Assembly: GCF_037126465.1 (NCBI RefSeq)
Contig: NC_088209.1
Coordinates: forward strand, 1 to 64,000
Direction of reading: 5' to 3'
DNA from: Ornithodoros turicata
Taxonomy: Eukaryota; Arthropoda; Arachnida; Ixodida; Argasidae
DNA: 64,000 nt
Numbering within the stretch: the stretch's first letter is position 1; each line of letters begins with the position of its first letter. Shown here one piece after another: positions 1 through 64,000 of this stretch. A model generated the notes under the pieces. It was not told where the DNA came from. It saw nothing but the letters and a program-made list of their open reading frames with translations, and did not search any database. Position numbers and translations under genes: made by a program.

Positions 1-1520
1 AAAAGAACCACCTATAATTTGAAAATAATGCCATAAGTCGAAAGGATAAACACGCAAAATTCCTCATGCAGCCATCGTTGCGCCAAATACCGAAAACACA
101 CGTGTTTAGACCGCACGTACAAAAAAATCACATATAATTTGAAAATAATGCCATATGTCGAAAGTGTAAATATGCAAAGTTCGTCAGGCAGCCACTGTTG
201 CGCGAAATACCGCATACACGCGTGTTTAGTCCGCAGGTTCAAAATAAAAAGAATCACCTATAATTTGAACATAATGCCGTATATCGAAAGCACAAGCATT
301 CAAAGTTGCTCAGGCAGCCTCTGTTGCGCGAAATACCGCATACACGCGTGTTTAGTCCGCACGTACAAAATAAAAAGAATCACCTATAATTTGAAAATAA
401 TGCCATAAGTCGAAGGGATAAACACGCAAAATTCCTCATGCAGCCATTGTTGCGCCAAATACCGCAAACACACGTGTTTAGACCGCACGTACAAAAAATC
501 ACATATAATTTGAAAATAATGCCATATGTCGAAAGCGTAAACATGCAAAGTTCCTCAGGCAGCCACTGTTGCGCGAATTACCGCAATCACGCGTGTTTAG
601 TCCGCACGTACAAAATAAAAATAATCACCTATAATTTGAAAACAATGCCATATGTCGAAAGCATAAACATTCAAAGTTCCTCAGGCAGCCTCTGTTGCGC
701 GACATACCGCATACACGCGTGTTTAGTCCGCACGTACAAAATAAAAAGAACCACCTATAATTTGAAAATAATGCCATAAGTCGAAAGGATAGACACGCAA
801 AATTCCTCATGCAGCCATTGTTGCGCCAAATACCGCAAACACACGTGTTTAGACCGCACGTACAAAAAAAATCACATATAATTTGAAAAAATTGCCGTAT
901 GTCGAAAGTGTAAACATGCAAAGTTCGTCAGGCAGCCACTGTTGCGCGAAATACCGCATACACGCGTGTTTAGTCCGCAGGTACAAAATAAAAAGAATCA
1001 CCTATAATTTGAACATAATGCCGTATATCGAAAGCACAAGCATTCAAAGTTCCTCAAGCAGCCTCTGTTGCGCGAAATACCGCATACACGCGTGTTTTGT
1101 CCGCACGTACAAAATAAAAAGAATCACCTATAATTTGAAAATAATGCCATAAGTCGAAAGGATAAACACGCAAAATTCCTCATGCAGCCATTGTTGTACC
1201 AAATACCGCAAACACACGTGTTTAGAACGCACGTACAAAAAAAATCACATATAATTTGAAAATAATGCCATATGTCGAAAGCGTAAACATGCAAAGTTCC
1301 TCAGGCAGCCACTGTTGCGCGAATTACCGCATACACGCGTGTTTAGTTCGCACGTACAAAATAAAAATAATCACCTATAATTTGAAAACAATGCCATATG
1401 TCGAAAGCGTAAACATGCAAAGTTCCTCAGGCAGCCTCTGTTTCGCGAAATACCGCAAACACGCGTGTTTAGTCCGCACGTACAAAATAAAAAGAATCAC
1501 CTTTATGTTGAAAATAATGC
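1..1520. repeat. Trimeric higher-order repeat (~372 bp)
   Basis: Three monomer subtypes alternate. One has CCATAAGTCGAA followed by ATTCCTCATGCAGCCATTGT, one has GTTCGTCAGGCAGCCACTGT or a close variant, and one ends in CAGCCTCTGTTGCGCG. The diagnostic CCATAAGTCGAA recurs near 31, 403, 774 and 1147, a spacing of about 372 bp (three monomers). Same-type monomers are more alike than neighbours, which is the mark of higher-order amplification. Confidence 0.8.
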
Positions 1521-4500
1521 CATATGTCGAAAGCATGATCGCGCAAAGTTCCTCATGCAGCCATTGTTGCGCGAAATACCGCACACACGCGTGTTTAGAC
1601 CGCACGTCCAAAAAAATCACATATAATTTGAAAACAATGCCATATGTCGAAAGCGTAAACATGCAAAGTTCCTGAGGCAGCCACTGTTGCGCGAAATACC
1701 GCATACACACGTGTTTAGTCCGCACGTACAAAATAAAAAGAATCACCTATAATTTGAAAACAATGCAATATGTCGAAAGCATAAACATGAAAAGTTCCTC
1801 AGGTGGCCACTGTTGCGCGACATACCGAATCACCCGTGTTTAGTCCGCACGTACAAAAAAAAGAATCACCTATATATTTTGAAAATAATGCCATATGTCG
1901 AAATCATAAAGATGCAACGTTTCTCACGCAGCCACTGTTGCGCGAAATACATCATACACGCGTGTTTAGTGCGAACGTACAAAATAAAAAGAATCACCTA
2001 TATGTTGAAAATAATGCCACATGTCGAAAGTATACACATGCAAAGTTCCTTTGACAGCCTCTGTTGCGCGAAATAGCGCATACACGCGTGTTTAGTCCGC
2101 ACGTACAAAATAAAAAGAATCACCTATATGTTTAAAGTAATGCCATAAGTCGAAAGCATAAACATGCAAAATTCCTCAGGCAGCCTCTGCTGCATGAAAT
2201 ACCGCATACACGCGTGTTTAGACCGCACGTACAAAAAAAAAGAATCACCTATAATTTGAAAATAATGCCATATGTCGAAAGCGTAAACATGCAAACTTCC
2301 TCAGGCAGTCACTGTTGCGCGAAATACCGCATACACGCGTGTTTAGTCTGCACGTACAAAATAAAAAAATCACCTATAATTTGAAAATAATGGCTTATGT
2401 CGAATGTGTAAACATGCAAAGTGTCTCAGGCAGCCACTGTTGCGTGAAATACCGCATACACGCTTGTTTAGTCTGCATGTACAAAATAAAAAGAATCACC
2501 TATAATTTGAAAATAATGCCACATGTCGAAAGCACAATCCTGCAAAGTTCCTCAGGCAGCATCTGTTGCGCGAAATACCGCATACACGCGAGTTTATTCC
2601 GCGCGTACAAGATAAAAAGAATCACCTGTAATTTGAAAATAATGCCATAAGTCGAAAGATAAACACGTAAAATTCCTCATGCAGCCATTGTTGCGCCAAA
2701 TACCGCAAACACACGTGTTTAGACCGCACGTACAAAAAAAATCACATACTTTGAAAATATTGCCATATGTGGAAAGCGTAAACATACAAAGTTCCTCAGG
2801 CAGCCACTGTTGCGTAAAATACCGCATACACGCGTGTTTAGTCCGCACGTACAAAATAAAAATAATCACAAATAATTTGAAAATAATGCCCTATGTCGAA
2901 AGCGTAATCATGAAAGTTCCTCAGGCAGCGACTGTTTTGCGATATACCGGGTACACGCGAACTTAGTCCGCACGTACAAAATAAAAATGATGACCTATAA
3001 TTTGAAAATAATGGCTTATGTCGAAAGCATAAACATGCAAAGTTCCTTAGGCAGCTTCTGGTGTGCGAAATACCGCATACACGCGTGTTTAGTCCGCACG
3101 TACAAAATAAAAAGAATCACCTATAATTTGAAAATAATGCCTTATGTTGAAAGCGTAAACATGCAAAGTTCTTCAGGCAGCCACTCTTGAGAGAAATACC
3201 ACACACACGCGTGTTTAGTCCGTATGTACAAAGTAAAAATAATCACCAATACGTTGAAAATATTGCCATATGTGGAAAGCGTAAACATGCAAAGTTCCTC
3301 AGGCAGCCACTGTTGCAAAAATACCGCATACACGCGTGTTAGTCCGCACCTACAAAATAAAAATAATCACAAATAATTTGAAAATAATGCCATATGTCGA
3401 AAGCATAATCATGAAAGTTCCTCAGGCAGCGACTGTTTTGCGATATACCGGGTACACGCGAACTTACTCCGCACGTAAAAAATAAAAATGATGACCTATA
3501 ATTTGAAAATAATGGCTTATGTCGAAAGCATAAACATGCAAAGTTCCTCAGGCAGCCTCTGTTCCGCGAAATACTGCATACACGCGTGTTTAGTCCGCAC
3601 CTACAAAATAAAAAGAATCACCTATAATTTGAAAATAATGCCTTATGTCGAAAGCATAAACATGAAAAGTTCCTCTTGCAGCCACTGTTACGCGAAATAC
3701 AGCATACACGTGTGTTTAGTCCGCACGTACAAAAAAAGAAAGAAAGAAAGAATCACCTATAATTTGAAAATAATGGCTTATGTCGAAAGCGTAAACATGC
3801 AAAGTTCCTCAGGCAACCACTGTTGCACGAAATACCGCATACACGCGAGTTTAGTCCGCAAGTACAAAATAAAAATAATCACCTATAATTTGAAAATAAT
3901 GGCTTATGTCGAAAGTGTAAACAGGCAAAGTTCCTCAGGCAGCCACTGTTGCGTGAAATACCGCATACACGCGAGTTTAGTCCGCAAGTACAAAATAAAA
4001 ATAATCACCTATAATTTGAAAATAATGGCTTATGTCGAAAGTGTAAACAGGCAAAGTTCCTCAGGCAGCCACTGTTGCGTGAAATACCGCATGCACGCGT
4101 GTTTAGTCTGCATGTACAAAATAAAAGAATCACCTATAATTTGGAAATAATGTCACATGTCGAAAGCATCAACATGCAAAATTCCTGAGGCACCCACTGT
4201 TGCGCGAGATACCGCACACACACGTGTTTAGTCCGCACGTACGAAATAAAAAGAACCACCTATAATTTGAAAATAATGCCATATGTCGAAAGCATAAACA
4301 TGCAAATTTCCTCAGGCAGCCACTGTTGAGCCAAATACCGCATACACGTGTGGTTAGTCCGCACGTACAAAATAAAAAGAATCACCTATAATTTGAAAAT
4401 AATTCCTTATGTTGAAAGCATAAACAGGCAAAGTTCCTCAGGCACCCACTGTTGCACGAAATACCGCATACACGCCAGTTTAGTCCGCACGTACAAAATA

Positions 4501-4595
4501 AAAATGATCACCTATAATTTGAAAATAATGCCGTATGCCGAAAGCATAATCATGAAAGTTCCTCAGGCAGCGACTGTTTTGCGATATACCGGGTA

Positions 4596-4601
4596 CACGC
4601 G
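4596..4601. other. Target-site duplication, left (CACGCG)
   Basis: CACGCG lies directly outside the left end of the palindromic element and again directly outside its right end at 18448-18453. Uninterrupted monomers of the same subtype (for example near 2950 and 18953) read TACACGCGAACTTAG with one copy only, so the second copy arose on insertion. Counting one more base gives a 7-bp duplication CACGCGA and slightly uneven ends, so 6 or 7 bp cannot be fully separated. Confidence 0.85.
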
Positions 4602-4614
4602 AGTAGTAATGTAA

Positions 4615-4787
4615 CAACCCAAGATTTACACAGAAAATCCACGGCAAGTATTGCACATTTTACTTTAAATTATTTTAAAATTACTTTAAAATTTTTTAAA
4701 AAATTTAAATTTTTAAAATTTTGAAATTTGGCAAAATCTGACTCAGTGCAATACTTGTCGTGGATTTTCTATGTAAAACTCGGGTTG
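4615..4787. repeat. Terminal sub-hairpin, left end
   Basis: Inside the outer terminus is a smaller inverted repeat. The ~42-bp segment 4615-4656 (CAACCC...ATTGCAC) pairs with 4746-4787 (GTGCAATAC...GGGTTG) with a few mismatches. The loop of ~90 bp is extremely A+T-rich. The element end could therefore fold on itself without the opposite arm. Confidence 0.85.
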
Positions 4788-5087
4788 TAGGAAATAAAAA
4801 ACTAGATAGAAAGGAAGCAGACAGTAGGAAATGATTTATTTGAAAATCAACGACGCCATCTTGAAGAAATCACGCCGGGGCGACTGGAGCACGACGGTTG
4901 CAGAGGCAGGTGGCACGCTAGTTCCAAGGCATCACACCAGATGGCGCCAGCATCGTAGCTCTATACGAGAAACACAGAGAACAAGAAAGTACTAGCGACA
5001 CGTAAAAATGGCAACACTGCTCGACAAGTCTAACCATGCCAGAGCGCGGGGAAAAGGCCTAACCGCTACTGCTAAACAGCACGGAGA

Positions 5088-5369
5088 AAACACTACACAA
5101 TGGGGGAAAAGGCTTAAGGCAATCGACTAGGCCTAACCACAGCGTCACAACACTTCGCGGCTAACACAAGGCGGGAACCACACGATGGTAAACGTGCGTC
5201 AACAGGCTTGGACACCGCTAAACAAGTTAAACACTACACAATGGGGGAAAAGGCTTAAGGCAATCGACTAGGCCTAACCACAGCGTCACAACACTTCGCG
5301 GCTAACACAAGGCGGGAACCACACGATGGCAAACGTGCGTCAACAGGCTTGGACACCGCTAAACAAGTC
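5088..5369. repeat. 141-bp tandem duplication (left arm)
   Basis: Two copies, 5088-5228 and 5229-5369, start with CACTACACAATGGGGGAAAA and share the whole 141 bp with about one visible difference (GGTAAACG versus GGCAAACG). The mirror copy is at 17681-17962. Confidence 0.85.
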
Positions 5370-5628
5370 TAAACATGCGAGAAAAGGCTTAACACGAGCA
5401 CGGTAAAACAACGCGCAAACATCGGTAAATCACTCACCTTTTTCCCCGCTGCGACGGAGCGTCCGCTCTCGTCGACAGCCAGGGATCAAGTGACGACGGA
5501 GCGAACGACCGCACGTCTTCTCCCAACAAGAGCCAGAGGTGGACTGACGTAAGCGCCACTCTACGGGTGCTACGCATGCGCGCGCTCCTACCGCCACCTG
5601 CGAGAGGCTAAGAGAGAAGAGCATTCCT

Positions 5629-5642
5629 GCGCCCCCTGCTGG
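5629..5642 (-). promoter_or_regulatory. CTCF-like motif (left arm)
   Basis: On the minus strand this reads CCAGCAGGGGGCGC, a full match to the CCASYAGRKGGCRS core bound by CTCF in animals. It lies beside a CCAAT box (minus strand ATTGG at 5651-5655 on the plus strand). The mirror site is 17408-17421, so the two motifs point away from each other. Confidence 0.5.
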
Positions 5643-7240
5643 CCGTTCTCATTGGTCCAGACATCATCCTATTGTCTCAGGGCTACACTGTTTTTTTTCC
5701 ACTAATGCTCCTCTAGACAAGGTCAATCTGCAGTGAAGCCACGGTATGACGTCCTCATGCACCTGCGTGGCTCAAGGACGCGTGCGCTCTAGACAGGGGA
5801 CCTATTATTTATTGAATCACTATCCCAAGGTTATTTCCTTTATTCTTCTATAACGATTGCATAGGAAACTATTGCAGAAGAGCACCATGCATGAAAGCTG
5901 ATCGTAGGAATTCCAAAGTCTTACTAAATGAGACTTGCAAAAGAACAAAATATCCCAACATGTAACCCCATCAACGGCTAATAAGAGGACTAGGCACTCA
6001 ACAAACCAACGCGCGCAGAACTCAGGGCAGCACTATCGTCAAGACGACAATGTTCCTTGTCAAAAAAGACAAAATACAAAGCGTTAACAAAGGAAACCAT
6101 GCATATCGGGGCATGTCAGGACACGTCAGGACAAATTCGCACGACTGTTGGGCAACAGAGGAAAACGAACACTTGAACAGAGTGAAAAGACGCTCACTAT
6201 CATCGGACACGTACACTACATTCCCTCATTGTAAATCCGCTCGTCACAAAATCCACCTGCATCGTCGAACACCATTCACCAGTGACGAACCACACATCCG
6301 CACCCCATCAGAGGCAGACAGAACCCCACCTAAGCTACGCTCTTCTACTGACGATCAACGCAATTGCCAGGATCATAATTACCGTGTCTACATCCACCAG
6401 TGTCCAAGAGAGAAGTGAATCCTTGCGTCCCCTGCAGGCCAGTCTCATTGGTCCAGACATCATCCTATTGTCTCAGGGCTACACAGTTCTTTTCCACTAA
6501 TGCTCCTCTAGACAAGGTCAACCTGAAACAATAGTCTCTCGGTATGCGGTCATCATGCAGGTGCGTGGCTCAAGGACGCGTACGCTCTAGACAGGGCACC
6601 TGTTATTTATTGAATCACTATCCCTAGATTATTTCCTTTATTCTACTATAATGATTGCGTAGGGAACTATTGAGAAAAACACCATAGACAAGAGGAGATT
6701 GTAGCATTTCATTCCCAAAGTCTTACTGTACAGGAAAAAAAAAAGGTTCAGCAAGACATAAAGTCACACACCTGTCCCCCTCGCGGTTACTCTCTGAACT
6801 AAATGAATCGCAAAATTATTAAGAACTGCTCTACTCCCATTCAAGGCAGCACTATCGTCAAGAATATGCCTTGTACAAAAGGAAAAAAACTACATGCAGA
6901 AGGAAAGCATGTCAGAACAAGCCCAGGCATGTCAGCACATGTTTGTCAGACAAGGGGGGAAAAAGCGAAAAGAAACAAAGAAGGAAACCAGCATCAAACT
7001 ATTTCTTCTTATTCAAAAACAGTGCTCATCATAAATCTGCCCAGGACAATACACACTATTTTTCTATTGCCACACTTTTTTCCAGTAACGGTCAATGCAT
7101 TGCTACAGACTGCGTGACGTCATCACATCCTGTCTGAAGAAGAAGACACCGGCAAAGACTCCTATTATTTATTGAATCGCAAGATTATTTCCTTTGTCCT
7201 ACTCTTAATGACATTGATTCTCTCATTAAAATTCAACAAA
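5640..7240. repeat. ~797-bp direct repeats (left arm)
   Basis: Two diverged copies of a ~797-bp unit. CATTGGTCCAGACATCATCC occurs at 5650 and 6446, GCTCCTCTAGACAAGGTCAA near 5706 and 6503, and TATTATTTATTGAATCACTA-like blocks near 5805 and 6602, with a third partial copy near 7163. The mirror lies at about 15810-17410. Confidence 0.75.
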
Positions 7241-7756
7241 AAGCACCCCGCATATTAACGATTTTCACCCCAAAGGCTCATCATGGTCATTAGAATTACA
7301 GTAAACTGCCACTGCTCTTTTAAAATAATAAGTGAGACCACTCAACATCACCTCCAGGCTTATGTAATACATGACCCTTTCTATGCTCATACATTCGTTG
7401 TCTGAGGCTACACCTGCGAGCAAAAAAGGCGCGGAAGCCGGGTGGGCAAAGTTCCATTCGCGCATTGCGAGCAAAAAGGCGCGAAAGCACAAGACAGAAC
7501 GCCTTTACGGGAACACGATGGCATTCCTATACTATATTAATGATTATTGCATTGCAGTTTAGAAAAACTACAACTAAACTATAATTTTAGGAGCCCAACT
7601 TTCTATGGAAACTATAATTGCCCTATTACTTGGATCGCTACTAATGAAGCGCTCCAATTTTTTCTCTCTTCCCATTTCAGCCTTGTCATGCAGGGAAGCA
7701 GACTCATATCCAAAATAATTAATTTACACAGAGGGTGCCGTGCTTCAGGAATTCCT

Positions 7757-10600
7757 ATCCTGCGCTCAGATGCAAGCATTTCTTCACGGATACCTTTAAC
7801 AGCTGACTTCCTCAACATATCGAACACCCAACAAAATCAAACAAACAATCAGAGAAACCCTCTTCTCAGCTGCACCATGCGACTTTCTTCTGCGTAAAAT
7901 CGGTGATTTGAAGAAGAGAGCAGCGAAAAATTGCGCGCGCTTGTGCTCGACCTGAAGCATATGCCAATAAACCAAGAAAAAGGCACTCATGTCTGGTATC
8001 TGATAGTGCCACATACACAGACGCATTGTCGCAAAGAAAGCACAGGACACGGATACACAAATTTCCTTAGGTGAGCAGGGAAAAGGCTTAAGACCACAGG
8101 TCACGACACATCGCCACGCGGCTAGCACAACATGACACCAACAAGATACTATAGCGGGAAGAACTGCTACACTGCTAAACAAGTCCAGACATGCCACGAT
8201 GGCGTCACAAATCAGGAAGAAAAAAAAAACAAAAAGAAAAAAAAGCACACGCACGCACAGAGGACAACGCATTAAACACACGGAGCGCTCAGGAATAATC
8301 GTAGCGTCACCGCACATCGCTACGAAGCTAAACGTCTAACACAAGACGACACCAACAAGATATTAGCGAAGGGTAAAAATTGCAACACTACCGAACAAGT
8401 GCAGACATGCGACATCGCATACAAAACACTGCTCATCGGGGAAAAGGCCTAAGCCTGCGGCGGATCATCATAGAGCGTACACAACTTCATTTTTTCTATT
8501 TTGCGTAAACTAAACGCGGTCTGCTTGGAAAACGACGTACAAATTTTCTTAAGGAGCAGAGAAATATTTCTACTCCGTGCTCAGATACCAGCATTTCTGC
8601 TCAAAAACCTGCAAAATTAAACACTGCTTACTTCGTCAAGATATCGAACAAAATCAAACAAACAACTCCACTTCCACTGGTAGAACACTATTCAGCTTTT
8701 ACGCAGGAGGCTTTCTTCTACATAAAAAGTAAAGCAAATAAGAAAAGAGCAGCGAAATATTACACGCACATTTGCTTGACTTAAAAAACCTGAAGCATAT
8801 GCCAATAAACCAAGAAAAAGACACTCATGTCTGGTATCTGATAGTGCCACATACACAGACGCATTGTCCTTGCGTAAAGAAAGCACAGGACAGGGATACA
8901 CAAATTTCCTTAGGTGAGCAGGGAAAAGGCTGAAGACCTCAGGTCACCACACATCGCCACGCGGCTAGCACAACATGACAGCAACAAGATACTAGCAGCG
9001 GGAAGAACTGCAACACTGCTAAACAAGTCCAGACATGCCACGATGACGTCACAAATCAGAAGAAAAAAAAGCACACGCATGCACGCACAGAGGACAACGC
9101 ATTAAACACACGGAGCGCTCAGGAATAATCGTAGCGTTACCGCACATCGCTACGAAGCTCAACGTCCAACACAAGACGACGGCAACAACAAGATATTAAC
9201 GAAGGGTAAAAATTGCAACACTGAACAAGTCCAGACATGCGACATCGCATACAAAACACTGCTCATCGGGGAAAAGGCCTAAGCCTGCGGCGGATCATCA
9301 TAGAGCATACACAACTTCATTTTTATATTTTGCGTAAACTAAACGCGGTCTGCTTGGAAGACGACGTACAAATTTTCTTAGGGAGCAGAGAAATATAGAA
9401 ATTTGTACTCCGTGCTCAGATACCAGCATTTCTGCTCAAAAACCTGCAAAATTAAGCTCTGCTTACTTCGTTAAGATATCGAACAAAATCAAACAAACAA
9501 CCCCACTTCCACTGGTAGAACACTATTCAGCTTTTACGTAGGAGGCTTTCTTCTACATAAAAAGTAGAGAAAATAAGAAAAGAGCAGCGAAATATTACAC
9601 GCACTTTTGCTCGCATAGCTATAAGAGAAAAAAATAAATAAAATAACAACGCACACGCTAATAAACTGTGACAAAGACACCCATTTCTCCGATCAGATAA
9701 TTATTGCATAATGCTATATACTCATTTGCATTGGCCCTGCGTGAAGAAACCACAGGACAGGGATACACAATCTATCTTAAGCGAGCACGGAAAGTCACTT
9801 CTACTCGAACAGCTTAATACCATAAAGTCTGAATTTTTGCAAAGAAAATAGAGCCTGAACAGCGCTACGAAGGTGACAGACACATACTAACAAACAAACA
9901 AACACTTCTTCGAGTCTGTATTATCTTTTAAAAAATAACGAAAGCACACATAAAAAAAAAATCAAATCGGCTAGGTAGCCTTCCAGACGTTGTGCCTTAA
10001 AGTTGGCTGCACGCAATGTGCGGAAGCATGCTGTGAAGCCAATTTGCGGTTTTGCTGGATGCACATGAAGTCCGATTCCAATTGGAAATCGCGCTAAGGA
10101 CGTGCCAAACGTGGAATTTTCGCAAGATTAATCCCAATACCTGGAATTCTATTCATTTTAGCGGGAATGCTGGCGCTTGTGCTCCATTATTCGAAATTTT
10201 CGAATATTCGAATTTCTCGATTATCAAATTTTCGAATACGAATAGGGTTCGAATATCAACAATATTCAAACAATATTCGAAAGTTCGAATATTCGCACAC
10301 CTCTAGTGAATACTGACACTCAACGATATATAACAAAAAACAAACAAATTCCATTCTCATGAACTCTCCTCTGCCGAGCGGCTTTCTCCTGCTCTACCTG
10401 GATGCTGACTTTTTCCCCCCTCACCTACATTCTGAGTAAAAACAGTGACAGAAGAAAAGAACCGCGAAAAATTACACGCATTTGTGTCACAGGACAGGGA
10501 TACACAAATTTCCTTAAGTGAGCAGGGAAAAGGCTTAAGTCGGTACCGCTCAGGAATAATCGGAGAATCACCGCGTATCGCTACGCGGCTAGCACTTGAA
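7757..10600. repeat. ~830-bp tandem array (left arm)
   Basis: Recurrent blocks CTCAGATACCAGCATTTCTG (near 8579 and 9416, related copy near 7763), GCATATGCCAATAAACCAAG (7959, 8797) and GGATACACAAATTTCCTTAG (8051, 8894, related at 10499) mark two full and two partial copies of a ~816-843-bp unit. The short motif GGGAAAAGGC followed by CTAA or TTAA recurs here and in the 141-bp repeats, suggesting common descent of the arrays. Confidence 0.75.
10185..10310. repeat. TTCGAATATTCG-rich stretch (left arm)
   Basis: Short, imperfect palindromic words built on TTCGAA and AATATT repeat for about 100 bp and end in GCACACCTCTAGTG. On the minus strand this reads CACTAGAGGTGTGCGAATAT, resembling the TAGAGGTGTGC ends of hAT-type DNA transposons. 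I do not see the matching opposite end, so this may be a relic. The mirror is at about 12741-12866. Confidence 0.5.
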
Positions 10601-11481
10601 CAGCGCTACGAACGTGACAGATACATACTAACAAACAAACAAACAACAGCAGGACCGGCGTCGGGCACTCATAAAATACCCTGCCCAAAACAAAGACTTC
10701 GCCAGGTTCGCGAGGCAATTCCATCAAAAACGCTCGTCCTATCCTACAGATAGCAATGCAAACGCGACTGCCCTTATTTTTTAAACCACTATTTCACGCA
10801 ATAGTACATAAATGTATCACTCGTGTCACACGAAAAGGCAAACACTTACTTGTCAAGTGGGGTCCCAGCGCGTGCGCGCGCGCACACACACTAACATTTT
10901 CACACTCACAAACACAAAGTCTATTTTCACAACCACATAAATCCATATTATTTATCAGGTCAATAATTATCCTACCATCGCCAAAAGACGGTACAGACAT
11001 GTATGCTTACGCAAGACAATCGGTCCTCGTTCCGGATGTAATAGGATATCGCCACTCGGCCGGCGCGAACCAATAAAGAAAGAAAGGAATGCATGTTCGC
11101 TACGAAGAAAACGGTGCCGTGCTTCTACGCAGCGATCATTATACAGACGCGTAAATGTGAACATCATTCGCTACACACTGTAGCTCCCATCATTTTTAAA
11201 CCAAACCGTGTTCATAGGTCTTCACTAAATAGGTGAGCCGATAATGACTCCAAATAAAATCAAATCAAATAATCATTCCAGCATCGCTGGCTGCAAGCTT
11301 GGGTACCCAACAGAGCAGCGCGCTCCCATCAACACGCCTTGGGCTGACCTTACACACCCGAAGCCTTTTCTGAATACATTCTGCAGGCGCTGGAATAAAA
11401 GATTTATCGCGAGGGTACTACGATGTCAGCTCTGTTGCTGTTTAAGTGATAAAACAGTGCGCCCGAACCGCGAAGCGCGCG

Positions 11482-11566
11482 TCCAAACCGCGAAAACGGG
11501 TCCGCGTTGCGCTCGCGCCGCGGGGAATCGCGCGCGTCGCGAGTCCAAACCGCGAGACCGGGTCCG
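11482..11566. other. CpG-rich spacer at palindrome centre
   Basis: The 85-bp unpaired centre is very rich in CpG and contains a direct repeat of GTCCAAACCGCGA...CGGGTCCGCG (11481-11506 and 11543-11568) that overlaps the arm tips. It is unlike the AT-richer arms. It breaks perfect dyad symmetry and would form the loop of a cruciform. Confidence 0.85.
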
Positions 11567-14500
11567 CGCGCGCTTCGCGGTTCGGGCGCACTGTTTTATC
11601 ACTTAAACAGCAACAGAGCTGACATCGTAGTACCCTCGCGATAAATCTTTTATTCCAGCGCCTGCAGAATGTATTCAGAAAAGGCTTCGGGTGTGTAAGG
11701 TCAGCCCAAGGCGTGTTGATGGGAGCGCGCTGCTCTGTTGGGTACCCAAGCTTGCAGCCAGCGATGCTGGAATGATTATTTGATTTGATTTTATTTGGAG
11801 TCATTATCGGCTCACCTATTTAGTGAAGACCTATGAACACGGTTTGGTTTAAAAATGATGAGAGCTACAGTGTGTAGCGAATGATGTTCACATTTACGCG
11901 TCTGTATAATGATCGCTGCGTAGAAGCACGGCACCGTTTTCTTCGTAGCGAACATGCATTCCTTTCTTTCTTTATTGGTTCGCGCCGGCCGAGTGGCGAT
12001 ATCCTATTACATCCGGAACGAGGACCGATTGTCTTGCGTAAGCATACATGTCTGTACCGTCTTTTGGCGATGGTAGGATAATTATTGACCTGATAAATAA
12101 TATGGATTTATGTGGTTGTGAAAATAGACTTTGTGTTTGTGAGTGTGAAAATGTTAGTGTGTGTGCGCGCGCGCACGCGCTGGGACCCCACTTGACAAGT
12201 AAGTGTTTGCCTTTTCGTGTGACACGAGTGATACATTTATGTACTATTGCGTGAAATAGTGGTTTAAAAAATAAGAGCAGTCGCGTTTGCATTGCTATCT
12301 GTAGGATAGGACGAGCGTTTTTGATGGAATTGCCTCGCGAACCTGGCGAAGTCTTTGTTTTGGGCAGGGTATTTTATGAGTGCCCGACGCCGGTCCTGCT
12401 GTTGTTTGTTTGTTTGTTAGTATGTATCTGTCACGTTCGTAGCGCTGTTCAAGTGCTAGCCGCGTAGCGATACGCGGTGATTCTCCGATTATTCCTGAGC
12501 GGTACCGACTTAAGCCTTTTCCCTGCTCACTTAAGGAAATTTGTGTATCCCTGTCCTGTGACACAAATGCGTGTAATTTTTCGCGGTTCTTTTCTTCTGT
12601 CACTGTTTTTACTCAGAATGTAGGTGAGGGGGGAAAAAGTCAGCATCCAGGTAGAGCAGGAGAAAGCCGCTCGGCAGAGGAGAGTTCATGAGAATGGAAT
12701 TTGTTTGTTTTTTGTTATATATCGTTGAGTGTCAGTATTCACTAGAGGTGTGCGAATATTCGAACTTTCGAATATTGTTTGAATATTGTTGATATTCGAA
12801 CCCTATTCGTATTCGAAAATTTGATAATCGAGAAATTCGAATATTCGAAAATTTAGAATAATGGAGCACAAGCGCCAGCATTCCCGCTAAAATGAATAGA
12901 ATTCCAGGTATTGGGATTAATCTTGCGAAAATTCCACGTTTGGCACGTCCTTAGCGCGATTTCCAATTGGAATCGGACTTCATGTGCATCCAGCAAAACC
13001 GCAAATTGGCTTCACAGCATGCTTCCGCACATTGCGTGCAGCCAACTTTAAGGCACAACGTCTGGAAGGCTACCTAGCCGATTTGATTTTTTTTTTATGT
13101 GTGCTTTCGTTATTTTTTAAAAGATAATACAGACTCGAAGAAGTGTTTGTTTGTTTGTTAGTATGTGTCTGTCACCTTCGTAGCGCTGTTCAGGCTTTAT
13201 TTTCTTTGCAAAAATTCAGACTTTATGGTATTAAGCTGTTCGAGTAGAAGTGACTTTCCGTGCTCGCTTAAGATAGATTGTGTATCCCTGTCCTGTGGTT
13301 TCTTCACGCAGGGCCAATGCAAATGAGTATATAGCATTATGCAATAATTATCTGATCGGAGAAATGGGTGTCTTTGTCACAGTTTATTAGCGTGTGCGTT
13401 GTTATTTTATTTATTTTTTTCTCTTATAGCTATGCGAGCAAAAGTGCGTGTAATATTTCGCTGCTCTTTTCTTATTTTCTCTACTTTTTATGTAGAAGAA
13501 AGCCTCCTACGTAAAAGCTGAATAGTGTTCTACCAGTGGAAGTGGGGTTGTTTGTTTGATTTTGTTCGATATCTTAACGAAGTAAGCAGAGCTTAATTTT
13601 GCAGGTTTTTGAGCAGAAATGCTGGTATCTGAGCACGGAGTACAAATTTCTATATTTCTCTGCTCCCTAAGAAAATTTGTACGTCGTCTTCCAAGCAGAC
13701 CGCGTTTAGTTTACGCAAAATATAAAAATGAAGTTGTGTATGCTCTATGATGATCCGCCGCAGGCTTAGGCCTTTTCCCCGATGAGCAGTGTTTTGTATG
13801 CGATGTCGCATGTCTGGACTTGTTCAGTGTTGCAATTTTTACCCTTCGTTAATATCTTGTTGTTGCCGTCGTCTTGTGTTGGACGTTGAGCTTCGTAGCG
13901 ATGTGCGGTAACGCTACGATTATTCCTGAGCGCTCCGTGTGTTTAATGCGTTGTCCTCTGTGCGTGCATGCGTGTGCTTTTTTTTTCTTCTGATTTGTGA
14001 CGTCATCGTGGCATGTCTGGACTTGTTTAGCAGTGTTGCAGTTCTTCCCGCTGCTAGTATCTTGTTGCTGTCATGTTGTGCTAGCCGCGTGGCGATGTGT
14101 GGTGACCTGAGGTCTTCAGCCTTTTCCCTGCTCACCTAAGGAAATTTGTGTATCCCTGTCCTGTGCTTTCTTTACGCAAGGACAATGCGTCTGTGTATGT
14201 GGCACTATCAGATACCAGACATGAGTGTCTTTTTCTTGGTTTATTGGCATATGCTTCAGGTTTTTTAAGTCAAGCAAATGTGCGTGTAATATTTCGCTGC
14301 TCTTTTCTTATTTGCTTTACTTTTTATGTAGAAGAAAGCCTCCTGCGTAAAAGCTGAATAGTGTTCTACCAGTGGAAGTGGAGTTGTTTGTTTGATTTTG
14401 TTCGATATCTTGACGAAGTAAGCAGTGTTTAATTTTGCAGGTTTTTGAGCAGAAATGCTGGTATCTGAGCACGGAGTAGAAATATTTCTCTGCTCCTTAA

Positions 14501-17395
14501 GAAAATTTGTACGTCGTTTTCCAAGCAGACCGCGTTTAGTTTACGCAAAATAGAAAAAATGAAGTTGTGTACGCTCTATGATGATCCGCCGCAGGCTTAG
14601 GCCTTTTCCCCGATGAGCAGTGTTTTGTATGCGATGTCGCATGTCTGCACTTGTTCGGTAGTGTTGCAATTTTTACCCTTCGCTAATATCTTGTTGGTGT
14701 CGTCTTGTGTTAGACGTTTAGCTTCGTAGCGATGTGCGGTGACGCTACGATTATTCCTGAGCGCTCCGTGTGTTTAATGCGTTGTCCTCTGTGCGTGCGT
14801 GTGCTTTTTTTTCTTTTTGTTTTTTTTTTCTTCCTGATTTGTGACGCCATCGTGGCATGTCTGGACTTGTTTAGCAGTGTAGCAGTTCTTCCCGCTATAG
14901 TATCTTGTTGGTGTCATGTTGTGCTAGCCGCGTGGCGATGTGTCGTGACCTGTGGTCTTAAGCCTTTTCCCTGCTCACCTAAGGAAATTTGTGTATCCGT
15001 GTCCTGTGCTTTCTTTGCGACAATGCGTCTGTGTATGTGGCACTATCAGATACCAGACATGAGTGCCTTTTTCTTGGTTTATTGGCATATGCTTCAGGTC
15101 GAGCACAAGCGCGCGCAATTTTTCGCTGCTCTCTTCTTCAAATCACCGATTTTACGCAGAAGAAAGTCGCATGGTGCAGCTGAGAAGAGGGTTTCTCTGA
15201 TTGTTTGTTTGATTTTGTTGGGTGTTCGATATGTTGAGGAAGTCAGCTGTTAAAGGTATCCGTGAAGAAATGCTTGCATCTGAGCGCAGGATAGGAATTC
15301 CTGAAGCACGGCACCCTCTGTGTAAATTAATTATTTTGGATATGAGTCTGCTTCCCTGCATGACAAGGCTGAAATGGGAAGAGAGAAAAAATTGGAGCGC
15401 TTCATTAGTAGCGATCCAAGTAATAGGGCAATTATAGTTTCCATAGAAAGTTGGGCTCCTAAAATTATAGTTTAGTTGTAGTTTTTCTAAACTGCAATGC
15501 AATAATCATTAATATAGTATAGGAATGCCATCGTGTTCCCGTAAAGGCGTTCTGTCTTGTGCTTTCGCGCCTTTTTGCTCGCAATGCGCGAATGGAACTT
15601 TGCCCACCCGGCTTCCGCGCCTTTTTTGCTCGCAGGTGTAGCCTCAGACAACGAATGTATGAGCATAGAAAGGGTCATGTATTACATAAGCCTGGAGGTG
15701 ATGTTGAGTGGTCTCACTTATTATTTTAAAAGAGCAGTGGCAGTTTACTGTAATTCTAATGACCATGATGAGCCTTTGGGGTGAAAATCGTTAATATGCG
15801 GGGTGCTTTTTGTTGAATTTTAATGAGAGAATCAATGTCATTAAGAGTAGGACAAAGGAAATAATCTTGCGATTCAATAAATAATAGGAGTCTTTGCCGG
15901 TGTCTTCTTCTTCAGACAGGATGTGATGACGTCACGCAGTCTGTAGCAATGCATTGACCGTTACTGGAAAAAAGTGTGGCAATAGAAAAATAGTGTGTAT
16001 TGTCCTGGGCAGATTTATGATGAGCACTGTTTTTGAATAAGAAGAAATAGTTTGATGCTGGTTTCCTTCTTTGTTTCTTTTCGCTTTTTCCCCCCTTGTC
16101 TGACAAACATGTGCTGACATGCCTGGGCTTGTTCTGACATGCTTTCCTTCTGCATGTAGTTTTTTTCCTTTTGTACAAGGCATATTCTTGACGATAGTGC
16201 TGCCTTGAATGGGAGTAGAGCAGTTCTTAATAATTTTGCGATTCATTTAGTTCAGAGAGTAACCGCGAGGGGGACAGGTGTGTGACTTTATGTCTTGCTG
16301 AACCTTTTTTTTTTCCTGTACAGTAAGACTTTGGGAATGAAATGCTACAATCTCATCTTGTCTATGGTGTTTTTCTCCAATAGTTCCCTACGCAATCATT
16401 ATAGTAGAATAAAGGAAATAATCTAGGGATAGTGATTCAATAAATAACAGGTGCCCTGTCTAGAGCGTACGCGTCCTTGAGCCACGCACCTGCATGATGA
16501 CCGCATACCGAGAGACTATTGTTTCAGGTTGACCTTGTCTAGAGGAGCATTAGTGGAAAAGAACTGTGTAGCCCTGAGACAATAGGATGATGTCTGGACC
16601 AATGAGACTGGCCTGCAGGGGACGCAAGGATTCACTTCTCTCTTGGACACTGGTGGATGTAGACACGGTAATTATGATCCTGGCAATTGCGTTGATCGTC
16701 AGTAGAAGAGCGTAGCTTAGGTGGGGTTCTGTCTGCCTCTGATGGGGTGCGGATGTGTGGTTCGTCACTGGTGAATGGTGTTCGACGATGCAGGTGGATT
16801 TTGTGACGAGCGGATTTACAATGAGGGAATGTAGTGTACGTGTCCGATGATAGTGAGCGTCTTTTCACTCTGTTCAAGTGTTCGTTTTCCTCTGTTGCCC
16901 AACAGTCGTGCGAATTTGTCCTGACGTGTCCTGACATGCCCCGATATGCATGGTTTCCTTTGTTAACGCTTTGTATTTTGTCTTTTTTGACAAGGAACAT
17001 TGTCGTCTTGACGATAGTGCTGCCCTGAGTTCTGCGCGCGTTGGTTTGTTGAGTGCCTAGTCCTCTTATTAGCCGTTGATGGGGTTACATGTTGGGATAT
17101 TTTGTTCTTTTGCAAGTCTCATTTAGTAAGACTTTGGAATTCCTACGATCAGCTTTCATGCATGGTGCTCTTCTGCAATAGTTTCCTATGCAATCGTTAT
17201 AGAAGAATAAAGGAAATAACCTTGGGATAGTGATTCAATAAATAATAGGTCCCCTGTCTAGAGCGCACGCGTCCTTGAGCCACGCAGGTGCATGAGGACG
17301 TCATACCGTGGCTTCACTGCAGATTGACCTTGTCTAGAGGAGCATTAGTGGAAAAAAAACAGTGTAGCCCTGAGACAATAGGATGATGTCTGGAC

Positions 17396-18230
17396 CAATG
17401 AGAACGGCCAGCAGGGGGCGCAGGAATGCTCTTCTCTCTTAGCCTCTCGCAGGTGGCGGTAGGAGCGCGCGCATGCGTAGCACCCGTAGAGTGGCGCTTA
17501 CGTCAGTCCACCTCTGGCTCTTGTTGGGAGAAGACGTGCGGTCGTTCGCTCCGTCGTCACTTGATCCCTGGCTGTCGACGAGAGCGGACGCTCCGTCGCA
17601 GCGGGGAAAAAGGTGAGTGATTTACCGATGTTTGCGCGTTGTTTTACCGTGCTCGTGTTAAGCCTTTTCTCGCATGTTTAGACTTGTTTAGCGGTGTCCA
17701 AGCCTGTTGACGCACGTTTGCCATCGTGTGGTTCCCGCCTTGTGTTAGCCGCGAAGTGTTGTGACGCTGTGGTTAGGCCTAGTCGATTGCCTTAAGCCTT
17801 TTCCCCCATTGTGTAGTGTTTAACTTGTTTAGCGGTGTCCAAGCCTGTTGACGCACGTTTACCATCGTGTGGTTCCCGCCTTGTGTTAGCCGCGAAGTGT
17901 TGTGACGCTGTGGTTAGGCCTAGTCGATTGCCTTAAGCCTTTTCCCCCATTGTGTAGTGTTTTCTCCGTGCTGTTTAGCAGTAGCGGTTAGGCCTTTTCC
18001 CCGCGCTCTGGCATGGTTAGACTTGTCGAGCAGTGTTGCCATTTTTACGTGTCGCTAGTACTTTCTTGTTCTCTGTGTTTCTCGTATAGAGCTACGATGC
18101 TGGCGCCATCTGGTGTGATGCCTTGGAACTAGCGTGCCACCTGCCTCTGCAACCGTCGTGCTCCAGTCGCCCCGGCGTGATTTCTTCAAGATGGCGTCGT
18201 TGATTTTCAAATAAATCATTTCCTACTGTC
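17396..18230 (+). ncRNA. Putative outward spliced non-coding transcript (right)
   Basis: A compact set of RNA polymerase II-type signals faces the right end. In order: CCAAT at 17396, a CTCF-like motif (17408-17421), a CpG-rich leader with the CRE-like word TTACGTCA, a strong donor AAAAAG/GTGAGT (17613-17618), an intron of about 475 bp with the 141-bp duplication, a pyrimidine tract and acceptor TCGTATAG (AG at 18088-18089), and a last exon with AAGATGGCG and AATAAA (18210-18215). The predicted exons do not encode a recognisable protein. The same layout is mirrored in the left arm. The signals are seen; expression and splicing are inference. Confidence 0.38.
17408..17421 (+). promoter_or_regulatory. 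CTCF-like motif (right arm)
   Basis: CCAGCAGGGGGCGC matches the animal CTCF core consensus at every position. A weaker relative, CCTGCAGGGGACGC near 16612, sits in the internal repeat copy and has lost key bases. Confidence 0.5.
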
Positions 18231-18262
18231 TGCTTCCTTTCTATCTAGTTTTTTATTTCCTA

Positions 18263-18434
18263 CAACCCGAGTTTTACATAGAAAATCCACGACAAGTATT
18301 GCACTGAGTCAGATTTTGCCAAATTTCAAAATTTTAAAAATTTAAATTTTTTAAAAATTTTAAAGTAATTTTAAAATAATTTAAAGTAAAATGTGCAATA
18401 CTTGCCGTGGATTTTCTGTGTAAATCTTGGGTTG
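18263..18434. repeat. Terminal sub-hairpin, right end
   Basis: Mirror of the left terminal hairpin: CAACCCGAG... (from 18263) pairs with ...CTTGGGTTG (to 18434) around an A+T-rich loop. Confidence 0.85.
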
Positions 18435-18447
18435 TTACATTACTACT

Positions 18448-21400
18448 CACGCGAACTTAGTCCGCACATACAAAATAAAAATGATGACCTATAATTTGAA
18501 AATAATGCCATATGTCGAAAGCATAAACATGCAAAGTTCCTCAGGCACCCACTGTTGCACGAAATACCGCATACACGCGAGTTTAGTCCGCACGTACAAA
18601 ATAAACATAATCACCTATAATTTGAAAATAATGGCTTATGTCGAAAGTGTAAACATGCAAAGTTCCTCAGGCACCCACTGTTGCACAAAATACCGCATAC
18701 ACGCGAGTTTAGTCCGCACGTACAAAATAAAAATGATGACCTATAATTTGAAAATAACGCCATATGTCGAAAGCATAAACATGCAAAGTTCCTCAGGCAC
18801 CCATTGTTGCACGAAGTACCCCATACACGCGAGTTTAGTCCGCACGTACAAACTAAAAATAATCACCTATAATTTGAAAATAATGCCGTATGTCGAAAGC
18901 ATAATCATGAAAGTTCCTCAGGCAGCGACTGTTTTGCGATATACCGGGTACACGCGAACTTAGTCCGCACGTAGAAAATAAAAATGATGACCTATAATTT
19001 GAAAATAATGCCATATGTAGAAAGCATAAACATGCAAAGTTCCTCAGGCACCCACTGTTGCACGAAATACCGCATACACGCGTGCTTAGTCCGCACGTAC
19101 AAAAAAAAGAATCACCTATAATTTGAAAATAATGGCTTATGTCGAAAGCATAAACATGCAAAGTTCCTTAGGCAGCCTCTGTTGTGGGAAATACCGCATA
19201 CACGCGTGTTTAATCAGCACGTACAAAATAAAAAGAATCACCTATATGTTGAAAATAACGCCACATGTCGAAAGCATACACATGCAAATTTCCTTAGGCA
19301 GCCTCTGTTGTGCGAAATACGGCATACACGCGTGTTTAGTCCGCACGTACAAAATAAAAACAACCACCTATAATTTGAAAATAATGCCTAAGTCGAAAGC
19401 ATAAACATGCAAAATTCCTGAGGCACCCACTGTTGCGCGAGATACCGCACACACACGTGTTTAGTCCGCACGTACGAAATAAAAAGAACCACCTATAATT
19501 TGAAAATAATGCCATATGTCGAAAGCACAAACATGCAAATTTCCTCAGGCAGCCACTGTTGAGCCAAATACCGCATACACGCGTGGTTAGTCCGCCACGT
19601 ACAAAATAAAAAGAATCACCTATAATTTGAAAATAATTCCTTATGTTGAAAGCATAAACAGGCAAAGTTCCTCAGGCACCCACTGTTGCACGAAATACCG
19701 CATACACGCGAGTTTAGTCTGCACGTACAAAATAAAAATAATCACCTATAATTTGAAAATAATGCCGTATGCCGAAAGCATAATCATGAAAGTTCCTCAG
19801 GCAGCGACTGTTTTGCGATATACCGGGTACACGCGAACTTAGTCCGCACGTACAAAATAAAAATGATGACCTATAATTTGAAAATAATGCCATATGTCGA
19901 AAGAATAAACATGCAAAGTTCCTCAGGCACCCACTGTTGCACGAAATACCGCATACACGCGAGTTTAGTCCGCACGTACAAAACAAAAATAATCACCTAT
20001 AATTTGAAAATAATGGCTTATGTCGAAAGTGTAAACATGCAAAGTTCCTCAGGCAGCCACTGTTGCGTGAAATACCGCATACACGCGTGTTTAGTCTGCA
20101 TGTACAAAATAAAAATATTCACCTATAATTTGAAAATAATGCCACATGTCGAAAGCATAATCCTGCAAAGTTCCTCAGCCAGCACCTGTTGCGCGAAATA
20201 CCGCATACACGCGAGTTTATTCTCCACGTACAAGGTAAAAAGAAGCACCTATACTTTGAAAATATTGCCATATGTGGAAGGCGTAAACATGCAAAGTTCC
20301 TCAGGCAGCCACTGTTGCGTAAAATACAGCATACACGCGTGTTTAGTCGGCACGTACAAAATAAAAATAATCACAAATAATTTGAAAATAATGCCATAAG
20401 TCGAAAGCATAAACATGCAAAGTTCCTCCGGCAGCCACTGTTGCGTGAAATACCGCATACACGGGTGTTGAGTCCGCACGTACAAAATAAAAATAATCAC
20501 AAATCATTTGAAAACAATGCCATAAGTCGAAAGCGTAAACATGCAAAGTTCTACAGGCAGCCACTCTTGCGTGAAATACCACATACACGCGTGTTTAGTC
20601 CACATGTACAAAATAAAAATAATCACGTATAATTTGAAAATAATGCCGTATGTCGAAAGCATAATCATGAAAGTTCCTCAGGCAGCGACTGTTTTGCGAT
20701 ATACCGGGTACACGCGAACTTAGTCCGCACGTACAAAATAAAAATGATTACCTATAATTTCAATATAATGCCATATGTCGAAAGCATAAACATGCAAAGT
20801 TCCTCAGGCACCCACTGTTGCACGAAATACCGCATACACGCGAGTTTAGTCCGCACGTACAAAATAAAAAGAATCACCTATAATTTGAAAATAATGCCAC
20901 ATGTCGAAAGTGTAATCATGCAAAGTTCCTCAGGCACCCACTGTTGCACGAAATACCGCATACACGCGAGTTTAGTCCACACGTACAAAATAAAAATAAT
21001 CACCTATAATTTGAAAATATTGCCATATGTCGAAAGCATAAACATGCACAGTTCCTCAAGCAGCCACTTTTCCGCGAAATACTGCATACACGCGTGCTTA
21101 GTCCGCACGTATAAAATAAAAAGAATCATCTATAATTTGAAAATAATGCCATATGTCGAAAGCATAAACATGCAAAGTTCCTCAGGCAGCCACTGTTTCG
21201 AGAAATACGGCATACACGCGTGTTTAGTCAGCACGTACAAAATAAAAAAGAATGACCCATAATTTGGAAATTATGCCATATATCGAAAACATAAACATGC
21301 ACAGTTCCTCAAGCAGCCACTGTTCCGCGAAATACCGCATACACGCGTGGTTAGTCCGCACGTACAAAATAAAAAGAATCACCTATAATTTGAAAATAAT

Positions 21401-23855
21401 GCCGTATGTCGAAAGCATAAACATGCAAAGTTCCTCAGACAGGCACTGTTGCGCGAAATACCGCCTACACGCGTGTTTAGTCCGCACGTACAAAATAAAA
21501 AGAATCACCTATAATTTGAAAATAATGCCATATGTCGAAAGCATAAACATGCAAAGTTCCTCAGGCAGGCACTGTTGCGCGAAATACCGCATACACGCAT
21601 GTTTAGTCCGCAGGTACAAAATAAAAAGAATCACCCATAATTTGAAAATAATGCCACATGTCGAAAGCATAAACATGCAAAGTTCGTTAGGCAGCCTCTG
21701 TTGTGCGAAATACCGCATACACGCGTGTTTAGTCCGCACGTACAAAATAAAAAGAATCACCTATATGTTGAAAATAATGCAATAAGTCGAAAGCAGAAAC
21801 ATGCAAAATTCCTGAGGCACCCACTGTTGCGCGAAATACCGCACACACACGTGTTTAGTCCGCACGCACGAAATAAAAAGAACCACCTATAATTTTAAAA
21901 TAATGCCATATGTCGAAAGCATAAACATGCAAATTTCCTCAGGCAGCCACTGTTGAGCCAAATACCGCATACACGAGTGTTTAGTCCGCACGTACAAAAT
22001 AAAAAGAATCACCTATAATTTGAAAATAATGCCTTATGTCGAAAGCATAAACATGAAAACTTCCTCTTGCAGCCACTGTTGCGCGAAATACAGCATACAC
22101 GTGTGTTTAGTCCGCACGTACAAAAAAAGAAAGAAAGAAAGAATCACCTATATGTTGAAAATAATGCCACATGTCGAAAGCATACACATGCAAAGTTCCT
22201 TAGGCAGCATCTGTTGTGCGAAATACCGCATACACTCGTGTTTAGTCCGCACCTACAAAATAAAAAGAACCACCTATCATATGAAAATAATGCCATAAGT
22301 CGAAAGCATAAACATGCAAAATTCCTGAGGCACCCACTGTTGCGCGAAATACCGCATACACGCGTGTTTAGTCCGCACCTACGAAATAAAAAGAAATACC
22401 TATATTTTGAAAATAATGCCATATGTCGAAAGCATAAACATGCAAATTTCCTCAGGCAGCCACTGTTGAGCCAAATACCGCATACATGCGTGTTTAGTCC
22501 GCACGTACAAAAAAAGAAAGAAAGAAAGAATCACCTATAATTTGAAAATAATGGCTTATGTCGAAAGCGTAAACATGCAAAGTTCTTCAGGCAGCCACTC
22601 TTGGGTGAAATACCACATACACGCGTGTTTAGTCCACACGTACAAAATAAAAACAATCACCTATAATTTGAAAATAATGCCATATGTCGAAAGCATAAAC
22701 ATGCAAAGTTACTCAGGCACCCACTGTTGCACGAAATACCGCATAAACGCGAGTTTAGTCCACACGTACAAAATAAAAACAATCACCTATAATTTGAAAA
22801 TATTGCCATATGTGGAAAGCGTAAACATGCAAAGTTCCTCAAGCAGCCACTGCTGCGCGAAATACAGCATACACGCGTGTTTAGAAACACGTACAAAAAA
22901 GAAAGAAAGAAAGAATCACCTATAATTTGAAAATAATGGCTTATGTCGAAAGCGTAAACATGCAAAGTTCCTCCGGCAGCCACTGTTGCGTGAAATACCG
23001 CATACACGCATGTTTAGTGCGCACGTACAAAATAAAAATAATCACAAATCATTTGAAAATAATGCCATATGTCGAAAGCGTAAACATGCAAAGTTCTTCA
23101 GGCAGCCACTCTTGCGTGAAATACCACATACACGCGTGTTTAGTCCGCATGTACAAAATAAAAATAATCACCTGTAATTTGAAAATAATGCCGTATGTCG
23201 AAAGCATAATCATGAAAGTTCCTCAGGCAGCGACTGTTTTGCGATATACCGGGTACATGCGAACTTAGTCCGCACGTACAAAATTAAAATGATGACCTAT
23301 AATTTGAAAATAATGCCATATGTCGAAAGCATAAACATGCAAAGTTCCTCAGGCACCCACTGTTGCACGAAATACCGCATAAACGCGAGTTTAGTCCGCA
23401 CGTACAAAATAAAAACAATCACCTATAATTTGAAAATATTGCCATATGTGGAAAGCGTAAACATGCAAAGTTCCTCAGGCAGCCACTGCTGCGCGAAATA
23501 CAGCATACACGCGTGTTTAGAAACACGTACAAAAAAAGAAAGAAAGAAAGAATCACCTATAATTTGAAAATAATGGCTTATGTCGAAAGCGTAAACATGC
23601 AAAGTTCCTCCGGCAGCCACTGTTGCGTGAAATACCGCATACACGCGTGTTTAGTCCGCACGTACAAAATAAAAATAATCACAAATCATTTGAAAATAAT
23701 GCCATATGTCGAAAGCGTAAACATGCAAAGTTCTTCAGGCAGCCACTCTTGCGTGAAATACCACATACACGCGTGTTTAGTCCGCATGTACAAAATAAAA
23801 ATAATCACGTATAATTTGAAAATAATGCCGTATGTCGAAAGCATAATCATGAAGA
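18448..23855. repeat. 126-bp tandem satellite, block 2a
   Basis: The satellite resumes at the second copy of CACGCG and completes the monomer interrupted at 4601. Subtypes include the GTTTTGCGATATACCGGGTAC monomer and monomers with an inserted GAAAGAAAGAAAG run (for example near 22118, 22510, 22899 and 23528). The block is split by the miniature LTR element at 23856. Confidence 0.97.
22660..23830. repeat. Pentameric higher-order repeat (~637 bp)
   Basis: A series of five monomers at about 22660-23190 recurs at about 23296-23830 with an offset of 636-637 bp and very few differences, including the same GAAA-bearing monomer and the same CTCTTGCGTGAAATACCACA variant. Confidence 0.75.
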
Positions 23856-24027
23856 TGTGGCGGCCCGTGTGTGATGACGAAGACGTGCCTCTGCTGCCAC
23901 GCGCTACGGCGCTGGCACGGCAGTTCTACCGGCACCGTCCTAGCGTGAGGCCACGCACATCATGCCCGCTGGGACATTCCATCATCGCCGGTCAGGACTC
24001 ATGTAGAGGGACACCACCTCCTCTACA
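23856..24027 (+). repeat. 5' LTR of miniature element
   Basis: 172 bp, TG...CA. It differs from the 3' copy only around 23957-23967 (CACGCACATCATGCCC versus CACGACCATCTGCCC). Confidence 0.88.
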
Positions 24028-24029
24028 TT

Positions 24030-24040
24030 TGGTGACCCGA
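24030..24040 (+). other. Primer-binding-site-like sequence
   Basis: TGGTGACCCGA two bases after the 5' LTR. The first nine bases match the type complementary to the 3' end of tRNA-Trp used by some gypsy-group elements; the match then decays. Confidence 0.6.
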
Positions 24041-24820
24041 ACTATGAACACATGTTCGGCGTAATTCGGCCCAATACCATCCGAAATTCCTGCAAGCCCA
24101 CCTCTGAAGTCACCTCCGAAGGTACGGTGCAACGTTCTACCGAGGAACCGCTAGGCGACGACGTCAACTCAACGCGGCTCCACTCATCGCAACGCCTGGC
24201 CGCAAAACACCGTGGTTGTACCCATCTAACCAGCTCACGTCGCAATGGTCCCACACTCCACGTCACGTCGCCACACGCTTCGTGATGGTACTCCTCGGGC
24301 TTCCACCAGCGGCACCTTCCCGAGCATCACGCTCCTGTACCGGTCGCGGTACGCCGCTGTCGACCGCCCCACACGCATCTGCTACGCTTGCGGTCCAAGA
24401 ACCCTGCCCGCCTCGCCTTCTCACCAGGCTTCCATACAAGACACTGGCAGCTCGTCCAGATGCGGTCAAGAGGCTCCGGGACCAACGTTCCACCGGGGAC
24501 ACGCACGGAGGCCACAGTGAATTTTACTCCCGGTCTCCCCGTGCTTCACGATGGTCCTCCCCGCAGTCTCCTTGGCGACAACACTACGAGCCCAGCGCTC
24601 ACGAACCGGTCGCGGTTCTGTCGCCCCTCTCTGAATTACTTCGGCATACCTGCCCTCACACCGCCCCTGGAACCCGCCCGGTCAGCGCTTGTCCGCACCA
24701 ACCACTCTGCTGCTACTGCGATTTCTGAACAAGTCGTCCCTGTACTACGTGTCGCCCGTCTTCCTCCACTTCATGTATCAACGCGGACCCCAACCGCTAG
24801 CTCTACACCGCTCCGCGTCT

Positions 24821-24833
24821 GAGGGGGGAGTGA
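24821..24833 (+). other. Polypurine tract
   Basis: GAGGGGGGAGTGA lies directly before the 3' LTR, the expected place for plus-strand priming. Confidence 0.75.
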
Positions 24834-25004
24834 TGTGGCGGCCCGTGTGTGATGACGAAGACGTGCCTCTGCTGCCACGCGCTACGGCGCTGGCACGGCA
24901 GTTCTACCGGCACCGTCCTAGCGTGAGGCCACGACCATCTGCCCGCTGGGACATTCCATCATCGCCGGTCAGGACTCATGTAGAGGGACACCACCTCCTC
25001 TACA
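24834..25004 (+). repeat. 3' LTR of miniature element
   Basis: 171 bp, about 98% identical to the 5' copy, TG...CA. The satellite continues directly after it. Confidence 0.88.
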
Positions 25005-28000
25005 AAAGTTCCTCAGGCAGCGACTGTTTTGCGATATACCGGGTACACGCGAACTTAGTCCGCACGTACAAAATAAAAATGATGACCTATAATTTGAAAA
25101 TAATGCCATATGTCGAAAGCATAAACATGCAAAGTTCCTCAGGCACCCACTGTTGCAGGAAATACCGCATACACGTACAAAATAAAAAGCATGTCGAAAT
25201 GTCGAAAGCGTAATCATGCAAAGTTCCTCAGGCACCCACTGTTGCACGAAATACCGCATACACGCGAGTTTAGTCCACACATACGAAATAAAAATTATCA
25301 CCTATAATTTGAAAATATTGCCATATGTGGAAAGCGAAAACATGCAAAGTTCCTCAGGCAGCCACTGCTGCGCGAAATACAGCATACACGTGTGTTTAGT
25401 CCGCACGTACAAAAAAAAATCTCGTATAATTTGAAAATAATGCCTTATGTCGAAATCATAAACATGCAAAGTTCCTTAGGCAGCCTCTCTTGTGCGAAAT
25501 ACCGCATACATGCGTGTTTATTCCGCACGTACAAAATAAAAAGAATCACCTATATGTTGAAAATAATGCCACATGTCGAAAGCATACAAATGCAAAGTTC
25601 CATAGGCAGTCTCTGTTGTGCGAAATACCGCATACACGCGTGTTTAGTCCGCACGTACAAAATAAAAAGAACCACCTATAATTTGAAAATAATGCCATAA
25701 GTCGAAAGCATAAACATGCAAAATTCCTGAGGCACCCACTGTTGCGCGAAATACCGCACACACACGTGTTTAGTCCGCACGTACGAAATAAAAACAATCA
25801 CCTATAATTTGAAAATATTGCCATATGTGGAAAGCATAAACATGCAAATTCCCTCAGGCAGCCACTGTTGAGCCAAATACCGCATACACGCATGTTTAGT
25901 CCGAACGTACAAAATAAAAAGAATCACCTATAATTTGAAAATAATGCCTTATGTCGAAAGCATAAACATGAAAAGTTCCTCTTGCAGCCACTGTTGCGCG
26001 AAATACAGCATACACGTGTGTTTAGTCCGCACGTACAAAAAAGAAAGAAAGAAAAAATCACCAATAATTTGAAAATAATGGCTTATGTCGAAAGCGTAAA
26101 CATGCAAAGTTCCTCAGGCAGCCACTGTTGCGTGAAATACCGCATACAGGCGTGTTTAGTCTGCATGTACAAAATAAAAATAATCACCTATAATTTGAAA
26201 ATAATGCCACATGCCGAAAGCATAATCATGCAAAGTTCCTCAGGCACCCACTGTTGCACGAAATACCGCATACACGCGAGTTTAGTCCGTACCTACAAAA
26301 TAAAAAGAACCACCTATCATTTGAAAATAATGCCATAAGTCGAAAGCATAAACATGCAAAATTCTTGAGGCACCCACTGTTGCGCGAAATACCGCATACA
26401 CGCGTGTTTAGTCCGCACGTACAAAATAAAAAGAATCACCTATAATTTGAAAATAATGCCTTATGTCCAAAGCATAAACATGCAAAGTTCCTCAGGCACC
26501 CACTGTTGCACGAAATACCCCATACCCGCGAGTTTAGTCAGAACGTACAAAATAAAAATAATCACCTATAATTTGAGAATAATGGCATATGTCGAAAGCG
26601 TAAATATGCAAAGTTCCTCAGGCAGCCACTGCTGCGCGAAATACAGCATACACGTGTGTTTAGTCCGCACGTACAAAAAAAATAATCTCCTATAATTTGA
26701 AAATAATGGCTTATGTCGAAAGCATAAACATGCAAAATTCTTGAGGCACCCACTGTTGCGCGAAATACCGCATACACACGTGTTTAGTCCGCACGTACGA
26801 AATAAAAAGAACAACCTATATTTTGAAAATAATGCCATATGTCGAAAGCATAAGCATGCAAATTTCCTCAGGCAGCCACTGTTGAGCCAAATACCGCATA
26901 CACGCGTGTTTAGTCCGCACGTACAAAATAAAAAGAATCACCTATAATTTGAAAATAATGCCTTATGTCCAAAGCATAAACATGCAAAGTTCCTCAGGCA
27001 CCCACTGTTGCACGAAATACCGCATACCCGCGAGTTTAGTCAGAACGTACAAAATAAAAATAATCACCTATAACTTGAGAATAATGGCATATGTCGAAAG
27101 CGTAAATATGCAAAGTTCCTTAGGCAGCCACTGCTGCGCGAAATACAGCATACACGTGTGTTTAGTCCGCACGTACAAAAAAAATAATCTCCTATAATTT
27201 GAAAATAATGGCTTATGTCGAAAGCATAAACATGCAAAGTTCCTTAGGCAGCCTCTGTTGTGCGAAATACCGCATACACGCGTGTTTAGTCCGCACGTAC
27301 AAAATAAAAAGAATCACCTATAATTTGAAAATAATGGCTTATGTCGAAAGCGTAAACATGCAAAGTTCTTCAGGCAGCCACTCTTGGGTGAAATACCACA
27401 TACACGCGTGTTTAGTCCGCATGTACAAAATAAAAATAGTCACATGTAATTTGAAAATAGTGCCGTATGTCGAAAGCATAATCATGTTCCTCAGGCAGCG
27501 ACTGTTTTGCGATATACTGGGTACACGCGAACTTAGTCCGCACGTACAAAATTAAAATGATGACCTATAATTTGAAAATAATGCCATATGTTGAAAGTAT
27601 AAACATGCAAAGTTACTCAGGCACCCACTGTTGCACGAAATACCGCATAAACGCGAGTTTAGTCCGCACGTACGAAAAAAGAACCACCTATATTTTGAAA
27701 ATAATGCCATATGTCGAAAGCATAAACATGCAAATTTCCTCAGGCAGCCACTGTTGAGCCAAATACCGCATACACGCGTGTTTAGTCCGCACGTACAAAA
27801 TAAAAAGAATCACCTATAATTTGAAAATAATGCCTTATGTCGAAAGCATAAACATGCAAAGTTCCTCAGGCACCCACTGTTGCACGGAATACCGCATACA
27901 CGCGAGTTTAGTCCGCACGTACAAAATAAAAATAATCAGACATAATTTGAGAATAATGGCATATGTCGAAAGCGTAAACATGCAAAGTTCCTCAGGCAGC

Positions 28001-31000
28001 CACTGCTGCGCGAAATACAGCATACACGTGTGTTTAGTCCGCACGTACAAAAAAAATAATCACCTATAATTTAAAAATAATGCCACATGTCGAAAGCATA
28101 CACATGCAAAGTTCCTTAGGCAGCCTCGGTTGTGCGAAATACCGCATACACGCGTGTTTAGTCCGCACTTACAAAATAAAAAGAACCACCTATAATTTGA
28201 AAATAATGCCATAAGTCGAAAGCATAAACATGCAAAATTCCTGAAGCACCGACTGTTGCGCGAAATACCGCACACACACGTGTTTAGTCCGCACGTACGA
28301 AATAAAAAGAACCACCTATATTTTGAAAATAATGCCATATGTCGAAAGCATAAACATGCAAATTTCCTCAGGCAGCCACTGTTGAGCCAAATACCGCATA
28401 CACGCGTGTTTAGTCCGCGCGTACAAAATAAAAAGAATCACCTATAATTTGAAAATAATGCCTTATGTCGAAAGCATAAACATGAAAAGTTCCTCTTGCA
28501 GCCACTGTTGCGCGAAATACAGCATACACGTGTGTTTAGTCCGCACGTACAAAAAAAGAAAGAAAGAAAGAATCACCTATAATTTGAATATAATGGCTTA
28601 TGTCGAAAGCGTAAACATGCAATGTTCCTCAGGCAGCCACTGTTGCATGAAATACCGCATACAGGCGTGTTTAGTCTGCATGTACAAAATAAAAAGAATC
28701 ACCTATAATTTGAAAACAATGCCACATGTCGAAAGCATAATCATGCAAAGTTCCTCAGGCAGCATCTGTTGCGCGAAATATCGCATACACGCGAGTTTAT
28801 TCCGCACGTACAAAATAAAAAGAATCAACAATACTTTGAAAATATTGCCATATGTGGAAAGCGTAAACATGCAAAGTTCCTCAGCCAGCCACTGCAGCAC
28901 GAAATACAGCATACACGCGTGTTTAGAAACACGTACAAAAAAAGAAAGAAAGAAAGAATCACCTATAATTTGAAAATACTGGCTTATGTCGAAAGCGTAA
29001 ACATGCGAAGTTCCTCCGGCAGCCACTGTTGCGTGAAATACCGCATACACGCGTGTATAGTCCGCACGTACAAAATAAAAATAATCACAAATCATTTGAA
29101 AATAATGCCGTATGTCGAAAGCATAATCATGAAAGTTCCTCAGGCAGCGACTGTTTTGCGATATACCGGGTACACGCGAACTTAGTCCGCACGTACAAAA
29201 TAAAAATGATGACCTATAATTTGAAAATAATGCCATATATCGAAAGCACAAACATGCAAAGTTCATCAGGCAGCCTCTGTTGTGCGAAATACCGCATACA
29301 CTCGTGTTTAGTCCGCACCTACAAAATAAAAAGAACGACCTATCATATGAAAATAATGCCATAAGTCGAAAGCATAAACATGCAAAATTCCTGAGGCACC
29401 CACTGTTGCGCGAAATACCGCATACACGCGTGTTTAGTCCGCACGTACGAAATAAAAAGAACCACCGATATTTTGAAAATAATGCCATATGTCGAAAGCA
29501 TAATCATGCAAAATTCCTCAGGCACCCACAGTTGCACAAAATACCGCATCCACGCGAGTTTAGTCCGCACGTCCAAAATAAAAATAATCACCTATAATTT
29601 GAGAATAATGGCATATGTCGAAAGCGTAAACATGCAAAGTTCCTCAGGCAGCCACTGCTGCGCGAAATACAGCATACGCGTGTGTTTAGTCCGCACGTAC
29701 AAAATAAAAAGAATCACCTATAATTTGAAAATAATGCCTTATGTCGAAAGCATAAACATGAAAAGTTCCTCCTGCAGCCTCTGTTGTGCGAAATACCGCA
29801 TACACGCGTGTTTAGTCCGCACGTACAAAATAAAAAGAATCACCTATATGTTGAAAATAATGTCACATGTCGAAAGCATACACATGCAAAGTTCCTGAGG
29901 CACCCACTGTTGCGCGAAATACCGCATACACGCGTGTTTTGTCCGCACGTACGAAATAAAAAGAACCACCTCTATTTTGAAAATAATGCCATATCTCGAA
30001 AGCATAAACATGCAAATTTCCTCAGGCAGCCACTGTTGAGTCAAATACCGCATACACGCGTGTTTAGTCCGCACGTACAAAATAAAAAGAATCACCTATA
30101 ATTTGAAAATAATGCCTTATGTCGAAAGCATAAACATGAAAAGTTCCTCTTGCAGCCACTGTTGCGCGAAATACAGCATACACGTGTGTTTAGACCGCAC
30201 GTACAAAAAAAGGAAGAAAGAAAAAATCACCTATAATTTGAAAATAATGGCTTATGTCGAAAGCGTAAATATGCAAAGTTCCTCAGGCAGCCACTGTTGC
30301 GTGAAATACCGCATACAGGCGTGTTTAGTCTGCATGTACAAAATAAAAAGAATCACCTATAATTTGAAAATAATGCCACATGTCGAAAGCATAATCATGC
30401 AAAGTTCCTCAGGCACCCACTGTTGCACGAAATACCGCATACACGCGAGTTTAGTCCGCACCTACAAAATAAAAAGAACCACCTATCATTTGAAAATAAT
30501 GCCATAAGTCGAAAGCATAAACATGCAAAATTCTTGAGGCACCCACTGTTGCACGAAATACCGCATACACACGTGTTTAGTCCGCACGTACGAAATAAAA
30601 AGAACCACATATATTTTGAAAATAATGCCATATGTCGAAAGCATAAACATGCAAATTTCCTCAGGCAGCCACTGTTGAGCCAAATACCGCATACACGCGT
30701 GTTTAGTCCGCACGTACAAAATAAAAAGGATCACCTATAATTTGAAAATAATGCCTTATGTCGAAAGCATAAACATGCAAAAGTTCCTCAGGCACCCCCT
30801 GTTGCACGAAATACCGCATACACGCGAGTTTAGTCCGCACGTACAAAATAAAAATAATCACCTATAATTTGAGAATAATGGCATATGTCGAAAGCATAAA
30901 CATGAAAGGTTCCTCTTGCAGCCACTGTTGCGCGAAATACAGCATACACGTGTGTTTAGTCCGCACGTACAAAAAAAGAAAGAAAGAAAAAATCACCTAT

Positions 31001-34000
31001 AATTTGAAAATAATGGCTTATGTCGAAAGCGTAAACATGCAAAGTTCCTCAGGCAGCCACTGTTGCGTGAAATACCGCATACAGGCGTGTTTAGTCTGCA
31101 TGTACAAAATAAAAAGGATCACCTATAATTTGAAAATAATGCCATATGTCGAAAGCATAAACATGCAAAGTTCCTCAGGCACCCACTGTTGCGCGAAATA
31201 CCGCACACACGCGAGTTTAGTCCGCACGTACAAGACAAAAAGAATCACCTATAATTTGAGAATAATGGCATATGTCGAAAGCATAAACATGCAAAGTTCC
31301 TCTTGCAGCCACTGTTGCGCGAAATACAGCATACACGTGTGTTTAGTCCGCACGTACAAAATAGAAAGAATCACCTATAATTTGAAAATAATGCCTTATG
31401 TCGAAAGCATAAACATGAAAAGTTCCTCTTGCAGCCACTGTTGCGCGAAATACAGCATACACGTGTGTTTAGTCCGCACGTACAAAAAAAGAAAGAAAGA
31501 AAAAAATCACCTATAATTTGAAAATAATGGCTTATGTCGAAAGCGTAAACATGCAAAGTTCCTCAGGCACCCACTGTTGCACGAAATACCGCATACACGC
31601 GAGTTTAGTCCGCACCTACAAAATAAAAAGAGCCACCTATCATTTGAAAATAATGCCATAAGTCGAAAACATAAACAGGCAAAATTCTTGAGGCACCCAC
31701 TGTTGCGCGAAATACCGCATACACACGTGTTTAGTCCGCACGTACGAAATAAAAAGAACCACCTATATTTTGAAAATAATGCCATATGTCGAAAGCATAA
31801 ACATGCAAATTTCCTCAGGCAGCCACTGTTGCACGAAATACCGCATACACGCGAGTTTAGTCCGCACCTACAAAATAAAAAGAACCACCTATCATTTGAA
31901 AATAATGCCATATGTCGAAAGCATAAACATGCAAAATTCTTGAGGCACCCACTGTTGCGCGAAATACCGCATACACACGTGTTTAGTCCGCACGTACGAA
32001 ATAAAAAGAACCACATATATTTTGAAAATAATGCCATATGTCGAAAGCATAAACATGCAAATTTCCTCAGGCAGTCACTGTTGAGCCAAATACCGCATAC
32101 ACGCGTGTTTAGTCCGCACGTACAAAATAAAAAGGATCACCTATAATTTGAAAATAATGCCTTATGTCGAAAGCATAAACATGCAAAGTTCCTCAGGCAC
32201 CCCCTGTTGCACAAAATACCGCATACACGCGAGTTTAGTCCGCACGTACAAAATAAAAATAATCACCTATAATTTGAGAATATGGCATATGTCGAAAGCA
32301 TAAACATGCAAAATTCCTGAGGCACCCACTGTTGAGCCAAATACCGCATACACGCGTGTTTAGCCCGCACGTACAAAAAAAAAGGATCACCTATAATTTG
32401 AAAATAATGCCTTATGTCGAAAGCATAAACATGCAAAGTTCCTGAGGCACCCACTGTTGCACAAAATACCGCATCCACGCGAGTTTAGTCCGCACGTACA
32501 AAATAAAAAGGATCACCTATAATTTGAAAATAATGCCTTATGTCGAAAGCATAAACATGCAAAGTTCCTCAGGCACCCCCTGTTGCACAAAATACCGCAT
32601 CCACGCGAGTTTAGTCCGCACCTACATAATAAAAATAATCACCTATAATTTGAGAATAATGCCATATGTCGAAAGCATAAACATGCAAAGTTCCTCAGGC
32701 ACCCCCTGTTGCACAAAATACCGCATCCACGCGAGTTTAGTCCGCACCTACATAATAAAAATAATCACCTATAATTTGAGAATAATGGCATATGTCGAAA
32801 GCATAAACATGCAAATTTCCTCAGGCAGCCACTCCTGCGCGAAATACAGCGTACGCGTGTGTTTAGTCCGCACGTACAAAATAAAAAGAACCACCTATAA
32901 TTTGAAAATAATGCCTTATGTCGAAAGCATAAACATGAAAAGTTCCTCTTGCAGCCACTGTTGCGCGAAATACAGCATACACGTGTGTTTAGTCCGCACG
33001 TACAAAAAAAGAAAGAAAGAAAAAATCACCTATAATTTGAAAATAATGGCTTATGTCGAAAGCGTAAACATGCAAAGTTCCTCAGGCAGCCACTGTTGCG
33101 TGAAATACCGCATACAGGCGTGTTTAGTCTGCATGTACAAAATAAAAAGAATCACATATAAGTTGAAAATAATGCCACATGTTGAAAGCATAATCATGCA
33201 AAGTTCCTCAGGCACCCGCTGTTGCACGAAATACCGCATACACGCGAGTTTAGTCCGCACCTACAAAATAAAAAGAGCCACCTATCATTTGAAAATAATG
33301 CCATAAGTCGAAAACATAAACAGGCAAAATTCTTGAGGCACCCACTGTTGCGCGAAATACCGCATACACACGTGTTTAGTCCGCACGTACGAATTAAAAA
33401 GAACCACCTATATTTTGAAAATAATGCCATATGTCGAAAGCATAGACATGCAAATTTCCTCAGGCAGCCACTGTTGAGCTAAATACCGCATACACGCGTG
33501 TTGAGTCCGCACGTACAAAATAAAAAGAATCACCTATAATTTGAAAATAATGCATTATGTCGAAAGCATAAACATGCAAAGTTCCGCAGGCACCCACTGT
33601 TGCACGAAATACCGCATACACGCGAGTTTAGTCCGCACGTACAAAATAAAAATAATCACCTATAATTTGAGAATAATGGCATATGTCGAAAGCATAAACA
33701 TGCAAATTTCCTCAGGCAGCCACTGTTGAGCTAAATACCGCATACACGCGTGTTGAGTCCGCACGTACAAAATAAAAAGAATCACCTATAATTTGAAAAT
33801 AATGCCTTATGTCGAAAGCGCAAACATGCAAAGTTCCTCAGGCAGCCACTGCTCCGCGAAATACAGCATACACGTGTGTTTAGTCCGCACGTACAAAAAA
33901 TAATATCCTATAATTTGAAAATAATGGCTTATGTCGAAAGCATAAACATGCAAAGTTCCTTAGGCAGCCTCTGTTGTGCGAAATACCGCATACACGCGTG

Positions 34001-36978
34001 TTTAGTCCGCACGTACAAAAAATAATATCCTATAATTTGAAAATAATGCCATAAGTCGAAAGCATAAACATGCAAAATTCCTGAGGCACCCACTGTTGCG
34101 CGAAATACCGCACACACACGTGTTTAGTCCGCACGCACGAAATAAAAAGAACCACCTATAATTTTAAAATAATGCCATATGTCGAAAGCATAAACATGCA
34201 AATTTCCTCAGGCAGCCACTGTTGAGTCAAATACCGCATACACGCGTGTTTAGTCCGCACGTACAAAATAAAAAGAATCACCTATATTTGAAAATAATGC
34301 CTTATGTCGAAAGCATAAACATGAAAAGTTCCTCTTGCAGCCACTGTTGCGCGAAATACAGCATACACGAGTGTTTAGTCCGCACGTACAAAAAAAGAAA
34401 GAAAGAATCACCTATATGTTGAAAATAATGCCACATGTCGAAAGCATACACATGCAAAGTTCCTTAGGCAGCCTCTGTTGTGCGAAATACCGCATACACG
34501 CGTGTTTAGTCCGCACCTACAAAATAAAAAGAACCACCTATCATTTGAAAATAATGCCATAAGTCGAAAGCATAAACATGCAAAGTTCCTCAGGCAGCCA
34601 CTGTTGAGCCAAATACCGCATACACGCGTGTTTAGTCCGCATGTACAAAATAAAAAGAATCACCTATAGTATGAAAGTAATGCCATATGTCGAAAGCATA
34701 AACATGCAAATTTCCTCAGGCAGCCACTGTTGAGCTAAATACCGCATACACGCGTGTTGAGTCCGCACGTACAAAATAAAAAGAATCACCTATAATTTGA
34801 AAATAATGCCTTATGTCGAAAGCATAAACATGCAAAGTTCCGCAGGCACCCACTGTTGCACGAAATACCGCATACACGCGAGTTTAGTCCGCACGTACAA
34901 AATAAAAATAATCACCTATAATTTGAGAATAATGGCATATGTCGAAAGCATAAACATGCAAATTTCCTCAGGCAGCCACTGTTGAGCTAAATACCGCATA
35001 CACGCGTGTTGAGTCCGCACGTACAAAATAAAAAGAATCACCTATATTTGAAAATAATGCCTTATGTCGAAAGCATAAACATGAAAAGTTCCCCAGGCAG
35101 CCACTGTTGCGTGAAATACCGCATACAGGCGTGTTTAGTCGGCATGTACAAAATAAAAAGAATCACATATAATTTGAAAATAATGCCACATGTTGAAAGC
35201 ATAATCATGCAAAGTTCCTCAGGCACCCGCTGTTGCACGAAATACCGCATACACGCGAGTTTAGTCCGCACCTACAAAATAAAAAGAGCCACCTATCATT
35301 TGAAAATAATGCCATAAGTCGAAAACATAAACAGGCAAAATTCTTGAGGCACCCACTGTTGCGCGAAATACCGCATACACACGTGTTTAGTCCGCACGTA
35401 CGAAATAAAAAGAACCACCTATATTTTGAAAATAATGCCATATGTCGAAAGCATAAACATGCAAATTTCCTCAGGCAGCCACTGTTGAGCTAAATACCGC
35501 ATACACGCGTGTTGAGTCCGCACGTACAAAATAAAAAGAATCACCTATAATTTGAAAATAATGCCTTATGTCGAAAGCATAAACATGCAAAGTTCCGCAG
35601 GCACCCACTGTTGCACGAAATACCGCATACACGCGAGTTTAGTCCGCACGTACAAAATAAAAATAATCACCTATAATTTGAGAATAATGGCATATGTCGA
35701 AAGCATAAACATGCAAATTTCCTCAGGCAGCCACTGTTGAGCTAAATACCGCATACACGCGTGTTGAGTCCGCACGTACAAAATAAAAAGAATCACCTAT
35801 AATTTGAAAATAATGCCTTATGTCGAAAGCGCAAACATGCAAAGTTCCTCAGGCAGCCACTGCTGCGCGAAATACAGCATACACGTGTGTTTAGTCCGCA
35901 CGTACAAAAAATAGTATCCTATAATTTGAAAATAATGGCTTATGTCGAAAGCATAAACATGCAAAGTTCCTTAGGCAGCCTCTGTTGTGCGAAATACCGC
36001 ATACACGCGTGTTTAGTCCGCACGTACAAAAAATAATATCCTATAATTTGAAAATAATGCCATAAGTCGAAAGCATAAACATGCAAAATTCCTGAGGCAC
36101 CCACTGTTGCGCGAAATACCGCACACACACGTGTTTAGTCCGCACGCACGAAATAAAAAGAACCACCTATAATTTTAAAATAATGCCATATGTCGAAAGC
36201 ATAAACATGCAAATTTCCTCAGGCAGCCACTGTTGAGCCAAATACCGCATACACGCGTGTTTAGTCCGCACGTACAAAATAAAAAGAATCACCTATATTT
36301 GAAAATAATGCCTTATGTCGAAAGCATAAACATGAAAAGTTCCTCTTGCAGCCACTGTTGCGCGAAATACAGCATACACGAGTGTTTAGTCCGCACGTAC
36401 AAAAAAAGAAAGAAAGAATCACCTATATGTTGAAAATAATGCCACATGTCGAAAGCATACACATGCAAAGTTCCTTAGGCAGCCTCTGTTGTGCGAAATA
36501 CCGCATACACGCGTGTTTAGTCCGCACCTACAAAATAAAAAGAACCACCTATCATTTGAAAATAATGCCATAAGTCGAAAGCATAAACATGCAAAATTCC
36601 TGAGGCACCCACTGTTGCGCGAAATACCGCATACACGCGTGTTTAGTCCGCACGTACGAAATAAAAAGAACCACCTATATTTTGAAAGTAATGCCATATG
36701 TCGAAAGCATAAACATGCAAATTTCCTCAGGCAGCCACTGTTGAGCCAAATACCGCATACACGCGTGTTTAGTCCGCATGTACAAAATAAAAAGAATCAC
36801 CTATAATTTGAAAATAATGCCCTATGTCGAAAGCATAAACATGCAAAGTTCCTCAGGCACCCACTGTTGCACGAAATACCGCATACACGCGAGTTTAGTC
36901 CGCACGTACAAAATAAAAAGAACCACCTATAATTTGAAAATAATGCCATAAGTCGAAAGCATAAACATGCAAAATTCG
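25005..36978. repeat. 126-bp tandem satellite, block 2b
   Basis: The satellite continues for about 12 kb with many subtypes. Monomers with an inserted GAAAGAAAG run recur irregularly (near 26044, 28556, 28940, 30205, 30976, 31492, 33007, 34392 and 36403). Adjacent near-identical monomer pairs also occur, for example 32540-32665 and 32666-32790. The array ends abruptly within a monomer at about 36978 and gives way to unique sequence starting GTAGTAGGTGCC. Confidence 0.97.
33080..36591. repeat. 16-mer higher-order repeat (~2011-bp offset)
   Basis: About 1.5 kb at 33080-34580 is repeated at 35091-36591 with an offset of 2011 bp (about 16 monomers). Shared private variants include TTGAGCTAAATACCGC, GTGTTGAGTCCGC and TTCCGCAGGCACC. 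A further partial copy at about 34690-35046 matches 33434-33790 with an offset near 1256 bp (ten monomers). Nested offsets suggest unequal exchange in recent time. Confidence 0.82.
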
Positions 36979-37022
36979 TAGTAGGTGCCAATTGAAACAG
37001 GACAACTTGTGCCTTTCATGTT

Positions 37023-37297
37023 GCTACATTTGCAAGTGTTCTTGACGGTCAATACATCCTTGCTCATATTCGGACTCTCCCGGGACTAGTCCATGCCTTG
37101 AGATACTGGCCAGCAGTTTGGGCATTCCGCCGTCTCCGCGTAAAGAGCTTCAAGTCATTTGAAACTGTACGTGTTACTTTTCTCTCTGAAGTCGTATGTT
37201 AAACGTTATAGCAGTTTATGGGGACTACAGGTTATATCTAATCGGAGCCTCTTTACGCAAGGATGTATTGACTGTCAAGAACACTCGCAAGTGTAGC
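37023..37297. repeat. Foldback repeat with 41-bp arms
   Basis: GCTACATTTGCAAGTGTTCT... (37023-37063) pairs with 37257-37297 with about four mismatches in 41 bp. The 193-bp loop is unique. It could be a MITE-like element; no clear target duplication was found. Confidence 0.7.
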
Positions 37298-39159
37298 CCC
37301 AGGCGGAAGTTCGCCTCGGGACTGCTGTGTGTTCCAAATCAGTTTCCAAGCATCTGGCAAAAATGTAAGATAAAGCAATTTGGGGGATCCCAAAAAACGT
37401 GGAGTATTATTTGTGACAGTGAGACGTAGTAAGAAACTGAGGAAGGGAACATTGGAGCGGCTTAAAAAACAGCTCTGTATATATTGAGAGAGAGAGAGAG
37501 AGATGTGCGTGTAGAGTATATCACTGTTGATATGCTATAAATGAACGTGTATCACAGCACAAGATACGATAGCCTGTAGCTCATGATTCAACGCATTAGG
37601 TAATATCCTTACCAGAGGAATACATCTTCAAGACACATGGAGAGCGCACGTGATGCGCATGCGTCTCTCGGCAGAAAAATACGCGGGTAAGGCGTTCCGC
37701 TGCCGACACGCAGACCCGAACGGTGTCGATCAGATTGCAACCGCCGTCAGTCGAGAGTCCTGGGAGTGGGTGCGCATCCTCCGTCGTATCCTTACACGTG
37801 TCCCAGTTACTCCTCACGTTCCCGTCCGTGTGAATCAAATGGCTGCTATGTGCGTTACAGATGCGGTACCCGCATGCATTTCTTGCTTGAACATTTCCGC
37901 GTCAAGCTCTGACGTCAGAGTTGCCAAAGCCTCGGGCATTGTCACTGGTTCTCGAAAGCACATGACATCGCCGGCGGCCGCCTAACGCTAAGTGGTTGGG
38001 ACACTTTCATAAATGTGGTTCGTTTATTCATGTTTATTTTATTTTGTATTTATATAATTTTATTTCCACATAGTGGCGGTGCTACGTGCGAAACTCCGTT
38101 GGAGCTTGAGAAAGGCCATTGGTGCCTATAGCAGTGGCAGCGATCATAATGAAAAAAGAAAAAAAAGAAAGAAAAAAGATTTCGCGCATATTGCAAACAT
38201 ATTCAGGGATGATCAAGAAAACCAATTTACTTCGCGCATTGTAAAATACATTCATACATTGCAAGGATCTTTTCCAAGGATCCAATATCCTATTTACAAA
38301 AATAATTTTCAACTTTTTGTTTGTTGGCATGGGTGTGCTCACAGTCAATCAAAATTCGTTTAGTACACGTGGTAAGAGATAAGATATGCTTTCTGACCCA
38401 TATGATGTTCTCACTCGTTGGTGAGACCACCTGGTGTCTCCCCTAGCGCTATAGCACCGTCAGTGTGGGAAAATATTTGCGATTTCCTAAAATTCCGAGC
38501 TGCTATTACGACTGACTTTCTCTAAACACAAACATTTGTATCGGAAAAACTCAGCAACGGGGACTATTCCATATTGCTTAAAATACCCCTTAGCACAGCT
38601 GCAAACTTGGGAACATTGGTAAGCGCCGCGCTTCTATCCGCCACACCGTTTCGCGAGGCACTCAACAAACAAAACAAAGAAATACGTCCACTTTTTTTTG
38701 AGTGAACACGTGCTGGGAGCTTGTTTCCTTTGTCTTGGCGTTGCGCTCTTTTTGTTGTTGTTAACGTTTCGGTGGTGTGGTGGATAAAGCTGGCAGACAA
38801 TTAACAACAGCGGCAAAATACGCGCCTTTCATCTGTCCTCTATCCGCCACCCGTCTTAGAGTGAAGATTCGTACATATCAAGATTTCCAATCGCGCGTAC
38901 AAATTGCTTTTGAGCTGCCCGTAAGGAATCAATATTAGATGAACTCCTTTAAGCACCATTACACTATGGGCGCATTGTACTGCACGCCAGAATGCTGAGG
39001 GCAAAAGAATTATTCTTCTGCGTGTCCTATAGCGAGATATACGAGCCCTCGAACACGCTCCCGAGCAAAGCGCAGACGTCATAGAGCTCAGAGTGGAGTC
39101 CATTCCCATTGGCAGCCGTAAGCACGTGACTTCTCGTGTGCTCCCTCACTGGCGGCGGC

Positions 39160-40560
39160 GAGGGCTGTGATGTGATGTCAGAGCCGCAGGAGTTTCGGTA
39201 TTCACGGTGCCTATTTTCTCCGCTTCTGTTATCCTCTTCGCTCTGAAACGTTCCGTGCATGTTCACAACGACGCAAAGAACCGTCTTTTACGTTTATCTG
39301 GGATAACCTGGGATGACTTGTCGCAACCCCTTTAATGCCCTCTATTTCTCCTTCGTCACGTGGACATATGGAATCGTGATGACGTAGGCTTCAGACGATC
39401 ACCGCATACGATTCCAAACACAGGCTTTCCGTGGCTACTTGTGTCTGCTATAGCCACTCGAATGATATTCCCTAATCAAGCATCATGAAAATAGTTTTTT
39501 ACAGGTACTCGTCTCCATATAGCTGTATGGTCGTTTCTGGCAGACTCCCCATAGCACGCTATAAGCGACAAAACACCGCCACCGTTCGAGCGACAAGGAA
39601 GCTCTGTCGCGGCTACAGAATCTTACTCCCTGTATATATTTGTCACTTCTCGTCAGAGACCGTTGCCCGGCGCGTGCCCAACTCCGCTAGATTTGGCGGT
39701 ATGTAACTGGAGCGAATGAGAAAGCATAGAGATGTGGGGGCAACGGCGTAGCGTGGGTGGCAAGTAAACTTTATTAAAATCAAGTTTTGAGCTTGTAGGT
39801 GGGAAGCAGCAGTTCGTATCTACTGTTATCGCATGTGACCAAAATCTCTTGCACATTGTGTGGTAACCCATCGTAACGGACAGATCTACAGTGCCACGAC
39901 AGAGCACAGACACGTAGCATAACAAAATTATAGTAGCGTAAATTACTCTCAGGGTTTTTCCTGCGGCGGTTCAATCGAAAGTTTGATGTTTGGGTCTGGT
40001 ATGCAGCATAATCAATTGAAAAGTACGCATTTTTCTCTCGCAAACGTAGTTTCGTCGTTAGCAGCTGCTGCCTCGCAAATGGATCGGGTAGCTGCACCCG
40101 CGACAGGGATATCTGCAGCGCGTCGCTTGTCGCGTGGTATGGGATCCCGCCTTTAACAACACGTCGTTTAAGTGATCTGAAATTTTTTGTTCTAGAGGAC
40201 TCCACTGAGGCAGCTCAACACGACCTAGAATCTAGGCGGTATTGAAGTGCCTCAGTGGCTGGGACGTCTGCCATGATGTCAAAGCCGCTACCGGTATTCG
40301 CGGTAACGATTTTCTGCCCGTCATTTCGCCCCTCCCTACAAAATTTGGAATGTAGGTTCACACCGATGCATATAGTAATCGTCTTTTACGTTTTTATCCG
40401 GCATAATCTGGGGTGGACTGCCACAACCCTCTTAATGAAGCAACGCAGTTCCATTTAACGTGGCTCGAAACCATGGTCCAGTAGTTACGTAGCCTATCCA
40501 TAGCCACCGTGTATAATATTTCTGTTGCTGTCATGTACTGTCACTACGCAGTCAAAATTA
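39160..40560. repeat. Two diverged copies of an unnamed dispersed repeat
   Basis: Segments at about 39160-39480 and 40260-40560 share ordered words: GATGTCAGAGCCGC/GATGTCAAAGCCGC, GGTATTCACGGT/GGTATTCGCGGT, CGTCTTTTACGTTT in both, and CGCAACCCCTTTAATG/CACAACCCTCTTAATG. Both are in the same orientation, about 1.1 kb apart. The family is not recognised. Confidence 0.5.
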
Positions 40561-40787
40561 GAAAAACGTCTGGAGTGAGCAGCAATTAGCCCGGTCCGCT
40601 CTTCTCGCGTGACGTCAGCAGACCCTGGATGGGAACATCTCTGCGTATAGGGAGCAATCGTAAGCTCTCATTGGCCCCCGTAAATTCGTGTGCTACAGCT
40701 ATGCGTCTGAGCGGCTCTCCCAGCGGGACTGCGAACGTCATGTCAACTGTAACGTGGACTTCCCTTGTAGACTTGCATGCTTTGTGA

Positions 40788-40837
40788 CGAAGTGGAGGCT
40801 TCCAAGAAGGTGCACCTTCTTGGAAGCCTCCACTTCG
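40788..40837. repeat. Perfect 50-bp palindrome
   Basis: CGAAGTGGAGGCTTCCAAGA... reads identically on both strands for 50 bp with no spacer, centred between 40812 and 40813 (GGTGCACC). Confidence 0.95.
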
Positions 40838-40840
40838 CCT

Positions 40841-41285
40841 TCACTTCATTTTCACTGGCTCAGGAGAACAAAATTAATCGGAATACCTAAATAAATTACA
40901 TACAGTGAGTTATGGCTTCCTCACCTTGAGCGTTACATTTACATATTTTATTTCAATATTTTTGTTATCGGTACAGCCAGGCTTCGATTTCACTAAAATT
41001 ACGTCATCGCAAAATTTACCACCTATATAATGAATTACGGGTACGGAAGACTATTGAAAAATTTCGCATAATGCATAAGGTAGCTAAAAGCATGTCTGCA
41101 AACTTATTAGCTATACACCGTTTGTTCACTTCATTTTCACTAGTTCCGGAGAATAACCTACAATTAATCAGAATACCTATAAATAAATTCCATACTGTGA
41201 GTTGTGGCTTCGTCATCTTGAGCCTTACATTTACATATTTTATTTCAATATTCTTGTTATCGGTACAGCCGGGCTTCGATTTCGG
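40841..41285 (+). repeat. Direct duplication of ~150 bp
   Basis: About 150 bp at 40841-40990 recurs at 41128-41285 (offset about 287-290 bp). Shared words are CACTTCATTTTCACT, TTACATTTACATATTTTATT and TTATCGGTACAGCC. About 90% similar, with a 137-bp A+T-rich stretch between. Confidence 0.8.
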
Positions 41286-42459
41286 GCTTTGTCTGCTTGC
41301 GCTTCAAGATGGTTTGATTGCTGCTAACAGATCAAGAAGAATTCTTGTCTTCCTTGCATGTTCTATGTCATCTTAGGTTTAATATTCTTTAAACGCTTTC
41401 ATCCAGCTAATGCTTTTCACTGAAACACTACAGTTCCTATTATATGTCATGTTTGAGAAATTAACACAACGAAAGAGTTGCTAAAAATAGGACATGAAAT
41501 TGTTGTTCTTTCTCTGCGTGAATGAATAGAAATAAAGGTAACTGTGCTGGTAAAGATGAGCCAATGCAACCTAATAGGAAACATTTTGTGTCAAATTAAT
41601 TGGGTCCCAAATGGAACAGTGTGGAAAAAGAACATAAATATGCATATAAAATTCAATTTACAGTCTACTGACATTTGTCAACAGAAATGCTGTCAAAATA
41701 TTATCAACCATAAGTCAATTGACTTTAATCGACCACTGTCAATCAGAAGTCAAAGAATACAGAAAGTCAATAGAGTAAATAAAAAATCAATCAATTATAC
41801 ATTAAAAGTCAATTTTCATTTTCATAAGGGGCATGCACAGATCAGAGGGTGGTCGCTCAGTCTTTCTCTCTCTCTCTCTCTCTCCCGCGCGCGCGCGCTA
41901 CAAGTTAGCCGCTCTCGTCGTTCCTTTGCAAGAGCTCATGTGATTTGTTGCGTAACACACCGCAGCCCAAAGACGAAAAATTTATGGGTACACATTTCAT
42001 TGCTCCTCTAAGAGCGCAAATATTCGTTGGCATGACAGGCTGGTAGGCGTAACACGACTGAATGGCCCCCTGAACGACGTGTACATGCTGTTTTGTCAAC
42101 ATATCTTTGCACACGCATTTCGGCTATAATTACATTCCAAAGTCGGATACGACATTAGAATTTGGATATCATAAGTAGCATAGCGTGCAGGGTGATTTAT
42201 GGTGCCTAAGACTCTATACTTTATCTTTATAATGAGCGCAACACGTGATACCAACTTGACGTCATTCTCCGCCTGCTCCCACAAAGAGGAGTGAAACGAT
42301 GGTTGTCGGAAACGAGTGTATCACGCGACACCGTCACGGGCACACGGTTTACTGAACTTTACTCGCTATTTGTAGGATGTATAAATAAAGGCGCCTCCAG
42401 CACCAATGGTCGTCAACCTCGTTTTAAATGTCTGATGCCGTAATTGTGGCTAATTTCAG
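41286..42459. other. Intergenic or intronic DNA
   Basis: A+T-rich, with clustered GTCAAT words at about 41690-41820, a (TC)n run at 41865-41884 followed by (CG)n to about 41897, and TATAAATAAAGGCGCC near 42380. No coding segment recognised before the exon at 42460. Confidence 0.55.
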
Positions 42460-42583
42460 AGGAAGGAACGCCCGTGGAAATCACACTAAGCTTTCCGAAT
42501 GTAGCCACTGACAACCTTGGCAACGAAGGCACCTGGACACTCGTCTATAACCAAGGCTTTGAAGTCACAATCAACTATCGCAA
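42460..42583 (+). CDS. Cathepsin C (dipeptidyl peptidase 1) exclusion-domain exon
   Basis: A 124-nt internal exon bounded by acceptor TAATTTCAG (AG at 42458-42459) and donor GTGAGT (42584-42589). It begins with the last two bases of one codon, has 40 full codons, and ends with the first two bases of a Lys codon. The residues NLGNEGTWTLVYNQGFEV match the exclusion-domain segment of cathepsin C, where vertebrate enzymes have a D-x-x-GNSGHxTxIYNQGFE-type sequence. Cathepsin C is a lysosomal papain-family enzyme that removes N-terminal dipeptides; the exclusion domain blocks the far end of the active-site cleft. The next exon would be expected to start by completing Lys and coding a Trp-Phe-rich stretch. 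I find neither it nor the upstream exon in this window, so introns must be long or this is an isolated or captured exon. Confidence 0.85.
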
Positions 42584-42589
42584 GTGAGT

Positions 42590-43426
42590 TCCGCCTTACA
42601 TTGTGGAAGACAGAGTAAACTGATATTTTCATTAATGGTGTTGTGGCGGTCATGGTCTCGTGATGTGTATACAAAGTGTAAGCCATTTGGGCGAGGTTAT
42701 ACCTCTCTCGTTTCGTCCTCATTCTCTCCCTGAGAATGACTCTCGATGTTAGGCTTACTTTGTTGTCCAGCGCTGGGCCTATGCCGAGTGAGCAAAGTGA
42801 CCACGTAAAAGGGACGGTTTGAAAGAATGCAATTCATTGTTATCATAATTCGCAAAGTGTTTGCTACTTGCGCTTCGAGTACTTGGTACAGCCCAAATCA
42901 TACTTGCCTGCAACACGAGGCCTGTGTGGTACCTGACGAGACTCGAACACCCAGTAAACGAAGCGGTCGGACTCACCGCTTTGCTTGAGAAGGAACTGCT
43001 GAAGTTAGCCTTAAGTTATTTAGTTATTTTTCGTCAGGTAGTTGCAATTATTATACAAATACACACAACATAATTTGGTACTTCAACCAGATGTGGTTTG
43101 ACTACTGCCCATCACTGACTGTATTAATTCAGCATCTGCATGTTGGCACCTTTGTTCTCTTGAAAGGATTGACGCCAACGTACTAAATTAAGCTACTAGA
43201 GCGTTAGATAGACAACAATGCTCATAGTATTGTACAGGGTGTTTCACGAAAATCCCCCGGCTGAATAATTCGTGAACAGGTGGCGCTAGGGAAGAAATTT
43301 CTTTTTGGTAAAGATCCTTGGGACATCTGCTATGAACTGAGTAGTAAGCGGCTCATTTGCATACGCTCCTGCCCCTCTGACATTCTAATGAATGTCATTC
43401 GTCATTCCCATGTCAATGTCATGCCA
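42590..43426. other. Intronic/intergenic DNA
   Basis: No further cathepsin C exon is visible. TACAGGGTGTTTCACGAAAA near 43236 resembles a terminal sequence common in dispersed arthropod elements, but I cannot pair it with another end. From about 43381 the word AATGTCATT repeats on both strands. Confidence 0.45.
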
Positions 43427-43477
43427 ATGTCATTTCCAACGAATGACATAATGAATGTCATTCGTTGGAAATGACAT
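43427..43477. repeat. Perfect hairpin, 23-bp arms
   Basis: ATGTCATTTCCAACGAATG... (43427-43449) and its exact complement at 43455-43477 are separated by 5 bp. It lies within a 130-bp cluster of ATGTCATT/AATGACAT words. Confidence 0.9.
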
Positions 43478-45102
43478 CCAATTTCCCAAATCCTTGCAAT
43501 CGTATGAATGTCATTTGTTCAGTGCTACACGAGTACGCAGAATGACATTACTTGCGACTAAAATTCGCTCAGCGAATGGGTTCGAGGATTTCTTCGTGCT
43601 CTTCCTCCTCGCACGAACTGCGTACCGGCTGGACGGCAGTGACAAACAACAACTTTAAGCATTGAGAACGACAGAAATGCGACCGGAAATTTTTTTCGTC
43701 ATTATTTTTTGTAAAACTGGTGACATCCTTCTCTCTCTCCCAGAGTAAGCGCCATTTTTTTTAATTCCGTGTTAGCGCCGCGAAGCAACTGTAGGTACGA
43801 TCGGCGTAGAGACGTGGACAGCAGGAAGAAGTGGGGGACATTGGGATTAGTATGCATCTGGGCCGACTTCAGGGGGAACTGTGCCGACATTTGTCTGGAA
43901 AGTCTTCGGAAAACCTCGGACAGCACAGCTGGTGAAAGGATGCGAACCCGAGTCCGCGGTGCCAGTAAATGACAAAGCTGTCATCACCACACACACCACG
44001 AGAGGTCTGGATATGGAACGTCTTGAAAAGCATTTTGGGGAAAATGTTCGCAATGAATCGGGTCGTGCACCAAAAGCCGACGAGCTGGATTTGCGCCTGC
44101 GGGTACTGCAGGTATCCTCGTGTAATCCATGAAGGCAGTGTGGGTCTACCCACACCTTACCCGCGATGACACGGAAATGTATACCCGCGAAGAACAAGAC
44201 GTGGACAGATGGAGAGAGCACAGCAGGAAGGTGTGGGAGGGGGGTTAGTATGCATCCGGGTCCGACTTCAGTGGAAGCTGTGTTCCGAAAAACCGTCTGG
44301 AAGCGTAACCTGTTTGGGATGCGTTTTTTTTGTTTTTTTGTTGTAATCTTTTCGCCGGGTCTGCGAAGCAAACCTGCACTAGTGTTACTGTATTGAGTTA
44401 CATCTCGCATCTGTGGTGCAATAATGATGGCACCATGCTCACTGCAAGCTGCATATAGGTCTTGATCAAAGGGTCTCTGCGATTTTGCATCGTTCTTATA
44501 CCGTCTCGATGCAACACTAGAAAATTTAAGTTGAACATTCGTCCGTACATTACGTCCGGTACGCTTTGTTGTACACTGCATCAGTCGTGCTCTTGATCCA
44601 CTCATACTGGGCAGTCATACTGTGCACTCATACATATGTATGTCTGCCATATGTATGTCTACGAAAACGTTCTACGACGCCGAGGGCACAGGTAGGACTG
44701 GCTGTTGGCTTTGTGATGGTTGATAAATTCACTGCGGATGTTTTGGGGTACCATATATGAATTCATTTCTGTGAGTATAAGTCTGGATGTTTGTACCGTT
44801 ACCAGTTCGTGTGGGAAACAATTTGTTTTCTGCAGCTTGGTCGCGGGAATGATACATTTCTTGTCGCAGGGCATGAAGCAGTCGTCTGCTGTCATGAAGT
44901 CCTGAAAACCATACTGAAATATGGGAAATATAGTCACGCAACGGACATTAGCCATTCACTGGCAATGCTGTCAGCGTCGCTGCTCTAGTAAACGTAAGGC
45001 TAGTGGGCTGAACAAACCTCTCGCTCGTCTCATCAGCTCATAAGCCCACACGTATGTGTCCGCTTCTGAGAGCGTTTCTTTGTTCGTATGGTTCATTAGT
45101 GA
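43478..45102. repeat. Intergenic DNA with diverged repeat pair
   Basis: Two related segments, about 43800-43910 and 44195-44310, share TTAGTATGCATC, CCGACTTCAG and the CGTCTGGAA/TGTCTGGAA region. The first is followed by GGATGCGAACCCGAG, which on the minus strand resembles a tRNA B box, so a tRNA-derived SINE relic is possible. The 252-codon minus frame 43847-44605 crosses these repeats and has no recognisable domain. Confidence 0.4.
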
Positions 45103-45255
45103 GTTTTAGTGCATCGTATGCTATCGCCTTTGCGTACGTAAGGGATAGAGTGGTGGTTCTGCGCACTGAGCGAAGCTCTCTGTTTTGCGCGTGCGCAGAA
45201 CCACCAACGCTATCCCCTACCTACGCAAAGGCGATAGCGTACGATGCACTAAAAC
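45103..45255. mobile_element. Foldback MITE
   Basis: GTTTTAGTGCATCGTATGCT... (45103-45175) is the imperfect reverse complement of ...TACGATGCACTAAAAC (45192-45255), arms of about 64-70 bp with a short central loop. Length, long terminal inverted repeats and absence of coding are typical of a non-autonomous DNA transposon. The target duplication is unclear. Confidence 0.8.
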
Positions 45256-47048
45256 CCTCTATTGGTACAGAAGAAAGTACTATTGCACCTACGCGCGCCC
45301 GGACTTGGGATCTCGAGCTGCTGAGACACATGGACGAGCTCTCTATATTACACGAATGCAGAGAAAACTGCGAGCACTACGTACACTGCACATTCGTTTC
45401 TGTCGTTTTTAGTGTAGAAATAAGTCTTCCTTTGCGTACGTTATGACCGGCGAGGCTGCGTCACGAAATGGGAAGTAATTTGAAACGCTAGTTTACAATC
45501 TATTCGAGATATCTGAATGAGTGCGATGGCGTTTTATAATTAACGGATAAACGTTTCATGTGATATTGCACGCGTCAACGGCAATGGTGAGGGGGGAAAT
45601 GTGCAATTGAAGGCACGGATAACGTTAGTCGCCCAGCAATCAAGGCGCGTAGCGCACGTTCCGTGTGTCGCAGCGAAACAAGTGCGGTGTCAAAGGATTC
45701 GCCTTCACGAGCTCAGACTTTGCGTAAAATTAACTTTGAAAGTTACACATGAAATAGCGCGTTGATGTGCGAATTGTCTGACAATGTCCGCACATATGAG
45801 ACGAAAACACCACGGAAAAGAAATCTTACAGACACTAATGCCTAGTTCCCATTTGGTGACGCCCGACGCGACATCACGGCGCGAATGGTGACGTCGGGAG
45901 GTAGCACGGGTGTGTTCCAATACCCTGGTTAGACAGTTTCTCGGCGGTCTAACCGGATGTGCCGCCATGTTGAGTCGCGTTCCAATTCGTGGCAAGACTG
46001 CTACTAAGACGCCTCGCCTCTGGCTTAGTCTGCACCAATCACAGGGGCGTCCTACCACATGCCACTCTATAGACGATAGCGTGCCGGACAAGGGCGTCGG
46101 AAGGCTCGGCAGAGGGGGCGGTCCCTCCGCCTCCCTTCCCTCTGAACTTTAGCTCTGAGGGTCCTGTCACCCATTTTTCATCTGTACGTGTCGTCAGAGG
46201 CAGACTCATGACAAAACAAGATCGCATGACCTCAAGCATAGGCGCCGACTGCGTGGGGGGCCGGAGCCCCCCCTCCGAGACGTCTATACGCAGCTGACAT
46301 AAGATGTGTGTCAGCTGTGTGACGTGCTTCATGCGCGTGGACACGGATCTCCTGTTAACCTTTTCATCACAATGTAACAACACGGAATCCCGACACCATG
46401 CCCGACCTCTGTGTATGAAGAGGAGGGGAGGGGGCGTTGTGCCCCCTCTGGCAGATGGAAAACTGTCCACCTGTGAACTCAAGATGACGTCTCCTGTGAC
46501 GTGGGGCCAGGAGACGAGGGCGATTTTGCCAAGAGCGACCGCTTGAGGGTGGTTACAAAACCTACCCAACTACGGAAATTGTCACGCCTGTCGACGACAT
46601 CGAGGTTTCCACGCCTGGCGAGTCAGCAGGGTTTAGTTATAGGTCATGTGATGGACGTCTCAGCAGTAACTGACCAATCCCAACTTTTATTGAAGCGCAG
46701 GACGTGGTAGTAGTAGCAGCCATGTCCTATCCCTTTTGAGTCAGGGTGGGGTATGCTCGACTTCTGGTAGAAGTTTCGCCATAGCCTCTGGGACTAAATA
46801 AAATACACTAAAAAATACACTCATAAAATACACACGAGATAACAGAAGGAAAAGTCTAGTTTACAATGTTCGTTGCTTCTTCGCGGTTTGCGTCTCCTCC
46901 TCAATGTCAAAAGGCGGCGCTTGGTGGCTTCCACTTCCGCTCTTTCAAAATTTCCATGGAAAGGTCACTGTATCTTTCGTTTCCGTTACCACTTCCGTTA
47001 CTGGCCCTTATTTGTTTCTGTTTCAGTTTCGGTTACCACCATTGTTGC
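45256..47048. other. Intergenic DNA, decayed repeats
   Basis: No recognisable gene. The stretch near 46255 holds GGGGGGCCGGAGCCCCCC, a short inverted G/C run. The 176-codon minus frame 46039-46569 is Gly/Pro-rich with no domain and is probably chance. The last ~110 bp before 47049 are rich in TTTCCGTTNC words, forming the target region of the LINE. Confidence 0.45.
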
Positions 47049-47059
47049 TTTCGTTTCCG

Positions 47060-48862
47060 GGGGCACCACAAGGAAGCGTCCTAAGTCCGCTCCTCTTTAA
47101 TGCCGTTATGACGGGCATTGGAACCTGCATTCAGCGGAAAGTCAACTTGTCCCTGTATGCCGATGACATCTGTGTTTGGACTACAGGCACTTCCCGTCCA
47201 GCACTCCGTCAGCGTCTTCAGCGCACGTTAGATGCCATTCGCCTCTACTTACTCCAGGCAGGAATGGAGATATCCGTAGAGAAAAGCGCAGTTCTAGCCT
47301 TCACGCGCAAAGACATGCATAGATATCGCCTGTATATTGGTGGAAGCCCACTGGACCAGGTGACACATCACAAGTTCCTAGGCGTAACTCTATCATGGAA
47401 TTTGTCGTGGAAGCGCCACATAGACGTCATTGAAAAGAAAGTCCAACGCTGGGTCAACGTGATTCGTCACTTCGCAGGTATGAGATGGGGGCGAGACGAG
47501 AAGGATCTCCTCATGCTGCACAATGCCCTGGTTCGTGGCTCAGTGATGTACAGCCTTCCCGTCCTACACGGACTTCCTCAGACACTGATTCAAAGGATTC
47601 GAGCCATGCTAGCGCGCAGCCTTCGGGTATGTCTTGGGGTCCCACGAGGCGCTGAAACCCGTCTAGTAGTGGCTGAGGCCAGGGACATCCCCATTGAGGT
47701 TCTCCGTACTCGGGAAACTGCACGCCACTATCTGCGTCTACGTGCCCATCATAACCATCACACTCCGATTCGCAAGCTTCACGCTAGACGGAACGCGACG
47801 GTTCATGCTGCTGTGACATCATTCAGACCTCATATCCCCAAACTCATAGTCGATCAGACGGCACCCAAAGTGCCTCCATGGACGTTGCCATCGCCGTCTG
47901 TCACTGTCTCCATCCCCGGTCTCAAGAACAACAAAAAGAACTATCCTGATTTTATTCTTAGGCAACTTACCCTTGACTTCGTCGAGGCTCAATACCGCAA
48001 CAGTACCGCTGTATACACGGATGGATCGTCGACCAGGGACACTTCATCTGCAGCCTTTGCCATTCCATCACAGTCTGTTACACGTGGGTGTCGTCTATCT
48101 CACCGTACCTCATCGACATCCGCTGAACTTTATGCTATCTTGTTATTTTTGACATATGCGGAAGACTGTGAACCACGGCACTGGGTAATTTACACAGACT
48201 CCAAAGCAGCTCTCTTGTGCATTAAAAACATGGGCATCCGCGGTTCCCTTGCCTCAGTGGTGATAGACATCCTGTGCGCCCTGAAGTCCCTACAAGATCG
48301 CTCCCACTACGTTGCCTTTCAGTGGGTTCCAGGGCATTGCGGAATAACTGGGAACCACGAGGCCGACGCTGCCGCTGCCGCTGCACACCAACAACGGCCT
48401 TCTATGCCCATTATACTCTCGAGAGGAGACAGAAGATCCCTCCTCAGGCATTTGTCCGATTCCTGGTCTACCCTACAGTGGCAACACGACATTCCAACTG
48501 TGTCCTCTTTGGGGAATGTAGACCCAACGCTGTCATACCGACTGCCTGCAAAGCTTCCTCGTCCTCTGAAGTCACTCATCCACAGGCTACGTCTGAATGT
48601 GGCCTTCACTCCGTCCTATCGATACCAGCTAGGCTGTGAGGCTAGCCCTATGTGCAACGAGTGTGGCGTACTTGCCAACGTTGAGCACATACTCCTCAGC
48701 TGCCGGACCTATGTCAACGAGAGGCGTACACTGCAGTCGCAGCTTGCCACCCTTGGCTGCCGCCCCTTCAACTTGTCGACCATCCTCGGCCCTTGGGACA
48801 CCGCGGCCGACTCCAGGGCGGCCTTAGTCACGTGGTTGACTTCTTTGAGGCGACAGGCCTAA
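47060..48862 (+). pseudogene. LINE ORF2 C-terminal part: RT, RNase H, zinc motif
   Basis: An uninterrupted 600-codon frame. The open frame extends upstream to 46904, but the first 52 codons are target DNA, not LINE. In residues counted from 46904: the RT motif GAPQGSVLSPLLF starts at 53; the catalytic YADD is at 85-88; FLGVTL is at 158-163. RNase H has D373 (YTDGSS), E408 (SAELYA), D432 (YTDSKAA) and D488 (GNHEAD), so its acidic residues are present. A CX2CX7HX4C motif (C584, C587, H595, C600) follows, typical of LINE C-termini. Endonuclease and the first RT catalytic Asp are missing through truncation, so the protein cannot be functional. The frame has no stops, which suggests a young insertion. 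Confidence 0.92.
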
Positions 48863-49083
48863 AGGACTCACTATGACCCCAGCAGCGCCCTCGGACACTC
48901 CCACCACCACGATCACGTCCAGCATCGTCATCGCCACTTCGATCATTCCCGCCATCTCTCATCGTCATCACTGATCATTGTCACCACTCATATTAGACCC
49001 CTAGCTATGGGGTAGCGTTCCACTCCTAGAGTGGAAAACCTCCCCACTTCATCATCACAATAAATATGTTGTTGTTGTTGTTG
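47060..49083 (+). mobile_element. 5'-truncated RNase H-bearing LINE
   Basis: Flanked by a perfect 11-bp duplication TTTCGTTTCCG (47049-47059 and 49084-49094). The copy starts abruptly inside the reverse transcriptase region, consistent with incomplete target-primed reverse transcription. It ends, after a ~220-bp 3' untranslated region, with ATAAATATG and (TTG)n. The RNase H domain after the polymerase places it among I/R1/LOA/Outcast-type non-LTR elements; I cannot choose the clade. A second, 119-bp 3' fragment of the same family lies at 53337-53455. Confidence 0.9.
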
Positions 49084-49094
49084 TTTCGTTTCCG

Positions 49095-49862
49095 CAACGT
49101 TTCCGTTTCGGTTTTCGGTGCCGCCACACCTCCAGCTTTTTGTTGTCCTTCTTGCTTTTCTTTCCTTTTTAAAAAAAAAAAAAAAAGACGATTGAGACTG
49201 TGACAAAATTTAATCCCTCTAGGTTCTGAAGTCTATTTTGAGGACTCCACGGATACATGCATACAAGAGACAACGTTTATTCAAAATACACACATACGTA
49301 ATTTCTGTGAAGAGCTAATATGAACATGGTTTCCAGGAATGTTATTCACGCTTGCAACTTCCAGGTCACCATAACCGTATAAGAACTATGCTTCTGCTAT
49401 TTACTGTACTTATACGGTCCAGTTTGATAGTTCATTTTAGTTTTAGTTCTTCAGCGTTAATTTTAATTTGCTTCATTGAGGTTTATTTCATAAATTTATC
49501 TACATGATATGGTGAAGAATTGCAATAATTCGGGTCCTGCGGTACCCGAATTATTACCGTAAATTATTGTCGTTTCCGTTTCTCTTTCAGGTATTCTAAC
49601 TGTGCGATATCCGTTTCCGTTTCTGTTACCTTTCCCTGATTCTTTTAGCTTATGGGAGCTGTGCAGTGTGCACTCCAAACAAATTTTGCAATAACTAGGT
49701 TACGGCACATATGTTGGTATTAGGGTTAGCAGTCACTTGTGAGTAAACTTAAGGATTTTTTTTTTTTTTACAGTGTATGAATCGACTGTAATATCCTCGC
49801 ATTCGTTCTCGAATAAGCTTCACCGGGAGATCACGATAATAATTGAATTTGGTTCTAAAATA
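49095..49862. other. Intergenic DNA with TTTCCG words
   Basis: CGTTTCCGTTTC-like words continue just after the LINE and again near 49565-49640; an A17-type homopolymer sits near 49170. No gene seen. Confidence 0.5.
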
Positions 49863-50701
49863 CCGTATTTTCACGCGTATTAGCCGCACCGCAGATAAGC
49901 CGCAGGACTCGTTTTTGGATACATTTTGAAAATGTTTTTGCAGATAAGCCGCGGGTAATACGACGCGACTGCTTTGTGCGCTAAGCCAGTGATGCACAAA
50001 CAAAATCAATAGAGACTCTCAACGCTCGTCGACGGCGTACTCCCTGCCAGCTGCCCTGTTCCCGTACTGGTCCGCGACGTCGACGACTTTTAGTTTGAAG
50101 CTGCTGTCGTAGCTGCGCCTCCGCGTTGGAGCCATGCCTTACCTCTAACTGCCGTGCCCGTGTCCACGAATGCTGTTGCTCAGGTCAAATGAGAACTGAC
50201 GCTTAGCTGACCACGTTTTATCCCGATGTCAGGTGTATTGAACCCTTCCTGCCGACAAAGGAGACCGTAGGGAAGGTCATAAACCCTGTGGTCCATATTC
50301 CGGTGTCGGCATGATGTATAACAAAGGAGGTCAGTTGTAGTGTTCTACTAAGATCGGATTGTGCCCTTGTTGCGTGTTTTTTGCCGATTGATGAATTAGT
50401 GCTGTTCCAGGAGACATTAATCACTGTCACCCCTTTTGTTAAAGCTTCGTGGGGGAATGTATTCGGAAGGTCAGTCCACTCGAATGTGGACCCGTCCTTG
50501 TTCCGTATTGTTCGTGCACTAGCAGGGCGGTCCTGTTTCTAAAAACATGAGGAACTGTCGGCCCTTTCGTGTAATCCGGGGTATGCGGAAAATACCAGGG
50601 AAAAATAGCCATCAGATAAGCCGCACCTGTGGATAAGCCGCAGAGCGTCCGCGAAAAAAAAAATCACGCATAAGCCGCTGCTAATACGCGTGAAAATACG
50701 G
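49863..50701 (-). mobile_element. Pogo-like DNA transposon, internally deleted
   Basis: 839 bp between perfect inverted ends CCGTATTTTCACGCGTATTA / TAATACGCGTGAAAATACGG, flanked by TA on each side (49861-49862, 50702-50703). The word ATAAGCCGC recurs several times near both ends. TA target sites are the rule for Tc1/mariner/pogo elements, and the remnant open frame at 50019-50135 fits a pogo-type transposase N-terminus. The catalytic DDE region is not visible, so the copy is non-autonomous. Confidence 0.85.
50019..50135 (-). pseudogene. Pogo-type transposase N-terminal remnant
   Basis: A 38-codon frame starting MAPTRRRSYDSSFKLKVVD and continuing with ADQYGNRAAGREYAVDE before TGA. The basic start, the FKLKVV core and the GNRAAxREY helix are typical of the Brinker-like/pogo helix-turn-helix DNA-binding domain at the start of pogo/Tigger transposases. 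It stops where the second half of the domain would follow. It lies inside, and in the orientation expected for, the TA-flanked element. Confidence 0.7.
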
Positions 50702-50703
50702 TA

Positions 50704-51275
50704 GTTGTCGCTTCTATGACGCTACAGTTTCCGATACCAATAACTTTTTTTTCTTTAAGAGTCTTTAAAATTCTATCCGTCATCCATTGCATATAGATTT
50801 ATCATAAAGTCCACTTTTGCACCAAAGCGCTGAGGTATTCATAGCAGTTTGTGTCTTAGTAACAATATCTAAACATTTTTCGTTTGCATTACCATTCCTA
50901 ATGGGTTCTTGTGTGTGTTTAATAAGTAGTAATCGTACTTTACAGTAATTTATACCACTTGTGAGATTTGGTTTGGATCTAGATAGCTTTGAGTTTGAAA
51001 AGGTAATTGACAAAAATAATGAACACTGTAGGGTCCAGCACTTTGTGCACAAAAATCTTCCAAAATATGCATGCAAATATGCAGCACGAAACGTCTAAAT
51101 GCAGAAATATTATGATGCCAGGAATGTTGCTCCGGAAGCTTTCGCATAACTGGGAACTATATAAACACGTACATTGTCTAAAAACATTCTACAAATGAAA
51201 ATGCACGTTCCTTGTTGGATATTGGAACGTACGTTCACGCATGCGCGCTCAGGTATTCCTTGTTGGTCATTGCAG
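50704..51275. other. Intergenic DNA
   Basis: A+T-rich, no recognisable repeat or gene. The stretch ends in a pyrimidine-containing acceptor-like tract TTGTTGGTCATTGCAG before the possible exon at 51276. Confidence 0.45.
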
Positions 51276-51463
51276 AGTGCCACTATGACCATACTCTGGT
51301 TTTCAAAGGTGCGTGCTTTGTCCCTGTTGTGCAAGTTGAGAAAGCCATCTACTGTGAAAACGTGTGCTGCCCCGCTGCATGTCATTACGGCGAATTAGCT
51401 AGCTACCTAGATGCCATGTGCAGACAGCTCTTCCAGAACGGCGCCTCCACCGGTCTTGAATGA
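51276..51463 (+). CDS. Possible terminal exon of a Cys-rich protein
   Basis: After an acceptor-like TTGTTGGTCATTGCAG, an open frame of about 61 codons runs to TGA at 51461-51463, with AATAAA 69 bp further on (51532-51537). Residues CHYDHTLVFKGACF, YCENVCCPAACHYG and LDAMCRQLF give seven or more cysteines. The spacing vaguely recalls small secreted single-VWC-type proteins of arthropods, but I do not recognise the gene. The frame also extends upstream to an ATG at 51212 and could be read as an intronless 83-codon gene. It might be chance. Confidence 0.3.
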
Positions 51464-51561
51464 TTCGATTCTCTTATTTTTATCAACCACAGCTTGAACT
51501 CGCTGACTAGTTATAATATATGACGATCAGGAATAAATATGCCGAAATCTGCAATTATATG

Positions 51562-52030
51562 CTACACGAAACATTGTAGATTTGTGTTCCTGAGGTTCGG
51601 AAAAGGTGTGATATCCGTTAGAACGCTTTCTAAAAATATGCATTTTGCATGAACTGCCGGGCCCAAATGATCTGTAATATACTCCTCAACAGCTTCGGGA
51701 TTTAGATCATCACAACTTACATTTGTTATGATATAATCTAATAAAGTGGCAGAGTTGCAGGTAACTCGTGTAGGTTTAGTAACTACGTTTCCAAAGGAGT
51801 ACGAATTCAAAACGTAACTATATGAGTTTGATGTTTCTTGATCTGACCACTCACTATTAAAATCGCCACATAAATATATACGTTTTTCCCACGAACGTAA
51901 TTTAAACAACACCTCTTCATCTTCTAATAGGTACAGGTTAATACTCAAGGACTCCAATGGTTATGTTATGATAAAGTTCAATGAAAAATGATTCACAGCT
52001 CTCTTGAACGGTAAAATTTTGGTCTTTGCG
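51562..52030 (-). pseudogene. CR1/L2-like LINE endonuclease fragment
   Basis: A 131-codon minus frame contains YLCGDFNSEW, SATLLDYIITN and ITDHLGPAVH, the conserved GDFN, TLLDxI and DH blocks of the AP-type endonuclease of non-LTR retrotransposons. Upstream, after a frameshift near 51955, the reading continues in another frame with ESCESFFIELYHNITIGV, the strand that precedes GDFN in CR1/L2-type proteins. Both ends are missing, there is no RT, and it is a dead fragment. Confidence 0.82.
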
Positions 52031-53119
52031 TATTATAGACGTATTACTTTGTACCCGCCGGTGTATTTAAAGGGTCTCTGACCAGAAGCTGGAGAGACTT
52101 TTCCGTAGTGGCTACCGATAGAATACACAAAAGCAACTTCACATACGAAAATGCATGCCTCAACACCTCGTAGTTTTCGTAAACTCGAATTTTGAACATC
52201 GCGGTTCACGCCGACGCTGGCACACCTAGCGTCAAACCAAGAGAACGTACGCATATATAGAAAACTAATCTGGTCATCCCACTGGGATGGCGTCAATCGC
52301 CCATGCAATCAGCGCGCAGAATGCCGTCACGTGATCGAGTACTACAACAGCAACTTTCAGCAAGAACCAACATTGTTACACCGATATACTGTTGTCACAA
52401 TGTCTGGAAATAAAAAGTACGCATATACTTCGAAATCTGCGACCTGTTTTATAACTGCGATAATCCAATTAGCGATTTCCGTGGAAAGAGGAACTAGCTA
52501 CGAGGCTATGAGCTACGACGACTTTCGGGATCCAGCGCGCTGTTTCACAGCGTTAGTGTAGTGTGTGTATTTCCAAGTTTTCTTTATTTATATCTTTTGG
52601 AACAACGACCAATATATCGAGGTACACAGACTTCATTTGACATGCCTCGGCTGTGTCGTCAAAGCGAGATTTCTCGGCGGGCATTCAGTTCCGTACGATA
52701 CTGCGCGTTCAACCGCAGCGGCAGGTATGGTTGGCAGCGGATTTTGCCAATCGTATTTGAAGAATGTAGACTATGAGACGGACCCCTCAATATGAGTACA
52801 AAGAACCTCCGCCTACAGCATTCCGCAGTGCTTTCCTTGAATCTATCTTCCAAGACTCTTGCATCTGGACGTGACGAGCTTAGTGTCTTCTGTATAATTT
52901 ATACAGATTAGTGATTTGATAGTGATTACTCTCCTTGTGAGAATTACCTTGTGGCATGCAGATGTTAGGAGACCATTTAGGCAACAAAGAAAAATAAGGA
53001 TGAAAGAAAATTGAAGTTTACGCACTAAATCAAAAGATATACTGTACGATTCCGAGTGTTGTTCAGAATGCAGCCACGCCATTGCAGTAAGCAACATCTA
53101 CAGTACGTAAAATGAAGCT
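52031..53119. other. Intergenic DNA
   Basis: Short frames (52033-52308 minus, 52331-52561 plus, 52565-52795 plus) have no recognisable domain. No repeat recognised. Confidence 0.45.
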
Positions 53120-53182
53120 GTGTATTCCGCATCTAGGTGTAACATTTTAATTGTCACAGCAGTGTACACCAATGTAGTTCAT

Positions 53183-53218
53183 GACATCCTTGGACAAGAT
53201 GTGGAACCAAATGTTGGA
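53183..53218 (+). other. Degenerate 2A-like motif
   Basis: The frame reads DILGQDVEPNVG, close to the DxExNPGP ribosome-skipping motif that occurs near the N-terminus of some LINE proteins, but the essential Pro-Gly-Pro is lost. It may mark the start of a decayed LINE frame or be coincidence. Confidence 0.25.
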
Positions 53219-53336
53219 AATACCAGGCAGGGATCAGGTACAAGTTTTCTGCTATTTGTTTTCCTTATAATATGCAGCGTACTGCACATAGTAAAGAAAG
53301 GCTCTGGATTCTAAACCAACGCAGTCGAAATCCTTA

Positions 53337-53455
53337 CAACAACAACAACAGCATAGATGAATGGATGATGATGATGATGTGGGATGTTTCCCTGCGTTGA
53401 GTGCAGGACCCTACCCCATTCCAAAAAGGTTCATATGAAAGGATGACGACAGGAT
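53337..53455 (-). mobile_element. 119-bp LINE 3'-end insertion
   Basis: On the minus strand it reads GGGGTAGGGTCCTGCACTCA..., a CATCATCATC run, and a (TTG)n tail, matching in order the last ~90 bp of the LINE at 47060-49083 (GGGGTAGCGTTCCACTCC..., TTCATCATCAC, (TTG)n). It is flanked by a perfect 10-bp duplication GAAATCCTTA (53327-53336 and 53456-53465). It interrupts an older CR1/L2-like fragment. Confidence 0.82.
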
Positions 53456-53465
53456 GAAATCCTTA

Positions 53466-53990
53466 GTTTACCCCAAGCTGTACTATTGTTGTCTAATCTG
53501 GGGAAACACCATATAGGGCAAGTGCGATAAAATTGCAGTGCACAAAAAAAAAAGAACGAAAGCCTGGTGTATGACTACCATGTCTACTGGTGCAATGTGC
53601 TGGACCCTCGTTGCAAAGAGGTCCACCAGGGGTGCCACTACAATCCATGCATCCATCCAGCTCCTCAGCTCCTTCAAGACATGCAAAATACAGTAGACAA
53701 AGTGTTCACTTGCAAATCAGACATTTATAGAAAATTGCCTTGCGCCATCTCAAACACTTGCCATTACGGTATGAAATCCATCACACCACCTTACAAGGTT
53801 CCACTGCTACGGACCAACTACGGAAATCAGCAGAAACCGTTCCTTTTCCGAACAAATTTTTTCAACTGATTCGAAATGGCCTTCCTGTGTCCAGATTTAA
53901 AACAGAGTTACACAAACTTGTTGAAGTCTTATTAGGGACAGGCCACTCTGTTACGTTTTTTTTTTTTTTGTGTGTGTGAAAATGTGCGCA
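53466..53990 (+). pseudogene. CR1/L2-like RT C-terminal fragment
   Basis: The first frame gives LYYCCLIWGNTI and GKCDKIAV, then after a frame change VPLLRTNYGNQQ and FKTELHKLVEVLL. These follow the order of the RT thumb and C-terminal region of CR1/L2 LINEs (Y-C-x-x-x-WG, QKKAIR-like region, RTNYG, final SFK-x-x-L helix). Stops and at least one frameshift disable it. The reading continues on the left of the 119-bp insertion. Confidence 0.68.
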
Positions 53991-54150
53991 GCTCGGTGCA
54001 ATTGTGTATTTTATTTATGTGGTCGTAATCTGCTGTATGCTCGGAGTGGTAATATCTCGGTTATCGCACACTGTATTGGTGCTAGCCACCTCATCAGGCT
54101 GATGCCTTTCGTGCCTGGTAGCCTCATTTAATTTTCTATGAAGTGAGATC
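53991..54150 (+). repeat. Probable LINE 3' untranslated tail
   Basis: Follows the RT fragment; it contains GTGCTAGCCACCTCATCAGG and a T-rich run and ends at the gypsy LTR. Not identified further. Confidence 0.4.
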
Positions 54151-54296
54151 TGTCGGAGAAAGCGGTAGACTAGACACAGGTTGCCGTGAGAGCCAGGTCA
54201 GTCGAACTAGAGCCCGAGCTGGCCGAGGCAAAGGTTTTTATTACCCGCACGCCTAGGTTATTGGTGCGCGGGAATGGTAATGGCGATGCCGCTACA
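54151..54296 (-). repeat. 3' LTR of gypsy element
   Basis: 146 bp; on the minus strand begins TGTAGCGGCATC and ends CTTTCTCCGACA. Confidence 0.92.
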
Positions 54297-54310
54297 GGGC
54301 TCCCCCCCTA
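54297..54310 (-). other. Polypurine tract of gypsy element
   Basis: On the minus strand TAGGGGGGGAGCCC lies directly before the 3' LTR. Confidence 0.8.
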
Positions 54311-55597
54311 GTGAGGCGTCGGAAGATGCTGTGGGGCCCAGGTGACGTGTCGGCGGCGGGGGGGAGGCGATGAAGTCGAGGGTGGAGAGTGAAGTGCGGA
54401 TGAAGTGGCAGGAAGAATTGGCGTCGGCCCTGTGTGGGAGTTAACGGCGCTGGGGGACGTCGCAGGAACGTCGAGGAAGGCGGGCTTCAATCGCTGCAGG
54501 GCGACAGTCTCCTCTCGGTTCTTTACCAGGATGGTGTAATGCGTAGGAGATCTTCGCACGACAGCGTACGGGCCGGAGTATGGGTGCTGAAGGGGCCTCT
54601 TGACTGCGTCGCACCTGAGGAAGACGTGTGAGCACGTTTCAAGTTCGGGGTGCTGGTACGTCACAGCAGAGCGTGGCACACGCGGGGGAATCGGGTGGAG
54701 GGCGGCCATTGTTTGGCGAAGGCGGGACACGTAGTCGGCTGGTGATGGAGACGGGAAGTCGGGAGGTGGGTCGATGATATCGCCAGGCAAGCGAAGAGAC
54801 GTCCCGAAAACTAATTCCGCCGATGTGCAGCCTAAGTCTGGCTTATAAGCCGACCGAACTCCCAGCAGAGCTAGGGGCAGGACTTCTGTCCAAGGAAGGT
54901 CAGATGAGGTCCGGAGCGCGGCTTTCAGCTGGCGGTGAAAGCGCTCAACGAGGCCGTTGGAAGCCGGGTGGTAGGCGGTTGTTCGAATACGTTTGGTGCC
55001 AAGGGCTTGCGTGAGGTTGGAAAACAGGTTGGACTCGAACTGCGCGCCCCGGTCTGTGGTGATGATTGACGGAACACCGAACCGCGATACCCAGGTGGAG
55101 ATGAAGGCTGAGGCGACTGTGGCGGCGGTAGCGTCGTGAATGGGAATGGCTTCGGGCCACCGGGTGAAGCGATCGACGATGGTCAGAATATACCGGTGGC
55201 CAGCACATACCGGAAGCGGTCCAACCAGATCAATGTGGAGATGCGCGAAACGGTCGTCGGGGGGCAAGAACCTTTCTGGTGCTCTGCGGACGTGCCGTTG
55301 CACTTTGCTGCGCTGACAGGGAAGGCAAACGCGCACCCAGTTCTTGACGTCCTTGTTCATGTGCGGCCAGACATACCGTTGGGAAATCAAGCGCAGAGAA
55401 GCGCGGGCGCCGGGGTGAGAGAGCGCATGGTACGTCTCGAAGATGCGACGTCGCAGGGAAGAGGGGACGAAAGGTCGGGGCCGTCCCTGAGAAGTGTCGC
55501 AGGCAACCAGAGTGGAGGAACCGGGTAAGGCGACATCTTCGATGGTCAAAGAAGCCGCGCCAGAGCGGTACTGAGCCAGCTCGGCGTCGGAAGACTA
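54308..55597 (-). pseudogene. pol: Gypsy pol, integrase part (after nonsense codon)
   Basis: In frame with the upstream pol part, separated only by TAG at 55595-55597. Counting from the Leu codon at 55549: the zinc-binding HHCC has H41, H45, C75 and C78; the catalytic triad is D107 (HIDLVGP), D166 (TTDRGAQF) and E202 (SNGLVERF), with the usual 35 residues between the second and third. Integrase would insert the cDNA into host DNA. The C-terminal tail is Pro/Ser-rich and lacks a clear chromodomain. The domain itself looks intact but could only be made by readthrough. Confidence 0.92.
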
Positions 55598-57532
55598 TGC
55601 TTGGGCCAGGGCGTCGAGAGAGAGTGCAGGCAGCGATCCGAGAGCGTTCACGCGACTGAGAGCATCCGCCGCTGCATTGTCAGCACCGCTGACGTGTTGA
55701 ATGTCGGTGGTGAATTCCGCGACGAACGCAAGGTGACGGGTTTCGCGAGGACTGTATTTGGTACCTGATGCAGAGAAGGCGTATACAAGGGGCTTGTGGT
55801 CAGTAAGCACTGTAAATGCACGGCCTTCCAAGAAAGGTCGGAAGTGCTTTATCGTGAGGTAGATGGCTAAAAGTTCTCGTCCAAAGGTGCTGTACCTCGT
55901 CTCTGGCGGTTTGAGCTTGCGAGAGAAGAACGCCAAGGGGCGCCACGCTCCTCTGATACGCTGTTGAAGCACGGCGCCGACGGCTGTGCTGGAGGCGTCA
56001 ACCATAATGGACGTTTCGGCGTCATGGCAGGGGTGGAAAAGGAGCGATGCGCTCGCAAGTTCTTCCTTAATGGCCTTGAACGCGGCAGTGGCTTCTTCGG
56101 TCCATGATAGAGGCGGTGGGGACATAGTACGTTTAGAAGTAAGCATGGCTTCGAGTGGAATAAGCTTGGCCGCGCACGACGGAATGAAGCGCCGGAAAAA
56201 GTTGATTAACCCAAGGAACTGGCGCAGCTTGGTCAAGGAAGTGGGAAGCGGGAAGTCCTGGATGGCCGCAACTCTGGAAGGCAAAGGCAGGATTCCCTGG
56301 CTGTTGACACGGTGCCCGAGGAAATCGAGTTCCGGAACGCCGAACTCGCTCTTCGCTGCGTTAATGATGATTCCATAGTCGTGAAGACGGGAGAACAGCG
56401 CACGAAGGTGTTGCTCGTGTTCGGCCGGCGAACGACTTGCGACGAGGATATCATCAATATACGCATAGACGAAGGGGAAGCCGCGGATGATGTTGTCCAC
56501 AAACCGCTGGAACGTCTGAGCGGCGTTCCGCAACCCGAAGGGCATCCGCAGAAACTCGAATAATCCGAAAGGTGTTGTGATCGCGGTTTTGGCTATGTCC
56601 TCTTCGGCCATCGGGATCTGGTGGTACGCACGGACAAGATTTATTTTGGAGAATACTGTGGCGCCCTCCAGCTGCGCAGCAAAATCCAAGATGTGCGGTA
56701 TGGGGTATCTGTCCGGGATAGTGGCTTGATTCAAAGCGCGATAGTCGCCGCACGGTCTCCAATCTCCGGTCTTTTTGGGCACCATGTGCAATGGCGACGA
56801 CCAGGTGCTTGATGACGGCCGGACGATTCCGAGCTCAAGCATGTGGTCGAATTCTGCTTTGGCTACCCGGAACTTCTCGGGTGCCAGACGACGCGGGCGA
56901 AAGTGGACCGGTGGGCCACGGGTGGTGATGTGGTGGACCACGTCGTGCTGCACAGGCTTGGTCCAGTCAGGTGGCTGGGTGAGTGCCGGGAATTCCTTCA
57001 GTATGGCGGCGAAGGGTGATTCAGCTGGTGATTCAGGCACGGCACAGGCCAAGACACGCAACGGTGGAGTCGATAGACGTAGTCCGTGCACTGACAAGGA
57101 AGTAGTCCTGTCGATCAGACGCTTCCCGTGAACGTCTACCAGCAACTTGAAGTGATTTAAAAAGTCGGATCCGAGGATGGCTTGTGTGACGTCTGCAAGC
57201 AGGAAAAGCCATCGGAAGTCTCTTCTGAGCCCAATGTTGAGAGTGAGCGACTGCTGGCCATAAACCGGGATAATGGAACCGTTGGCGGCCTTGAGTGTGG
57301 AGCAAGGTTGTCGGGAACGGGAATAGCGCGCACCGGCGGGGATGACGCTGACCTCGGCGCCCGTATCGACCAGGAGCCTTAAGCCAGATACACGGTCTAC
57401 GATACGAAAGAGGCGGCTGTCGCCGAGGCCGAATCCACTTGCCGCCATTAGTGGGCGGCCGGCGGGTTTCCCGTCCAAGAACAGGGGAGCAAGCAGTGGT
57501 GGGCTTCGGCACCGAAGCGATGGTGGTACCAA
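55595..57532 (-). pseudogene. pol: Gypsy pol: protease, RT, RNase H
   Basis: 645 codons ending at a TAG that interrupts pol. Aspartic protease motif [14 protein letters not shown] (D56-T-G); RT with YIDD at 358-361 and the [21 protein letters not shown] segment typical of Ty3/gypsy; RNase H with D512 (VDASS), E553, D578 (LTDHKPL) and D618 ([12 protein letters not shown]). The first RT catalytic residue, expected as Asp in the FSKxDL motif, is Asn (N298; AAT at 56639-56641 on the minus strand), a change expected to abolish polymerisation. The frame overlaps gag by 85 bp in another reading frame, so expression would have needed ribosomal frameshifting. Confidence 0.93.
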
Positions 57533-58371
57533 CAGAGGCCATCCTGGTTCGCAGAACGAGATCGCGATCGCCGTGGCGACGGGGAACCTCTGCGGAACCT
57601 TGGGCGACGGGGGCTCGGGGATCGTGGGCGAGCAACCAGCGTCGCAACCAATTGCGTAAGGCTATTAACCTGCTGGAGTATAGCTTCGGTGGCTGGAGTG
57701 GGTTGGGAAACCGAAGGACAAGCTTCTGGGATGGGCGGAATGGCTGGGGGAACCGCTCGCCCTCTAGTCTGGGTAGCCGGTTGCTCGAGAACGGAAAGAG
57801 AAGGAGATGAGGCAACCTCCATGACAGCATCCGCGAGGGTGGCGAGCTCGTCGATGGGAAGATTCGCGGCTGCTGCCAAGACCATCTGCACGTTATTGGG
57901 TAAGCGCTGCATGAACAGCTGACGCAATAATTTGTCGCCGGCCTGCGGAGCGTCATCTCCCAAGAGCTGCTTCATGCGGCGCAAGAGCTGGGTAGGCCGC
58001 CTGTCGCCGAGCTCTTCCGCCGATAAGAGCTGCCTCAGACGGTCACGGTCGGAGGCGGACGTACGCTTCAGCAGGGCAGACTTGAGTTGGTCATACGCGT
58101 TCTGCGTTGGGGGAGAGATTATCAGATCTTGTACTTCCTCGGCGGCCGCGGGAGACAGGGCGGAGATGACATGATAGAAACGAGTGGTCTGAGGAGTCAC
58201 ACCGGCCAGATGGAACTGGGCGTCCGCCTGGGCGAACCAGATAGCTGGATTGCGATCCCAGTAGGCTGGAAGTTTAACGGCGATGGCTCCTACATGGTGC
58301 TGTTGTCCGTCAGAGTTGGGCTGTAGGGAACCTGTGCTAGACGACGACGGAGGTGGGTCGCCTTGATGCAT
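57448..58371 (-). CDS. gag: Gypsy gag
   Basis: 307 codons, starting shortly after the primer-binding site. The middle (about residues 35-190) is helical and Leu/Ala-rich with [17 protein letters not shown] and [16 protein letters not shown], the usual gag capsid pattern of arthropod gypsy elements. The C-terminus is Pro/Arg/Ser-rich and ends with [18 protein letters not shown], a Cys/His zinc-knuckle-like motif. Gag would package the RNA. No stop or frameshift is visible, so the frame itself is intact. A third-frame open stretch at 57033-57956 is a shadow. Confidence 0.88.
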
Positions 58372-58412
58372 CGCCGACGGAAAAGGGAAAGTAGCGTCGT
58401 TCCAGAAAGGAA

Positions 58413-58427
58413 CGTCCGGGTCACCAA
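58413..58427 (-). other. Primer-binding site of gypsy element
   Basis: On the minus strand TTGGTGACCCGGACG follows the 5' LTR directly; it resembles the complement of the tRNA-Trp 3' end and the site in the miniature LTR element at 24030. Confidence 0.75.
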
Positions 58428-58573
58428 TGTCGGAGAAAGAGGTGGACTAGACACAGGTTGCCGTGAGAGCCAGGCCAGTCGAACTAGAGCCCGAGCTGGC
58501 CGAGGCAAAGGTTTTTATTACCCGCGCGCCTAGGTTATTGGTGCGCGGGAATGGTAATGGCGATGCCGCTAGA
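58428..58573 (-). repeat. 5' LTR of gypsy element
   Basis: 146 bp; five substitutions relative to the 3' LTR; the outer terminus reads TCTAGCGG in place of TGTAGCGG. Confidence 0.92.
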
Positions 58574-59252
58574 GGTCCTCATAAATTTATATGGCTTCTT
58601 TTAACAATGTTTTTAACAATGTTTAACTTCATGGAAGTGGAAGGAAGAGGAGAGGAAGACATCTGCAATGGTCATGACAGTTGTCCGTCAGGTACGGGAC
58701 CAATCTCTTTTATAAATGTGGTATATAGCGTGAAGTTGTTACTAACAAAAAGTTTTTTGTTCCCTTCAAAGGAATCTACAGGTGGTGAGCACGCGTAAGG
58801 GCTTGACATATCTCAATACAACTTAGACCTGCCTGTTGCACATGAGATGTGTGACTCTACTTACACACACAAGCTTCTGCAGGTTCGACGCATGTATATT
58901 TTGAAACATGAAAGACAGAGTGCTAAAAATATATCTGAGGAGAAAAATTGAGCAGTTCATTGCAGTAATTCTATCGATTTATTTTATGCATTTTTGGAAA
59001 TATATAGTGATGGCAAGATTACCTGTGTTGTACTGCCAGACCATCTGCTATTGGAGTTCCATGTCCTATAGTTATTAATATAATAGCTGTTTGAGGCTAT
59101 TACATATTTATTATGAAAGTTTTGTGCCTGTGAGCTCCTGCAAATGTGCTCTGCGGTGATCATACTGGACAGAGAGCTATGCCTGTATAATAACAGTGAC
59201 TAATGTTCTTCTGCCCATAACCCGATTCCTAGGGTACATCCGCACCCTTGGA
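58574..59252. other. Intergenic DNA
   Basis: No clear gene. A frame through MEVEGRGEEDICNGHDSCPS followed by CAG/GTACGG looks like an exon end but has no recognisable domain. Confidence 0.4.
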
Positions 59253-59359
59253 AGTCACTGGAGAGGCGTGTTAGCTTAGCTCAATTGGTAAGAGCCCTGG
59301 ATCGGTAATACAGAAGATGTGGGCTCAAGTCCTACTACTGGCTAACCTTTCCAGTGACT
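59253..59359 (+). repeat. tRNA-like repeat within an inverted repeat
   Basis: 59270-59346 resembles a tRNA gene: acceptor-like GTTAGCT pairs with GGCTAAC; a D arm GCTC/GAGC contains an A box (TAGCTCAATTGG); a T arm GTGGG-CTCAAGT-CCTAC contains a B box (GGCTCAAGTCC). Four extra bases between T arm and acceptor stem, and a poor anticodon loop, argue against a working tRNA. The acceptor stem is extended by AGTCACTGGA (59253-59262) pairing with TCCAGTGACT (59350-59359). This suggests a tRNA-derived SINE-type element, such as those described in ticks; the family assignment is uncertain. Confidence 0.55.
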
Positions 59360-59559
59360 GCCTTCTTTCAGCATTCATTTCTTACACACTTGATGCTTTG
59401 TACTATTTGTCCTTTCTATGTGTTCCAGTCTCAGAACATCAACTGCCAAGTTCAAAAGAACTGGGATATGCCTCTGCAATCTGGAACCCATCCCAACATC
59501 TCTTAATCGACAAAGTAGAATTTGTACAGAACCGCACGGTTTGTTGCTCGTGATTATCA

Positions 59560-60005
59560 TCCTTTTTCCAGCGTCTTAGCCATTAAAGCCCCACCCTTTC
59601 TTACTTTGATTACCAGATCAGGTATCAGGCCTGACATTCTTTCATAAGTTATATTACGGTCACCCTCCTCCCCACCCCACTTACTGTCAATCCCCTCACA
59701 AGTTACTTCCAAGACTAGATGAGCCGCACAAAGTACTTGCTCCACCTACACAAACTCTCTGCACCAGCAGATGGTGTCAAACTGAAATGGCCTTCCTGCC
59801 CACATAGCATCAGAACAAAATATATCGTCATTTATGTCCAAGTGCTATGATCATTTTCAGATCGAATGAATTTCTTTGTGGTGAGTGAACGAATTTTGTG
59901 TGTTTTTGTGTACATCATTTTGGTATTTGTCTTTTTTGGATACAAACCTTCCCCCTTTATGTAAATCCCTTCACAAGGGTCTTTAAAGTAAACAAATGAA
60001 ATGAA
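59560..60005 (+). repeat. Probable CR1/L2-like LINE 3' end
   Basis: Ends with TCCCTTCACAAGGGTCTTTA, AAGTAAACAAATGAAATGAA, a short hairpin followed by a (AAATG)-type tail as seen at the 3' ends of CR1/L2 elements. The upstream part has no intact frame. Confidence 0.4.
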
Positions 60006-61141
60006 GAACTTCGTGATACTTTCATAGTTGGAGCACTTTTAATGCATATTTTAAAACAGTGGCTGCGAAACAAAAAATGTGTCAGACACCGTTACAAAGG
60101 CTGTCGTCTGTATCAGGTGAATCATGATTTTTCCCAGAAGCCCAATATTGTATGACGCTGCATCACATATGCTATTTTGGAACAATCTCTGCAGACATAT
60201 TATGTTGATATTACCTGAGTGCCACAATAAACTATATGAACCACATTTCATGTTACATCGTCTTTGACTACAACATGCCCATTTGAGCAGCCCAAGATAC
60301 AAAGCTTGGTTCCTCAAGGTCTACATCCTACTCTAACTGGGTGCGCACTTTGCACACAAAAGGAAGATTGAGGTTTTCGATAGTTAACTTGTGTAGTAAG
60401 CACTTCTGGAGGACTGAGAGCAGGAACCGGATGTCACACACAGGGTAACCTGCATAACAGTCTGATTTACTTCCACATAACGATCATTAAAATACTTGAG
60501 GTGCGTAAACAATACTATTGGATGCTATCAGACAGTAAGAGTTCGAACAACACTTACGACATACTGACTGAATGGGTGGACAAAAGGATGCGTCAGAACA
60601 GGATTGGATTTGTGTCTGGTGGAATTGAGAGCCCAATGTAATTCTTACCAGGCGGAGCAGGCTGATGAGATGGTGCTTTGTGCCAAGGATCAGCACAGTG
60701 GTTTATCCAGAGTTCGAAGCATGGAGGGGTGTTGAAAAAAGTTGGGAGGGGGGTCATTATTATAGTTACATCATTACCGACATGTGTCTACAGCTGAAAT
60801 TGGAAGGGCACCCCCTGTAGGGGATACTTCCACCTAGTATCTTGAAGGCTACGGTTTCACGGTAGCCATCTTGAATGTATTTACGGGCTTCCTACGGCGG
60901 GGCGCCACCGACGCGGTTTCCGTGGATGACCCCGTTACGCGTGGGGCAGCTGGGGACTGGACGCTTTGACCTTGGGTCTCTCCTCTATGCCATTGAACCC
61001 GGCGTTTATAAGTCTGTAGAAGGGACGATTGTCTCGTAAAAGTGAGACGGCGAGTTGATTTTCATGCTTTGGTGTTTTGAGTAGCACGATGGTAGCTGCC
61101 GCGCGCGTAGCGTGTGACGAAGACTATGCAAAATATAATAT
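60006..61141. other. Intergenic DNA
   Basis: No recognisable gene or repeat. The segment 60820-61110 is more G+C-rich, with GTTTATAAGTC near 61010 and CpG-rich flanks, and could be a promoter, but no coding frame follows. Confidence 0.4.
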
Positions 61142-61173
61142 ATTTGAGATATATAAAAATATATATCTCAAAT
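61142..61173. repeat. Perfect A+T hairpin
   Basis: ATTTGAGATATATA (61142-61155) and its exact complement (61160-61173) around AAAA. Confidence 0.85.
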
Positions 61174-62006
61174 GCAAAATGGTCAAAGAATCGTCATAAA
61201 AAATTGACTAAATAATTGAAGTCAGCCGTGAAGAGTCTGTTCACGTGCCGATCGGTAGCAGTTTTATCTCAATACAGCTTACAGAAACAGGATTTCTTGA
61301 AATGAATTATGAAATTACCACTTCTGTTGAAACTATAAGTTCAACTCACAGTGCTTTCACCGCACACAAAATGATAAGAATCAAAGGAATGACATAACCG
61401 AAGTAAAATAGGGAAGTCGGCGATTATAGGCTATGTAACCTGTCCGTATTCCGCATAGTAGCGGCCGTGACAAAGTGCCATCAAAGGTGAAGATAACCCT
61501 TTTTTTATATAAATATTTGGCGGCGATTCGTGTTATCGCTTTGTGAGATGACGAGAGGTGTGATCTTTCGCCACGAAATGTCGTCAATTTCACTAGTTTA
61601 TTTCAGTCGTCTCCGTCGCATTACGCGGCGCTGATTGCCCACAGTTAGCTGTGAGGCGATCGTTGTACTTGCGAGTAAACAGAGGATCGGTCTACAGACT
61701 TCAGAGTTCAATTCAAGAAATTGCATTTGCATTGCAAGATAGGTATCGTGTGAAAAAAATTCCTGGTAGCAAAATGGATGCGACAGCACTCCTTCCACTT
61801 GCCTAGATAATAAACATTTACCGTGGTGGCCCCTCCTTCCATACACTGGTTCTTCCTTCTGTTACCCCACATGTAGAAAACAAAGAAACTAGTTTTAAAG
61901 AAAAGGGAACGAGACAAAGACGCGCGTGCTCTGGGGAAGGAGCAGCCACCCACCGCCTCCTCGTCCATCAAGGCAGATTACAAACACTTACGCCAGTGTG
62001 ACGGAT
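61174..62006. other. Intergenic DNA
   Basis: No gene or repeat recognised. Minus frames of 70-87 codons have no domain. Confidence 0.4.
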
Positions 62007-62206
62007 CCAGCAGGAAACGAGGAAACAGTTACCCTCATCAGCCTCTGAAGATATCCCTTCTCTGGGACTCTTCTCAGCGGTACTCGTTGCCCTTAAGGCA
62101 ATTGTCTCTGCTTTTCCTGGTGTGTCACAACTGCCCGAGGTCCAAGCGCTTCTGGCACTGGAGGCCTTATCTTCGCATCAGCATCACGGCATTGTATAGA
62201 AAGACC

Positions 62207-62921
62207 ATGGCAATGCAGTGGAATCCTCGAAGCCTGCGTAGCAAGCTCCCTGATTTTAAATTACCATCTACAACAGCACAAGTTCCCTTTCATAGCTATA
62301 TGCGAACACGGCATGGATTCTAGACATCGCGTCAATGGATATACAATCTACCGATCTCATCAATCCCCTGACAGCAGAACAGCGCTATCCGTTCGCAATG
62401 ACCTCGTTGCTGCGCAAATCGGGTCAGTTTGTCATCGCTCTGATGATTACGTCACCTGCAGGATCCGCCTTGGCCCCATGCTGTTAACGGTCGTCAGTAT
62501 CTATATCCGTCCCGTGGTACAGGTCTCGTGGAGTGACATCGAACGCTTACTTGGTTCTCTGGAAGCCCCGGCGCTTGTGCTGGGTGACTTCAATGCACAT
62601 AACTCGGTCTGGGGAAGCCGAAGGACGGACGGTAGGGGAAGGAGGTTGTTGGAGGCAATGGAGAATAATAACATGTGCATGCTGAACAACCGCGAGCCCA
62701 CTTACATGCGATACCCAACGTCACTCGATGTATTGGACCTCTCGTGGTGCTCAACCGACATAATTCGCCACTTGTGGTGCGCCACGAACGTCGACACTAG
62801 AGGTAGCGATCATTTTCCTCTATATATTTCGCACGACAGACTGCCCCTCTCAGCAACTACTGGCCTGATTTATTTCACAAACTGGAGACTGTTTCGTGCG
62901 GGCCTCAGAACATCTATGTAA
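62207..62921 (+). pseudogene. LINE ORF2 endonuclease domain
   Basis: The AP-type endonuclease begins with MQWNPRSLRSK and, after a frameshift near 62300, continues with RVNGYTIYRS, APALVLGDFNAHNSVWGS (catalytic-region GDFNAHN), SLDVLDLSWCS and RGSDHFPLYIS (the SDH motif). This domain nicks target DNA to prime reverse transcription. The key motifs persist, but the frameshift and a stop at 62919-62921 disable it. Confidence 0.85.
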
Positions 62922-62930
62922 ACCGGTATG

Positions 62931-63985
62931 TCCCCAGAGGCTCTCTCTCAAGCCATTACCCGTGGTATTCAGGAAGCGGTGGTCATGTCTAAAAGGGTAA
63001 CAGGCCGTGTCGGTCATTCCCCAGCAATTAACCACCTTAGAGCATTACGTCGCCGAGCAGAAAGAACGACTCGTCGGACAGGGCAACTTACGAACATTCT
63101 GTAATACCTCAGGATGAAAGCTAAAGTAACACGAGAACTTGAGAAAGAGGACAGGAAGCGTTGGCGTAAGTTTTGCAACCACCTTTCACCGTTTGATCCG
63201 GCCACAAAGATCTGGCGGACAATCCGGTCTCTGAAGGAGGCGCCTCCTCAAAAGAATCCTCTCGCGGCCTTGGATATCGTTAAGAGTGTAGACGAAAACA
63301 CGCTAGCGACGGACTTCTGTGTTGTACTAACGACTCCGGCGGCTGCCTTGACCACGCCACTACACCGCAGTTTTGTCCACAGTTTGACTGCTGAACTTCA
63401 CCAAAACTGGCCCCGCCCCCGGAAGTTATAGACCGAGACTTCACACTAATCGAGCTAAAGGCAGCGTTGCAGCTTGTGAACGCCGGCTCGTCCCCTGAAC
63501 CCGATAAAATCACCTATGCCGCCCTGCGAAACCTTGACGGGCGGTCACTCCAAGCTCTCTTTCATGTGTATAATACGTCTTGGCAACAAGGATTTTTACC
63601 ACATACATGGAAGGAGGCATTGGTTGTTCCCATCCTGAAACCAGGCAAGCCCCCAAATGCCCTATCCTCCTTGCGCCCTCTGAGCCTGACAAGCTGTATG
63701 GGGGGGATATGTTTATTAAAGATAAAGAAAAAGCTGTATGGCGAAACCGATGGAGAGAATGGTTTTGCATCGCCTCGACTGGTGGCTCGAAAAACAACGT
63801 GCGTTCCCTCACGAAATCGCTGGATTTCGTCGCCACCGAAGCTCCATGGATCCAGTTCTCGACCTTGTCTCTACAGTTCAACATGCTCGTGCCCATCGAC
63901 GGATCGTCCTATCGGTTTTCCTCGACATCAAGCGCGCATGATACCGTCTCGCACATTTGTGTGCTGCACGCCTTGCGCTCGTTTG
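62931..63985 (+). pseudogene. LINE ORF2 linker and RT N-terminal part
   Basis: After the endonuclease, a linker (MSPEALSQAITRGIQEAV...) is broken by TAA near 63104 and resumes at 63114. The RT begins with SSPEPDKITYAALRNL, then LVVPILKPGKPPN and LRPLSLTSCM. A 40-bp insertion of target-duplication type interrupts it (63691-63741). RT resumes with KPMERMVLHRLDWWLE, AGFRRHRSSMDPVLDL and SVFLDIKRA, which carries the first catalytic Asp. A two-base loss directly after it shifts to DTVSHICVLHALRSFG. The YADD motif would be outside the window. Confidence 0.85.
63691..63741 (+). other. 29-bp insertion with 11-bp duplication inside LINE RT
   Basis: AAGCTGTATGG occurs at 63691-63701 and 63731-63741 around GGGGGATATGTTTATTAAAG plus ATAAAGAAA. 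The interrupted RT reads through correctly if one copy and the insert are removed. Size of duplication and A-rich end suggest a tiny retroposition event. Confidence 0.75.
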
Positions 63986-64000
63986 GGGTATCCGGTCGGC

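What the first reader, a model, noticed from the sequence alone, without database searches (positions are those of the whole stretch)
4602..18447. 13.85-kb near-perfect palindromic mobile element in a satellite array
Two 6.88-kb arms, over 99% identical by eye, around an 85-bp centre, with perfect inverted ends (AGTAGTAATG...CATTACTACT) and a 6-bp target duplication. No coding capacity is visible. Known foldback elements usually have shorter, tandem-repeat arms with a larger middle; an element that is almost all inverted repeat at this size is unusual. The AG terminus and 6-bp duplication fit Polinton ends, suggesting (inference) a coding-free derivative mobilised by a Polinton integrase.
Basis: partly seen in the sequence, partly recalled or inferred. 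Interest (0 to 1): 0.9.

Follow-up and report, generated by a model that had tools for sequence, protein, structure and literature searches.

The report
Palindromic non-coding Polinton derivative family
A 13.8-kb stretch of DNA that is almost a perfect mirror image of itself turns out to be one copy of a family of gene-less mobile elements that carry the ends of a virus-like transposon (Polinton), and the two halves of a copy appear to be kept alike as the family spreads.

Summary
Confirmed. Window 4602-18447 is a 13,846-bp element: two 6.88-kb arms (99.88% identical), an 85-bp asymmetric centre, 6-bp duplication CACGCG; joining the flanks restores the satellite array. It belongs to a family: the 40 scored places (of 696 candidates) in the 1.07-Gb genome match the centre at 94-100%, and 34 of 40 end pairs examined have identical 6-bp duplications. 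Its outer ~1 kb is ~97% identical to the terminal repeats of ~15-kb Polintons in the same genome, which encode a viral/organellar-type PolB and an RVE integrase; the inner 5.9 kb matches no gene tested. Arms of one copy are closer to each other than to any other copy in 13 of 18 copies (0 of 20,000 random pairings reach the observed sum). Some copies have different ~0.9-1-kb ends, or chimeric ends, in both arms at once; both end types fold into a subterminal hairpin at the same place. Two coding Polintons are fold-backs with the integrase end at both sides. Best reading: a non-autonomous, snapback-type Polinton derivative mobilised in trans, its arms made equal around replication or integration (trans action and hairpin form inferred). 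My open-library searches listed no palindromic Polinton. New variant of a known kind.

The parts
4596..4601 (.). Left copy of the 6-bp target duplication CACGCG, in the 126-bp satellite array
4602..11481 (+). Left arm, 6,880 bp
4602..5595 (+). Outer ~994 bp, shared at ~97% with the terminal inverted repeat of ~15-kb Polintons in the same genome
4614..4788 (+). Subterminal imperfect palindrome (arm 13-187): DNA hairpin, -48.4 kcal/mol for the outer 200 bases, z -10.6, starting 12 bp from the tip
5088..5375 (+). Two tandem 141-bp units in the left arm (mirrored at 17675-17962)
5596..11481 (+). Inner part of the left arm, non-coding; not shared with the 15-kb Polintons; no Pfam match above cut-off
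7950..9611 (+). Two tandem ~840-bp units, 92% alike, in the left arm (mirrored at 13437-15099); number varies between copies and arms
11482..11566 (.). 85-bp asymmetric GC-rich centre (would be the hairpin loop); the 40 places scored genome-wide with 11400-11650 match at 94-100% over 249-251 bp
11567..18447 (-). Right arm, 6,881 bp, inverted copy of the left arm
18448..18453 (.). Right copy of the target duplication CACGCG

Best explanation
The element is a member of a large non-autonomous family that carries the termini of a Polinton and descends from one ancestral palindrome. SHOWN: (1) same ends and 6-bp duplications as coding Polintons in this genome; (2) one shared asymmetric centre, so the copies that have it descend from one palindrome rather than forming anew; (3) the two arms of a copy tend to change together, and end types have been exchanged in both arms at once; (4) two coding Polintons are fold-backs in which one end was replaced by an inverted copy of the other; (5) two end types without sequence similarity beyond the tip both fold into a subterminal hairpin at the same position. 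INFERRED: Polinton PolB and integrase act in trans on the ends, with the hairpin as a recognition or origin structure. The element is copied through a single strand that folds into a hairpin with an 85-nt loop, as in snapback defective genomes, so one arm templates the other and a change or new end acquired in one arm appears in both at the next insertion. The integrase joins the linear copy to a new site with a 6-bp stagger. The ancestral palindrome probably arose by the same kind of fold-back error after a Polinton end had been joined to 5.9 kb of non-coding DNA of unknown origin.
For: Ends: outer 994-1000 bp ~97% identical to the TIRs of 15-kb copies, which encode DNA_pol_B_2, rve with a weak chromo match, and a P-loop protein with only sub-threshold Pfam hits. 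Identical 6-bp duplications in 12 of 12 and 22 of 28 pairs, and in 3 of 3 other-end copies whose ends were caught (6 tried). End pattern 163 hits, control 0. Centre: 40 scored places, 94-100% (696 first-look candidates). Arms: own pairing is best of 720 for 6 copies and 0 of 20,000 random pairings reach it for 18 copies; private sites in both arms 49, in one arm 26. End exchange: two copies with the same interior have other ~865-1000-bp ends, alike in both arms, L/R 99.6% and 99.9%, and one of them, C3:50.23, has the same centre; copy C5:38.12 has 268 bp of one end type then the other type in both arms, L/R 99.5%. End type and centre subtype assort: window-end pairs C154 and C1:117.90 have centres 99% and 95% like the window's, other-end pairs C1:122.29 and C1:137.14 have 98% and 95%. 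Hairpins: window end z -10.6, other end z -9.4 and -6.6 in two copies. Fold-backs: C59, 0 substitutions in 4,634 columns; C1:174.76, other breakpoint, 4-bp shared ATTC. Integrase: 110 scored hits at 98% or more, 109 without a stop.
Against: No replication intermediate or transposition was observed. Arm equality could also come from gene conversion after insertion. In 5 of 18 copies an arm is nearer to another copy than to its partner (for C6b an insertion in the compared stretch explains it). For the ~1-kb repeats of the four 15-kb copies the pairing is weak: by identity only C2 has L-R above the best other end, C6a ties, C5 and C1 are below; in the tree C1, C2 and C6a pair and C5 does not. 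The C59 junction has no microhomology, so end-joining of two sister molecules explains it as well as snapback. 6 of 28 pairs lacked matching duplications. For 3 of 6 interior pairs tried, no known tip lay in the fetched 501-bp stretches, so further end types are possible. Part of the window copy's both-arm changes came with its centre subtype, not as separate mutations.
Confidence: 0.72

Rival explanations
1. Arms are kept equal by gene conversion or break repair inside the chromosome after insertion, as in chromosomal palindromes, or by template-switching repair as proposed for Galileo; the Polinton replication cycle plays no part in it.
For: Both-arm private changes and both-arm end exchange are also expected from conversion. 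For Galileo, repair of one TIR from the other by non-allelic recombination is proposed in PMC3573991 (passages seen).
Against: Several palindromic copies keep 1.4-2.1% difference between arms (197.28, 202.40, C2:0.65), and C44 keeps 0.8%, so conversion, if it acts, does not erase all differences. No correlation of L-R difference with distance to the nearest other copy was found (Spearman 0.29, p 0.24), which helps neither side.
Confidence: 0.2
2. The palindrome is an assembly or sequencing fold-back artefact.
For: Fold-back chimeric reads are a known artefact (recalled). Two other pairs (C1:216.56, C4:22.79) have identical outward flanks of at least 40 bp, which could be such an artefact.
Against: Matching 6-bp duplications in 34 of 40 pairs, real differences between the arms, an asymmetric shared centre, and a LINE-like open frame in one arm only of copy C6b.
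Confidence: 0.02
3. It is an independent foldback transposon with its own transposase elsewhere, which merely captured Polinton ends.
For: The inner 5.9 kb is not shared with the coding Polintons. The interior gave 1,880 first-look candidates and the window-type end 871 (queries of 601 and 301 bases, so not strictly comparable). 3 of 6 interior pairs had no known tip in the stretches fetched.
Against: Window-type and other-type ends both bound ~15-kb copies containing the same integrase gene, and duplications are 6 bp as in the Polintons here. The shared AGTAGTAATG tip of the other-end copies was the search key, so it is not independent evidence.
Confidence: 0.06

Closest known systems
Polinton/Maverick transposons (polintoviruses)
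   Same: AG...CT ends and 6-bp duplication (family traits recalled); ~1-kb terminal repeats shared with PolB + integrase copies in the same genome
   Different: No genes; the inverted repeat is nearly the whole element, not ~1 kb at each end of 15 kb
Foldback-type DNA transposons (FB, Galileo)
   Same: Non-autonomous copies made mostly of long inverted repeats with internal tandem units; Galileo copies with the longest TIRs are non-autonomous (PMC3573991, passages)
   Different: Galileo's longest TIR there is 1,260 bp and it is placed in the P-element superfamily; here arms are 6.9 kb and the ends are Polinton ends
Snapback (defective interfering) genomes of AAV
   Same: Self-complementary genomes with one moiety at both sides, symmetric or asymmetric with a loop; they replicate with Rep and helper functions (PMC8235507, passages)
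   Different: Different virus and replication chemistry; here it is a chromosomal family, not a particle population
Adenovirus/phi29-type protein-primed replicons
   Same: Works-like only: the partner Polintons encode a B-family polymerase of the organellar/viral type and have terminal inverted repeats
   Different: No terminal protein or replication product tested here; adenovirus symmetric defective genomes are recalled, not read

Membership tests
Polinton/Maverick (autonomous) | PolB gene in the element | tested here: not met
   No match in the window element; met in a 15-kb partner
Polinton/Maverick (autonomous) | RVE integrase in the element | tested here: not met
   As above; met in a 15-kb partner; the gene has 110 scored places in the genome
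Polinton/Maverick (non-autonomous derivative) | Termini shared with a coding Polinton of the same genome | tested here: met
   Outer 994-1000 bp at ~97%
Polinton/Maverick (non-autonomous derivative) | 6-bp target duplication next to AG...CT ends (trait recalled) | tested here: met
   Window CACGCG; 34 of 40 pairs
Polinton/Maverick (non-autonomous derivative) | Mobilised by Polinton integrase in trans | not testable with these tools
   Inferred from shared ends only
Foldback transposon (structural class) | Very long inverted repeats making up most of the element | tested here: met
   13,761 of 13,846 bp
Foldback transposon, P superfamily (Galileo) | 7-8-bp duplication (recalled) | tested here: not met
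   6-bp duplications
Foldback transposon, P superfamily (Galileo) | P-type transposase in an autonomous partner | not tested
   No search for it was made
MITE | Short element, under about 1 kb (recalled) | tested here: not met
   13.8 kb
Snapback/defective interfering genome | Self-complementary molecule with one parental end at both sides | tested here: met
   C59 and C1:174.76 relative to coding copies; the window family is symmetric, but the parent of its inner 5.9 kb is unknown
Snapback/defective interfering genome | Replicates with, and interferes with, the parent | not testable with these tools

The most novel reading that the evidence does not exclude
Polintons throw off snapback genomes during protein-primed replication, and one such non-coding snapback has become a heritable genomic parasite with at least 40 places carrying its centre. 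It replicates as a hairpin, so each cycle rewrites one arm from the other and spreads newly captured end modules (tip plus hairpin) to both sides: a chromosomal lineage of defective-interfering-type genomes with concerted evolution by replication.
Probability: 0.45. Interest if true: 0.85.

Novelty: new variant of a known kind. Interest (0 to 1): 0.72.

Why it matters
How Polintons copy and move has, to my knowledge (recalled), not been shown directly. A palindrome whose arms and ends change together is a natural record of the copying step, and the coding fold-backs show that such structures still form. If right, it joins foldback transposons with snapback defective viral genomes, and it explains how a gene-less 14-kb palindrome, normally unstable DNA (recalled), can be abundant. 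Two end types with unlike sequence but the same hairpin position point to a structural, not a sequence, signal that could be tested. Such palindromes are also possible sources of double-stranded RNA carrying the Polinton end sequence, and so of silencing (inference).

Tried and rejected
Assembly artefact: rejected as the main reading for the window copy (duplication, arm differences, shared centre); raw reads were not available. Decayed Polinton genes in the arms: no support by tblastn or Pfam. C1:142.53 looked like a polymerase-end palindrome (L/R 98.6%), but one search shows tandem duplication within the repeats and a deletion, so it is not counted. Of six interior pairs whose ends were sought, three gave no tip in the 501-bp stretches. 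Of ten midpoints fetched, three were not at a centre (L113, L116, L117) and one had lost it (L114). A relative of the integrase in IMG/VR: none confirmed. A DNA match of the left half of the element in phage records: none. PDB relatives of three Polinton proteins (polymerase, P-loop, 442-aa): none at the limits used. Capsid and protease genes of the coding copies were not identified. Host: unnamed; a COX1 contig is open only with TGA read through (10 TGA), as in animal mitochondria (recalled); I could not name the species. Literature: ten searches (open-licence PMC only). For the Polinton ones I saw listings with titles and abstract starts (20 of 44, 15 of 40, 13 of 13, 7 of 7 and 1 of 1 papers); none of those listed is, by title and abstract start, about a palindromic or non-autonomous Polinton, and six exact phrases returned 0 papers. 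Subscription papers and Repbase were not searchable.
Full report
Observation. The element at 4602-18447 is 13,846 bp. Its arms (4602-11481 and 11567-18447) are 99.884% identical with 5 mismatches and 3 gap openings, around an 85-bp asymmetric centre. It sits in a 126-bp satellite array with CACGCG on both sides. Joining the flanks with one CACGCG gives a sequence that matches a satellite stretch over all 122 bp with one mismatch, so the insertion is exact.

Family. A 22-bp end pattern with up to 2 mismatches has 79 forward and 84 reverse hits in the 1.07-Gb genome, and its control has none. Eleven further full copies were fetched; with the window copy, 12 of 12 have identical 6-bp duplications. 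Of 28 more end pairs, taken by pairing listed ends by eye (100 of the 163 hits were listed), 22 have identical duplications. The six failures are C1:163.58, C1:216.56, C1:222.29, C4:22.79, and C6:53.70 and C137:0.27, which share flanks with each other and may be mispaired. Another copy, C1:136.73, holds the right arm, the centre and the inner left arm only. The 251-bp stretch around the centre matches at the 40 places that were scored, over 249-251 bp, at 94-100% (696 first-look candidates, so a lower bound).

Link to Polintons. Of the first twelve copies, six are palindromic non-coding copies (the window copy, C44 with a long deletion in one arm, C10, C77, C3, C6b), four are ~15-kb copies with ~1.05-kb inverted repeats, one (C59) is a coding fold-back, and one (C9b) is a 5.5-kb deletion copy. 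The 15-kb copy C2 encodes a 1,280-aa DNA_pol_B_2 protein (E 2.6e-21), a 371-aa rve protein (E 1.4e-9) with a chromo match below cut-off, and a P-loop protein with only sub-threshold Pfam matches; in copy C5 the polymerase frame is interrupted. The palindrome shares with them only the outer 994-1000 bp, at ~97%. The rest of the arm matches none of ten Polinton frames tested (best E 0.40). Among the 28 pairs, 12 have palindrome-type sequence inside both ends and 3 inside one end; 6 are integrase-end/polymerase-end, 1 is integrase-end at both sides, and 6 are other. For those 12, palindromy was checked only in the outer 1.4 kb; three of them were also read at the centre and have it.

Arms change together. 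For six copies over up to 3,966 compared sites, the arms of one copy differ by 0.05-0.83%, and the nearest arm of another copy by 0.40-0.66%; C44 is the exception (0.83% over 970 sites against 0.50%). Own pairing is the best of 720 pairings; sites private to a copy lie in both arms 49 times and in one arm 26 times. For 18 copies over the outer 1.4 kb, 13 have arms closer to each other than to any other copy, and 0 of 20,000 random pairings reach the observed sum; all 18 were kept in the test. The five exceptions are 197.28, 202.40, C2:0.65, C44 and C6b; for C6b an insertion in the compared stretch explains it (outer 850 bp 99.3%). The ~1-kb repeats of the four 15-kb copies pair only weakly (by identity C2 clearly, C6a tied, C5 and C1 not).

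End exchange. Searching the arm interior (6700-7300) gave 41 matches, 40 of them at 99% or more; 13 inverted pairs 7-10 kb apart can be read from the list, the window's included (1,880 first-look candidates). Of six such pairs whose ends I sought, three gave ends, beginning AGTAGTAATGTATCAGCTCAA: only the first 12 bp are shared with the window type; duplications match in 3 of 3. The tip was the search key, so it is not independent; the other three may have further end types. In two read further, the outer ~865-1000 bp do not match the window end apart from a 50-69-bp stretch at 77-80% (to another place in the arm), and the sequence then joins the window arm at ~91%; L/R are 99.6% and 99.9% (the latter with 60 gap columns), while the two copies are 92% alike. 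One of these (L108) and three more interior pairs (L109-L111) have the same centre at ~95%; two are diverged (82-83%), one has lost the centre, three midpoints missed it. C5:38.12 has 268 bp of window-type tip followed by the other type, in both arms, L/R 99.5%. End type and centre subtype assort: centres 98-99% like the window's occur in window-end pairs (C154) and other-end pairs (C1:122.29, C1:182.77), and centres at 94-95% also occur in both (C1:117.90; C1:137.14). So part of the window copy's both-arm changes came with its subtype. The other end type has 360 pattern hits, control 0; among 41 pairs that I could pair from its list, 12 are 15.3-15.7 kb and 13 are 13.4-14.2 kb. The same integrase gene lies inside several ~15.4-kb other-end copies, e.g. 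C3:92.83 and C4:28.95 at 100% rounded identity. So Polintons and palindromes both come with either end type.

Terminal hairpin. The outer 200 bases of the window end fold as single-stranded DNA at -48.4 kcal/mol, z -10.6, with a stem from arm position 13 to 187. The other end type, in two copies, folds at -45.5 (z -9.4) and -40.8 (z -6.6), with stems from 11 or 14 to about 183-186. Unlike sequences with the same hairpin position suggest a structural signal.

Fold-backs caught. C59 follows the coding copy C2 for 8.68 kb and then continues as the inverted left end; its arms show 0 substitutions and 1 gap in 4,634 columns, and the junction shows no microhomology. C1:174.76 has the integrase end at both sides (L/R 97.8% over the outer 1.4 kb) and a different breakpoint with ATTC shared; its structure was read from separate pieces, and 3.7 kb between them was not fetched. 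Convergent integrase pairs at C2:91.90 and C71:0.22 are further candidates by coordinates only.

Mechanism. Shown: shared ends, duplications, one ancestral palindrome, coupled arms, coupled ends, hairpin tips, and Polinton fold-backs. Inferred: PolB and integrase in trans, a hairpin single strand as the copying form, and equalisation of arms at each cycle. Chromosomal conversion is the main rival. The AAV snapback genomes of PMC8235507 (passages) are the closest working analogue, and Galileo (PMC3573991, passages) the closest structural one; PMC6431247 (passages) is my source for the Polinton PolB and integrase. Polinton end and duplication traits are recalled. The open-library listings that I saw show no palindromic Polinton.

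Noticed in passing
window 1-4601 and 18457-36977: 126-bp satellite array at the start of contig C9 (about 37 and 147 units), also reported with 252- and 378-bp periods.
   Followed up: partly
window 54151-58575: 148-bp direct repeats (97%) around minus-strand reverse transcriptase/integrase-like open frames: looks like a Gypsy-type LTR element (motifs recognised by eye).
   Followed up: no
window 46802-48862 and 62097-62921: LINE-like reverse transcriptase/RNase H and endonuclease open frames, judged by eye.
   Followed up: no
window 59270-59343: Weak tRNA match (32.8 bits, E 0.0055), perhaps a SINE.
   Followed up: no
G000:C1:216558531-216577884 and G000:C4:22789285-22805535: Element pairs whose outward flanks are identical for at least 40 bp on both sides, i.e. 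the host flank itself is inverted-duplicated: genuine fold-back of the locus or an assembly fault.
   Followed up: partly
L025:3676-6504: A 943-aa endonuclease/reverse transcriptase frame (Pfam RVT_1, E 1.1e-34) inserted in one arm only of palindromic copy C6b.
   Followed up: partly
G000, integrase hits: 110 scored integrase places at 98% or more identity, 109 without a stop, of 6,240 first-look candidates: a recent, abundant Polinton expansion.
   Followed up: partly
G000:C6:53703543 and G000:C137:272487: Same 40-bp flanks on both contigs: duplicated locus or alternative haplotype.
   Followed up: no
G000:C279: Several COX1 matches with in-frame TGA on a contig other than C379: nuclear copies of mitochondrial DNA or an unresolved mitochondrial contig.
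   Followed up: no
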